Assembly: GCF_000003815.2 (NCBI RefSeq)
Contig: NC_049993.1
Location: forward strand, 4,078,891 to 4,142,890
Source: Branchiostoma floridae
Lineage: Eukaryota; Chordata; Leptocardii; Amphioxiformes; Branchiostomatidae
Length of the DNA stretch: 64,000 bases
Direction of reading: 5' to 3'
Position numbers and translations under genes: made by a program. Shown here in pieces: positions 1-64,000 of the stretch (position 1 is its first letter; every line of letters begins with the position of its first letter). The notes below the pieces were generated by a model. The model did not search any database, was not told the origin of the DNA, and saw only the letters and a list, made by a program, of their open reading frames with translations.

Positions 1-839
1 GAGTAATACTGTATATAATAGAAATGTCCATGTTAATGCGTCAGTTTACTCATGTTTCATTATCAGCATGCATTGTACTCACCCTTGCTTACGTTTTTGA
101 CGTCATTACGTAGTTTCCTAGGCACAGTGTTTAGTCAACTTACATATGAAATCTGAGCATGCATACTTAACGCAAAGTAAGGTTACATATATTTAGCTAT
201 ATAGTGAAAAAAGTTGTACTTTTTGGCGAACGTTATTACTGTGGAACATCGAAGTCTTGGCATGTCAAACCTTTTCAATCTTTTATTGTACAGTACTGTA
301 TTGATGATCAATCCTCCCTGCGAGGTCTGATCTTTCCTCCATGCTCTGTGCTATTCTGACTGGTTAATTTGCTATGTATTGCTCCTTTATTTTATGGTCT
401 ATAAACTGGTCTACATGTGTTTACACAATTTTTCGCTAGGGGGGGTTAATGACCCTTTCGGAGGGCAGCAACTGACGTGCCGTCCGCATTTAGTAGATAA
501 TCATTTTCAGTTAGATAAATATTTACTAGGGGTGGGTATCGGTATGGTGTTTTTTTTTTCTTATTAGACCGGTCCAGAAAAAACCGAACCTGATAAAATT
601 AGGTAGACCGGATGTTGGAATATTAGAAAATGAACGTAATACGTATCATATGATCAGGCATTCACACATTTCGGGGCTTGTCGGTCGAGGAAAATAACAA
701 GAGCGCAGTAGAGTAGAGTCTATAGTTATTTCTACCAAGTTTCACAGTCAACAGTACCGATGCAGTTAGCCTTGTAGGATTTTAAAAACGCAACTTGGAG
801 TCGAATACTCCACAAAACAGATTTCTTTGTTGTGAAATA
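1..839. other. No gene seen; 5' flank
   Basis: I see no convincing coding exon here. The stretch is AT-rich with scattered short open frames. A GGTGGGTATCGG-type motif with a T-tract and ACCGG motifs near 530-620 resembles the edge of a dispersed element, but I could not define its ends. Confidence 0.4.
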
Positions 840-840
840 G

Positions 841-1660
841 ACCCGATTGTTTGGAGTATCGTCCATTCACAAGTTTCCACATACTGAATCAGGTCCAGGT
901 TCAGGTCCAAACCACATCTTATCCTCTGAACCTGAACTGGACCTGAATTTTCTGTACAGATACCCACCTCTAATATTTACTCATCAATCGAACCCCGAAC
1001 CTGGAAAATCAAAAGTCAGCTACGCTTTTTTTTTCTATAACGAAGCTGAAAACGACTATCCCAGGGAGAACTGTTGCATGCTAGAAAAAAAAAATGTACC
1101 TCATCATGTCTATGAAACATGGCAATAGAAAAACTCACACACGTGAAAACTTAGGATGACGCAAATTCATTGAACTGATGCTATTTGGGTCATCAGGCCC
1201 AAACAAAGGGTCACCGTTGTAGGGACTAGCAGACTACTTATACCAAAGAAAGGCTTCGCTGACCGGCCCACTTCTCCATACTAAAAAGCAATCAACGTTA
1301 CAATAAAAAATATCATATATTCACCAAGCAAAAGTTAGGGAGCAAAAATAGGGACCCTAACACGCACTTCCGGTGTAAAACCGCGCGCGTAAGATTTGAA
1401 CTCCGACCCGGAAACGCAACGCCAGCGGGGAGATTCCAACAAGTCAAGAGGAGTAGAGTCAAATTTTGCGTTCGAGTCAAGGTAACGTTACTACAGTAAC
1501 AGATCCTAGAATATTGTTTGTGCGTATGTTCATACTATACATATGTCAACGTGTTATAAACCCCGGTACAATATACGTGGTTCTTTGGTAGATTTCGGAT
1601 TTGGTCGTAGAATGATGACAAGAATTTCTGATGCAAAGATCAACTCACGGGGGGCTTGCG
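841..1660. repeat. Segmental duplicate shared with 22.85-25.74 kb
   Basis: This block is collinear with 22850-23350 plus 25460-25745. Matching landmarks in the same order include a GAGTATCG-CCATTCA segment, repeated GGTCCAGGTTCAGG motifs, a T-tract followed by CGAAGCTGAA and CGACTATCCCA, and GATTTGAACTCCGACCCGGAAAC. CCTAGAATATT near 1506 matches CTAGAATATT near 25642. The other copy carries a LINE insertion; this copy is the empty version. Divergence is substantial, so the duplication is not recent. Confidence 0.75.
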
Positions 1661-2032
1661 AGGCCCCACTGTTTTAATACACAACTTTTGTTTAGACTTC
1701 TGTTCATAATTCTTTACTTATTGTGTCCTTCAGATATATCCTGAGGTGTATAGATAATCTAGAGATTGATATTTGCTAAAAACAAATGAAGTATTTATCT
1801 GTGTATTTTCGAAGGAAATTTGAGTTTTCTACATTTATGTGCAAAGGTGGGGTGGATGCGTGCTCCATTTTTGGCAACGCCACTGGGGCGGTCTTCCAAA
1901 AGACATGCAAACAAAGGTTTTACAGAAAATTGTGTTACTATCCAAGATTATCTGCTATGGATACTTTTCTTGATCTGTGGAATAGTTAGCAATAGTTAAA
2001 GTCAAACTAAGTATTGTTTCATTTTGTTACAG

Positions 2033-2105
2033 GAACTGCAGGGCTAGAGGAGAAGGAGAAGAAGAGATCTCTGTGACATCCTGCTTCACCTGTATCAAGC
2101 ATTAG
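2033..2105 (+). other. Probable non-coding 5'UTR exon of the zinc-finger gene
   Basis: A 73-bp segment is bounded by a good acceptor (TTGTTACAG) and a good donor (AG|GTATGT). All frames contain stops, so it would be untranslated. Its position 0.9 kb upstream of the zinc-finger exon, on the same strand, suggests a 5'UTR exon. This is inference from splice signals only. Confidence 0.35.
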
Positions 2106-2286
2106 GTATGTTTGTCCATCATGTATGGTTCTTGCAATAACCACCCTCTTTCAGCCTCCTTGCAATAACCATTTGAGAGAGCTACTTTTAGTACATGTAT
2201 TACACCAAGCTTCAAAGTCCTTTATAAACCTCATTACCCAACACATTGAGTACCTGCCTATGACACTGGCTGTAAATACACCCGAT

Positions 2287-2313
2287 ATTATTATTATTAT
2301 TATTATTATTATT

Positions 2314-2391
<78 letters not shown>
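2287..2391. repeat. (ATT)n-(ATC)n-(ATT)n compound microsatellite
   Basis: A symmetric trinucleotide tract: about 10 ATT units, about 17 ATC units, then about 10 ATT units. It makes open frames of pure Ile, Asn/Asp or Met on both strands; these are artefacts and not proteins. Confidence 0.95.
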
Positions 2392-2393
<2 letters not shown>

Positions 2394-2960
2394 GGGCATA
2401 AGACACCAATGACATCAAAATTGAAATTCTCTGAAATTGCATTTAATCATAATAATGTTTCTTAATAACATAGCCATTTGCACAAATTACATGCATGATA
2501 CTGGAAAGGGTTGCAGTCCTTAGGATGGGATGTTAATCCGCGGCCCACTGTTTATTGTAATTGTTGAAAATGGCTATGACATTTCTTGATACATCATAAT
2601 CTTAGTACAATTAACTTGTAATGTGTACATAGCGTATGTTTGTATGTCACGAGTGACTCATGACCAGTGGAAAAATAGCTTTTCTGTGAGTTCAATTTGA
2701 TCGAGATCACATTCACTTTTCTACCTTATCTACCACATTCAATGTTATGTCCAAAGCTCATACTTAGGATGGTTTGTGTGTTGCTAAATATACTTTACAG
2801 CCAAAAAGCTTTGAACTACAAGGAATTGTTAAGAGGATTTTGAGGGAAAAAATATAATATATAGTACACATATACTATACTATTCAAAAGCAACAGCACT
2901 AGAATAAGTTGTTCAAAGATATTTTACACATCTTTGTTTCCTAGCAGATTAAGTCAGAAG

Positions 2961-3689
2961 ATGGAAAATCCCAGCTGCAGCTCTGGACAGCAGACAAAAC
3001 ACACTGGTGACAAACCCTACATTTGTGAGGAGTGTGGGTACAGGACAGATGGAAAGTCTAAATTATGCAGGCATATGAGGACCCACACAGGAGAAAAACC
3101 CTACAAGTGTTACCAGTGTGACTATTCTGCAACACAGAAATGCACTTTGGATAGGCATCTAGCAAAGCACTCTGGTGATAAGCCCTACATGTGTGGGGAG
3201 TGTGGGTACAGGACAACTCTGAAGTCTACCTTATCCAAACATATGAGAACTCATACTGGTGAAAAGCCCTACAAGTGTGACCAGTGTGGGTACAGTGTAG
3301 CTAGAAAGTATCACTTATCCCAGCACATGAGAACACACACAGGGGAAAAACCCTACAAGTGTGACCAATGTGACTATTCTGCAGCAAAAAAATCCAATTT
3401 GGACCAACATCATCTGTCTAAACACACCAAAGAGAAACCCTATAAATGTGACCATTGTGAACATTCTGCTAGAAGTAGATCTGCTCTGGACTACCATCTA
3501 AAAACAAAACATACCGGACAAAAGCCCTTCATGTGTGGCATTTGTGGATACGGGTCGGCACTCAAGTATGGCTTAATCCGGCACATGAGAATCCATACCG
3601 GTGAAAAACCATACAAGTGTGACCGGTGTGACTTTTCTGCAGCATGGAAATCCAATTTGGACAATCACTGTAAAACTAAGCACAACTGA
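2961..3689 (+). CDS. C2H2 zinc-finger protein, 8 fingers, single coding exon
   Basis: The frame from ATG 2961 encodes 242 residues with eight tandem C2H2 fingers of form C-x2-C-x12-H-x3-5-H, joined by TGEKPY/TGDKPY-type linkers. This is typical of nuclear, DNA-binding zinc-finger proteins. Fingers 5, 6 and 8 have a longer H-H spacing (for example HHLSKH, HLKTKH), a common variant. A good acceptor (TTTCCTAG) lies just upstream at about 2944, so this is probably the last exon, with ATG 2961 the first usable start; the open frame further upstream begins only at a TTG. No KRAB, BTB or SCAN domain is seen upstream, so the target and partners are unknown. It could be one of a large lineage-specific poly-zinc-finger family. 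Confidence 0.9.
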   Translation: MENPSCSSGQQTKHTGDKPYICEECGYRTDGKSKLCRHMRTHTGEKPYKCYQCDYSATQKCTLDRHLAKHSGDKPYMCGECGYRTTLKSTLSKHMRTHTGEKPYKCDQCGYSVARKYHLSQHMRTHTGEKPYKCDQCDYSAAKKSNLDQHHLSKHTKEKPYKCDHCEHSARSRSALDYHLKTKHTGQKPFMCGICGYGSALKYGLIRHMRIHTGEKPYKCDRCDFSAAWKSNLDNHCKTKHN

Positions 3690-5362
3690 GAAAAATGACG
3701 TGGGTACACGACAAGTCTCATCCCAACATGTGAGAATTCGTACAGAAGAAGAGCTGAAACCATCAAGACAAATAAACACCAGTGTAAGCACTACAACTAT
3801 GCCCCATGCATCTGCAATGACAAAATGTAGGCAGGAGATACATTTTGCCAAATAACAAGTACCTAAGTGAGCATCCTGTTTGGTGAGGATTTGATAACCC
3901 ATGAGAAAACAAATCTTACCGGCCACGTCAATGTGTCTTTTTCTACAGCACAGTTACACATCTCGATATTGTATTTGTCAGAAACATGACAAGACAGTGA
4001 GGAATGTGTATGGTAAAGAGGATCAGAGAGGTAGTTTCTGCCATATTGTTAAAGAAGTGGATGAGGGTTGCAGTATATGCAGTAATTCATACATGCAACA
4101 ATATTAGATGCATACATGTTCAGATTTTCCATTGTTTACATCTGACGTTGTTAATGTTTTGGTTTGTTACCATCATATCGATAACATAGTATTAGTAGTA
4201 TAGTTACTTATAGTTAATTGTACAGTTCTAGCCAGTGATCAATATTATAGTAGTAGTACTTGTAGTAGTAGTAGTAGTGTAGTTAGTAGTAGTATAGGAC
4301 GTTACTTCAAATTGCCAGCAGTAGGTAGATGTTCATCATTAATCACCGAAGGAGTAGTTTATGACTTGTTGTTGTTATAACTGTTATTTTGTACTATCCA
4401 GTGATCAATATTATACTGTAGTAGTGATTGTAGTAGTAGTAGTGTAGTAAAAGTTACAGTAAGAAGTAGTAGTATAGAACATTACTTTAAACTGCCAGCA
4501 GTAGTTTAGTAGATGCTTGTCATCATCCCCTGACGGAGTAGTTTATGACTTGCTATGATTATAATTGTTGTTTTGTACTGCTTAGCTTTTTGTGTGAATT
4601 AGGATAAGATGTTTTCTTGTTTACGTCCGACCCTCTCTGTTTCATAGAAAATACAAGAACGCATAAAATCTTTACTTTTTTATGCTGGTCTGTGTTTTTT
4701 GTTGACACAGATCTGCTTGAAACTCGCATGCTATTTTCACGTAATGTTTCGCGCCATTTTTGCTTCACTTCAATTTCCAAAATCATTCAATAGATTTACC
4801 AATCCTACCCAATTTAACATTGTAACATTGCTTTGTTTCCAATTCTAACGTTAAAGGCTAGCTTCATGTCAACGTGTTTTTTTCCAGTGTTTTACAGCGG
4901 ACTATTGGCAATATATGTGCGATAAGTCGCAATAAGATCACTAGCTTTCGTACGCCTTTTGAAATACTGTATGTACTTTGATATCTGTCCCCGCCCCCAA
5001 CTACTTAAAAAATTGTTTACGACTTTCGCAAAAATGAAGTAGCGTTTGCCACACGTCATGCCTTTGATGGGGTTCAGACTAATCATGTCATTTTTCTTGA
5101 CCATATTTGGGCATGTTTAGCTGTTTCCAGACTGCGTTGTATGCATATCAAAGTAGAAGTATGCAAATTACAGTAGAAATACACGCGCAAGCACTCCAGG
5201 CCCGATTCATGCGGACGGCAGCGAAGGAATCCAGCGGGCCTTTCTACCGTCTCACGTCCCTCGTCGCCGTCTCAGCGCTTGTATCAAATACGTTGCTAAA
5301 AAGACGTCTTTAGAAACTAAAAAAGGCGGCAATCGAGCAGAATCCCAGGTCGTCAGAGTAAG
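3690..5362. other. 3' flank of zinc-finger gene and upstream region of lectin gene
   Basis: No further coding exon is supported. The first few hundred bases are probably 3'UTR of the zinc-finger gene. The last 250 bases should hold the promoter and 5'UTR of the lectin gene starting at 5363, but I cannot pick a TATA or initiator with confidence. A tandem duplication at 4232-4580 is listed separately. Confidence 0.5.
4232..4580. repeat. Two-copy tandem duplication with TAG repeats
   Basis: Copy 1 (about 4232-4393) and copy 2 (about 4397-4580) share CCAGTGATCAATATTATA, a (TAG/GTA)n run, CTGCCAGCAGTAG and GGAGTAGTTTATGACTTG in the same order. The copies differ by several indels in the TAG tract. 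Confidence 0.8.
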
Positions 5363-8300
5363 ATGGGGACAAGAGAGCCTCAAGACGGGAAAGACGCAGA
5401 TGACTTGGGGCGCCATGTCAACTTGCCTAACCCAACTGACTCGTCAACAGGTAGGTTACAGATATGATGTTACTGTATTGTATTGTTTCCCATAAGCGTG
5501 TTTGCAAAACACATTTACATTTTTTTGAAGAGGGTTTATCAACGAGTGACTATAAATAGTGTTAACTATGATAGGTTTTTCTTAATATTGCTGAAATCTA
5601 AAGTTTTCAATCCATGTAAGAAAGCAGATCGAAATTTACAGTATTTTGTTCATAGTACGCGTGGTGTTATGACTCAAAATTCGTGTCATGAGCATTAACC
5701 ACGAGTATATTGCAGTCTGCCATTGTCCAACAAATTCCAAATCGGTAACTTTTTTTTTCTTGCGCACGAAACCCTTTGGAACATCAGTAGGTGCAGGAGG
5801 AGAACATTCGGCCCCATCGGTCACTAACGTCGTTCGAATTCGACCGTCGTACGATTGCAAATTGAGGGCTTTCTTTGCACATCCATCCATTCTGTTAAGG
5901 ATCTTTGTCGGCGCTTGAAACTCCTATGGCATCAAAATCGTACGACGATCGCGCGACCTATTTGGCCGCGGCCTTACACAAAGGACGTTGTTTTAGATTC
6001 TTTTTTGGCTTTTGGTTTTGTCTTTGATTGAAAATCTACCACCGTGACATCAAAATTGCACGACGAATGTACCATTGCGGCAAATGTACCATTAGGAAGG
6101 ATTTTCTTGCCAGTCTTGTATCCAGTCAATCGTTGCTTGGCCAGGCTCTATGCGGGGCAGATGAAGCGCTCTGCCGCCAGACTAATCTTTCCCACCCGGT
6201 AGGAGTTTTTCGCTATTGGAGTTTCAGACAGTAGGAGTGGCTACCAAGCTTCACTCCTAACGGGTGCAAAAGATTAGCCCGGCGGCAGAGAGCTTCATTT
6301 GCCCCGGAGAAGAGCCTGGCCAGTTTACGGTAGACTGAGAACCAGGTTAAAATGAAGCCGGAGTTGTGATCAGAGCTATACCGGTCATTTTGGTGCTCTG
6401 TGCGATTATCTGTGACGACAATGCCATAAATTTGAACGACCAATCATTTCATCCTATAAGTCTGACTTGGNNNNNNNNNNNNNNNNNNNNNNNNNNNNNN
6501 NNNNNNNNNNNNNNNNNNNNNNNNNNNNNNNNNNNNNNNNNNNNNNNNNNNNNNNNNNNNNNNNNNNNNNATTTACCTGCTCATAGATTTCGCATTTCTT
6601 ATATGTCATAAGATTTTCTTCTTTTGTGGTTTATATAATATTACTTTTTATTCTGTGCTAGTACTTAACTTGTTCTGATATATTTTCAAGGCCTATGCTC
6701 TGCTGACCATGCGAAAAAATGTATGATGTCCTATGATTTTTCTTCCTTTGTGGTTTATATGATATTACTTTTTATTCTTGTGCTTAGCTTAACTTGTTTT
6801 GATATATTTTCAAGGCCTTTGCTTTGCTGACCATGCGAAAAAATGTATGATCCTGGGTGTGTTTTATTTGTTGAGGACTCCCCTTGTAGTATTTGAACAA
6901 GGTAGACATATTTCTGTGGCTAACCCACCCACCTTTGTCATCTTTGGCGCAGCTCCGTTGTCAATGCTTTAGATATAGACTCCACTAGCCTCATTTGCTA
7001 TCGTTTGTTTAATAGGTTGGAGAGGGGGAAATCGCGATCAGTTTTTACGCCCGGAAGGTTCTTATGTCAGGGAAGTGTTTTGCCGGTGAAGGTTTGTGTC
7101 GTTTACTTGCAAAACGGGCATGAAGGAGGCTTTGAAGTTTGAAACAGAATGATAACAATGGTTTGAAATTTGATGGACCTATCGATTGAAACCTGTTTAT
7201 GACGTATTGTGGCCAAATATTTGGCGCGCAATGATAAACCTCTGTCAGTGCGGGTGTCCTTTCTCAGTGCCGGGTCGCATACAATAACTGTCTCTGGATT
7301 ATCATGAATTTGCCTCGACGGTGTAGCGCCAGTACAATGTTTGTGTACCATTCGACTACACATTTGAATCAAGGTGAAGGAGGGTATGTTATTCTTTCTT
7401 ACAAAGATTAAATATCCACCGATTATTCTATCATCAAGCACTTGTTGACATCTGACACTATAGAAACACATTTTTTCGCAACTGCTATGACCACACATCG
7501 TCCACCGTGAATCAGCAGACAGCGCGGATTGGTCTTTTGACCAATACCGCGGATTTTAGGCGCCGCGGATCTAAAGATACTTACAGTATTGCTAGATCCA
7601 CCTGTCTTTTATTGTTCAGTGCCCCAGCTATGTCGTGAAATGTGTGTTAAAATAAGCTGTGTTTCTGTAGATCGCTTTGCTCTGAAACTACGCTGGTAGT
7701 CCGTTAGTATATTGTGACCTTTGAAGTGTTTCATTATATGGCTATGGATAATGTGTTCGAGTAGTTTACAGAAAATGCAGGTAAGTGAAACGGGTCTGTA
7801 GTTACTGGGGACCACTCCATCTCCCTTTTTGAAAATGTCGCATATGTTTGCATTCCTCCAGTCTTGGGGGATTTCTCCTGTGTCAAGCGATTGTTGGAAA
7901 ATGTTAGTCAAAACAGGTGCGATTTCACTGGCTGTCATTTTGAGGAACCAAGGAGCCTTTAGGGGGTATTTGGTCTGGCCCGGATGCTTTGGACGGATTA
8001 AGGACTTGCAACATTTTTTCTACACCATAAGTGGAAATTTCTATACGTTCCATAGGAGGGATGTAGGGGTTCCCTAGAGATGGCATGTCTGTGGTGTCTT
8101 CTTCTGTGAACACTTTTAAACTGTGAACTGAGTGCTTCTGCTTTTTCTCACTGTCACTTATAATGGTGCTCCCCACCTTAAGAGTGGCTACCCCAACAAG
8201 GTCTCTCTTCAGGCCTTTCATGTATGACCAGAATGTTTGTCAGTTATAGCTTCTCCCAGAATGTTTGCCACGTATAATTGAGTGTGCTGATCTTATGCTT

Positions 8301-11300
8301 TTCAGCACTCTTCTTTAGCGACGCCTGATGGGCGAGCCTAATAGTATAGTGTGCGACCGTTTGCAAAGAATTTTAAAAAACTTTACAGGAATGTCAGGAA
8401 TGCCAAAGTCCGCGCGTGCGTAGTTGCATCATGCCGGACTGAACCATTACCTCCACGGATAAGCTTTCGAGTCGCAGGACACATACCGATATAAGTGTGC
8501 ACAGTAGTGTTTTCCGTATTCGCGCATGGCGATATTTGAGTGATCGCCGTGCAAAATTGAGAAAAGTCTAGGACTTCAGACGTACCAGAATTGTAGTATA
8601 TAGTATGGTGGCCATGGAAATGTAAACATTTGAAACAGGGGATAAAAGATTATTGAAATATGTTCCTTGGAAAATGACCCATGAGTCGTGGTTTGTGTCC
8701 TGGAGTTTGGAACTTTCGGTGGCCTTCTTCACCTTTAATATCTTTGTTTAAAAAATGCAAACCGATGTGTGAAACAAGCATTGTTTGAACTTAAATGATG
8801 TATAACATGTGGGGTTGTGAGGTAGCGATTAGTTACCTTCGCCAAGAACGTTATATTTTGGGTAGCGTTTGTATGTGTGTGTGTTTGTAGAAGACCACCA
8901 TAACTCGAGAGCGCCTGGATGGATTGTAATGATATTCGGTATGTGGGTGTGTTTAGACCTGGAAACGATTAGATTTTGGGTCCCCTAGCGGCATGTTACG
9001 GTACTGCAGCGGAATTTCCTGGTTTGATATATCGAGTTCTGGACATGTTGCGGCTATGAATTTCAAGTAGTAGACAGCTCTTGATGCCGTGAGTAAGTGG
9101 TATGGGTTTGGGTCCCCTAGCAGCTTGTTTTGGAACTGCAGGACAGGTTTAGTGTCAGACTTTGAAAGGGAATAACCCAAGAAGGGAATGACGGATTGTT
9201 ATGATTTTTTGTATGTGGATAGGTTACGTAATGTACATATCAATTATGCAGATTGGAAGCTTACTTGTATGATTAATTGGAAAATTGTCTAAACATGCTC
9301 AGTTCAATTATAGGACCATTAAAACATATGACCTTTGTAACTGAGTAAGAGAATATTGATAGATATACATTATGCATGATTAATGATAATATGTTATAAT
9401 GTCATTGTGGTAAGCTAGAGAAGATGATCAACTGATATAATTTATGTAAATGAGGGTCTGATTTGTAAAATCGATGAGAAGTGTTTTACATTATTAGTTC
9501 ACCCTTCACTCACAAGAGAACCCCTTTTGACAGCAATGCTCTCTGACCATTGATCGCCAGGTGAATGGAATACGACTATCAAAACCCATCAATAACAACA
9601 ATCCTTAATATTTTCAAGGACGTTATATCAACCTGATATAACGTCCTTGATATTTCTAAACAATAAAACCGTCGCCATGGCAATAATTTTAATCGCCACA
9701 CTTTTTTTTACTGTCTTGTAGTTGTTCCAGTATTCCTCTTGCTCCTGTTCTTTGTTGTAAAGACATAACGAATGGATCGAAATAATGAATTGTTCTTTTT
9801 TTTTTAATTTGTTGGCTATCGTTGCTAGAGGAATTTTCCTTTTCCCAAACAATCAGGTAGATTTGACGTAAATATGCGCTGATTTTTTTCGAACCCAAAA
9901 TCTTTGATCTTGCACATTTCAATGAGAACGAGCATTATACGTTTTTCTTGCCCTAGCCCTCTGTCACGCTACGCGTTGAATGTTTTCTTGACAGTCGATA
10001 TTGCTAACTAAAGCTGTACCCAAAGCTCTAATTAATGAAGTCGAGGTTACAACTAGCTAAACACCACCCCGTAAAAATTCCCCGTGTGCGCTATTAGACC
10101 TTGGCGGGTGGACAACGCTCCTAGTACCGAGGATATCCTCGGCAGCTCACGATGGACTTGTACAAAGCAGGGTTTTTCTCCGGCAATACTGACAAAATGA
10201 TAGCATGCACGATTCGAAAATTTAGAATGCATCACACAACCTCGTCCGAAAGGCAAAACGTGTTTTAGTCATAGATCTGCTTAGAAATGGTCATCACAAA
10301 CTGAACATTTGTGCACTGTGTAACAACAGACAGCACGGATAAGGATGGAAAGAGCATGCGCCGTTCTGTTCGTGACGTCATCCGCAACTACTCCAGCTGC
10401 ATCATGGGTATCGCCCTGGCAGTACTTGTAGTCCTGATGACTGTTGGGTTCTCCGTAATGGCGGTTAGGCTTGGTCAACATGAGGAGGTATACTCTGAGT
10501 AGTTCTCACGCGGCGGACATGACAGAACGAAAACGAGGTCATTAAGGCAAACAAACAAAAACTATTTCTATCCCATTCAATTTTCCTACCAAACTGTTTC
10601 AATGAATATATAAGATCAAATAATAGATACCATAAGTAGCGTTATGCACAGAAACGATGTACCAATTTAGAGTAGGCCAGAGATGCCAAATAAAACATAA
10701 ATTTGTGACGGAAATAAAGCAATTCTCTAATTGGTCAATTTTCTAATTGCCATGCCATCAATGATTAAACTGCTAATCATGATTGACAGTCTTATGTTTG
10801 CCACATTGACCTCGTTTTCGATCTATCATGCCCGCTGCATGTATACGTATATAATATAGAGGACTGACAATCTTTCTAGCTCAACCACTACTTTCATATA
10901 ACCGTACGATACCTTATCAATTCCTTTCCGGTTGCAGGACAGTATGCAAAAGTAGTTGACAAATAGATACTGCCTTTACTGTCATTTGGATACTATCTTC
11001 TGACTGGTAAATCTGCTTGGAAATTATCACTTCTTTATATATCTTTTAGCAGATAGGATTTATTGTGGAAAATAATAAAAATAAAAGGCTACATTTAATG
11101 TACAACACATTTCTTCATATAGAGGTGATTGCCTTTTTTGGTGAAATATGAAGTAATGTATTAATCAGTGAACCATTCTCCTCTGGAAAGATGGAAGGAT
11201 GCCTACTACTACTTCTATTCTCCTCTAAATGACAATAGAAAACGTTAGTCAAATACCAAGACCAAAATGCCAATTTTCCTTTGGTATCTTTGTGCTTTTA

Positions 11301-14300
11301 TGAAATATGATAACAGATTGTAACGTTTATCTTACTCTGACGTTTTTTTTAGGAAATTTCTAAACTGACCTTTACTCTGAACGCCGAGCGAAACCGAACG
11401 ACTGCCTTGGAACGACATCTTTACCAGATGAGTAAGATGTCAGGCAAGTTGAAATCTCGATTCTCAAGAGAAGATCCAAGATTCCTTTTCTTTACATTAT
11501 TGATTTAAGTACCATTGGATCTTATTTTGTGGTTGATCGTAAGTTAATAGCTTGAAATTGACAATATGCATACTGCTGGTTTTCATATTGCGCCAAATGT
11601 AACTTTTTTTTTCAAAAGTAAACACCATTTAAATATCTTTCGTTCGTAATTGAGATGGAAATGTCTGGCAACATTGGTTGAGCAATCCATCAAGATCTGT
11701 TTTGATACCAAAATCAAGAAGTGTACTCTGAGAAAGAGACTGTAGGTTTAAATTTTCCTTATACTTATTCTTATTCATTGATTGTTGCCATAATGGCCGT
11801 CTTTAATGACATTTACAGAATCTTACTCGTAATAAAAAAAGGATACAGTGACAAGTAGTGGTGCGTACCTAAAGCCCGGACTTGGAATTGGACCTAAAAT
11901 AGTTAGGTCCAAGTCCAAAAAAAAAACTAAATGTCCGGAGCCAAGTCCGGACTTGCAAAAACCGATCTGTCATTTATATGCCCTTTTCTGTTCTAGACCA
12001 TCTAAAACCTTCCATAGACAGCGAAATTTGCACTTGAAAAAGACACAAAATATTTCGTGTTTACACTGGCTGTATATAATTTGCATGTATTTTTCACATA
12101 GCATTTCAATTCATGCTAATATGCAATTTCATGGACAAAAATGGACTTTAAGTCCGGACCTGAACCTGAACAGCTGTACTTGAATCCGGACCTGAACCTG
12201 AATATGAGTTTAGGTGACAAGCTTAATGTGCATCTGAATTCTTTTCATCCTGCAGGCTTTAATTTCCGAACTGCCACCCTGACTAAGGAACAAATCAGCC
12301 CTGATGACTACTACCGCGGACAGAAAATGGCAACCTACAAGAAAGGAATCCAGCTCTCCCCTACACAGGACACTGCGAGCAAGAGGACTAAAGGCGAAGG
12401 TAGGAGTAAGTTCTGGATTTGGTTAAAAATTATGCTGTAATTAAAAACATTGGACTCCGCCAAATATGCAATTGATCAACAGTCTTTGTCAAGGAATGAG
12501 CAATCCACCGCTTTCTGTGACGTCACGTTATACAGATAGAACACGTGACTCGATGAGCAGTGGATCATAAGTTGAAGTCTTTGTTGAGAGATGGTTGTAA
12601 AGTCCTGATGTAATTGGCATAATGTGAGGTCACAGAAAAAGTGAATTCGTCATTCCTTGACAAAGACTGGAATTAATCTGTCCCAAATGTGTTAATTTTT
12701 ATGTTGGACCCAGAATTTCTTCTACGAGCACAGGGGAACTTTCAAGTTCTAGGTCTGTACACTGATACATTACCAACAGGACCCTTTTTATTAATTAGTT
12801 TGTATGAAATGAAATGTTTATTCTTCCTACTTGAAGATGGGTACTTTATATGATATTCTCTGTGTATCATATCAAAGATGGGAATCTAGTTGCGTTTGTT
12901 CATAAGTTTTGTTCCACGCCAAACAGTGACAAACGTGTGTGCCACCTGTCAACACGGACTCTGTGTGAACCAAGATGACGGCTTCAAGTGTACCTGCTCA
13001 CCTGGATGGACTGGACAGAACTGTCAGCAAGGTGATTTCCTTTTCATATATTCTATTCTAATTGTTCTGAGGGTCCTGATATTTCATGCCTTTTCCCTAG
13101 TTGTTTTATGTATATATTTCTTATTGAGTGGGAACTTACTGATGCCAAACATTTTTTGCGTCCCATAGATATAGACGAGTGTACCAAACAACCATGTCAA
13201 CATGGACGCTGTGTGAACAAAGATGGCGGCTACAAATGTACCTGCTCACCTGGATGGACTGGACAGAACTGCCAGCAAGGTGAGTTGTTTTACTAAATCA
13301 TCGCCTAATTCAAAAATATTAAGCATCGTTTCATTTTCTGTTTGTTTGCTCTCCTTCTGCAATAACCTTTTATTAAAATTCTGCAATTCACTTTCCATAT
13401 ATACCTGGTGTGGATCAAGAATACTATATTAGGATCTCAATTCAGTTTAACAGTAAGCTCTACATCCTAAAATGTTGTCATCATCACACAGATATCAATG
13501 AGTGCACCGGAGACCCATGCCAACATGGACGCTGTGTGAACCAAGATGGCGGCTACATATGTATCTGCTCACCTGGATGGACTGGACAGAACTGTCAGCA
13601 AGGTGAGTTTTCAACATCGTTGTAACAACAAAAAGCTTTAAATCTAAGTATTTTTCCATGTTCTTTTTGTAACATCTATACGAACCTCTACTTTGTTGAT
13701 CACGATTCATTCCAATAAGTTTCATGATTTCATGAGAATATATTCTGGCATGAAAAGACATAGATGAGTGCACCGGAAACCCATGCCAACATGGACGCTG
13801 TGGGAACAAGGATGGTGGATACAAATGCACCTGCTCACCTGGATGGACTGGAGGGAACTGTCAGCAAGGTGTGTGAGCTGTATATATGCACTGATTATAA
13901 GGTTCAAGAAATTTCATGCCTTTGTCCCTAATTTTCCATGGGTATATTGCTTATTGATTGGGAAGTTACTTGCTACAATTTTTGCGGTCCATATTATAGA
14001 CATCAACGAGTGTACCAAGCAACCATGTCAACATGGACGCTGTGAGAACCAAGATGGCGGCTACAAATGTACCTGCTCACCTGGATGGACTGGGCAGAAC
14101 TGTCTGCAAGGTGAGACATTTTTCAAGGATAAGCAAGTTGTCAGTTTCTACAGGTTACCTTAATCAAGGCTAGACTTAAGTTTAGATGACATATTTAACC
14201 CTTTGTTACTGCTGTGTGTTGTGCAGACATTAACGAATGTGTCAAGAAGCCTTGCGAACACGGGAGCTGTGTGAACCAAGATGGCGGATACAAATGTACC

Positions 14301-17300
14301 TGCTCAACTGGATGGACTGGACAGAAGTGTCAGCGAGGTGAGTTATGTACATCATCCTACGCCCGGTCCCCGACGGCACTAGCCTATTGCCTTTAGTATT
14401 GGGGCCCTGCTGTCTGGGTGCCTACCAGCGGTTACTGTGATTGCCGCCACAAACCAGCTGTCAACCAATCAGAGAATAGGCCTTTCTTGGGCTTTCTGTT
14501 CATGAAAGCCACCTCGCAAAGGCCGCTGGGAAGCTATGAGCCAATCATGTTACGTCTTACATAGCTCCATCCTCCTACGCCCGATCCCCAACGGGTGACT
14601 GTCCAAGGGTAAGCTCACTTATATTCATAAGCAGGGCGGTCAGTAACTCATCTGAGTGCACCAGATAGCAGAGGTGACCACAAGGAGTTTCAACACGACT
14701 ATGGTTCCTCTGCGTAAGAGAATGGTTATTTATAAACTATAAACAAGCTGCCCTTTTCTTCGGGTTACTTGAATCTAGGCTAGACTTAATTTTAGATTAC
14801 ATAGTAGAATCCTGTTAACGTTAATTGCATGGCCCATTTGTCAGTTATTGGACTTAGTCAATTTTATGCAGTTATCGGGCTTTAAGTCAATTTCATGCGG
14901 TTATCGGGCTTAGTCAATTAACCCTATAGGATACCAAATGAGTGGCACTAGCCATTAACAGACATTTTCGTCAAGCTTGCCGGTTCTGTTCCTTTGCATA
15001 GCCACATAACGTTGTTTCTTCGTGGAGTCTTTTCCACTTTTACCAGGAATCGCATCTAATTCTCTGTAACCATTGAGATACAATTACAAAATTTTTGGTG
15101 ATTTTATGCCATTCTACACAATCTTGTCAGCTCGTTTTTGTTATTTTATTATATACATTGTATTTCCATGTTTGTATACCATACCTTGTGACATTATTTC
15201 ATGCAAATATTAGACTTATGCCATAATGGCTTTTGCAAACATGCCATTTCATTTATAGGGTGAATGGGAAATGGCTTGAGTTTTTAGATTTCAATGCAAT
15301 TCCATGAATTATGCAATTGGCTGTGATGCAATTGGTTGGAGTTTACTGTATGCCTCCAATTAATGGCAATTTATTATGATTGTTAAATGCTGTGCAGACA
15401 TTAACGAGTGTGTCGGAAAGCCTTGCAAACATGGGACCTGCGTGAACAAAGATGGCGGCTACAGCTGTACCTGCTCCCCTGGATGGAAAGGACAACATTG
15501 CCAGCAGCGTGAGTTTTTTTTATTTTTTTTTATTCACGACCTTGTATTTGGCAACATAGGGTAAAAATGGAAAATTCAGTCCAAATCATACCAAATCAAG
15601 ACCAAAATTGCGCTTCAGTCTTGTCATGATAGCCTGTGTGTATGTCATAGTAGAGATCACGACCCAGTAGAATCGCCGATTGCCCTAGGGCAAATCGTGA
15701 TCGGAGTTGTTCCTAGGACAGGCTGCGATCGGGATCTGTCCTAGGACAATCGTCGATTCTACTAGTAAAGATTGCGATCGGGATCTGTCCTATGACCAAC
15801 TCCGATCCAAACTCAAATGATGCTAAGGTATAGGAAACAGCAATACTTTTCTGATAAACCATGAAAGGCACATAATGAACGTTATGTGGTAGGTAGTAGG
15901 TATTTAGTGCAAACCTACTAACTTATTACCAACTACACTGAAGGCTATGAGTGTCAATTATACAATGTTAACTTCGCTCAAGACTACCACACAGAGTCAC
16001 TTCTGCAACTTTACTCAATGCACACTTCTGCTCAATGCTACCTCACTAGTGTCACTTTTACAGCTCTGCTTGATATTTTGACACCTGTTTGATAACTTTA
16101 CAGTTGTTATTGTTCTTCCAAAGCTGTGAATTGATTCAGTACAAGTCTGACTAGTGAAATGTACTCAATAGGTGTGAAAATGTGACTAATATCTTGAAAC
16201 TTTGCTTGATCTTTTGACATCTGTTTGATGACTTTACAGTTGTTATTGTTCTTCCAAAGCTGTGAATTGATTCGGTACATGTCTGACTAGTGAAATGTAC
16301 TGATTGGTGTAAAGCTGTAATATCTTAACACCTCAAAATTTGCAGACTGAAACATTGTTCATAAGATTTTTGCTCACATGAAGTTTATGTAAGTAATGCT
16401 ATAAACTGTAGTGTACCTTTAGTAAAGTTGAAGAAGGGACTTGAGTTAAGTTAACGTTGTAGAAGTGACACAAGTAGCCTTGAGTGTAGTTGGTATGAAA
16501 TACCAATAAACAAGGAGAGCTCTAAAGGAGCCAAAAACAATATATCTAAAAGGTCAAGACCTAACGACTAACCAGATTTCAAAAGCAATCATCCATTTAA
16601 CTTCGTGTGTTATGCTGCTTAACCAAAAGTACACTTTTACAAGTTCTACGTACAATATGACATTTTTAGTAAAGGCTATGGAATGCATCATGTGGTCCTT
16701 TTCATTATGTATCCTTCTATCCCCTTCCGAAAATAATTTCATCAGGTTGGTAGAATATAGGATATATGAGAATTCTTATGCACAACCAAAATTGGACTTA
16801 CTTGCTAACGTTTCGATGTCTGTCAGACATCGTCCTCAGAGCTTCTAACTGGAGTTCTGCTTCTCACCGCTATATGTAGCCGATGTAGGTGGCGCTTTTG
16901 CGGCGAGAATAACACTATCCCAAACGTGGCTCAGCTTGTACCCCCCCCCCTCGTCCCGGTTCATCACTGGGGTATCCTTCTATATTATCACAGCCTCGTG
17001 TCCTAGCGGGTGGAGCGAACAGAAAACCCACTGCTACAAGGTGATGCCGGACAAACTGAAATGGACTGACGCAAAATCGCGATGCGAACAACACGGTGCA
17101 CATCTTACTTCAGTCAAGGACGCCACCGAGAACAAACTCATCAGTCAGCTCATATCCAGTGGTAAGTTATGTACATTTCATTGTCACAAAGATCTGCGAA
17201 ATGCATTCGCTAATGCTACACATATAGATAAAAATATGCGCACCTGACGAAGGAAAATCTGTTCAAATACCTTATGTCATCATCTAACTACGATATACTG

Positions 17301-19466
17301 GAAAAACTCTGTAAGCTCGTCCACGCATGTTTTAAGAAGAGAGAAGAAGCATGTAAACTGTAATATATATGTATAGCTTTCCGATTACTTACTATGTACC
17401 AAACTGACTGCATTTAGCCCCAATGGGGCATGAATATGCAATAAACTTCATTGTCATTGTCATTGTCATTGTCATTGTAATTGTCATCAATGGTTAAAGA
17501 TTTAAAAAGATGAAAAGTACCAACAGGAGCTTAGGATTTTTTCTCACTATGAACAACTGTCATAACATCTTCCGACATCATGGTGACAAAAAGTCTGACA
17601 TTAATTTGTCAATTTTAGCACATCATAATACATACATGATGAATATTAATATGCTTCCACAATTATCCTGACTAAGAGGCGTTGGTCATGTGGTCTGACA
17701 AGTGGAAATAAGTCTGCCCCAACCGAATTGCCCTTTCCTGGGATTGAACTGAGGTCTCCTAGTTACCAACTAATTGGAACCAGGAGGTAAACTGTTGGCT
17801 GCTACCAGTTGAACTACAGAGACATTCCGGCCATACAGTTAATCTCCGAGCAGATCCTACGATAGCACAAGATAGTATCAAAAGCTGCCAGAGGAGTGAA
17901 GCTGGCCTACATGGCATATACGAGTACATGTACACCTCTTGGTTGAATTCACTCCTTGGCCAGTTGTCTACTTTATCTTATGCCATCGGAGAGTCTGTTG
18001 GAGATTACCATACAGCTAGAAATACAAGACTGGCCTAGCAGTAAAACAGGCTTGAAATGACTGGTTTAGAAATCTAAAGACGTATTTCTTTAACTGCAGC
18101 CCTCAAGCAAGAGAAGGATGACCTTGTTTGGATCGGACTCACGAATGGAAAGAAAGGTAGGCATGCCATGACTACCGTTTGCTGTCAATTAACAGATGTA
18201 ACTGATCGTCTCCTACCTATTCTCCCCCTGCCCTTTCCAAGTGCACAATAAACTTATATGAAACACGTACAATTTTACATACATACATTTCTTCTTGGCA
18301 TTTCTGTTATGCTGTCACAATTGGAAAAAGGGTGCCCACCGGAAGGTTTTGGGCACTTTTGGGCATTACCCCTACGTGGCCCCCTGGAACACCGTACGAT
18401 TTCCGTGTCATATTTGGACCTGGTAAGGCCCCCGATTTTTTACACTCAGAGTTAAATCAACCCGATATCCAGTTCACGCTCTTTTGGGGCCGAATCTGGG
18501 ATACGGCCGAGATCTGGATACACCAGTGCTCAGGTTGTCACGCCCGATACAGAACAGAGCAGATTGTTAGCTCCACGACGGGATGATCCCCTTTCCAATT
18601 GTGAATGTAGCATAAGCCGTATACCAGTCGGAGTCACAGCGACTTCGGCATATGGAGCACTTGTGTCTTTCCGCAGTCCTCTACCCTTCATTCCGCAGTA
18701 GGAGTCTGATATATGCTAACTTATTTGTTTCCAGTAATTTCTATTCTGCAGTTGTGGGGAAGCGATTTGAAGTGGACAGATGGATCACCGGTCTCTTACA
18801 CCAACTGGGCTAAGGGCCAGCCAACAGTGGCAGGACCTTTCATCTTCATCGGGAAAGCTGGAGGGAACTGTGCCGGCATGTACTCTAAGGTGTGTGTTCC
18901 AGCGTCCTTTCCTCCCTCTCTATCTCTCTCTCTCCACCTTTCTCTCCCTCTCCCTCGAGATCCCTCTCTCTTTCCGTCTCTCTCTCTCTCTCCGCCTTTC
19001 TCTCCCTCTCCAACTCTCTCCCCGTTTCTCTCTCTGTTTGTCTCTCCCCGTCTCTCTCTCTCTCTCTCTCTCTCCGTCTTTCTCTCCCTCTCCCTCGAGC
19101 TCCATCTCTCTCCCCGTATCTCTTTCTCTCTCTCTCTCTCCGCCTTTAACTCTCTCTCCCACTCTCTCTCCTCGTCTCTCTGTCTTTCTCTCTCTCCGTC
19201 TCAGTACCATGTTCATGTTTCTTTATTTATTATCTGGAAGGTATGTAAGAACTGTCCAAGAGAATTAAGACTGATCAATAACATATTTGATATGACAATC
19301 GACACAAAAAAAGTTTAACAGTACCCGGACTATAAAAGTTAAATATGTATTTTCTTCTTTCTTATAGAAGCCAGGCTGGCTGATGATGGGCCGGGGAGAA
19401 ATAGGACAGTGGAAAACTGGGAGATGTGACAGCCAGCATCCCTTTATTTGCAAGAAGCCAAAATGA
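5363..19466 (+). CDS. Type II membrane protein with stalk, 7 EGF-CA repeats and a C-type lectin-like domain
   Basis: Fifteen exons join in phase: 5363-5450, 10330-10487, 11353-11443, 12256-12399, 12927-13031, 13169-13279, 13492-13602, 13758-13868, 14000-14110, 14227-14337, 15398-15508, 16994-17161, 18100-18156, 18735-18889, 19368-19466. Total 1731 nt, 576 residues. There is no signal peptide. Residues 1 to about 45 are polar. A basic segment (MRRSVRDVIRNYSS) precedes a roughly 25-residue membrane helix (IMGIALAVLVVLMTVGFSVMAV), which implies type II topology. A short heptad-like stalk (exon 3) and a polar linker follow, then seven EGF units and a six-cysteine C-type lectin-like domain ending at the stop. 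All introns are GT-AG except intron 3, which uses a GC donor (TCAG|GCAAGT). The likely role is cell-surface recognition or adhesion; the ligand is unknown. I know of no vertebrate orthologue with this exact order. Confidence 0.85.
6471..6570. other. Assembly gap (100 N)
   Basis: A run of exactly 100 N, the usual placeholder for a gap of unknown length. It lies in intron 1 of the lectin gene. Confidence 0.98.
7609..8221 (-). mobile_element. Non-LTR retrotransposon fragment (reverse transcriptase N-part), frameshifted
   Basis: On the minus strand two overlapping frames (8221-7925 and 7938-7609) give a single RT-like reading: NPSKASGPDQIP, then a frame change near 7930-7950, then WRNANICDIFKKGD, NYRPVSLTCIFCKLLEH and LTDYQRSFRAKRSTETQL. 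These are hallmarks of CR1/jockey-like LINE reverse transcriptases before the catalytic YADD. The YADD part, endonuclease and 3' end are missing. It is dead. Confidence 0.85.
9614..9650. repeat. Perfect 17-bp inverted repeat, 3-base loop
   Basis: Arms 9614-9630 (TCAAGGACGTTATATCA) and 9634-9650 are exact reverse complements around ACC. This could form a hairpin or cruciform. Function unknown; it lies in a lectin-gene intron. Confidence 0.9.
11840..12215. repeat. Dispersed element rich in GTCCGGAC and GGACCTGAACCTGAA motifs
   Basis: Short repeats of TCCGGAC and GGACCTGAACCTGAA occur at both ends. Related GGTCCAGGTTCAGG segments are found near 890-950 and 22890-22920. It looks like a non-autonomous DNA element in lectin intron 3; exact ends not determined. 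Confidence 0.5.
12927..15508 (+). CDS. Lectin gene exons 5-11: seven EGF repeats, one exon each
   Basis: Each exon encodes one EGF domain and is bounded by phase-1 introns. Six are exactly 111 nt; the first is 105 nt. Repeats 2-7 begin D-I-D/N-E-C and contain C-x-N-x-D-G-G-Y-x-C, the calcium-binding and Asn/Asp-hydroxylation consensus of EGF-CA domains. Repeat 1 (VTNVCATC) lacks the D-x-D-E start and is the divergent one. Units 2-5 are near-identical in CSPGWTG and CQHGRC segments, so they arose by recent tandem exon duplication. Such symmetric exons can be gained or lost without a frame shift. Confidence 0.93.
14352..14600 (+). repeat. Non-autonomous element, copy 1 (partner at 52.44-52.68 kb)
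   Basis: A roughly 250-bp unit flanked by direct copies of CCTACGCCCGGTCCCC(G/A)ACGG (about 14354 and 14575). The same unit occurs in opposite orientation at 52438-52680, with shared segments such as CAGCTGTCAACCAATC and GGCCGCTGGGAAGCTAT. The terminal repeats are direct, not inverted. It lies in the intron after EGF repeat 6. Confidence 0.8.
15668..15810. repeat. Interlocked inverted repeats
   Basis: AGTAGAATCGCCGATTG near 15668 pairs with CAATCGTCGATTCTACT near 15747. GATCGGAGTTGTTCCTAGGA near 15699 pairs with TCCTATGACCAACTCCGATC near 15788. The two pairings interlock. Direct TGCGATCGGGATCTGTCCTA copies also occur at about 15726 and 15772. Confidence 0.75.
15936..16494. repeat. MITE-like inverted-repeat element with internal tandem duplication
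   Basis: The left end (TACCAACTACACTGAAGGCT near 15936) matches the reverse complement of the right end (AGCCTTGAGTGTAGTTGGTA near 16473). Inside, two tandem units of about 130 bp share CTTTACAGTTGTTATTGTTC and CAAAGCTGTGAATTGATTC (about 16068-16200 and 16207-16330). No open frame. It lies in the intron between the last EGF exon and the CTLD. Confidence 0.75.
16994..19466 (+). CDS. Lectin gene exons 12-15: C-type lectin-like domain
   Basis: The four exons encode a long-form CTLD: C-P-S-G-W, H-C-Y-K, the WTDAKSRCEQHGAHLTSV helix region, the WIGLTNGKK core, WTDGSPVSYTNWAKGQP, NCAGMYS, and GRCDSQHPFIC at the end. The usual site-2 motif after the WAKGQP loop (EPN or QPD) is replaced by QPT. The WND position reads QWKTGRC. 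Calcium-dependent sugar binding of the canonical kind is therefore unlikely. Exon 14 must start at 18735 (TTTCCAG|TA) to keep phase; the more obvious CTGCAG acceptor at about 18751 would break the frame. Confidence 0.85.
17449..17478. repeat. (CATTGT)n tail
   Basis: Five tandem CATTGT-type units directly follow AATGGGGCATGAATATGCAA-TAAACTT. This arrangement resembles the microsatellite tail of a short retroposon on the plus strand. The 5' end of that retroposon is not clear. Confidence 0.7.
17735..17830 (-). mobile_element. tRNA-derived SINE head
   Basis: On the minus strand the segment carries a good RNA polymerase III A box (TAGTTCAACTGG, 17816-17805, fits TRGYNNARNNGG) and B box (GTTCAATCC, 17749-17741, fits GTTCRANNC), about 55 nt apart, with the look of a long-variable-arm tRNA. 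Pairing of the acceptor stem is poor, so this is a SINE promoter head and not a functional tRNA gene. The 3' tail is unclear. Confidence 0.6.
18316..18603. repeat. Short element with CACAATTGGAAA termini
   Basis: The segment begins CACAATTGGAAAAAGGG and ends with the near inverse CCCCTTTCCAATTGTG, giving a 288-bp MITE-like unit in a lectin intron. No open frame with known similarity. Confidence 0.6.
18905..19202. repeat. CT-rich polypyrimidine tract
   Basis: About 300 bases of (CTCT)n with interspersed CCCTC, CGTC and CTTT units. It fills the last lectin intron. It makes artefactual Ser/Leu/Pro-rich frames on the plus strand and Arg/Glu-rich frames on the minus strand. It has H-DNA (triplex) potential. 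Confidence 0.95.
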
Positions 19467-19487
19467 TAAAACGTTGATTCTGAGGCC

Positions 19488-20310
19488 AGCAATGTTGATT
19501 TGATCATATCGATGACATCCTTTAAAAAAAATAAAACCGATGCGTGCTTTCGAATAAATTGTTACCTTTATTTCGAAATCTAAGGGGTCAGGAAGTTTGA
19601 AGTCATGGCTAAACACACAAAATATGGTATACAGAACGATGGATGTTTTTAAATTTTGTTCTCTCGCATCTTCTTTGGGTTTTGAATTTCCTTTGGCAAT
19701 TTATGACAGTAGTTGTTAGTTTTCGATTTTATTTTTAATTTACAGCATATACGTGCTCAGTTTACAGCAGTTTTGTACGGTTACCAGTACTCTTGAAAAC
19801 GGATGAAAATTGGTGCGCGCGTGGATGTTATCCATATAGTCAAACCAACATAGTCTAAAGAGATATAGAGGACGGGGATGTATCTACAACTGTACACCTG
19901 AAATGGTAGCCTATGCCTCATGGTCTCATTCATGAGTTATTTACTTGCGTTGTGGCCTATATAAAACACATGCCTTATATGGGCGCGTTCCCAGTGAACC
20001 TGAGAGAAATGTACCCAAATTCTTCATTCTATGTTGAGCACATTTACCCTACATTAAGTGACTTGGCCATGTTGATTTTATTATATAGATGACATCCACT
20101 GAGAGCTCTAAACCTGATGCGAGCGTACGAATAAAAAATTGCCTTCATTATGAAATTCAAGTGGTCAGGAAGGTCAAACAACTGATTGAACACACAGAGT
20201 AAAAGATATACGGAACAATAGATCCGTTTAATTTTTCCCATTTTATTCTATGACGTTAGTATACGTTTTCCATTATTTTACAATGCATAGCATGCAATGT
20301 ACATCTGCTC
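19488..20310 (+). repeat. Duplicated lectin 3'UTR segment (19488-19760 and 20068-20310)
   Basis: The region after the lectin stop is repeated once about 580 bp downstream. Shared landmarks include ATGTTGATTT-AT-AT-GATGACATCC, CGAATAAA-ATTG, GGTCAGGAAG and the CTGCTCAT/GTGCTCAG segment at the end. No second lectin coding exon is seen before the downstream copy. Confidence 0.7.
19530..19558 (+). terminator. Polyadenylation signals of the lectin gene
   Basis: Two AATAAA hexamers at 19530-19535 and 19553-19558 lie 64-92 bases after the lectin stop codon. These are plausible 3'-end signals. Confidence 0.55.
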
Positions 20311-22849
20311 ATTTTGTTTCTTCATTGCACGATTAACAGTATGGTTGGAAATGTCAACATGGCATTATTTAAAGAAAATGCCTACAGCTGCTACTCCCTT
20401 TTAATGGCAAATCACAAACTTCAAGTAGGGACTCCCTGCAAGCCGCTACAAGCGGACGATCCCATCACTCAAAAGACAAAACCTATGACTGTATCACTCT
20501 TACCACGTGGGTTGTTTACAGTTGTAAATATGTTTTCACCAGTTTGACGCATCAGATCAGTTAGGCTGGCTAAAATTTAAAACAAATACTCAAGCACGTG
20601 ATCATGTAGCCATTTACTTATTTGATAAGGTACTCTTTTCTCACTCAAAGTCATACATGGGATTTTAAGTTTCAACTTGAACCAGTGACACCGTCCATTA
20701 CTTTCTTTTATACAATTGTAACATAACATAACGTAACATAACATTTTGTATTGGTTCTATTATTACCTTATATTGTTAAATTAGTAGAATTTTATCATAC
20801 TATATACCTAGTGGTAGCAATACATCAACGTTTTGCGTTGTAAAAATACGGAAATAATGAACTGTTGATTGGATAGAATTGTCTTGGATAAAGACAGGAT
20901 CCGCCCAAATTAGCTTCGCATACTGACCATCGTTGTGTTTCTTTGAGTGGTAAACGTTTTGGGAAAAGGAAAATATTCAAGATATTTTGGGCCTCTTTAT
21001 GTTGTAAAAAAACACACAAAACATAGGACAATTTATTTGTGAATTAGCACAAAACATGGGGTACTAGTAGTTTACTTAAAAGTATTGTACTTCTAATTAC
21101 TGCAAATATGATACAAAAAGGTAGAAAAATACCACTTTTTATAGACTGAAAAAGACTACTAGTAATTGTGAAATCGTGTCTGTTGTTTTCATTGAACTAG
21201 CATTTAATATTTGGAGACTGTTGATTCCCGATTATTAACATGGGTTAAGGACAGTAAGGTTCTGTATGCTTGAAAGGAAGTTTTGCCGCACCCGGAATAT
21301 GTTTATAGCCTCTTTAAAAGGACTCCTTATTATTCTTTCCTTGCAAGTGTCCGACTGAAAGCAGACTTCAGGGCACCTTAAAACTCCATTTCCCAGCATA
21401 TAGAACCTTAGCCCATGTTGAAAATTTTGAATCAGTGCTTCTTAAAAAACGCCGCCGCTACAGAAGTCAGCGAATGAGGCTTACATTGAATTTGCAAACT
21501 AGAGAGATATCTCAATATCCTTCGAGAATACGTGTACATGTACATGTGCCTATACGGCTTAGAGGGATAATAAAAATGTGGTGTATTCGTTAAAATGGAC
21601 TCGTATATGATTTATATTGGTTAAGAGTTTCGAGGTAACTTACAACAGAGTCTGTCTTAGTGATGTAAAATGAAGGATTGACTAATGAGGGTATCTCACT
21701 GGGCCGCGTCAGTCGCCGACTGTTTGCGATAGACATTCGCCAACTGGTTGCAAACAGGCGCCAATGGACCCCAATTTGCCACATAAAATGGTGAATTTTT
21801 TTCAAAATTAAGAAAAGATATCACCATTTGTCATAATGGTGCAAATGGTCGCGAACTAAGGGCCAACAGTCGTAATCACTAAATGACTCCCCTAGCATAC
21901 TATTCCCTATATTAGTTTAATTGCTACTATTTGACCAGCAATGTTTGAGGCTAATCCAGGCGTATTGTAGCTACTGAATCTCTTTTGTTTTCTCCGCGTT
22001 TTTCACCCGGCTAGGCTATCGCAAAACAGCGCTATCGCTGAAAATGAACGCCTCCGCACCAGAAATCTGCTAAGGGTGCAGGAAAATACTCCAATGTTAT
22101 CTAATTTTGTGTCAAACATTTGGCTAACTTGCGTTACCGAACAACTGTCTGGTATAACTCCATCATGAAAAAATCTCCAATTCTCTTGCCGTCTCTTACT
22201 TTTTAGAGGTGACCTTATAAATTTAATTTTTTTTTCTTTAGCTTGAAATTGATCAAATTTAAGAAAAAAAAATTAACATTTCCTGTGAAATGACATGAGC
22301 AGATGCCAAATTAGAAAAGAAAAGGAAAAAGAAAATTCAGTGGACCGGATTTTGGACCTGAGAGACAATGATCAGATTATAATTATCTTTATTTGCATGT
22401 TCCTGCCCGTGTGGGCTAAATGCAGCAAATCCCATGATGGGATACTTACGACTAAGTACTATTACATGTAGTATTACAATTGAATAAACAATACATCTGC
22501 TCCTATGCTATCACTATATCTAACGTTTACATGATTCTTCCCTTTTCTTTAAACTTGTGTATACGAACTCACAGAGTTTGTGTTGTACAAAGTTGTCTGT
22601 GGTTGTCATTATATGTACAAACAGGTTGTCGTTGGTTAACTTTTTACATCGTGTATCTACATTGAGTATAACGACAAGGGTTTACCCGTTTTCAAATGGC
22701 ACTTATGATAATGAGCGAAGTACAGCTTCTAGTCGTTTTTACCAAGTTTCTGCAGTAAAATGTACAGAGTTCACAAGAAGACAGGATTTCAAAATCGCCA
22801 TTGGGAGTCGTATATTACCCCAAATAGATTCTTTGGAAGAAAATTGGAC
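20311..22849. other. Intergenic; no gene seen
   Basis: Only short open frames without domain signatures. It contains a run of AACATAACGTAACATAACA near 20728-20750 and a segment near 22375-22450 resembling an inverted retroposon tail. I see nothing else definable. Confidence 0.5.
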
Positions 22850-23355
22850 CATTGAGTATCGCCCATTCAGAAATGTTCGCAAACAATTAGGTCCAGGTTC
22901 AGGCCAGGACCTGAACCGTACCGGTACCCACCTCGCACGTCACAACTTAACATGGCAGTGTCCTTCAATCCAAGGGTGAATGAAAATAGTCTTTTTCTTG
23001 GCATTAGTTGTACACTTTTTCAAGTGACAAGTTCTTAAGTTAGAAACTGTCGTGAAATAAAAACTAAGTTCGGACTCAGAAAGTCACATTTCGCTTTTTT
23101 TTTCTGACGAAGCTGAACACGACTATCCCAAGGGGAACGGTTGCCTGCTAGAAAAAGAATATGAAAATTGACGATAACAAATGATACACGTGAAACTTTT
23201 ATTTGCAAGTACTATCCATTGTTCTTTGAAAATGCATTCTAAGCGATTCTATTTGGGTTATCAGGTAAAAAAAAGAACGCCTCAGCAGGGTTGTTGCGCA
23301 TTAAAAAAGTACAAAAAGGCTTCTCTGGCCGAGTATTTTCCCCATGCTCCAAAAA
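22850..23355. repeat. Segmental duplicate (left half), homologous to 0.85-1.29 kb
   Basis: Collinear with 850-1290: GAGTATCGCCCATTCA, GGTCCAGGTTCAGG, the T-tract with CGAAGCTGAACACGACTATC, and AAAGGCTTC-CTG-CCG. The homology is cut at about 23355 by the LINE and resumes at about 25458. Confidence 0.75.
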
Positions 23356-25457
23356 TCATCATCATCATCGGCGTCAGCTCGTGACCGAGCATTAGTTCAT
23401 GTCCATCCAGTCTCATTTGCTAATTGTTGGTGGCGGTGTCTGAGGTGGCTGCTCAGTCCCAGGGCAGTGTGGAACAGTCTGGGACACTTTGTGCAGGGCA
23501 GAGTGGGTGGGGAGCGAGGAAGTAGTAGTCTCTCTTTGCGTTGTTGTCTTTTTGTCTCGGCTTCGGAGCGTCGTAACTGCTCCATGTGATCTGTCCCCTG
23601 CGTTATGGTGCGTCTCCACTCAGACCGGTTCTCCGCGAGAGTCTCCCAATTAGTGTGGTCAATGTCGCAACGAAGGAGGGTAGCCTTTAACTGGTCGCGA
23701 AACCGACGCTTGGGCGCTCCTCGCAACCTTGTGCCGGATTCTAGTTGGGAGTATAGGATCTGGCGAGGAAGTCGAGTTGTAGGCATTCTTTTGACGTGTC
23801 CTGCCCAGCGGAGACGATGTCGCGCCATCGTAGTCTCAATGCTGGGGAGCTTGGCCTGGAGAAGGACAGCTTCGTTGGAGACACGGTCTTGCCATTTTAT
23901 CTTCAGAATGGCACGGAGTTTTTGCTGTTGGAAACGCTCCAGCTTTTTCACATCTCTCCGATACAGGACCCACACCTCGCAGCCATATAGGAGGGTAGAC
24001 AGGACAATGGCTTGGAAAACCATGATCTTTGTTTGAAGACTGAGGTCATGGTTTAGGAAGACACGTTTGGAGAGCCTCCCGAAAGCTGCATGTGCAGCCC
24101 GAATCCTATTGTCAATGTCTTTCTGCATCGTACAGTCATCTGAGAGGAAGCTTCCCAAGTAGGGGAATGATTTCACTGTCTCTAGTACTTCACCTCGGAG
24201 TCGGATGTTACTAGTGTCAGGAGGAGGATGCCCCGGAGCTCCCTGTGCGAGGATCTTTGTCTTCCCTATGTTGGAAGTGAGACCGAAGCGGGAGTAAGCA
24301 CCGTCAAGGACATCGACAGTACTCTGAAGAGCGTCGACTGTATCCACAGGAGTTGCGTTGTCATCAGCGTACTGCAGCTCCCGTACCGTGAAGGAAGTGG
24401 TGTGTCTGCGGGAGCGAAGGCGTCCGGTGTTGAAGAGGCCTCCATCCATTCTATAACGAAGTTGGATACCGGAGGCGTTGTCGGGGAGCTCGTGGATCAT
24501 GGCCCCAAGGTAAAGGGAGAAGAGGGTTGGCGCCAGAACACAGCCCTGCTTCAGGCCAGTAGTGATGGCAAATGGCTCAGACATAGTGTTCTTTACAGCC
24601 ACACGACCAGTCATCCCATCATGGAGGGCTTGCACAAGGTCTGTGAAGTGGTCAGGACAGCCAAAACGCCTCAGGGTTGCCCACATAGCTGGTCTTGGGA
24701 CGCTGTCAAATGCCTTCTCCAGGTCCCAGAAGACCAAGAAGAGTGGTTGTCGCTGTTCGCGGGATTTTTCCTGAAGTAGGCGGGCACAGAAAATCATGTC
24801 TGTGGTACCACGAGATGGTCGGAAACCGCACTGTGACTCAGGAAGGACTTCTTCGGCAACAGTAAGGAGCCTGTCTAGCAGAATCCGTGCGAAAATCTTT
24901 CCAGCAATGCTCAGGAGAGAGATACCGCGGTAGTTTCCGCAGATGGAGCGGTCCCCCTTCTTAAAGATGGTGATGATGGTGGCATCCTTCAGGTCCGCAG
25001 GTACAACCTTCGTCTCCCACATGCGCAGGATCAGGATGAATAGCCTTGTCTGTACAGCTATGCCCCCATGAGAGATGAGCTCCAGTGGAATGCTGTCAGG
25101 ACCTGGGGCCTTCCATGCTTTCATGCGGTTCAACGCCTTCTGGAACTCAGCATAAGATGGGGGAAGAGACATCCACTGCCTAACATCGTGTTGAGGTACC
25201 TTACGGAGCAAGTCTTCAGCCGCAGACGATGGGCGGTTTAGGAGTGTCTGAAAATGTTCTCTCCACCTGTTAAGGATGGCTTGGTCGTCAGTAAGGGCTG
25301 TCATTCCGTCTGCAGTCAGGAGGTTGTTCGTACCTCCTCGACGAGGGCCCGTAAGTTTCCCTTTGTTGCTGCATAGAAGCGCCGGAGATCTCTGTTGTCT
25401 GCATAGGACTGGATCTCCTCCAAAAATAGATTTATCATAACTCACAAGCTTTTCAGA
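23356..25457 (-). mobile_element. 5'-truncated non-LTR retrotransposon with intact RT frame
   Basis: The element reads on the minus strand from about 25457 to a 3' (GAT)n tail at about 23357-23372. The borders are set by comparison with the empty homologous site near 1290. It lacks an endonuclease and a 5' end. The open frame inside is uninterrupted, so insertion is fairly young. Confidence 0.85.
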
Positions 25458-25460
25458 CAA
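23397..25460 (-). CDS. Reverse transcriptase ORF of a LINE (C-terminal part)
   Basis: This 687-codon frame encodes a non-LTR reverse transcriptase. Visible in order: a WREHFQTLLNRPS thumb-side motif, KAPGPDSIPLELI, IFKKGDRSICGNYRGISLL, LPESQCGFRPSRGTTDMIF, FWDLEKAFDSVPR (catalytic Asp), LKQGCVLAPTLFSLYL, LQYADDN (the catalytic YADD), then a C-terminal CTKCPRLFHTALGLSSHLRH zinc finger (C-x2-C-x12-H-x4-H). It copies element RNA at a nicked target. The endonuclease domain is absent because of 5' truncation; the first few residues may be read from flanking DNA. Clade not assigned. It is not a host gene. Confidence 0.92.
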   Translation of the reverse strand: MSEKLVSYDKSIFGGDPVLCRQQRSPALLCSNKGKLTGPRRGGTNNLLTADGMTALTDDQAILNRWREHFQTLLNRPSSAAEDLLRKVPQHDVRQWMSLPPSYAEFQKALNRMKAWKAPGPDSIPLELISHGGIAVQTRLFILILRMWETKVVPADLKDATIITIFKKGDRSICGNYRGISLLSIAGKIFARILLDRLLTVAEEVLPESQCGFRPSRGTTDMIFCARLLQEKSREQRQPLFLVFWDLEKAFDSVPRPAMWATLRRFGCPDHFTDLVQALHDGMTGRVAVKNTMSEPFAITTGLKQGCVLAPTLFSLYLGAMIHELPDNASGIQLRYRMDGGLFNTGRLRSRRHTTSFTVRELQYADDNATPVDTVDALQSTVDVLDGAYSRFGLTSNIGKTKILAQGAPGHPPPDTSNIRLRGEVLETVKSFPYLGSFLSDDCTMQKDIDNRIRAAHAAFGRLSKRVFLNHDLSLQTKIMVFQAIVLSTLLYGCEVWVLYRRDVKKLERFQQQKLRAILKIKWQDRVSNEAVLLQAKLPSIETTMARHRLRWAGHVKRMPTTRLPRQILYSQLESGTRLRGAPKRRFRDQLKATLLRCDIDHTNWETLAENRSEWRRTITQGTDHMEQLRRSEAETKRQQRKERLLLPRSPPTLPCTKCPRLFHTALGLSSHLRHRHQQLANETGWT

Positions 25461-25745
25461 TCAAATAAAATATCGTAAAATGACCAACAGTCAAAGTTGG
25501 AGAGCGAAAGTTACGGAGCGGACAACCACATTCACATGCGGTGTTGTAACGGGCCAGATTTGAACTCCGACCCGGAAACTCAGCTCAGAACTTCTAGCCA
25601 ACAAGTCAAACCAGTGAGTTGGAGGTATGGATATCGGATTCTAGAATATTTATGCCCATAATACGTTATGTATGTCGGGGTTTTATGAAAATCAATAGAT
25701 GGTTATATGGTAGATTTGTTCGTTGAATGAAGGCAAGGATTTGTT
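25458..25745. repeat. Segmental duplicate (right half), homologous to 1.29-1.66 kb
   Basis: Continues the homology with the first kilobase after the LINE: GATTTGAACTCCGACCCGGAAAC, CAACAAGTCAA, TCTAGAATATT and TGGTAGATTT. It ends about 115 bp before the kinase pseudogene, so it may include that gene's old 5' flank. Confidence 0.7.
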
Positions 25746-25861
25746 AGACTGAGATCGCGATCCATCGATCGATCGTAGCTAGCGAAGACGATTTATAGAA
25801 TCTTACAAAAATACTCGTTCTTCTCAAAGTTTGTCTTGTTCTGTTTCCACCATGTTTCAGC

Positions 25862-28272
25862 CTACCAAGGACCCGGGCGGGAGAAAAAGCGGAACTTCCG
25901 TGTGCCAAACTGGAGAGAGATCCGTACGGCCGCTTTAATGTGACGAAGAACTGCACTATTGTGGTCGCCAATCCGCTGGATTGGTCAGTACAGTCGGCAT
26001 ATCTGCTGACAATCCGCAGTGGAGTCCACAACACGAGAGTCAAGGTAGAGTTGAGTGACGTTGAGGGCTATCCTCCTGTGTATAACGGGACGTGTGAAAC
26101 TCCGGTCAACACTGACGGACAGACGGGAGATTTACTACACAGTGTAACTACATCATGGGAACTCGTGACGACAATCGGAGATGTTTTCTTTAGCAGTGGG
26201 ACACGCAGCAAAGTCGGCGATGCTACAAAGTATTCTCCTTGGATGGCTCACACGGACAACAGCGACTGTAACATTCGCTTAATTTGGTACACTTCTCACA
26301 TTCCCGAATTGGCAGATTTGATATATGCATAGTACAAGGGTTTCCGTCAACTAACATGTATTGAAAGTTCAAATTCTGGACATGCGAATAAAACCAATGG
26401 GCTGCCCAGTTGGAAAATACGGCCTATTTTGCCACAAAACCTGCATCTGTAAGAACGGCGCCCGCTGCCACGGCTTTAACGGTGCCTGCAAATGTCCGCC
26501 CGGCTGGAAAGGTGTGGCTTCTGACATTCCCAAACAGGACGTCTCCGTCACGACGACACCTAGCGACCCTCGCGATATCTACATTTCGGCAAATGTCATC
26601 TTTCATTGCAAGGCAAACAATGTCGCCGTTCAATACATGTCGTTTACATTTCCAAGTGCGACAGAGAAACTAAGCTTTGGTGAAAATGAGATTAACTTTG
26701 TGGTTCCGAACATACAATCAACCAACAGTGGACCCTACACCTGCCAGGTCCGAGACACCCGGGGAAACACACTCAACACCACGTTTGTGCTCAATGTTAC
26801 CAACTGTGCTCCAGACACAAAAGGTGCCCGGTGTGATGAAGTGTGTGGTTGTCTACAACGTGCCAGCTGTGACCGCTGGGCTGGTTGTGTCTGTCCGCCG
26901 GGATGGACAGGAACCAGGTGTCAGACCACACGGTCAAGACTGTAGCTGTCAAAACGGGGCGAGCTGTAGCTCTAGCGACGGTAAGTGTAATTGCATCGAC
27001 GGGTGGTACGGAAGGAATTGTAACAAACCGTGTAAAGACGGTCGGTTCGGTTGGAGATGTCAGCAGGTTTGTGCCTGTAAGAACAATGCCACATGTAGCA
27101 ACGTGGACGGCAGCTGCGCATGTGTGACGCCGTGGACGGGGCCGGACTGTGACCAATGGCAGACAAGCTCAAGTGAACCGCTGCTCGAAATCCTGGTTTC
27201 ACTGGGCTCCTTAGTCTTACTTGTTGCCGTAGCGATGGCAATACTCTACAAAATGGGCATTCTGGCTTGCTCCGCACCTGACACAGGCGAGGAGGATAAG
27301 ATACTTTTCGAGTTGAGGAGAATGGAGCAGGATCTAGCACAGAGTCTACAGCCGGGATGGCTGGGACGTTGGGAGAAGAAGATCAAACATGTTTCTTCTG
27401 GTCCCCTGATAGGATTAGGAGAGTTTGGGCAAGTCAGAAGGGCGCAACTTCGCACATCTGAGGGAGAGCTTGCCGTTGCCGCTAAGACAGTTCGCGTCGA
27501 GGACTCACAGTCCTACCGAGACTTCTACAGAGAAGCAGCCATTTTGGTAGCTGTGCACAAAGAACGAGATGGCGATTATCGTGAGTCCAACATTGTTCGA
27601 CTCGTGGGGCTCATCACCAAGTCTGCGGTGAAGTACATTCTTCTGGAATATGCACCCAAAGGTGACCTCTTGAGTGTTCTATGCCGAATAAGAATCACTA
27701 CTGAAGAAGACAAACTTGGAAACCTTCTTGGATACGCAGTCCACATAGCACGAGCTCTACAAGAGCTGGAACGCTTGAGAATCGCCCATCGTGACGTGGC
27801 TGCTCGCAACGTCCTCATCACTGCCGATGACGTGGCCAAGTTGGCTGACTTTGGACTGGCCAGAGATGTCTACGCCACTACTCAGTATGTCCGATGCAAC
27901 CGACCAGGCGTTGACGAACTTCTTCCGCTGAAGTGGATGGCGCTGGAGTCCATCGAGACCGGCGAGTACACCTGTCAGAGTGACGTCTGGTCCTTCGGCG
28001 TGCTACTGTGGGAGATCGCCACGCTGGGGAAAGATCCGTGCTATGATGGCAGGATGCAGCTGAGCTTTCTTCAGATGGTGGGGATTCTGAGGCAAGGAAT
28101 ACGGTTGGAGAGGCCGCCGGGATGTCCATAGGACCTGTACCGACTGATGAGGTCGTGTTGGCGCGACGTTCCAGATACCAGACCGACTCCAGAAGGGATA
28201 GAAGAGAGGCTGCTGCAACTGAGACGTGCACTGCTTCCACATGACGTCATTGAAATGGAGACTGTGGTGTAG
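25862..28272 (+). pseudogene. Intronless receptor tyrosine kinase, damaged
   Basis: Reading order: an unrecognised N-terminal domain (25862-26329), an EGF unit, an Ig-like domain (about 26520-26800, C at HCKA and YTCQV), three EGF units, a membrane helix (about 27180-27255), and a tyrosine kinase domain (from about 27390). Kinase motifs seen are the Gly loop GLGEFGQV, the VAAKTV lysine, HRDVAARN, DFGLA and LPLKWMALES. Three lesions are visible: stops in all frames between 26330 and 26363; a frame change near 26925 between the second and third EGF units; and a TAG at 28129-28131, after which the same frame continues with the conserved CWRDVPDTRPT segment to TAG 28272. No introns are needed over 2.4 kb, which suggests a retrocopy, but no poly(A) tail or target-site duplication is seen. 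Product, if any, would be a secreted or truncated receptor. Assembly errors could explain one lesion, hardly all three. Confidence 0.8.
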
Positions 28273-28819
28273 TTTTTTTTCGCTATCAAATCCTGTAAAA
28301 GAAAATGTGAAGCTTTTGTTTGCCATTCTTAGCATTTTTGTAGAATCTTTCTTCGTGTGTGTAGTGCTTGTGTTGACATTTTAATCACTGAGTGTTGTTT
28401 TGAGGCCATTAGTTTGAATTGAGAGCTAGCTGTACAGAATCTTGCTTGTTTTGCAGTGTACCAATTCCCACAGTAACAGTTTGATGGGTTGCTGTGATGG
28501 CTTGAGTATTAAGATGTAGCTATGTACATGTTACAAGCTTACTTAGTCAATGACAAGCAAATAAAAATGTGGAGGGTACTAGAGATGCTTTGCAACATGA
28601 TTTCCCAATTAAAAAATAAATATAACTTAACACATCATTCCTTCTTCCGTACTATATTTAAAGTCAATTTGCAGTTTGAATCCAGTGCTGTGTCTATATT
28701 TCACTGATGTTGTAATTAATCGGTGAAGGTATGAGACCGTTGAACTCTCGTTATTTCTTCTATTAAAATGCTTTGAATACTTAATGTAGCTTTGAATAGT
28801 AGTACTGGATAAGATCAAT

Positions 28820-29222
28820 CTTAGCAGCCAGTAGTCGTATAAAACGCGTTTCCCTACATTAAACCCGCCACAATCGTTGTTCAATAAACTTTGACCTGAC
28901 GTGTATTATAAAACCTGCATCATAATTATATTTTACATCATGAACATTAATGTTAATATAAATAGCCAGCTTCAGACAATCAGCCCCGCCCTGTAGGTAC
29001 GACTAATCCTGGGTTGTTTGCCACACGCCATTACGGACCAGCTACCGACGGCCGCACCATACTAGTACACACTAGCACCTGGTGCCTGGGGCGTACGCCC
29101 ACCCGTCAGCGGTGCCTGGGGCATTCTACTCAAGTTCCTGGCCAAGGTGCCGCCTGAAGCTGTTCTCAGTGGCTTCAAAGGTATGTTTCTGCCGGCGGAT
29201 AAACATTTAAAGGTAATTCTGT
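28820..29222 (+). repeat. Orphan copy of the kinase 5' region
   Basis: Homologous to 37790-38480, which precedes the second kinase copy. Shared pieces are TTTGACCTGAC-TGTATT, GCCAGCTTCAGACAATCAGC, CGCCCTGTAGGTA-GACTAATCC, CATTACGGACCAGCTAC, and a conserved candidate exon end: TTCAAAG|GTATGT here, TTGAAAG|GTAAGT there. No kinase body follows here. It is a remnant of a third unit of the same local duplication, or a displaced 5' exon. Confidence 0.75.
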
Positions 29223-32005
29223 TGTGCATACATTTGTTATATGCCTTAGCTTACATTACTCTTGCAGTGGGGAAAGGGTGCTGCGCCGTGATTGTTTGTT
29301 TGTTTGTTGTTTTTTTCTGACGTCACGGTCTGCCATAACCGGAATTTCTGCAGATTGATGATGCCATCTCTCGAGGCCACAGTCCGGTTCAAATGTTTTC
29401 CGGCCTGTTGTGAAAAACATTCCCTCCCTCTAGGCTTCAAAAATGGACACTCTCAACTGAAATCGTATTTGTCTACATCTATATTTTTGTATAAGCACAT
29501 TATGATTAAGTGATAGTATGTATGCTATAGATTTAGAGGTAGCCTAGATGATCAATTGTTTTGTTTTCTTCTGTTCACTAATAACACTTCAGGTTTTGTC
29601 TCTTATTTTACATTTAGTTATTAATACAATAGTAAAACTAACCCTATGTTAGAATATAAAGGTAGATCATCAATTTATTTAGATGAAAGTTGCTAAGAAA
29701 TTTAGTTCTAAAGAAATAACAGTTTGCAAGAAAATTTCATATAAAAATTTGGAGATATAAAACATATTTATGAGACGTATTACACTTTGTATCCTTCCAC
29801 CATTGTCCTTTCTGAAGGTCAGCAAAAAGAGTAAAAACCACAAGTGAACATTCAAACAGCCAGCTTCAGACAATCAACAGAAGTTAACCATATCATATGA
29901 TCACAGTAATTTAAATATGTTTGTTACGCACTGTAAGGGAACAACTGCTGAAGTACTCCCCAAGCAGAGGGTCGGCTTTGCCTGTTTATTATGTGTTTTT
30001 ATGATAGGCGTTTTTTCTGGCTTACTTTACGTCTGCCGGTCTCCTTTGACTGCTTTGTCTCCCCTTGTTTATTACTAATGCTACATACATTGATTTTTTT
30101 CTTTGATTTTATTGTAGAACGACTGCATGTAGGACCATGTAAGGAAAGATCATAAAATTATTTCGACGGGAGTGACTATAGGGTATAAAAGAACCGTTTA
30201 GTCCAGAAATAGGCATATGAACGTTTCTGGAAGAAGTTTTGCAATGCCCAAAAACGAGTAAACAACCTCAATATTAATATTCATTCTGCCAGCTTCAGAC
30301 AATTAACACAACCATGTCGCAAAGACCACAGTAATTTTACTGCTTGTTACACACTTTTCCAGTAAAGATTTATTTTAAAATCCTCAAACACCCGAGTGGG
30401 GTCCATTTGGACCCCAGGCGTACATTTTGAAGTGCCATTTGAACATTTTTGATCTGAAGAAAACATCCTTCCGTGACTTTGTCAGTCAGTATGTCTTATA
30501 CCTTCTCCTAAGTTTTCGCAAAGATTGGTACAATAATGTGGAAATTATAAAGAAAGTTTGTGTTCAGTCCCTCTGGGGTCGAAACGGACCCCAGCAAAAA
30601 TGTGCAAACTTTGGAGGCTAACTCCTTAACTACTTATAGTATGAATACCAAACTTTCAGATAATAATAGGAAGGTAAACCTCAATCTTAACAAAAAATTC
30701 TGTGTCATCAACATGGAATGTGACGACATTATGATGTCATTTACCTAATCAGGGCGGCCATCTTGAATTTTTACCAATGACGTCATGAAATTAGCATAAA
30801 TTAAAAATTTCAAGTCATGAAAATTACATTGCATTTCATAGAATTTAATTGTTGTCAGAAAACAGGTGTAGTTTACCAAGAAAACCTTGTTTAAATTGAA
30901 ATTGTCAAATTTTGGCAAAAATATGCCTGTTAGAATATGAATACCATGGCAACCCCAAAAAATGATAAACTTGCATTTTTGACCTAAAACTTTTGGGAAC
31001 AATATTTTGTGATAAATTACCAAGTTTCGTAGCTTTAGCTCTAGCCGTTCATGAGTTATGCGACATAAATGTTGCTGAGGTCCTCAAAATTGCCCTATCT
31101 GGTCGGAATAGGTTTAGTGCAAAACGTGGTCCTTCTGAAATTTTGCATAAATTATGATAATGAGTTGGAATTAGCAACACCTTAACATCTCAAAATCTTC
31201 CTCTTACATTGACAAAGCAATGTTTATACAATGATCGCCGATAAGAAATGGTACTGAGATTTTATGAACAAAACATTTTGGTCATTTTAGTCGCCAAGAA
31301 AGGTCGGGTGCTTGAGGGTTAACCCTATCTAGACCGGCCTTTTTGGGGATTCCTGGGGCCGAGGGGGGGGGTCTCTTTTGCCCCCCCCCCCCTTCGTGAT
31401 TTCAAAACGGCTTGGGTTACGATCACTAAATTTTGGAGCTTGAATTTTATGAAATACGTTTCTTTTCTACATATAACATCAAAACCCAATAGAAGTGGAC
31501 TAAAAAGGTTCAAGTGATTGTATTTTGTAAGAAAATAAAATGAATTTTCGTAAAAAATAACATGTATTGATAATGACATTGTACGCCATCTTTGATTTTG
31601 ATCCATGACGTAATCAAATTAGCATAAATTATGAATATATAATTAGAAATTACATGGGATGTTAATGATATAGATAGGTGTGGTCTAGCAATAAAACCAT
31701 GAAATCCCATAATTCAAACTGAAATTAGTAAATTTGGTAAAATATGCCTGTGAGGAACCTGTTGCCAAGGCAACGCGAAAAATCACAATTTCATTTTTTT
31801 TCGCAGAATTGTTGCCAACAATATTTCAGGAAAAGTCACAAAGTTTGGTAGTCCTAGCACACGTCGTTCGGCTGTTATACGATGTCAAAGTTGGCGCAGG
31901 CACTTTGAGGGTTAAAGTAAACATCAAATTGCGAGATATTGACGAGGTTAGCTTTTTAACAGACGACGTTCCTGTTCTGTTCAGGTAGAAGACCTAAAGA
32001 ACACC
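29223..32005. repeat. Intergenic, repeat-rich
   Basis: Holds two further GCCAGCTTCAGACAAT copies (about 29859 and 30289) and two related long repeats (about 30750-31310 and 31560-31915). These share a GCCATCTTGA/TGATTT-ATGACGT-A segment, AAATTAGCATAAATTA, AAATATGCCTGT, a CATGGCAAC/CAAGGCAAC segment, AACAATATTT and GAGGGTTAA ends. Motifs TGGGGTCCATTTGGACCCCA (30399) and GGGGTCGAAACGGACCCC (30576) are short palindromes. I see no gene. Confidence 0.65.
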
Positions 32006-33402
32006 ATGGGGAAAAATCTGCGACACGTGCTCATCTTTCTTCTCATCCTCTGGAATGAGTCCAACGTGTCAGAAACTTTCTGTGAAGACAAGCGTGATTT
32101 CACCAGCGTCCCTCAGAATATCACATACGGCAACCCCTTATCTTTACATAACTTGATAGCAAAAATTCAGCCCCACACACTTGTTAAGACATGGGGAGTA
32201 AATAAGCTGGACCTGTTCTCCAACCACATAACAAATATTCCGGCAGGTACATTTGCACATGTACAGCTATACAATCTCCAACTTTTGTGCTTGGCCCGCA
32301 ACAGGATAACAATGATTCAGAATGGCACATTTGCAGGTCTACACCGGCTAAGAATGTTAAACATGGCCCATAACAGGATAACAAGGATCGAGCCTGGTGC
32401 GTTTGCAGAGTTACCCCAGCTCTTTGAAATCAACCTATCATTCAATCAGATAATAACGATTCAGGCAGGTACATTTGCAGGCCCACCCATTCTCGGAAAG
32501 TTATCGATGAAAAACAACAAAATAGCTAAGATCGACCCTGGTGTGTTTGCAGAGTTACCACAGCTACAAGTACTGATCCTATCCTCAAACCAGATAACAA
32601 TGATTCAAACTAGCACATTTGCAGAGTTGCCGGAGCTCTTTACGTTGGACCTAGACTCCAACCAGATAACAATGATTCGAACTGGAACATTTGCAGATCT
32701 TCCCAGCCTCAGATGGGTGTATCTGAAATCCAATAAGATAACAGAGATTCAGCCCTGTGCATTTGTCAATGTACCCAAGCTACGAGAGGTTAAAGTAGAC
32801 AACAACCAGTTAACAATGATTCAAACTGGCACATTTGCAGACCTTCCCAGCCTCAGATGGGTGTATCTGCAATCCAATAAGATAACAGAGATTCAGCCCT
32901 GTGCATTTGTCAATGTACCCAAGCTACGAAAGGTTAGACTAGACCACAACCAGTTAACACTGATTCGAACTGGAACATTTGCAGACTTACACAGCCTCGA
33001 ATGGTTGCATCTGGAGGTCAATAAGATAACAGAGATTCAGCCCTGTGCATTTGTAAATCTACCACGAGAGGTTAACGTATACGTAGACGACAAGCAGATG
33101 CTGGAAGGATCGATATGCGAAGGAGGAACCATATCAACACAGTCTGTTGATATCCAAACCTCCTTCCAGTCATCTTTAGTTTCAACATCTTCTCCGTTTG
33201 GCAGCACATTAATCAATGCTGGCCCAACAGCGCGCCCTGAAGCCTCCACATCTGCCACACAGTCCCTAATTGATCCAATGCAAAGTGCTAACAACAGTTA
33301 CAATGGCACCGGCACCTCTCGCTATCACTGGTACTTCAAGCGCGATTTTGGTTCTGCAGGCAATACAAGCCAAGCTAGAGCAATAACACCTTCCCTCCTT
33401 GC
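32006..33402 (+). CDS. LRR receptor, ectodomain part (12 LRRs)
   Basis: ATG 32006 has a strong context (ACCATGG). A signal peptide (HVLIFLLILW core) is followed by a cysteine-poor N-cap and 12 leucine-rich repeats of 24 residues with the pattern L-x2-L-x-L-x2-N-x-I-T-x-I-x2-G-x-F. Repeats 7-12 are three near-identical 48-residue pairs, encoded by 144-bp units starting at 32663, 32807 and 32951. A Ser/Thr-rich stalk follows (about 33120-33400). The frame runs on into a transposon-like element at 33403 and stops at 33526; that last part is probably not original. The membrane segment and tail lie in the next open frame (34190-35648). Function: extracellular recognition, ligand unknown. There is no TIR or death domain. 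Confidence 0.85.
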
Positions 33403-34189
33403 AATGGACCGATCCCGGAGCCCCGCCCCCTGTTCGATCATGTTCTATTTCGAACACCTCCGTCAAAAACAGCGCTTGTCGGACAGAACTGGCCGCCGCC
33501 GCTGTTTGGTTGATAATAACGACTGACTTCGGTTTAGCTCCTTTGACCCTGAAATCCTCTCAGACCAAGCCGAAAAAAATGCGCTGACTTCTTTGTTGAA
33601 GGCTACATGCACTGGGTACAATCATCTGAGGAGGGGGCTGATATAGTTGTGGTACGGGCGTCATAATTTCAGTCAAAGCGGAAGCGGGAGGCACCGCATA
33701 TCTTTACCTTGTTGGTGGACAGAAGTGTCCGGTTTCTGACGTACGTCGATGCAGGTGAAAAACAGGGTACATCTATCTGTGACTGAGTTTCTACTGCGTT
33801 TGTTGCATGCATAACAGCTGCATGTATGCTCATGATACAAGCGAAATCAAGAAGAAAGCAGCTCAGGCACTCGTGGAGGGGGAGCTTGTACTACGCACCA
33901 AATAATGGCACACTTCTACAAAGTCTACCAGTGCAGATTCCCGTGTCTTATACATACCCTGCACTACACGTGCATCCTGCCCACCACCAATGTAATGCTA
34001 TGCAGTGGCTCTCGCTCCCACAATACCTATACTCGGTGGGTGTAGTCTTCGACAAAGAATAGCATAGCATATTTCCTTGGCCATTTCTGTTCAACTGGGG
34101 CTGTTTTTGACGGAGGTGTTCGAAATAGAATAGGGGGTTCCATGTTGTTCTATTTGTTCGATATGACGTTCGATCGGGATCGGTCCATT
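33403..34189. mobile_element. 787-bp inverted-repeat element between LRR and membrane exons
   Basis: The ends are AATGGACCGATCC at 33403 and its inverse GGATCGGTCCATT at 34177-34189. Within the first and last 100 bases a second inverted match is seen: TCTATTTCGAACACCTCCGT then CAAAAACAGC. There is no transposase frame. A target-site duplication was not found. Removing exactly 33403-34189 joins the LRR frame to the membrane/tail frame without a stop. Confidence 0.7.
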
Positions 34190-35648
34190 ACTTCAGACAA
34201 ACCAGAAATCCGCAGTTCTCATGAATTATCTCCCAATTTACCCAATTTACCACAGATTTACCACAGATAGAGGCAATGTTCTCATTGCCTCTATCTGTGG
34301 TTCAATAGCTGGCATTATCCTGATTGGCGCCATCATTCTCACTATCTGGTGCAAGAGGAGGACCAGCCATCCTCCTTTGGGACTAAAAAATGTTTCTGTA
34401 ATGGTAAGTGGCCAGAATGACTATGAAAACAAGGATCATGATCAGACAGGGCAGGGCCAGTCTCAGGCCATTACTGAATCCAACACAAACAGCGCAGCTG
34501 CTGTAATTACCAGTGGTCATTATCACCAGTATGAAGATAAAGACAAACAACACAGCCATACAAGTCAGGGCCAGTCTAAGGCCATCACTGAATCCAACAC
34601 AAACACCACAGTTAGTGCAGTGCTCAGTGGTCATGATCACCAGTATGAAGATGTAGACAAACAACATACTCAGATAGGGCAGGGCCAGTCTCAGGCCACC
34701 ACTAAGTTAAACACAAACACCACAGCTGCTGTGGTAAGCAGTGGCCATGATCAACAGTATGAAGATATAGACAAACAACGTGAACAGGCAGGGCAGGGTC
34801 AGTCTCCGGCCATCACTGAATCCAACACAAACACCACAGCTGCTGTAGTAACCAGTGGCCATGATCACCAGTATGAAGATATGGCCCCGCAACACAATCA
34901 GACAGGGCAGGACCAGTCTCAGGCCATCACTAAATCCAACACAAACCCCAAAGCTACAGTAGTGGCCAGTGGTCATGATCACCAGTATAAAAACATGGAC
35001 AGCCAGACAGGGCAGGATAATCCTCAGGCCATCACTAACTCCTTTGATGCTAGAAATCTATCATATGGCTCAGGGCCGACTGCCTCGCAGCTTAATTCCT
35101 TGTACACAAACACCACAGCTGTTGTGGAAGCTAGTAGTTATGATCAGGCAGGGCAGGGCCAGTCTCAGGCTGTCACTGAATCCTTGGATACTGGTAATAT
35201 ATCTTATGGCACAGGGCCGACTGCCTCACAGCTCAACTCCTTGTACAACGTTGAGAGCCAGTATCAGGCCAGTATCAGGACCAGCAGTCATAGTCAGACA
35301 AGGCAGGGCCAGTCTCAGGCTATCATTGAGTCCAACCCAAACACTACAGCTGTTGTAGTGACCAGTGGTAATGATCAGACAGGGCAGGGCCAGTCTCAGG
35401 CCATCACTGAATCCAACCCAAGCACTACAGCTGCTGTAGTGACCAGTGGTCATGATCAAACAGGGCAGGGCCAGTCTCAGGCATTCACTGGGTCATTTGA
35501 TGTCAGGTCGTGTGGCGTGACGGCAGGTTGTTTGGCCCAGAACTCAGAGGTCCTGGGTTCAAATCCTCAAGGCACTTTGCAGGACGTCTCTCCCTTCACT
35601 AATGTGAAAATGAGTACCTATCTCCGTATCAGGCCGTCCCTCGAATAG
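34190..35648 (+). CDS. LRR receptor, membrane segment and repeat cytoplasmic tail
   Basis: A hydrophobic helix (NVLIASICGSIAGIILIGAI, then ILTIW) ends in the stop-transfer CKRR at about 34365. The tail is made of five 38-residue repeats (34446-35006) with consensus SGHDHQYED-D-Q then TGQGQSQAITESNTNTTAAVV, followed by shorter degenerate copies to about 35490. The repeat tyrosines read YEDK, YEDV, YEDI, YEDM and YKNM; YENK precedes the array and YTNT follows it. YxxM and YxN are known SH2-docking patterns (PI3K p85 and Grb2), so phosphotyrosine signalling is possible, by inference. The last 45 residues come from a tRNA-type SINE. It is probably one gene with the LRR part, joined by splicing or by the ancestral frame. 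Confidence 0.8.
34261..34300. repeat. Perfect 18-bp inverted repeat inside the membrane-exon coding sequence
   Basis: Arms 34261-34278 (CCACAGATAGAGGCAATG) and 34283-34300 are exact reverse complements around TTCT. The 5' arm overlaps a CCACAG that could serve as a splice acceptor. Confidence 0.9.
34446..35490 (+). repeat. 114-bp minisatellite coding the receptor tail
   Basis: Five 114-bp units (the last slightly shorter) and shorter variants sharing CAGGGCAGGGCCAGTCTCAG. All lengths are multiples of 3, so copy-number change keeps the frame. Confidence 0.9.
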
Positions 35649-35650
35649 GA
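35505..35650 (+). mobile_element. tRNA-derived SINE, exonised at the receptor C-terminus
   Basis: A perfect B box (GGTTCAAATCC, 35556-35566) sits about 30 nt after an A-box-like TGGCGTGACGGC (35513). A T-arm-like GAGGTCCTGGGTTCAAATCCTC and a downstream AATGAGTACCTATC segment follow, typical of invertebrate tRNA SINEs. The LRR receptor reading frame runs through it to the stop. Confidence 0.6.
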
Positions 35651-37789
35651 CGAGAAGTCCCGTGTTTGAAGAGAGCCACACATAGAGCACGTCCAAAAAA
35701 ACCTCAACACTTATCGAAAATAGAAGACAAGAATACCACTCCATGAAGGCACTGTATGTGGCCACGTACACCAATGTATTTTCATGGCTCTATGATATAT
35801 ATTTAGAAACATTCAATCGGAAATTTAAGAGGAAACAGAGAGCTGGGAAGACAACCTGCATCTGTATGTATTAAAAAGTACTAAAAGTGATTAGAAAATA
35901 ATTTCATCACGTTATTAGATCATAGGACATAGAAATTTTCTTTTACACATTGTCTACCTACCAGTTAATCTCACCTTAGCTGACGTTTCGATGCCTGTTA
36001 GACATCTTCCCCATAGCCAATACCTGGAGGTCTGCTTCTCGCTACCCCAAAAGAAGCAGAACTTCAGTTAGAAGCTCTGAGGAAGTTGTATGACATCAGC
36101 TTAGGTTAGATTAATTGGCTGTGTACAGGAAAACTCCTATATCCTGTTAGAAAGTAGTCTGTTAGTTGGTTGGTTGGATTCAAAAATTTCTAATTCGTTG
36201 TTGTGGGCCACCAGGAGAACGCTAGATGACACTATGTGCTGCTTATGTGGTAGTAATGTTTTTGAGATACCCTTTAGCCCCTAACGGAGCTGATATTCCA
36301 GGGTTCAGAAAGTAAAAGGAATCTATTGGCTTAATTCAGATCCTGCAACGTTAGCAATACAGTGGCTAGAGATTAACGTATGGTTGGCAAACATCTATAC
36401 AGGGATTTAAATAAGCCTGGCATAGTGCAAAAATTCCAATGGAATGTAAGAAAAAAGCCTGTACATTTTTGGGCATCATCAACCACTATATGCCTATTAC
36501 GAAGCTAACAGTTATTCAGGCAACATGATTTTGGAAACGATCAGACGGTTCAAACAGCATCCACTGCTGTCGTCTGACAGCGACTTCACGAAAATCTGGA
36601 GTCATTAGAGTAACTGTTACCTTGTCTATCTTATTACCTGGATGTTTTACCTTCATCGGTGTATTAGAATGTAGTCCGTGGTTTGTGGAGACTTCAGTTT
36701 AGAACTACTGGTTGTAGGCATGTGGGATGCTAGTCGGACTCTATGTGATACTTTGAAACTGCATGATACTAAAGAGCTACGAAGGGCCATGGAGGACCAA
36801 GTGCATTGGATGAAGATCTCGGGATTGGTTCTAACTAAAGAAAAAATAGATTTGAAATCACACCCTACAAAGGTAAAATGTAAAGCTCGCAGAAATTTCA
36901 ATATTGCCATGCCTACTTGGCGAATGTGTTGTCTGAGGGCTTACAATTATGGGACCATAACTACGACTAAAAGTTTAGCGTACGAACCTCTCTGTGTAGC
37001 TGTCGCTAATCAGCACCAAGGGAGTTTTGTCATTCTGTGTAAGGTATGGACAATTCAAGTTTGGGCAATTTAAGTTTGAAAATCTCAAAGTACTGCAGAA
37101 GCTGTAGGAGTTGTAAGTTACCGATCAGCTATATCTTAATGGTCGTTATCACCACTGGATGTTGCTGATTGGATGTGAGCTTTATTACATCTGAGTAATG
37201 CCGGCAGTATTTTGTTCTTATTTTCTTGGTGGTATTGTAAAGATAGTGGTCATACCTATTTCTTGTATTATTCACTTTAATTGAATGACTTGTTTGTGCT
37301 ATCTATCGGTCGACCGCAAGGCGGGCGACTGCAAGTCTCCACTGCAGTTGAATGTTTATTTCATATATGAGAAACCAATATTTGCTGTAGTGGCCGGCTT
37401 TGGATGTGTTAACACCTAGGAAGTATTTATGTTTTTATTAGCTTTAGGAGTACTACATGTTATTCTATGACTTCTGTGTAATGAGCTTAGAAAAATAAAA
37501 TACAAGAAAGAGTACAGATTCGACAATTTGTCTTTAAGTCATTTTATGAGGTTGCAAGTGGAAAAAACATAATTGTCCTGACATCCTTTCACAACGCGTC
37601 CTGTCCACCCTTATCTTCACAAGCCAACTACCGAACACTAAAATTTGAAAGCATTAAAACTGTAAAAAAAAAATATGACGGGGGAGGGGGGCATATAGAC
37701 TATCTGACGTGTCCCTGACGCCATGTGGCCGAAATGCTGAATAATTGACAGTTTGTGTGCCCCTACTTTTACGTGTAAGTCGTTTGAAC
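35651..37789. other. Intergenic; no gene supported
   Basis: The first part is probably 3'UTR. Near 35985 an ACGTTTCGATG-CTG-AGACATC segment and GAAGCTCTGAGGAAG recall 16812-16850, a dispersed repeat family. An open frame at 36678-37073 has no recognisable domain or codon signal and I do not call it. Confidence 0.5.
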
Positions 37790-38458
37790 TCTAATTCTTT
37801 AGTCATATAAGGTAGTAGTCATATAAAAAGCATTTCCATATATTGGAACTTATTCTTGTGCAATACGCTTTGACCTGACTTGTATTTTGAAACATTCACC
37901 ATGTTAAAATAAATCCCCATCATCATTATTAATGTTGATATAATTTGAATGGCCAGCTTCAGACAATCAGCCCCGCCCTGTAGGTAAGACTAATCCCGGG
38001 TCGTTTACCACTCGGCATTACGGACCAGCTACTGAAAGATGCACTACTAAAATACTACTATTACTACTACTGAAAGATGCACCCTACATGTTCACAACAA
38101 CAGCCTAAACCACTGCTTAAAAAAAGCTAGCATTTTGCCCAAGTTTGCGAGTGTGAACGTTTTTTTTTCTAGTTATTGGAATTTGCTGTAGGCAGTCATT
38201 CGTTAACACGTCGAAATTGCGACACCTCTTGCCATCATACAAAGACTCCCTTGGGACTAAATGTAACACTCCCTTGAGACAATATGGTGATGCCCAAGGA
38301 CGCTAACGAAGCCAATACAGGTTTGTCTATTGCAAACCTGTAACAATATGATCAGCTACCACCCTACATGTACACAACAACAGCGTGAGCCATTCTACAC
38401 GAGCTCCAGACCAGAACGTGTCTGAGTGGTTTGAAAGGTAAGTTTCTGTCGGTGGATA
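37790..38458 (+). repeat. 5' region of kinase copy 2
   Basis: Homologous to 28820-29222 (see that entry). The shared end, TTTGAAAG|GTAAGT at about 38440, looks like an untranslated first exon with a donor. Between the shared pieces is extra DNA (about 38045-38380) not found at the other copy. Confidence 0.7.
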
Positions 38459-38477
38459 AACTTTGAAGGTAAATCTG

Positions 38478-39116
38478 TCACGTTTGTGCTCAATGTTACC
38501 AGCTGTGCTCCAGGCAAAGAAGGAGCAAATTGTAGCAAACCGTGTCCAATCGGTCGGTTCGGTTGTACATCAAGTTTGTACCTGTAAGAACAATGCTACA
38601 TGTGACGACGTGGATGGCAGCTGCGCATGTATGACGCCATGGTTGGGACCGGACTGTGATCAATGGCAGACAAGCAGAGATGAACCGCTGCTAGAAAGTC
38701 TGGTCCCACTGGGCTCCTTAGTCTTACTTGTTGCCATAGTGATGGCAGTTCTCTACAAAACGGGCTTTTTGGCTTGCTCCGTGCCCGACACAGGCGAGGA
38801 AGACAAGATACTTTTCGAGCTGAGGAGAATGGAGCAGGATCTAGCACAGAGTCTACAGCCGGGATGGCTGGGACGTTGGGAGAAGAAGATCAAACATCTT
38901 ACTCCTGGTGCCCTGATAGGAGAAGGAATGTTTGGACTAGTCAGAAAAGGAAAACTGCGCACGTCTAAGGGAGAGCTCGCCGTTGCCGCCAAGACAGTTC
39001 GCGTCGAGAACTCACAGTCCTACCGAGACTTCTACAGAGAAGCAGCCATTTTGATAGCTGTGCACCAACAACGAGATGGCGATTGTCGTGATTCCAACAT
39101 TGTTCGACTTGCGTAG
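38478..39116 (+). pseudogene. Truncated second copy of the receptor tyrosine kinase
   Basis: It starts at the homologue of 26784 (ACGTTTGTGCTCAATGTTACC), then skips most of the EGF units to join at the homologue of 27024 (GTAGCAAACCGTGT). It then matches copy 1 through the last EGF, membrane helix, juxtamembrane (EEDKILFELRRMEQDLAQSL) and kinase N-lobe (GEGMFGLV, VAAKTV). Homology ends right after NIVRL at about 39110, and TAG 39114-39116 ends the frame. The C-lobe, HRD and DFG motifs are absent, so it cannot be a kinase. The juxtamembrane DNA is nearly identical between the copies. Confidence 0.85.
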
Positions 39117-39707
39117 CTTTCACACAGGACAAGATTTGCTGTTCTTTGTTAAACTTAACACGCTAACACAGCAAGAGCTATTCATTTGAAGCTGCTGCTT
39201 TAGTGGACGGCGCATGTGCTATATTAAGCGGAAAATACTCTTAATTTGGTAAAAGCAATGCCTCTTCTTCAAATAATGATTAACGCTACCTTTCCGACAC
39301 CTTTTTTCCACCTATACATAAAAGGGGGGAGGTTTGCTTAAACCTCCCCCTTTTATGTAAAGTCAGCTCAAATGTAACGGAAAGACATCGGAAAGATTGT
39401 ATCTCTTATATGTAGCTTTCACATAGGAGATTTGCTTGTCTTGGTTAAACTTAACACACAAACCCAGCAGGAGCTATTCATTTGAAGCCGCTGCTTTAGT
39501 GAACGGCGCATGTGGTATATTGAGCGGAAAATACTCTTAATTTGGTAAAAGTAATGCCTCTTCTTCAAGTAATGATTAACGCTACCTTTCCGACATCTTT
39601 TTTCCACCTATACATAAAAGGGGGGAGGTTTGCTTAAACCTCCCCCCTTTTATGTAAAGTCAGCTCAAATGTACGGAAAGATATCGGAAAGAATTGTATC
39701 TGTTATA
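39113..39707. repeat. About 300-bp tandem duplication with hairpins
   Basis: Copies 39113-39412 and 39413-39707 share TAGCTTTCACA-AGGA, TTAAACTTAACAC, GAGCTATTCATTTGAAG, GCGGAAAATACTCTTAATTTG and a hairpin. In copy 2 the hairpin is perfect (ACATAAAAGGGGGGAGGTTT and its exact inverse around GCTT). Copy 1 has 6 G against 5 C. The unit starts exactly where kinase copy 2 breaks off. Confidence 0.9.
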
Positions 39708-40454
39708 TGTCGTATGGTCGGTTCAAACCCTGTAGATGTTTTCTGTACATAAGCAATACCCCTTTCATATACGGCACATATAAGGATGATTAAAGGTTAT
39801 GTAAAGATATTACATGTATTTAATCTGCCTTAACGAATTTCAGCCAAATTTCAGGTCATTCGGTGCAGGAACGACGGAGAGGAATCACTTTAACGATCGC
39901 GACAGGAGAAAGAAAGAAAGAAGAAACAATACGAACACTAGAAAGGCCGACATTTGCTTAGGATCAAATACAGCATATTTCAGCCATACCTTTTCCCATA
40001 CAACATTTAACTGTCTCAAATAACCCCTGCTCGAAAATGGAACATTTAGGGGCACACCCCAGTTTCTCGCCCCCATTGAAACGTATAGTTAAGAGACTAT
40101 TTTCAACGACGCCGTATTTCCAAACAAAATTTTCCCCGGGAACTACATCTATACAGTATACAGGAAGTAAAAATGTACCATCTGGTCTAACATCTGATTT
40201 GCAAGAAAATTGTAGGACCTAAAATCTTACAATATCCTAATGAATTTTGAAAGCCTGTAGCGATGACATTATCGGTCAAGCTGCCCGGGGCGCTTCACTG
40301 TTTGCGTCCTCGGAGCGATACCCGGAAGCCAAGATGTGTCGACAAAAAGTTACCAAAAACAACATATAAGGGTCGAAGTTTATACTAGCAGCGGATCCGC
40401 TACGCTAATTTTACACTGAGTAACTGGGCACTAAGGAACTGGTCGATATTTAGC

Positions 40455-40565
40455 GGGGGGGGCGGTCGTCGGAGGGGGGGATGGGTCTAGGAAAAAAAAT
40501 TTGAGCCAGGGGGAGGGCCTAGGAAAAAAAAATTTGAGCGGGGGGGAGGGCCTAGGAAAAATTGT
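40455..40565. repeat. G-rich tandem repeat, about 3 units
   Basis: About three units of a 31-35 bp sequence, GGGGGAGGG(C/T)CTAGGAAAAA then AATTTGAGC. Runs of 5-7 G give G-quadruplex potential on the plus strand. Confidence 0.85.
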
Positions 40566-41109
40566 TTGCTCGGACTATCAGTGAAATTTGTTCGTCCAAA
40601 TGCCGGAAATGGCGTTTCAGAGGGTCAAAATTTCCCCGGGCCTCAACAAGCTTGAGACGCCTCGCGCCCGAGTTCGGCGCCCGGCAAGGCAAAAAAGTTG
40701 GTGGCTTCGGCGCTCCATATGCTGAAAATTCGCTCAGTATTCACTCAGTAATATTTTCCTGCCGCGCCTTCGACTCTATCTCTGTTAAACACCGCTACAA
40801 CGTTGTAAAACTATTTATGTTACAATAGTATTTACCGTTTTAACGCTGGTATAAAGGTGGGCGGAGAAAATATCAGTCAAATTTGTTTACCTTTCTTTTG
40901 AAGCTGGCGCGGCAAAGACATGAAGCCGAAGTTCATACCGGACGTGGTAGACTATTCTCAGAGTTCTACTGTATGATATAATAAGTTCTCGATAAAGGTA
41001 CCAAAATGCGACGTAAAAAATGTACTTCCGGTTTGCAATGCCACAATTCAGTCACGGTGACGAAATTCAGAATAATCCACGTTTTAACGTCCGAGAAAAC
41101 AAAAGGGCA

Positions 41110-41306
41110 NNNNNNNNNNNNNNNNNNNNNNNNNNNNNNNNNNNNNNNNNNNNNNNNNNNNNNNNNNNNNNNNNNNNNNNNNNNNNNNNNNNNNNNNNNN
41201 NNNNNNNNNNNNNNNNNNNNNNNNNNNNNNNNNNNNNNNNNNNNNNNNNNNNNNNNNNNNNNNNNNNNNNNNNNNNNNNNNNNNNNNNNNNNNNNNNNNN
41301 NNNNNN
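41110..41306. other. Assembly gap (197 N)
   Basis: A run of 197 N. The non-round size suggests a length estimated from paired reads. Confidence 0.98.
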
Positions 41307-41908
41307 CCCGATTCGCATGAGGGAAATGTTGTTATACGTGTCGTTACCATGACAACAGCCTTGGCTGCAGTCTTCAGATATACCGATTAGACAGGGCGTG
41401 CCACTTTATACGAAAAATCGAATTAACTTGCGACCAATCACAGCCAGCAGCGGCCCCAACAAAGGCGGTAACATAACGCCAATCAAGAAGAGGCACGAAA
41501 CTTTGCGAAAATAAACCGAGAAACTGCGGTGTTTTGGACTGGATAACATACACAAGTATCTCTCTATGTCGTCGATCTGTCAAGAAGTGGACGACGCGGA
41601 AACTATTGCTTCTACAACAACTGTTGAGGGACAAGGACAAGGGGCAGCGGTGCAGTCAGGGCTGACACCGATCGCCAGGAAACGACGCCGAGGCCGCGGT
41701 GGACGGCTCGACTGTCGAGCCAGTCTCGAATCCAAGAAAAATGGCACAAGAGGCGGAAGTGGCTTCGTCACATCGGAGATGAGTGGTGTGTGACGTGTGT
41801 TTACAGTTTGCACCAGGAGAAAAACATCCTTTAACGATTCCTTTGTCAATAGTTTTTAAACTATGAAAATAGGAAGCGTGACTACTGAGAAAAGAATCTG
41901 AACTAACA

Positions 41909-41937
41909 AAGGAGCTTTTATCTGATAAAAGCTCCTT
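41909..41937. repeat. 14-bp perfect inverted repeat, 1-base centre
   Basis: AAGGAGCTTTTATC (41909-41922) and its exact inverse (41924-41937) around T. It could be a cruciform or a short element's terminal repeats fused together. Confidence 0.85.
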
Positions 41938-44640
41938 GAACTAACGTGTCGGATTCGTCATAAATTCCAATTTCCCGTTAAATGCATTTTAAATCGTACA
42001 AGGTCCGGGTGATTCCGATCGGCGTTTGCAGGCATTGCAAATTAGAATCGTGAATAAAAGTGAATGTTACCGAATAAATAGTATCATAATATTTCTTTTG
42101 TCATGCTTGTTCATTTGCTTACGCGCCTTCAACAATAAAAGTGGCATAATACAGACATAAACTTAACATGTTGCTGCAACGTCGTGCTGGCAAAATGTAT
42201 GTTTATTCATATAAACATTGCACAGGTAACACAATTGTTTAGATTTACAGTTCAAAACATTCTAACGACATGTACTCTGACGTTCAAGGAACGCGTACCT
42301 TCTGCTACCGTCCAAATGACCTTGTCGTTAACTCCAAATCCTAGCAAACAACTATTTTATATATACATGTATATAAAACCGGGCGTAAGGTGACATTCGT
42401 CCGCTGTGTTGTCAAGATATGCACGTGTTTCTATATAAACTGGGTTGGAAGGCCCGCTATTGAATATTGATTAGACTTCGTTTCCTCTTCGCTGATTGGC
42501 TGGCTCGTTAAATTCAATTAACTTGCACGGGCGGGGCTCTGCGGGGTGACGTCAAGGCAAAAGGCCGAAAGAAAACCAATTTTCCCTCAGAAAAGTGCTG
42601 AAATTAATCATTCTAAAATAGTTTTTGCCAAAAATTTTACTTGAATCATGTAACCAAATGTCTAGTGCCTATCTATACCAAATTTCAGGTCATTTAATTG
42701 TAAAACCAGGGTACAGGGGGCCAAGATATTCCGTTTTGGTCTAAAAATGAAAAAAAAAAATGAAAAAAAAAAACATCAAGGTATTGGCCCACTCTACCGT
42801 TGTGCCAAATTTCAAGTCATTCGGAAATTGACCAATCAGGCCACGGAGACAAGAGAGTTCTTCAGGCACAGGTAGTACCGAGGCACAGGCAAAGCTCGGC
42901 CTTTGTCAACACTGTTGTACTGTGTACATTACTCGTAGTTGTCATGAACCCAAGGGCACCAAAGCTTGTTAACATTTAGGTGTGTTACGTGTCCTCGTTC
43001 GTAGTTGGAATGAATCATTTGCGAAAAGATTGGAGGTGGCGATCTCGAGAACCTAATCAAAATGATTATGCACGGCACTGCGCACGCGATCCACTCAGTA
43101 GTACTAAGTGGACGCAAGACCCTTAAGTCTTTGCTGATTGGCTACCGAGACAATCCAATTAGCAGACCACAACACCTGCCAGCTTCGGGCTCAAGGACCC
43201 TTTTGTCGCTTTGTTTACCACAAATGGTGAAACGAAGGAACGCGTTGAGTGCCGAGAATACTGTAGTTATATAGTAAAGCGCTGGTTGCAAGTTAGGAAT
43301 TTACGTGTTTGTAAGCATAAGTCAGTGAGATTTCTGAAACAACAGCAGTTCCGTGATAAACGGAACCTTCTAAAAACGTAGGTACGGAGCGAACAACGCA
43401 GTGAAAATACCATCGCTAGCGTCTCAACTTCGGATGGCAAACCGGACAAAAGTTATAAGTACTGTTGAACTCATTAACGTTAAAGTTTGTTTTAGTTGCC
43501 TTTGACGGTTTGACCTGAAATACTGTTACGCTAAACTCCTGAAGAGAAGTTAAGTGACTGCTGCGATTATCACAGAAATGCCCCTAAAAACTGATACAAT
43601 AAGCCTTCTGAATAGCCTAAAGTGCAAGAGTTTCAGGCGGTCTTCGCCCCCCTGGGACCCCCAACGGGGCTCTGCCCCTGGACCCTGCCGGGCCGGGGCC
43701 TTCGGCGTTCTTCGGCGGCCCCCGAAAAAAATTCTGGCGGGAACACTGCCGTATATACGGAATCGTGGGGCCCCGCTTATGAATATTAATTAGCCTTCGC
43801 CCTTTTCGCGCACAGGTGTGGGCTCTGTGCGGGGTCACGGAAGGTCACGTCAGGAGGCCAAAAGAAAACAAATTTCCCCTCAGACAAGTGCCAAAATTAA
43901 TCATTTTAAAGTAGTTTATGTCAAAACTTTTACCTGGATCATTTTACCAGGATCAAATTTCAGGCCATTCCATTGTAAGACCAGGGTACAGGAGGCCAAA
44001 ATATAACGTTTTGGTCAAAACATGGCCTTTAAACGTCAATAAAATCATTTTAGAGGCAGATATGAGAAAAAAAAATGAGAAAAAAGCATCAAGGTATTGG
44101 CCCATTCTATCCGTGTTCCGAATTTCATGTCATTCGGTCTAGGAACGGCGGAGATGAATCACTTTGAAGATTTGACAGGAGAAAGAAAGAAAGAAGAAAC
44201 ATGACGAATACAATATATTTAACCATACTATGTATGGCTGAAATATAACAATATTTTTACTCCCTAGCGTACCTACGGTACGCGGAGTAAAAATTAAAAA
44301 AATCTTCCACCACATATTTTATGTACACAAACATTTATACATAGTGTATGTCTTATGGCTATGTACATGTTATACGTATATTTGAGTCTTGAGCGTTGAG
44401 TGTTCTTTGTATATAAAGTACGTTGGTTCAACACTGCTGCCAGAAATGGTTGAGTCTTCAGTAAAACGAACAATCATATAGTCCTGTATTAGTATACAAC
44501 TGAGGGTGAAATATATATACAAGACCGGCACGGACAGGGTCAAAGAACGTACATTGTTTGGTTGAAGGCTCCATGCGTCAACAAAGCTTGAGTGAGGCCA
44601 TTCAATATCACCGTGAAAGGCACGGGGTGCTCATGTAAAC

Positions 44641-45052
44641 AAGCAACGCGAGGAACAAAATAACTGGAAAGGCTTCATGCATAACGTACGGTTTGTGTAC
44701 TATAACGTTAGAGATCTTTCAAGTTAAAGAACGTGAAAATATCTACATACATCGTAAGGTAAATCTGAAGTAACATTGTCTCAAACAAACGCTGCAGAAC
44801 CCCTATTACGATCAGCGATTAACGTTGTTGATTAGCAGCCTTTACTTTTTGCAAATGAACAGCCAGGCGAGGAACAAAATAACTGGATGGGCTTCATGCA
44901 GAACGTATGCTTTGTGTACTATAACGTTAGAGATACATTTCTACATACATTGTAAGGTAAATCTGAAGCAACAATGTCTCCAACAAACGCTCCAGAACAA
45001 ATATCACGATCAGCGATTAACGTTGTTGATTAGCAGCCTTTGCTTTTGGACT
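44641..45052. repeat. About 200-bp tandem duplication
   Basis: Copies at about 44641-44853 and 44864-45052 share GCGAGGAACAAAATAACTGG, TTTGTGTACTATAACGTTAG, TAAGGTAAATCTGAAG and CGATCAGCGATTAACGTTG. An open frame across the second copy is not a gene. Confidence 0.85.
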
Positions 45053-45872
45053 ATCTACGCCCCAACCCATATCCAACACAAAACAACATCTGCTTTGGGA
45101 TCACAACAGACTTTGAGATAACAACAACTTATCTTTAAAAAACAGATCAATTCAATGCCATGGCGGGCACATGAAACAATACGAGCCCCGAAAACGCCTT
45201 CGTAACTGAAGTCATTTTTAACACTATCATGGTTTTATTCAGCCATGTTCGTAGTCAGAAGGGGAAGTATTAAGGAGAGTAAAGGGGGTGTATTGGCGTA
45301 TAGAATTTTAAAAGGCGATTCTGTATACATTAGGGAGTTATGTATGTTTAAATATTAATGAAAGATGTAGATACATGTACCTTTGCCTTGGTCTGGTTAG
45401 TATTACGTTAGACACTGGGAAAACATTTAATGTGATGTCAAGTCATTTTGTTCCCCTTTCCATATGCAGAAGAATTCAAGAAGGCATGCCAGCTGTGTGT
45501 ATGCGTGCGAGCTGGCTAATTCATCATTGGCCATTCCAATGTCCAGTGACAACAGTACATGTACTGTACAACTTAGTATAAATCACTCCCCGTCATGTTA
45601 CAGTACTTGGTCGATGTATTTTGCACTAAAAAGGTTGGATTATACGCTGTTTTGACTGGTTTTGAGATTTGATTAGCGGGTTAACACCGAGAAGAATACC
45701 CGTGTCAGCCATGCGTCCAGGTAACGGTCGTTGCACCGACCGACATGACTATCTCGTGACGTCACAAGGAAGTAGCTCCAAACAAGTCTCAATCGGTTTG
45801 CTGGCATTTTGATAGGGATATACACTTTTCGGTGGCATTTCGCATGACAGGGATGTGGATTCGGGCGCGAAA

Positions 45873-48800
45873 ATGGGCATAAAGTCCGTCCGGAAACCCG
45901 AACCTAGCCTTGAGGGCCGCTGGCTTTGGACTGTGTTTCTTTTGGTTGGCCTTGCACAGACGGTAACAGGTACGTGACTGTAGCCTCTACCAGGCTCCGT
46001 GAATCGGTAGAATTATTATCCTCACCTCGTGGTGAGTAAACGTACTCTTCTGGCCGGCTAACTCCCTTAGCGTACTATAGACTCTATTTGTGCAATTTCT
46101 ACAATTAGACCACCGATCCACGAAGCCTGGTAGAGGCTAACGTGACTGTACAGTACAGTACTTTTTTTGCTCCGTGTGACTGAGCTTACAATTAATTGCT
46201 ACTTTGGTTAACTACACACGGCCACATGTAAATGTGCCCCACACCATACAGATTATATTTCAATCCTAGACCAAATAGACAAGTATGAGAGATACAGAAC
46301 GAAGCCGACCATGCATCCAGACATTCTATTTTTCTATCCTAGTCTACCTGAGTAACATAATTGTAGACTCGGACTCGGCGTTCGTATACGTAGCTGCCTT
46401 ATCGTAGAAACGTTTGCCGCATGAATCATTTCAAAATTTTCCTCATTACTTAAAAATCTTTGTTAAGTTTTTTTTTTAGATAATAACTTACTCCTGACTT
46501 TAGTGGCTTTAGGGAAGCCTTTGTATGACGTTGTCTCTTTTAGCATTAAGGCAAGCAATGGCGGGACAATATTTAGTTTTCATGCTCGGTTGCGTTCACC
46601 CGTTTAGATAGGCAACAACGCGTGGCAACGTTACGGGGTGATCTTGGGCCACTTCGATCTATTGTGACACTATATTCTAGATGTTTCTTAATGTAAACCA
46701 ATACTGGAGTCCCAAATGATTTGCTTTTCAAAGCCGATTCACAAGGTATTTCCGTTTTTTTCAGGTGTAGTAGACGTCACCATCGTCAGTAAGTACCAGT
46801 TCTTTGATGAGCCAGCGGACACCTGGCTGTACTGTTACTACACGGGGAGTCTCATCAACCATCAGAACGGGTACCAGTTCGGTGTAGAGGTCAACACTGG
46901 CTCAGGAACGGTGTTTACATCACGGAGAGGCACCGGCGAGATATCAGGGCGCTATAATGTGAGAATCTATGGTGACGCTGGTGACTTCCGGGTCGGGGCA
47001 TTCTCCTGTCGAGTAAGGACCCCTGACAATAGTCAAACCGAAAAGGCCATCACCTTCAAAATGAAGTCACAGGGTGAGTACACAACTTGTTGCCGATTAT
47101 ATGTGCATAAGAGAGCCATGATTCATGTATTCATCTACTGCTGGAATGCACTTATGAGTCAACAGCCGTCAGATAGAGAAAGACGTATCAATATTCATAC
47201 TTACATCCTCCTTCCAGCCGATGTCTGGCCCGTGACCTTCACAGTGACCGCCAACACAGGTGACCCCGTGACCCTACAGATGGTGCAGAAGTCCAACAGA
47301 ACCGGTACCCTGGTGTGGAGGAAGGGCGGGGTCGGGGGGACTGTCCTGACTGGACAGAACGGTCTCAACTTCACCATGGCCAGTGTCCGGGCTTCAGATG
47401 AGGGGATCTATGAGTGCTACTATCAGGGGGATACTGATAGAAAACAGGGCATCATGAGGCTCATTGTAAGAGGTATCTTAACGTTATACCATTTATCTTC
47501 CGATGTAAAAACAAGGTAATATTTTTGCATGCACAAAGTTAATACTTCTTTTGGTAACACTAAGCGTAATTCCTGTATTACTGTTAATTCCTGTATTACT
47601 GTGATATCATTCACGTTTTCAAGCTGTACAAATCGTGATCACTGAACTTCTACTTGCTTCATTAATGCTGCATATCATTTAATGCACAGATACCTTTTCC
47701 CTCATGCTGAACACCACCCACCCACACAAGCAAAGAAATTTCAACTTGGACATTTGCCCTTCCTTGCTGATCAACAAAGCACACACGCAGGTAAACACAT
47801 CTACGTATTCTGTTTGACAGGTTGCACTGAGAACAAGTGGGGTCCGCCCTCCTGTACCGGTGACTGTCCTGTGTGCTACAACGGCGGTGTGTGTGACGAC
47901 AACAGCGGGGAATGTGTGTGTCCTCCGGGCTTCCATGGACAAAACTGTGAAAGTGGTAAGATATAGTGATGTGTGCAACTAGACCTAAAACAGTGTCTGT
48001 ATGTATAACAGATTTGGGAGAATCCCTGCGTTAAAGAAGGAATGCTAAAAACTAGTAAAAGTAAAGGCTTAATTATTTGTCACACAAGACACTGTTCATT
48101 CTTTCGAAGCCTGTGCGAACAACCAGATCGGTACCAGCTGCACGAGAGAGTGTGAGGGTGGAGACTGTACAGGCCAGCTGTTGTGTGTGATGGACCCGTA
48201 CGGCTGCTCCTGTGCTCCTGGACTCATGGGGATAGAGTGTAACACAGGTGAGTACACATTAAGACAGACTTTATTTCATTCCAACCTTCAGTAGTGTCAT
48301 AAAAATGAAATGAAACAAAATTTGAATGAAAAGGCAATGGTGGACAATTTTACACTCAAATGCCGGAACATTAAACACAATGGAAAAGTCAAACGTGTCC
48401 AGGGCCTGTACATTTCAAATGAAATGCATCAGTTCGAATCCCTACTTCAGGTTGTCCAGACGGCATGTACGGAGCAGGCTGCACCCAAACCTGTCACTGT
48501 GCCAGTGGAGGTTCCGTGTGTGACGTCATGACTGGTGCCTGCTCTAGTGGAGGGTGTGAGGCTGGGTGGGAGGGGAGCAACTGTCAGACAGGTGATTGTA
48601 CTCCGTGCCAAACGGCAATTGTACTCTGTGGTTTCCTTAGTGATGTGTCCGTCCATATATCGAACAATCAAGGTAAAGTTATTCTAAAGATATCTAAGTA
48701 TCTATCCAAGGTATCTAAGTATCTATCTCAGGATCTATCCAAGGCTTCTCGAGTTATGCTGTTGACATGGAATCATGATATTTTCTCATTAATCATGCAA

Positions 48801-51800
48801 ATGAGTTCGTTAGTTGCATGATTAATATCTACTGACATTTCTCTCTTTCTTTACATATGTGACAAGTTTAAAGTTCTATCATGGAATGCAGTAGATTTAT
48901 AAATTGTCCCCATTAATTTTGCAAATTAGCTGTTGATCTGCTACTCAAAAATCACGACCGCAGCATGTTCAGAACAGCATTTATGAAAAAGGGAAGTTTA
49001 GAGGGCCCATTACCGAACTTGACCTTTGTTTTCCTGACCCCTACCCACCTACCAAATATCATCAGTATCCATCCAAGGCTCACGTTATGCTGTTAACAGA
49101 CAAACACAACAAAATGGCAAAAAAACCTTGAATAAACTTCTCATAAAGCATCTATTGATAAAATAAACACCTAGGGGCAATGATCCATTCTACCTTTGTG
49201 CCAAGTTTCAGGTCTTTTGACCCCGGAACGACAGAGATCTTTCCGCTTAAAGATTTCGATAGTAGAAGAAGAAGATGCAGAAACATTACGAATACAATAT
49301 ATTACCCATACCTGTGGTATGTGTGAAATAAGTACGAAAAGAGTATTTAATTACGCCTAGGCCTATTGAAAACTAAACTCAGTATCACCAGTATCAAGTA
49401 CATTGTCTATCTGTAAGTAATATAAAAAAATCGTTTAATTATCACGGAAGGTAAACATACTATTTTTGCTCAGTTTCCTCTTCTTCTCCAAACGAATAAG
49501 GTCAACGACCTGGGCCAGACAGCTGTCACCATGGTTACTGGTAAAGTAGAAGCCACCCTATCTTCACTGCGCGCTCATTGGCATATTCTGAATCACATGA
49601 TTCTCACTACCATAAAAACAAGATGCAAGAAAAATTGATGTGAAAAATTTGCTACTACGTTTTGTATCAATCAATTTACTAAATGAAAAAAAATATATAA
49701 AGTTATAGTCATTGCTTATTGTTTGATTGCGTACATCGTGTTCTGCGATTTTAATGAGGATATTCTATAATTTTCCTCCTGCAGAATGTGATGACGGTTA
49801 TTACGGTAACGACTGCGGGGAAAGTTGTGGAAACTGTGTGACAGGGACGGTTTGTGACAAAACCAACGGCAACTGTCCCGGGTGTGAGGAACCTTGGGTC
49901 GGAGACACCTGCAAAATGAGTATGTAAACCTTCATTTTTCATTGCTGAATGATATACAGATACATGTAGGTGCACGTGCACTGTTGCTCAAGCAGGATTG
50001 ACCGATCATCAGTTCCTTTTCTCAATAGAGAGTGCTTGAATAGTAGAGTTATACTTTTCAATTTATTTTTTATTTTTTTATTTATTCACATATATTTTGC
50101 GAGTATGAGGCGGAAAGCACAAATTGCTTATATTAAGCCTTCTACTCAAGAAACATACGTATAAAACATGAATAGTAAACGACATTACATACATAAGTAC
50201 AAAATGGATAACAGAAAAATAAATTTAAACAAGACAAGTTGGTGCTGAATCAATTAGGAGAACCTGCCTGTACAATGGATATAGGTAATGACAAGATCAA
50301 AAATGTTACAGTTCTGTTGATGTGAGAGAGATGTTGATCCTGATAACAGTAAAGTACATAAATTAGTGTCGTTGAGGTGCTTTAGGTCTACTATAATATT
50401 TGAGACAGCCGATAACAAAGAACTTCTTTGGCTAGTATAGAGTGTGCAGTGTAGTAGATAATGTTCGGTTGTTTCACAATGATAGCCGCATTTACATGTA
50501 GGATAATCAATACAATGGTGTTGAAATAGATGGTAGTTTAACTGACTGAAGTTTAGACGGAGCCTTGTAAGATGAACTGCGGAACGACCTTGGCCATGAG
50601 AGAAATGGGAGTATTTTGTCGGCTTGTTGAATAGTGAGTCCAGCTCTTTTTTGAAAGTGTTGATCGAAAGGACGGCTTTAGCATTCGTAGGCAGTTCATT
50701 CCACAAGTGAACAGTTGAAGGTAGGAAGGATCTTTTATACTTTTCAGTTTTACAGGCAATGGAAGTAAGGTTTTGGTTTGCGCGAAGGTTGTAGGGGACC
50801 GTATCACAGATACGTGGAGGGATAATATTATGTAAGTACAGTGGTGCGAGACCATTCATAATTTTCCAAAACTGAATCAACTGGTGCTTTTTCCTTCTGT
50901 CCGCTAGTGTGTCCCATGCAACCTCGGCTAACAAGCTCTCATGTTTAGTGCCTCTCATGGCTCCGGTACAAACTCGTGCCGCGGCCATCTGGACAGACTC
51001 AAGAAGATCACAATCTTTGCCGAGAAGGCCACACCAAACAATGTCAGCTCAATTCTAATATGAGATAAAAAAACAATCAATGCACGTGTATTGTTGGTGA
51101 AAGGTATTGCATCAGATGCACTTTATACGCTTGTTCTGATACATGTATAGACATGAGATATGGCCTGTATCATTCCAGTACCTGCAACAGTTTCAGAAGG
51201 TCCAGAAAGCGTAACTCTAGTTGTCGAGAATGACACAACGTTCAGCTGCACCGGTCGCGGTGTTCCTGGCCCTAGTGTCGTCTGGTATCATGGCGAAGAA
51301 ATCATCACACCTGGAAACGGGATCAGGATAGACGTTACAGATGGCGGTCTGGTGGGAGAACAACACGTGATCCACAGCACCTTAACCATTACGTCAGTAC
51401 GTCGACAACATAACGGGAAGTACGTCTGTATCTCCTCTAACGTGGCGGGGCACGAGACGTCACAAGAAGCTACACTCGTGGTGCAAGGTACGAGATCGAT
51501 GTAGTTTATGCAGTAATGAAAGCGGTAAAATTTCCATTTCTGTATCTTGCCAGCCTCCCCTATATGTGTTCAAATATCTACACTCTCTACGTTCTGTTTG
51601 CAGAACGTCCTGATGACGTGACAGTAAACGTCACCGCCGTGAACTCTACAACCCTACACGTCACGTGGATAGTAGGTGAAACCGGTAACCTCGACATCCT
51701 CGACTCCCAGGTACGCTACAAACGGAGCGACACGGAGGACTGGGGAGACTGGGAGTCTACTGGAGTTTCTGGTGCGAAGGGTGATGTCTACATTCATAGC

Positions 51801-51997
51801 TTACAGCTGGCCGTCATGTACGATGTTCAAGTGCGGGTGCACAACTTGCTGGGATGGAGCGATCCTGGTAGTGGTCGGATGGGAACTACAGACGAAACAG
51901 GTATTAAAGATATAGAAAATTGAAATACTTTTGAAAACTGTTGTGTTCTGGTGCGTTTCATTTCTTTGCTACGCTAATGCATTATTACTTATATTTA

Positions 51998-52080
<83 letters not shown>

Positions 52081-54967
52081 GAGAGAGAGATGGAAATAGA
52101 TATGCATACAAATAATGACGATCCGTGGTAAAGCGTTATAGTGCTATATATCCTATTTCCAATGCAGAACCGGTATCGCTGTTGCCTACCAGGCCACCTC
52201 TGGGCGCTACTGCAACATCTTTTCCCAAAACTCGGTACATGGAGCCTGTGACTGCAGAGGCCATAATCAAGGGTTAGGCCACACTGTACTTAACTTCATG
52301 GATGACATCACCCTCACACTCAGGGTTGACAATCGCGGCAAAGCCTAGCGATATCACCCCTGACAACTCAGCCACAGAATTCAGTTATTAGGGCGCCTTG
52401 CTTATGAATATTAATGAGCTTGCCCTTATATGGGCAGTCAGCCGTTGGGGATTGGGCGTAGGAGGATGGAGCCATGTAATACGTAACATGATTGGCTGAT
52501 AGCTTCCCAGCGGCCTTTGCGAGACAGCTTGCGACAACAAAAAGCCCAAGAAAAGCCTATTCTATGATTGGTTGACAGCTGGTTTGTGGCGAAAATCATA
52601 ATAACCACTGATAGGGCATGAAATAGCAGGGCCCCATAGGCTAATGCCGTTGGGGACCGGGCGTTAGGAGGATGGGATGACATCTGCGCGCATTGATTTT
52701 CGCCTGTCCTCAATAAAACTGTGGCCACATGTTACCCAATAGCATATCTGTCCAATCAGAATTTTACGCTTGCTAAAGACTTTGCTCTCCAGTGTAAGGG
52801 GGCACATGGTCAGGGCATGGCGCCACAGCGCCCTTGATCCACTCTTTAAACAAGAATGGCCATAAAAACATTATAATTGAAATGCAATGACTGTCTCTTA
52901 CTGGAGGTGAATATATGACTAACAAAACTTGGGAAAGAATAGACTGGATGTTTAGTCCTGTGGTTTAGCAGCATTTTTTTTTTATTTTGCTGGATTTTTT
53001 CGCCCTCGCGATTTAGTTTTGGGGTCCTCAGAGGATGCCATACATAGAATTAAGTCAGTGTGGTCTTAATTGATTAAGACCCATTGTCTGGGTGCCATTC
53101 AATTACTACCGGGGCTCCCTACCCTCTCTATCTTGATTTTTTCGTCATTCTGATGATTCATTTCAATATGAAAATAGCTCACATTGTTGTCTAAATTTTG
53201 TAGGTCCACCCGAAAGTGTTAGTGTCGCCTCCATCATTGGTGGTAGCGTTGGGGCTGCCCTGCTGGTCGTCGTTCTGTTGACAGTCGGCATAATATGCTA
53301 CAGGTAACTAAAGCCCGTATTAACAGAAAACGTGATCCATCAAAATGTAATCATGAAGCGCTGAAATTCTTTTAAGTAAAATCTGTGATGTTGTTATTTT
53401 TAGCAAGATGTCTGCTCCAGCTGCTTCAGAAAAAGAACACCTATTTGCTGGCTTGTATTTTTCATTACTTTCATTGATAGCGTTTGTGTGTTTGGACCTC
53501 ATACTGTCAACTTAAGTAGCTACTTCAACTGACGCCCAAACCAATTATGTCTTAAAGAAGGAGACACGCTGCTGAGCGACAGGACCCCATAGGCGGTCAA
53601 ATAGACCTGAACATGATCAAAACTGACGATCCCTCCGACAGTGCATCAGCTGAGAATCCTACATGTACAGAATTGCATGAATACAATTCGCCTTATGAAA
53701 CGGTAACCTTTTATTCGGTGTTTTCCTATACAGACTACATTATACTGGTTTTACTGGTTGTACTGTACGTATCTACTAAATCGTTGTTGGTACATGAGTT
53801 CGATACGTAACGTTATCATTCTAATTCTGCATTGATGTCTTTACGACGCTAAGTACTTCTTTGTTGTATCTCCTTCTTATACAGATCTATCCCTCTGTAT
53901 TTCCGAAAATTTACCTTTATCACGTTTTAATTCACTCTTTTGATGTAGCCGATTTACAACATCACAGACCTTGTAACTGTGGATGACGTAGTGGAATTCC
54001 TAAAGGCCAAGGGCTTTGGCCAGTACGCTGCAGCATTTAAGAGTAAGTTAAGTTCCACGTACAACTCTTATTTCTTTGCAACCTTAACGAGGAAAAAACT
54101 TGATACAACAATGATACAACTGCTTCAGCTATATCAGTAGGTGAATTTGATGATGCCCATTTGATCCTCTTGGTAGGTTTTGCCTGCTTGCGAAAGTTTG
54201 CTAAGTTTCTTGTTAATTAGACATCTTATTGCTCAGGGCACAAAATAGACGGAGTTGCCGTAATGTACCTGAACGACGCTGTGCTTGCTGAGCTCGTCCC
54301 TGAGATCGGGCCGAGGGTAAAACTACAGAAAGCCCTGCAAGAGCTGAAGGACAACCAGGTTTGCCTCATTTTACCTCATCAAGCATATTTATTTTCAATA
54401 CATGTTATCTTTTTCACGTAATATTAGTAATATGACCTCATCTGTGTACCAACGCTGCCGTCATTTCCATGGTAGTTAATTTAACAACATTGTCATTTCA
54501 AAATAAAGGCCAGGAAGTGACACAACACCACAATGCATTGCAATGTATACACTGTAGCAGAGGTATGCACCTATTCCCTTCAAAACTGCAAGAAACCTTG
54601 CACAGAAAACTAATCTACTATATACTCTGAGGAAACTGTCAAATGGCCTCAACTGGGAAGCCAGGCTGATACTGAACACAAAAGCATTGAACAGCTGTCT
54701 GTGCCCATCTGTTGGTTGGAAGATCACAATTTTTATACATGCTTATGTGATGCAATGATGTCGCAGCATCTCCCCCAGAATATTGGTATGTAATGCTATA
54801 GGGTTGATTGAACTAACAATGTAAAGAAAAAGTAGGAAAAGGTACTTTTTTGTTTCGTTCAAATCTTACGTATCATACATTTAAAAGGCAATCAACGGAA
54901 GTCTTAGTGCAGAGATCAATGTATTATTTCTTTACTTTTGCAGACATACACCTCACTGCTGAACTAA
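45873..54967 (+). CDS. Kinase-less Tie-like receptor with intracellular SAM domain
   Basis: Fourteen exons join in phase: 45873-45969, 46765-47073, 47218-47472, 47821-47955, 48110-48247, 48451-48591, 49785-49919, 51179-51487, 51604-51900, 53204-53303, 53558-53702, 53949-54042, 54237-54358, 54944-54967. Total 2301 nt, 766 residues. Order: signal peptide (WTVFLLVGLAQTVTG), two Ig-like domains, four EGF units, one Ig, one FN3, membrane helix (VGAALLVVVLLTVGIICY) with a basic stop-transfer, a short tail, a SAM domain, stop TAA. Ectodomain order and the EGF style match vertebrate Tie1/Tie2 (Ig-Ig-EGFx3-Ig-FN3x3), except for one extra EGF and two fewer FN3. No kinase exon fits between helix and stop, and there is no N gap there. 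It is likely a surface receptor or decoy that acts through SAM-mediated assembly. The start of exon 11 is the least certain: acceptors at 53557 and 53563 both keep phase. Confidence 0.88.
46765..51900 (+). CDS. Tie-like/SAM gene, ectodomain exons 2-9
   Basis: Every exon here starts and ends in phase 1 and encodes one module. Exon 2: Ig-like (WLYCYY to FSCRV). Exon 3: Ig-like (GIYECYYQG). Exons 4-7: EGF units, the first reading CTENKWGPPSCTGDCPVCYN then GGVCDDNSGECVCPPGFHG, the closest to Tie; the second contains PYGCSCAPGLMGIEC, again a Tie-like signature. Exon 8: Ig with TFSCTGRG and KYVCISS. Exon 9: FN3 (TLHVTWIV, YDVQVRVHNLLGWSDPG). Several N-glycosylation sequons (NRT, NFT, NDT, NVT, NST) are present. 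Confidence 0.88.
50060..51058 (-). mobile_element. 5'-truncated CR1/jockey-like LINE 3' end
   Basis: The minus-strand frame 50988-50254 encodes the C-terminal part of a non-LTR ORF2 (WDTLADRRKKHQLIQFWKIM, NGLAPLYL, PSTVHLWNELP, and C-x-C-x3-C-x3-H-x4-H-C near the end). Frames just upstream (to about 51045) add DIVWCGLLGKDCDLLESVQ, also typical. The 3' end is an A-rich tail at about 50062-50095. It sits in the intron between EGF 4 and Ig 3 of the Tie-like/SAM gene, in antisense. Confidence 0.85.
51999..52076. repeat. (TA)39 microsatellite
   Basis: A pure TA run of 78 bases followed by (GA)n, in the intron between FN3 and membrane exons. Its length in the assembly may be unreliable. Confidence 0.97.
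52438..52680 (-). repeat. Non-autonomous element, copy 2 (partner at 14.35-14.60 kb)
   Basis: Reverse-oriented copy of the 14352-14600 unit, with direct terminal copies of GCCGTTGGGGA--GGGCGT and AGGAGGATGG. Both copies sit in introns of receptor genes. Confidence 0.8.
53204..54967 (+). CDS. Tie-like/SAM gene, membrane and SAM exons 10-14
   Basis: Exon 10 encodes the membrane helix. Exon 11 encodes a roughly 48-residue polar tail with tyrosines in LHEYNSPYET, continued by PIYNITD from exon 12. Exons 12 and 13 encode one SAM domain split at its middle: VDDVVEFLKAKGFGQYAAAF, then RHKIDGVAVMYLNDAVLAEL, then GPRVKLQKALQEL. These match the SAM core (W/FL..GL.QY...F....IDG..L..L....L..L....G.R.KL..AI..L). 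Exon 14 adds TYTSLLN and the stop. SAM domains commonly self-associate or bind other SAM proteins, as in Eph receptors. Confidence 0.88.
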
Positions 54968-56169
54968 GAATCCACTGACAGAGACATAGAAGAATCATTT
55001 TGCCAAGAAGGAAACGTTGTCTCATGTTCTCACCAACACATAGCCAGAATGACCAATGTGACTCTAGGAATATCAAGCATACAGAAATATGTTCTACTGG
55101 ACAATCTTATGCTAATTATGAAACATTTCAATAATGAAATGAAGATTACACATTCATTTTTATCACAAACATGGCACATATACTGTACAAGCTGCATCAT
55201 AAGATAGGAATATATTAGGATAATAGATTGCAAATTTTAAGCAAACAAAAACAATTCATAGTTTACATTTCCTGTTTACGATATTTACATCATTTTGTAT
55301 TTTTATCTTATTTAACCAAGATAACAGTGTGCATCTTCTGCCCATCTATGTAATTCACTTTGCACAAACTAAAATATGACAACGAACATTTAGTCCAGAG
55401 AATTCACAACTGCAAACTACCACCACTGGTCTTGTGCTAAAACAAAACGGGGTCCAGAACAAAAATTACCATAAAAACCTGCCATTAACACAGTAGCTTG
55501 AGAACCAAATCAGCCCCACCTCACATTATCCTCCCTGGCACTAAGACTACAGTCAATGACAGGGTTATATCTTGGCCATTCAATGCCATTTCCTAACAGC
55601 AAGATTATGCTAATTCTATTGGAAAGGACAACTTATACTGACAAACTTTAGCTATATAAAGTACATGTGAGCCAATGCAATTCCTGTGAAACGTAAATAT
55701 GTTCCACTCATTTGATTTCTGTATAATTACAATTCTTTTTGTACAAAGGCTTTGGTCAAGCATTGCATACAATTGAGTTAACAGGATCTAATGATAGAAA
55801 GCATCATCTAAGTACAAATGTATGTTACCTTTACTGACCTACAGCATACGGTGTAGGGCATTTTATAAATAAGCAACTGTTCCAGCAATCTTTTTCCCTC
55901 CACAGCAAATATTCATCTTAACCAACATATATATATATATATAGAATAACTAAAACTTTTCTATTGTAGTCAGAGCATTTACAGCTACAAGATGCAGTAT
56001 ACTATAGAGATATACATCTGTAACTAATAGAATTACCAATGGGTACCTGATAGCATGTACCTCTATTCTAGGCTGCACAACATGTAGGTAAGACTGAACT
56101 CAGTTATGAAGGAATCTACTTTTATCCAATATCATATAACCATGAGGTAGCGTATTATCTGTATTCTTA
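54968..56169. other. 3' flank of the Tie-like/SAM gene
   Basis: AT-rich, no open coding exon. Probably 3'UTR for an unknown part. A short (AT)n at about 55925-55942. Confidence 0.5.
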
Positions 56170-56613
56170 GGCCACACCAATTTAATTTCTTGGTTCACGG
56201 ATTTTTTTTATAAAAAATATGGAGCAATAGGGCAAAAAAAAAATAAAAATTGTTAAATGGTTGGGGTAAAGATAAGGGCTAATCCAAAACATAAAGAATA
56301 AAAAGTTTTCAGCTTGAAAAAAATATAAAAACACTATTACTGTACAGTAACAGTTTGTTGAAAATTACAAAAGTAGTATCAGTTTTTATGTTTGTCTTAT
56401 TCTTCATCAATAAAAAATATAACTGGAATAATAATACCTACATTTTAAGGAGCTTATAATATAAAGGCCAATTTGCTAACACCCGAAAGTTGGTGAATTT
56501 AATGGTTTCATTAATGGTACAAATTTGCTGAGTGGTAATTTTCATTTTTATTTTTTTTCCCAAAAAATAGGAGCTAGCGAATCCGTGAACCAATCAATTA
56601 AATTGGTATGGCC
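56170..56613. mobile_element. Harbinger-like MITE, copy A
   Basis: 444 bp with terminal inverted repeats (GGCCACACCAATTTAATTTC then TTGGTTCACGGATT, and its near inverse at the right end), flanked on both sides by TTA. A 3-bp TWA target duplication and GGCC-type ends fit PIF/Harbinger (Tourist-like) MITEs. No coding capacity. Confidence 0.85.
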
Positions 56614-56948
56614 TTAGAATGAGAATTAAAAGGCAAGACTGATCCCTCTGAATATTGTACAGTGGACAGTTTTGAACATGTAGTTCTTACTGCTATGTAC
56701 ATGTACCATTAATCATTATCTGTGTTCTGAGTGCGTTGTTTTAGCTGAGCGGCGAGATATATTTCAATCTTTTGACATCTATGCAGTGAAAATAAAACCT
56801 TTTGCAACCTGACACTGTAAAAAAAGTAAAAACAAATACACACGGTGGCATATGTATGTGACTGTGTAGCCTTTGTACGTGCCCATGTGAACACTGGGCC
56901 CATACAGTGCCAAGTTAGTTTGGAGTAGAAGACTGGAGTGAGTGAATA

Positions 56949-57515
56949 CGAGGGGCGGTCAATAAGTAATGCCCCTGACCCATTTCCCATAGCAGGAGAT
57001 TAATGAAACTTGGCACAGTTATTAGTCTTTCTCTTCATAGGAATCACCCAGAGTTATGCATTTCTCCCATCGTTTGATGCAGCTCTGGACACCCTTTTTG
57101 TAGGACACCCCAGGTTGGTCCTCCAACAGATGCCTCATCAATGGCACAAGAGGGACGACCAGGTCTGGGAGCTGTTTCCACAGACCATGTTTGAATTCAG
57201 GATGCCAGCATTTTACAAGGTCATATGATGGGGCATCATCACCATAAGTTTCTTTCATTTCATCAAAAGTCTTCTTTGGTGTGCATCCTTTCAAATACAA
57301 AATCCGGATCACTGCGCGACACTCAACTGGTTCCATTTCACACCTGGTCCATTTCGCACCTGACTCAGTTCAAACACCAGTAAATCAGAAACCACAATTA
57401 GTTCAGAGCTGTTTTTGCAACATAACCTATAAAGATATGAATCATTACACACACAAAATTTCATTTAGATCAGACAACTGGAAGTGGGTTAGGGGCATTA
57501 CTTATTGACCCCTCA
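56949..57515 (-). mobile_element. Internally deleted mariner
   Basis: Terminal inverted repeats begin (C/T)GAGGGG-GGTCAATAAGTAATG (left) and end with the inverse CATTACTTATTGACCCCTCA (right), flanked by TA on both sides. The minus-strand frame 57336-57022 reads MEPVECRAVIRILYLKG and DDAPSYDLVKCWHPEFKHG (transposase N-terminal helix-turn-helix), then jumps to QSCIKRWEKCITLGDSYEE (transposase C-terminus). The whole catalytic DDD domain is deleted, so it is non-autonomous. Confidence 0.88.
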
Positions 57516-58546
57516 TACTTTTTTTTTGTGCAGTGGTGTGTGTTGTCTCCAACTCTTAACAGTCCAACTCTTAAGCAGTCTTAACAGTATGTACAAGGAT
57601 AGAGTTACTAGGGTCAAGGAACTACATCTAGTCTGTTGTACATTGTTTTGGCTAAAGGCTCCAGGCCTACCCAAGCTTCAGAATGCTATCTTTCAAGTTG
57701 GATTCGGCTATGTATACATTTCTGTTTCTCGTATTTGATACAATTGTCCTAATGATCCTGAATAGACTAATAGTCTCCATGTACATGTACTATTTTAACA
57801 TGTTTATAACTACACAAGTTTATATATTGAACTGCTTCTCTTTGCTGCATTCTTATGTACAGAGCTGCATAAAACTGGAGTAGGTCTGTAATCTATGATA
57901 TGTGTATTACAACTTTTATTTCTATCAGTGAATCTTCATTTGCAGGAAGGCAGCTAACACACATACAAATAGCTCTAAACCCTGTCCCCTAAAACTGTGG
58001 TTGGGGTGAGGTGGAATGATCTACAGGTAGGTCCTGTCAAATTACATACAGGAATAACTCCCTCCCATTCTCTTGCATATTTATATACAATCCTCAACAA
58101 GAAATCATGTTGGTAAACATCCCTGGGCACAGAGGCAGGCTCACAAACATCCCTAGCTAATATAAGACCAAGCCTAATGCACCGAGCTTCAAGTTTAACC
58201 AAAGAGAAAGGGAGTATACAACCACCCCTTCAAGACATACAAATGTACAAAGCCATTGCCAGTCTTGGCACTTGTATCCACCAGCACCAGCAAGACTATT
58301 GGAGTACTGGTGGAGCGCTCCTGCCTTACTGCTACAAGCCAAGGGTCATCTATAGTCTGGACTCAGACATTGCAAAACAGACCTCATGGGGGGACCTTGT
58401 GCAAATTAGCCTCCCCCTGATTTAGACGTTGTCAAACAGGCCTTTAGATGGAGCCTGTGACGCATAGCCTATGCCTGGATTCAGACATTTGTCAAACAGG
58501 CTTTCTGAGGAATCTGCGACTCATACTCATAGCCTCTACCCCTGAT
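57516..58546. other. 3' flank (UTR) of LMBRD2
   Basis: No coding exon. On the minus strand this follows the LMBRD2 stop and probably holds its 3'UTR; a minus-strand AATAAA lies at about 57917. Short direct repeats of AGACAT-GTCAAACAGGC at 58365-58570 overlap the last coding exon. Confidence 0.45.
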
Positions 58547-61500
58547 TCAGACATCGTCAAACAGGCCTTTAGGCGGAGCCTGCGACCCGTAACCTCTCCC
58601 TCCCGTCCAGCGGGACCCTGTGGTCTGCCGACTTGACCTCCCTGGAAAACACAACACATCGTTAATTTTATCATTTAAACTGCAAGAGTTTCAGCCCTAT
58701 AAAATGCTATCAGTGCCAGGGTAGGCCTCTGACCTCCAAAAAGAACCCCATGAAAAAGCAGAAGTCCATAACTTCCAGGGTTTGTGTTCTAGACACGCGC
58801 AAAGCTGCTACTTTGAGGGAAAACGCTATACATGCATTGTATACATACATGTACTAGCCAACTGCTGCCTACCCATGTCAGGGACTCCCGCAGCAGTATA
58901 TTAAGATACTGGATACTACCACTCTACATGTCTTTTTCAGTTGGCTAACCAAATTTTTACCATGCAAAGAAGAAAGTATTTGAAGCACACAGACCTGCTT
59001 GGGAGCGTGTGTACTTGGCCCGATCAAACTCCTCATTCTCAGCAAGGCTGTCATCATAGTCGAGAGGCTCCGAGTCCTGGGAAAATGAACCAACCACATT
59101 GGGTTGTAGTTTAGATTTGCTAACAATAACGTTGGAAAATATTGTTGCTGTTTAGGAGAGCTAAATTAATCCCAGGGTCAAATGCTTTGATTAAGTGAAA
59201 GGTACAATTTTAGTAGCCTCCATCAATATCTATCCACCTACGGCACCTAGCTACATAGTGTTTTTGAGAGATCTCTTGAGCGGCAGCCCCCAGGTATCCA
59301 CAGTTTAGATAGACAGGAGTACATTATATTGTTGAGTTGCAGATATCTTTGGACACATTCTTTTGGGGTGGCAGATTTCATATGTGACCTGGCTGACTGT
59401 TATGTACTACAAGGACAACTCCTTTATTAGCTGAAAGTTGTGTATGAAAACTAGCAGTAGAACTAGAGAACTATTCCATCTACTGCATCGGAACGTAAAA
59501 AACAAGAGAGATGTATACATGCCTTGAGTAGCTCCACCTGTGCACTGTCATCCTTGTCGTTCACACGGCTGTACTTGGCTGAATAGACAAACATACATGT
59601 AGTATGAACGTATCTGTGAGCACACGCACACCTGTGTTGTCTCACCTCAAAACCACACATTGCCGGTGCAACTCTACAATATTACAGTGGGGAAGAAGCC
59701 ATGTGTAGGTTGGTACAATGACAGATTGCAAACAGACACATGAACCTTTTTTTACCTATTCTATTATGTCCCAAAGAAGTGAAAACAAACTGAAAGGTGC
59801 ATTACATTTACCTTGTAGTATGAGCATGGTAAGAGGGCGTGTCACACTTAATTGGAATGGATTTACCAATATTGCAGAAACACAGCATGTACAGGGAAAG
59901 TTGCCGAAGAGGGCTAAACTACAGACTCAGCAACAAGAAGACAACTTTTTAAAAATTATTCAGAAACAGGGTTCTAGCTAGTGCATTTTAGCGTAGTGGG
60001 CCACTACGCTAAAATTCGTGACCACTACGCTAAAATAAGGGCCACTACGCTAATTTTTAACTAGTGTAGTGGTGCTTTGCTATCATTTGCTTGTTCAACA
60101 ATGTCTAATCAATGTCTGAACAATGAAAAATGATGATATGCCTAAAGATCAATAAATAAATAAATAAATAAATATGCCATTCAAAACTGACCAAAAATCC
60201 TTCAAATTACATGTGATGTTAACTTTTAACTCTACAATGTCAAAATCTCACTGTGGAAGGGCCAAGACCCCCCTTCCACACCAATCTCCTGATTGGTCGC
60301 TTCTCTACAATGCCATTCCCACTACATTAAAATGAAATCCTGGCTAGAACCCTGAGAAGGAAAACACTCCAAGGAACAAGGAAACAGGATCATTTAGTAT
60401 GATTTACTACACTGAAACATCCCATTGGTTAGTAGTTAAGTTTTCACATCACAAAATCACCCACAAAGTGAAGAGATCAAACACTGCAATGGGTGGACAC
60501 ATCTTTCCACAGGTGCAAATCTGTGATGCACTAAAAGAACATCAGCTGTAAGACAGAAAGAAACTCTACCTAGCTGGGAAGCAATTCTGTGCAGCAGACT
60601 GGATTCTGGAGAAATGAAGGAGGGAGGGTGTTGGACTTGTGGTAGGGAGTAGGGCACATTGAATTTACATATCAATATGTGGTGTGGAAAAGGGGGATGT
60701 GAACAGTTTGTACGAGACCACATCTATGAATGCATTATGTTGGTGTGAGAGAAAGTGTGGAAATATGCAGACTGGGCATGGGGCATGCAAAGTTGCTAAC
60801 ATAAAGCCATATAAAGGTTTTTCAATATAATGCAATGCACCTTCTTTGCAATTAACATTCAATATCTGCTAGTCATATCTGTAATACAGTTACATACCCA
60901 AGATAGCATTTAATGTTTGCAAAAGAAGTCAAAGGATATTCAGAATATTTCTTGCAGAACAACACAAGAAGGGGGTATATAATTATAATAAGTTAACTGA
61001 CTTTGAACCAAAAACAAAAGTAAAAGCACAAGTAAACTAAATGGGAAAGGTAACTAAATGTCAACACAACTTAGAAACAAAAGCTAAGAATGAAGAAATG
61101 GTATCACAATGGGAAGACGTGTTGGGAGATTACTACAACACACAACATCTGTTAGATCACAGCATCATCCAAGAGACAAGTACCTTTCCCATATAGAGCA
61201 CCTGACTTCATACTCCCTCTACCTGAGTCACTGTCACTGGCATCACGGTTCTGTAACGAGCCCACACGGTCTTTTGTGGTACCGTAACGGTCTCTCCACG
61301 ACTGGAAATATACATCATAAGATAATTGATTTAACTGTACAGCAATTAGCTCAATGTTGAGCCTACAAATTAGTACAATGTTGGGTACATTAAAAAAAAA
61401 CGAAATATAAAAAATTCCAAAAATTGCATACATTGCACTTCCTATTACACAGCTATTTCTCTGAATAATCTGAGCAGAAGAAAGCTTTTCTTCTCTGCAG

Positions 61501-64000
61501 TTAAGATAACCTTTGCATCCATCCTTCCTTACCTTTCTTCTGGCTTCACCATCTTCAACTCTCTGCCGTTTTCTCTTCTCTGAAAGTATACATTAAAGGA
61601 CTCTGAGTTGTAAGATGGGGAAAATCATCAAATACACCTTCAGAATATCTATATGCAGACACACCTGCATTACATGTGACACACAGCCACTTACTAAACC
61701 ATACAGCTTCTGGAAAAGTCTTCAGCATGACAAAGGGACATAAAGAACTAATGTGCTATCCAACTAGGGTGAGCCTGTTGGACAGAGCTGCATTGAAGCA
61801 TGGTGTGGAGACTAGCCGACTGCTACCAACCCATGTCAGGGACCCCAGCAGCAGTATAATCAAATACTCATACAATCTTATACAGCAGGTCTGTGTTTTT
61901 TCCCTCCTTGGATCTCAAGGCTTTCAGTAAGACTTCAAGGACTTACCTCTTTTAATCATCTCCTTGCCCTCCTCAATGAGGTCAGAGGTCATATCATCAT
62001 CACCAATAAACTGCTGGAAGCCGAGAAGTCCCAGACAACGGTTGCCAACACTGAAGAATGTCCCCAGGGCAACAACGATGACCAGGATAGGGTAGTAGAT
62101 GTAGAAGCCATCAGAGAGGAAGGAGATGACATCCATGTGGCCCATGATCTAGAGGGGGAGGGAGGAAATACTATGTTATGCTTGTCCATAACTTGAGAGC
62201 CCTATAATTACTCTACTTCTCTATGTTGCCTTCCCACATAGACAACAAAAATTTCGTACAAAATGGCCTCTTCTGCATTAAGTACCTAATTCTTAGCTAT
62301 CAAACAGGAAGAGGATCATCTTATACATAATAACTGTCGTTTTGAAATGGTTCAAGTAGTTTCATTGCTTGTTTGAAATATATCATCAAAGAAAAACATT
62401 TTCTTGCATCAGTTCTACTATGAACAGGACATGTAAAGCTATGAACATTGATTGATTTTCAGTTCATGAAGGTGGTGTAAAGTTCTGTGACTACAAGTAC
62501 AAGCTATTTTGCAATATGATGAATGTGACTCTTCATTGTTACCGAGGTGTAAGCTGTCTCAATCTCCTGGTCTTCATTCCCTGTCACATGTTTGTCCAGG
62601 TGGATCATACCAAGGAAGTTCAGACACAGGGGGGGAGTCAAGCGGCACAGTAACCTGTGGACAGAGTAACAAGATGATGACATGGGGACCAACTTTGTAT
62701 TTGGGTCCCAAAGATGACAAAAATACATAAGGCCACACCAATTTAATTTCTTGGTTCACGGATTCGCTCGCTCCTATTTTTTGAAAAAAAAATTAAAAAA
62801 TAAAAATTACCACTCAGCAAATTTTCACCATTAATGAAACCATTCACCAACTTTCTGGTGTAGCAAAAACTGACACTACTTTTGTAATTTTCAATGAACA
62901 GGTGCTGTTACTGTACAGTAATAGTGTTTTTGTACTTTTTTCAAGCTGAAAACTTTTTATTCTTTATGTTTTGGATTAGCCCTTACCTTTACCCCAACCA
63001 TTTTACAATTTTTATTTTTATTTTTATTTCGCCCTCTCGCTCCATATTTTTTATGAAAAAATCCGTGAACCAAGAAATTAAATTAGTGTGGCCTAATAGA
63101 CATCAGAAAAATATGCATATACCTTGACTGATATATAGACATTCTTTTACTGGTTGTACTCCTAACTTTGATCAACAGCTAGGATCAGTTTACAGTTATG
63201 AAACTACACCTGTATTTGGAAAATCCTTCATTGGAGTAAAAGCTCCATCATTGGAGTGACTTGAATCACTTAGTAATAAAATATCTCTATCATAAAATTG
63301 ACTGATGTACATCAAAGGATTTTAGAAAACTCTCATAAGGCTACCGTTAGTTACATTTCCAAACCAGGCCTGGTTGGGCTGTTTGTGGAGACAAAAAATA
63401 GAAATTTAAAGTACATGTAAAAATATACACAAATAATGCCCACAACTATTCTCTGTGTAGTTTGGTGTCTTTAGTATCATCAGGCTTTTAGCTAGGATTT
63501 TATAATAGGGAGTCCAAACTTATCTGTGAGTCGCGGTAAGTGACTATTGTAGGGGGTCTGGGGGCATCCACTCTCCATGGTGCAGAGTTTTTGATGATTT
63601 CAAGTTAAAGTAGTGCATTCTAAGGTATGCCAAGAGGCAAAAATACTGTTACAGATGTCACAGTAGAAGACTGTGACCACAGATGACCTGGTAGCATCCC
63701 TGGTCAATCAGAATTTCATGCCTGTCAGATGATTTTCTCCCCAGTACAGGGCGTCCAGGGGCATCAAATTTCTTGTTGTTCTAAGAAAAGTGCGTCCAGA
63801 TGACGCGTTGACGCATGCCTGGCTAAAAGCCTGAGTCCCAAAAGCTGCTCTGCCAGGCCCCAGTTTGTGAATGTGATATATAGGCCTTAGACTACGTACA
63901 TGCCACTGAAGAGCAGGCTGTTGGAGTCAGTCTGGTGGTACGGTGCGATGTAGTAGTAGTTGAAGATGCGGATTCTGAACACCGTGAAGTAGACACACAC
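58547..64000 (-). CDS. LMBR1 domain-containing protein 2, C-terminal exons (5' end outside window)
   Basis: Eight minus-strand exons join in phase: 64000(or beyond)-63900, 62654-62543, 62148-61947, 61579-61533, 61301-61184, 59578-59523, 59076-58995, 58641-58547 (TGA 58549-58547). They encode [122 protein letters not shown] and a C-terminal GLFDDV. The family is a multi-pass LMBR1-type membrane protein, linked in humans to regulation of adrenoceptor signalling. This part carries the last two membrane segments and the cytoplasmic tail. One intron has a GC donor (CTCAAG|GCATGT after 59523). It is convergent with the Tie-like/SAM gene. Confidence 0.93.
59967..60354. mobile_element. hAT-like MITE with CACTACGCTAAAA repeats
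   Basis: 388 bp with ends CAGGGTTCTAGCTAG and CTGGCTAGAACCCTG. The CAGGG start is typical of hAT elements. Near the left end is a perfect 15-bp palindrome (59985-60015) and two more direct CCACTACGCTAA copies. An exact 8-bp target duplication was not found. It lies in an LMBRD2 intron. Confidence 0.7.
62731..63093. mobile_element. Harbinger-like MITE, copy B
   Basis: 363 bp, same family as 56170-56613 but in opposite orientation. TAA flanks both sides (62728-62730 and 63094-63096). It lies in the LMBRD2 intron before the exon at 62654. Confidence 0.88.
63097..63899. other. LMBRD2 intron; no other feature
   Basis: Only short frames. A GATGA-rich non-coding stretch with a CTAGGATTTTATAATAGGGA-type repeat remnant near 63493-63830, of the kind seen in dispersed elements. 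Nothing else supported. Confidence 0.4.

Follow-up and report, generated by a model that had tools for sequence, protein, structure and literature searches.

A predicted lancelet receptor that joins a partly Tie-related ectodomain to a cytoplasmic SAM domain

Tie signalling is usually seen as a matter of the vertebrate vasculature that depends on receptor clustering, and Tie receptors follow the order Ig-Ig-EGF-Ig-FN3-membrane. A sequence-only reading of a locus on contig NC_049993.1 of the lancelet Branchiostoma floridae proposed that an ectodomain of this type is joined there to a SAM domain in place of the kinase. This raises the question of whether such a receptor is encoded as one gene, how much of it is of Tie type, and how a molecule of this build might act. 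We addressed this question in a stretch of 64,000 nucleotides around the gene (hereafter the window, to which all coordinates refer). Among the literature matches listed (titles and abstract openings), there was no description of a Tie-type ectodomain combined with a SAM domain, and in the literature searched no paper dealt with Tie, a SAM domain, a tyrosine kinase and amphioxus together, which does not amount to saying that none has been published.

Rebuilt from the window, the predicted receptor gene has 14 exons on the forward strand (45873-54967) and a coding length of 2301 nt, corresponding to 766 codons plus the stop codon. The earlier reading gave the coordinates, the number of exons, their phases and the total length exactly. 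Every intron is bounded by a GT donor and an AG acceptor. Exons 2-9 have phase 1 at either end; across exons 10-13 the phase shifts from exon to exon and the chain closes. The reading phase matches at all 13 junctions, an agreement that is not independent, as the splice sites were picked with phase in view. Exon 1 (45873..45969) contains the start codon and, from residue 22, a hydrophobic stretch that by hydropathy fits a signal peptide. Intron 2 (47074-47217) has a length of 144 nt, which is a multiple of three, and is open in frame, so that its retention would preserve the reading frame.

The relation to Tie receptors was examined by comparison with 177635 distinct sequences of the PDB (E 0.01), which gave 97 matches, the best 60 of which were examined. 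Tie2 ectodomains are the top three of the 97 (155.7, 155.7 and 154.9 bits), the next match being Robo2 at 74.1 bits. The alignment with Tie2 (E 1.2e-44) spans residues 110-359, is gapless over the exon 2/3 junction and contains 89 identities in 242 aligned residues. Its EGF part has 60 identities in 133 residues, or 21 in 92 once cysteines and shared glycines are excluded. The aligned region includes the second Ig domain (Ig2; exon 3, 47218..47472), which corresponds to Tie2 Ig2, and three EGF domains. EGF1 (exon 4, 47821..47955), EGF2 (exon 5, 48110..48247; the motif DPYGCSC is common to both proteins) and EGF3 (exon 6, 48451..48591) each score highest with EGF1, 2 and 3 of Tie2, respectively (150, 122 and 88). 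The reciprocal best matches also hold, the third of them narrowly (88 versus 82 and 79). In 500 shuffles with the cysteines held fixed, not one attained any of the four EGF scores tested, that of EGF4 against Tie2 EGF3 included. Ig2 and EGF1-3 are, on sequence comparison, related to Tie2 and placed in the same order; the Tie-type Ig2 followed by three EGF domains that marks a Tie receptor tyrosine kinase is thus present. The fourth EGF domain (EGF4; exon 7, 49785..49919) is nearest to EGF3, with 19 of 45 residues identical, and probably arose by exon duplication.

Profile searches gave a more uneven picture of the same region. With the whole protein, the Pfam V-set profile matches over Ig2 with 26.4 bits (cut-off 26); the Ig2 exon alone scores 27.4 with Ig_3, below the cut-off of 30. 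The EGF1 exon alone passes as EGF_2 (25.7, cut-off 22.1), and the EGF2-4 exons, scanned singly, stay below the Pfam cut-offs. Exon 2 (46765..47073) is presumed to encode Ig1 from its place and two cysteines. It has no Pfam match of its own at E 10 and gave two chance-level matches only in the PDB. Its predicted structural model contains strands only, at low confidence (mean pLDDT 48.6), and only the end of this presumed Ig1 aligns with Tie2. At the other side, the Tie2 match stops before Ig3; since Ig3 and FN3 match other proteins, the Tie relation is established for the first half only. The proposed Tie-type ectodomain is therefore borne out for Ig2 and EGF1-3 only; Ig3 and FN3 carry no Tie signal, one EGF is extra, and a single Ig and a single FN3 occupy the place of the third Ig and three FN3 of Tie receptors. 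Compared with Tie1 and Tie2, the predicted receptor shares the order of Ig2 and EGF1-3, the EGF-by-EGF correspondence and the overall predicted Ig-Ig-EGF-Ig-FN3-membrane order. It differs from them by its four EGF domains, its one FN3 instead of three, the lack of a kinase, the added SAM, an Ig3 and FN3 whose sequences are not Tie-like and an Ig1 that is not recognised.

The sole strong hydrophobic helix (residues 619-637, mean hydropathy 2.56) is encoded by exon 10 (53204..53303) and followed by the stop-transfer motif RRRH in exon 11 (53558..53702); the predicted receptor would be located at the cell surface. Between the helix and the SAM lies a tail of ~50 residues with three tyrosines, Y681 (YNSP) and Y685 (YETP) in exon 11 and Y690 in exon 12 (53949..54042), and a further one, Y761, follows the SAM. 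Motifs of the YxxP type serve as docking sites for SH2 domains of Crk/Nck type. The tail tyrosines may be phosphorylated, which in a receptor without its own kinase needs a partner.

The SAM domain starts in exon 12 and is completed in exon 13 (54237..54358); exon 14 (54944..54967) adds the final seven residues, Y761 among them, and the stop. Its position downstream of the membrane helix, already recognised in the earlier reading, was confirmed by Pfam, with SAM_1 (E 8.7e-9, 36.1 bits, cut-off 23) and SAM_2 (32.3 bits, cut-off 20.5) both above their cut-offs in the whole protein and SAM_1 reaching E 9.5e-11 with the domain alone. Compared alone with the PDB, the domain gave weak matches (best E 7.9e-5) to 25 distinct sequences up to E 10, including one enzyme without a SAM. 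The leading matches are SAMD1 (Atherin), Shank2, Sfmbt, Scm and Polyhomeotic-like 3; Bicaudal C, Liprin-beta-1, Usher 1G and ANKS4B are also included. No Eph SAM occurs among the 25. This comparison does not support an Eph origin of the domain, or the likening of the SAM to that of Eph receptors; its nearest relatives are SAMD1, Shank2 and Sfmbt. The SAMs of SAMD1, Sfmbt and Bicc1 self-associate; those of Liprin-beta-1, Usher 1G and ANKS4B are, to our knowledge, not known as polymer-formers. The proximity to SAMD1, Shank2 and Sfmbt makes it more plausible that the predicted SAM may associate with itself. In the stretches that we chose, the mid-loop has three acidic residues and one basic and the end-helix three basic and two acidic, a bias that would have the right sign for mid-loop/end-helix contact but is slight. 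It is this slight combination of an acidic mid-loop with a basic end-helix that the domain has in common with its nearest solved relatives, the SAMs of SAMD1, Shank and Polycomb proteins. These proteins are cytoplasmic or nuclear and their SAMs are not receptor tails, whereas the predicted SAM sits on one. SAM domains are described as polymerising through mid-loop and end-helix surfaces; the ANKS3 SAM has a mid-loop flanked by acidic residues and that of Shank3 forms sheets (PMC4105859). Eph SAMs are described as stable monomers, three of which bind effector SAMs via the end-helix (PMC5993539). Like Eph receptors, the predicted receptor is single-pass, has an FN3 close to the membrane, carries tyrosines in its juxtamembrane part and bears a SAM at its C-terminus, but it has no ephrin-binding domain and no kinase, and its SAM is not Eph-like.

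The sequence-only reading had also claimed that the receptor lacks a kinase, and this claim was borne out, as none is present in the protein and none was found for it in the rest of the window. Neither a kinase nor an ephrin-binding domain occurs among the 16 Pfam families that the protein matches at E 0.1. The window was further searched with a two-row kinase profile against 2806 six-frame peptides of at least 15 aa, a length below which exon pieces would escape. As the profile was built partly from a kinase relic in the window (relic A, below), it matches this relic by construction (E 1.8e-139, one of its own source rows); it also matches a second relic, relic B (E 1e-23). Between 39.1 and 64 kb the search gave no kinase, the remaining listed profile matches having E 1.8 or worse; the cytoplasmic tyrosine kinase of Tie receptors is missing from the protein and was not found in this interval. 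Neither the profile nor tblastn with relic A revealed a concealed kinase exon within the gene or beyond its 3' end. The only assembly gaps in the window are at 6471-6570 and 41110-41306; with no gap after 41306, none conceals a kinase exon near the receptor gene. The claim is bounded by the window end at 64000, 9 kb past the stop.

Both relics lie upstream of the receptor gene on the same strand. Relic A (26355..28272, +) is a receptor kinase relic in which an EGF, an Ig, further EGFs and a membrane helix precede a tyrosine kinase (PF07714, E 1.9e-54). Its reading frame changes near 26940 and is interrupted by a stop at 28129-28131. Its ectodomain is Tie-like, Tie2 being the best PDB match of the first EGF-Ig-EGF part (E 2.5e-8). 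Its kinase part is nearest to EGFR, FGFR3/4 and RET in the best 60 of 2180 PDB matches; no Tie2 kinase occurs among these 60, so that the Tie type is not established for the relic A kinase. Relic B (38460..39116, +) is a truncated relative that ends inside the kinase N-lobe and has 82% identity to relic A over 181 residues. The lack of introns in both relics suggests that they are retrocopies and, by inference, that an intact parent gene is present elsewhere in the genome. In addition, a 33-base stretch at 28967 is repeated at 37954, which suggests a duplication. A partner kinase next door was considered and rejected, since, as assembled, neither the disrupted relic A nor the truncated relic B is intact; the window contains no intact partner kinase. 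Other features of this neighbourhood are a 687-aa open frame just upstream of relic A (23397-25460, -), reverse-transcriptase-like by eye, and a leucine-rich-repeat receptor-like gene followed by a repetitive tail (31952-35648). In this tail (34422-34986) a unit of ~38 codons recurs, every copy of which contains a tyrosine of the YED or YKN type, and no Pfam domain is above cut-off. No relatives were found in viral contigs, as expected for an animal gene, and this result is hence uninformative.

What kind of receptor would this be? The most likely reading, which we hold tentatively, is that of a kinase-less receptor of the Tie lineage, encoded by one gene and acting as a co-receptor or scaffold. 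The Tie ectodomain lineage would have given rise by module shuffling to a single-pass receptor composed, in order, of a signal peptide, two Ig domains, EGF1-3 with the duplicated EGF, an I-set Ig, an FN3, the membrane helix, the YxxP tail and the SAM. The ectodomain would bind a ligand or else a Tie-like receptor next to it, and the SAM would use mid-loop/end-helix contacts to join copies of the receptor to one another or to cytoplasmic SAM proteins. The tail tyrosines would then be phosphorylated by a kinase present in the cluster and would dock SH2 adaptors. This co-receptor or scaffold mechanism, its kinase partner included, is a proposal drawn from the sequence. Against it speak the lack of an intact partner kinase in the window, the weak SAM matches with their slight charge bias, the uncertain exon 11 and the replaced ligand contacts of Ig2 (the last two below). 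It is also possible, if on the unlikely side, that SAM-driven clustering replaces catalysis, extracellular binding nucleating a SAM polymer that recruits another kinase, which writes the YxxP sites.

The second half of the ectodomain invites another interpretation. Ig3 (exon 8, 51179..51487) is an I-set domain with a Pfam Ig_3 match of 63.3 bits in the whole protein (E 3.1e-17, cut-off 30), and its nearest PDB relatives, in the best 60 of 97 matches, are Robo2 and Robo1, with Robo2 Ig1 at E 6.1e-20. The single FN3 (exon 9, 51604..51900) passes as fn3 with the exon alone (E 3.3e-6, 27.6 bits, cut-off 25) and is nearest to BOC and NCAM2. Its 18 PDB matches up to E 1 include no Tie2 and two weak matches to Eph FN3 (E 0.11 and 0.73). 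These relatives, together with the presence of Shank scaffolds among the nearest SAMs, would fit an adhesion or guidance receptor in which the Tie-like part is merely a reused module and the SAM connects to scaffolds, unrelated to Tie kinases. However, the I-set and FN3 likeness to Robo, BOC and NCAM2 is generic and the strongest match of the protein is Tie2, and we regard this interpretation as doubtful.

Receptor relatives without a kinase are already known, FGFRL1 and EphA7-T1 being two such cousins. FGFRL1 is described as an FGFR ectodomain without kinase that is present in amphioxus, and it has been proposed to act as a ligand trap (PMC2754479). The kinase-less EphA7-T1 is described as binding full-length EphA7 and lowering its phosphorylation, thus dampening the full-length receptor (PMC7717530). 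With no kinase found, the predicted receptor could similarly be a decoy whose ectodomain traps a ligand or ties up a Tie-like kinase in inactive heteromers, in which case the SAM would serve only for anchoring or turnover. Like FGFRL1 and nou-darake, it retains the ectodomain of a kinase receptor and misses the kinase; these two differ from it by an FGFR-type Ig ectodomain, a tail without known structural feature and the lack of a SAM. Yet trapping would need neither a SAM nor clustered tyrosines. Moreover, the angiopoietin contacts of Tie2 Ig2, which we take to be F161, S164, R167 and H168, correspond to V, T, T and G in the predicted receptor. As these residues are not kept, the ligand may not be an angiopoietin, and a decoy seems to us unlikely.

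All these interpretations presuppose that the 14 exons would belong to a single transcript. We ranked the splice sites by a simple frequency-based score against the 3883 GTs and 3812 AGs of the window. Eight of the 13 donors and nine of the 13 acceptors fall within the top 5%. The others are the donors of exons 3 (8.3%), 7 (21.8%), 9 (12.4%), 11 (6.3%) and 13 (8.0%) and the acceptors of exons 5 (6.6%), 8 (10.6%), 11 (51.1%) and 12 (10.4%). At least one side is in the top 5% at 11 of 13 junctions, and neither at 7/8 and 11/12. The acceptor of exon 14 is in the top 0.1% of the AGs and that of exon 11 scores at their median. Among the 48 frame-keeping single-exon bridges that can link exons 10 and 12, exon 11 as modelled ranks 12th, with 11 scoring higher. 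The best-scoring alternative (53734-53764) would lose both YxxP sites, YNSP and YETP, and the second-best (53642-53702) retains them; we kept the longer form because both top alternatives lose the RRRH after the membrane helix. All 48 bridges keep the SAM exons in frame. Exon 11 is the least certain exon of the predicted model, and two tail tyrosines, Y681 and Y685, sit in it.

These mediocre junctions (7/8 and 11/12 on both sides) and the weak acceptor of exon 11 could betray two genes read as one, an upstream Tie-like gene and a downstream one encoding Ig3, FN3, membrane helix and SAM, or the SAM alone. The long introns 6, 7 and 9 (1193, 1259 and 1303 nt) would fit such a division, as would an antisense open frame of 264 aa in intron 7 (50254-51048, -) that is transposon-like by eye. 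Differences in lancelet domain order have indeed been ascribed to gene-prediction errors, which possibly also account for some apparently unique orders (PMC4967905, PMC6071037). The consistent phase in the genomic sequence, with sites chosen as stated above, partly answers this worry, but not all of it. Furthermore, there is no in-frame ATG in exons 8 and 10, so that an upstream exon is required, and the division would leave the upstream part without a kinase; we consider it improbable that two genes are involved. Very improbable is that the locus also yields a kinase-bearing isoform by means of an exon past the window end, so that the SAM form is only one of its splice products: the window does end 9 kb past the stop, but AATAAA signals follow the stop from 56242 onwards and kinase profile matches from 39.1 kb to the window end are no better than E 1.8.

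The gene model is coherent and its domain order unusual; the function given to the predicted receptor is inferred. If true, a lancelet Tie-type ectodomain on a SAM tail would mean that this ectodomain was a portable module outside vertebrates, and nature would thereby have provided a way to test if receptors that carry no kinase themselves can signal by clustering. The predicted receptor would join FGFRL1 as a kinase-less cousin of receptor tyrosine kinases, but one with a recognisable interaction domain inside the cell. Should the interpretation of SAM-driven clustering prove true, signalling by assembly would substitute for catalysis in a receptor tyrosine kinase lineage.
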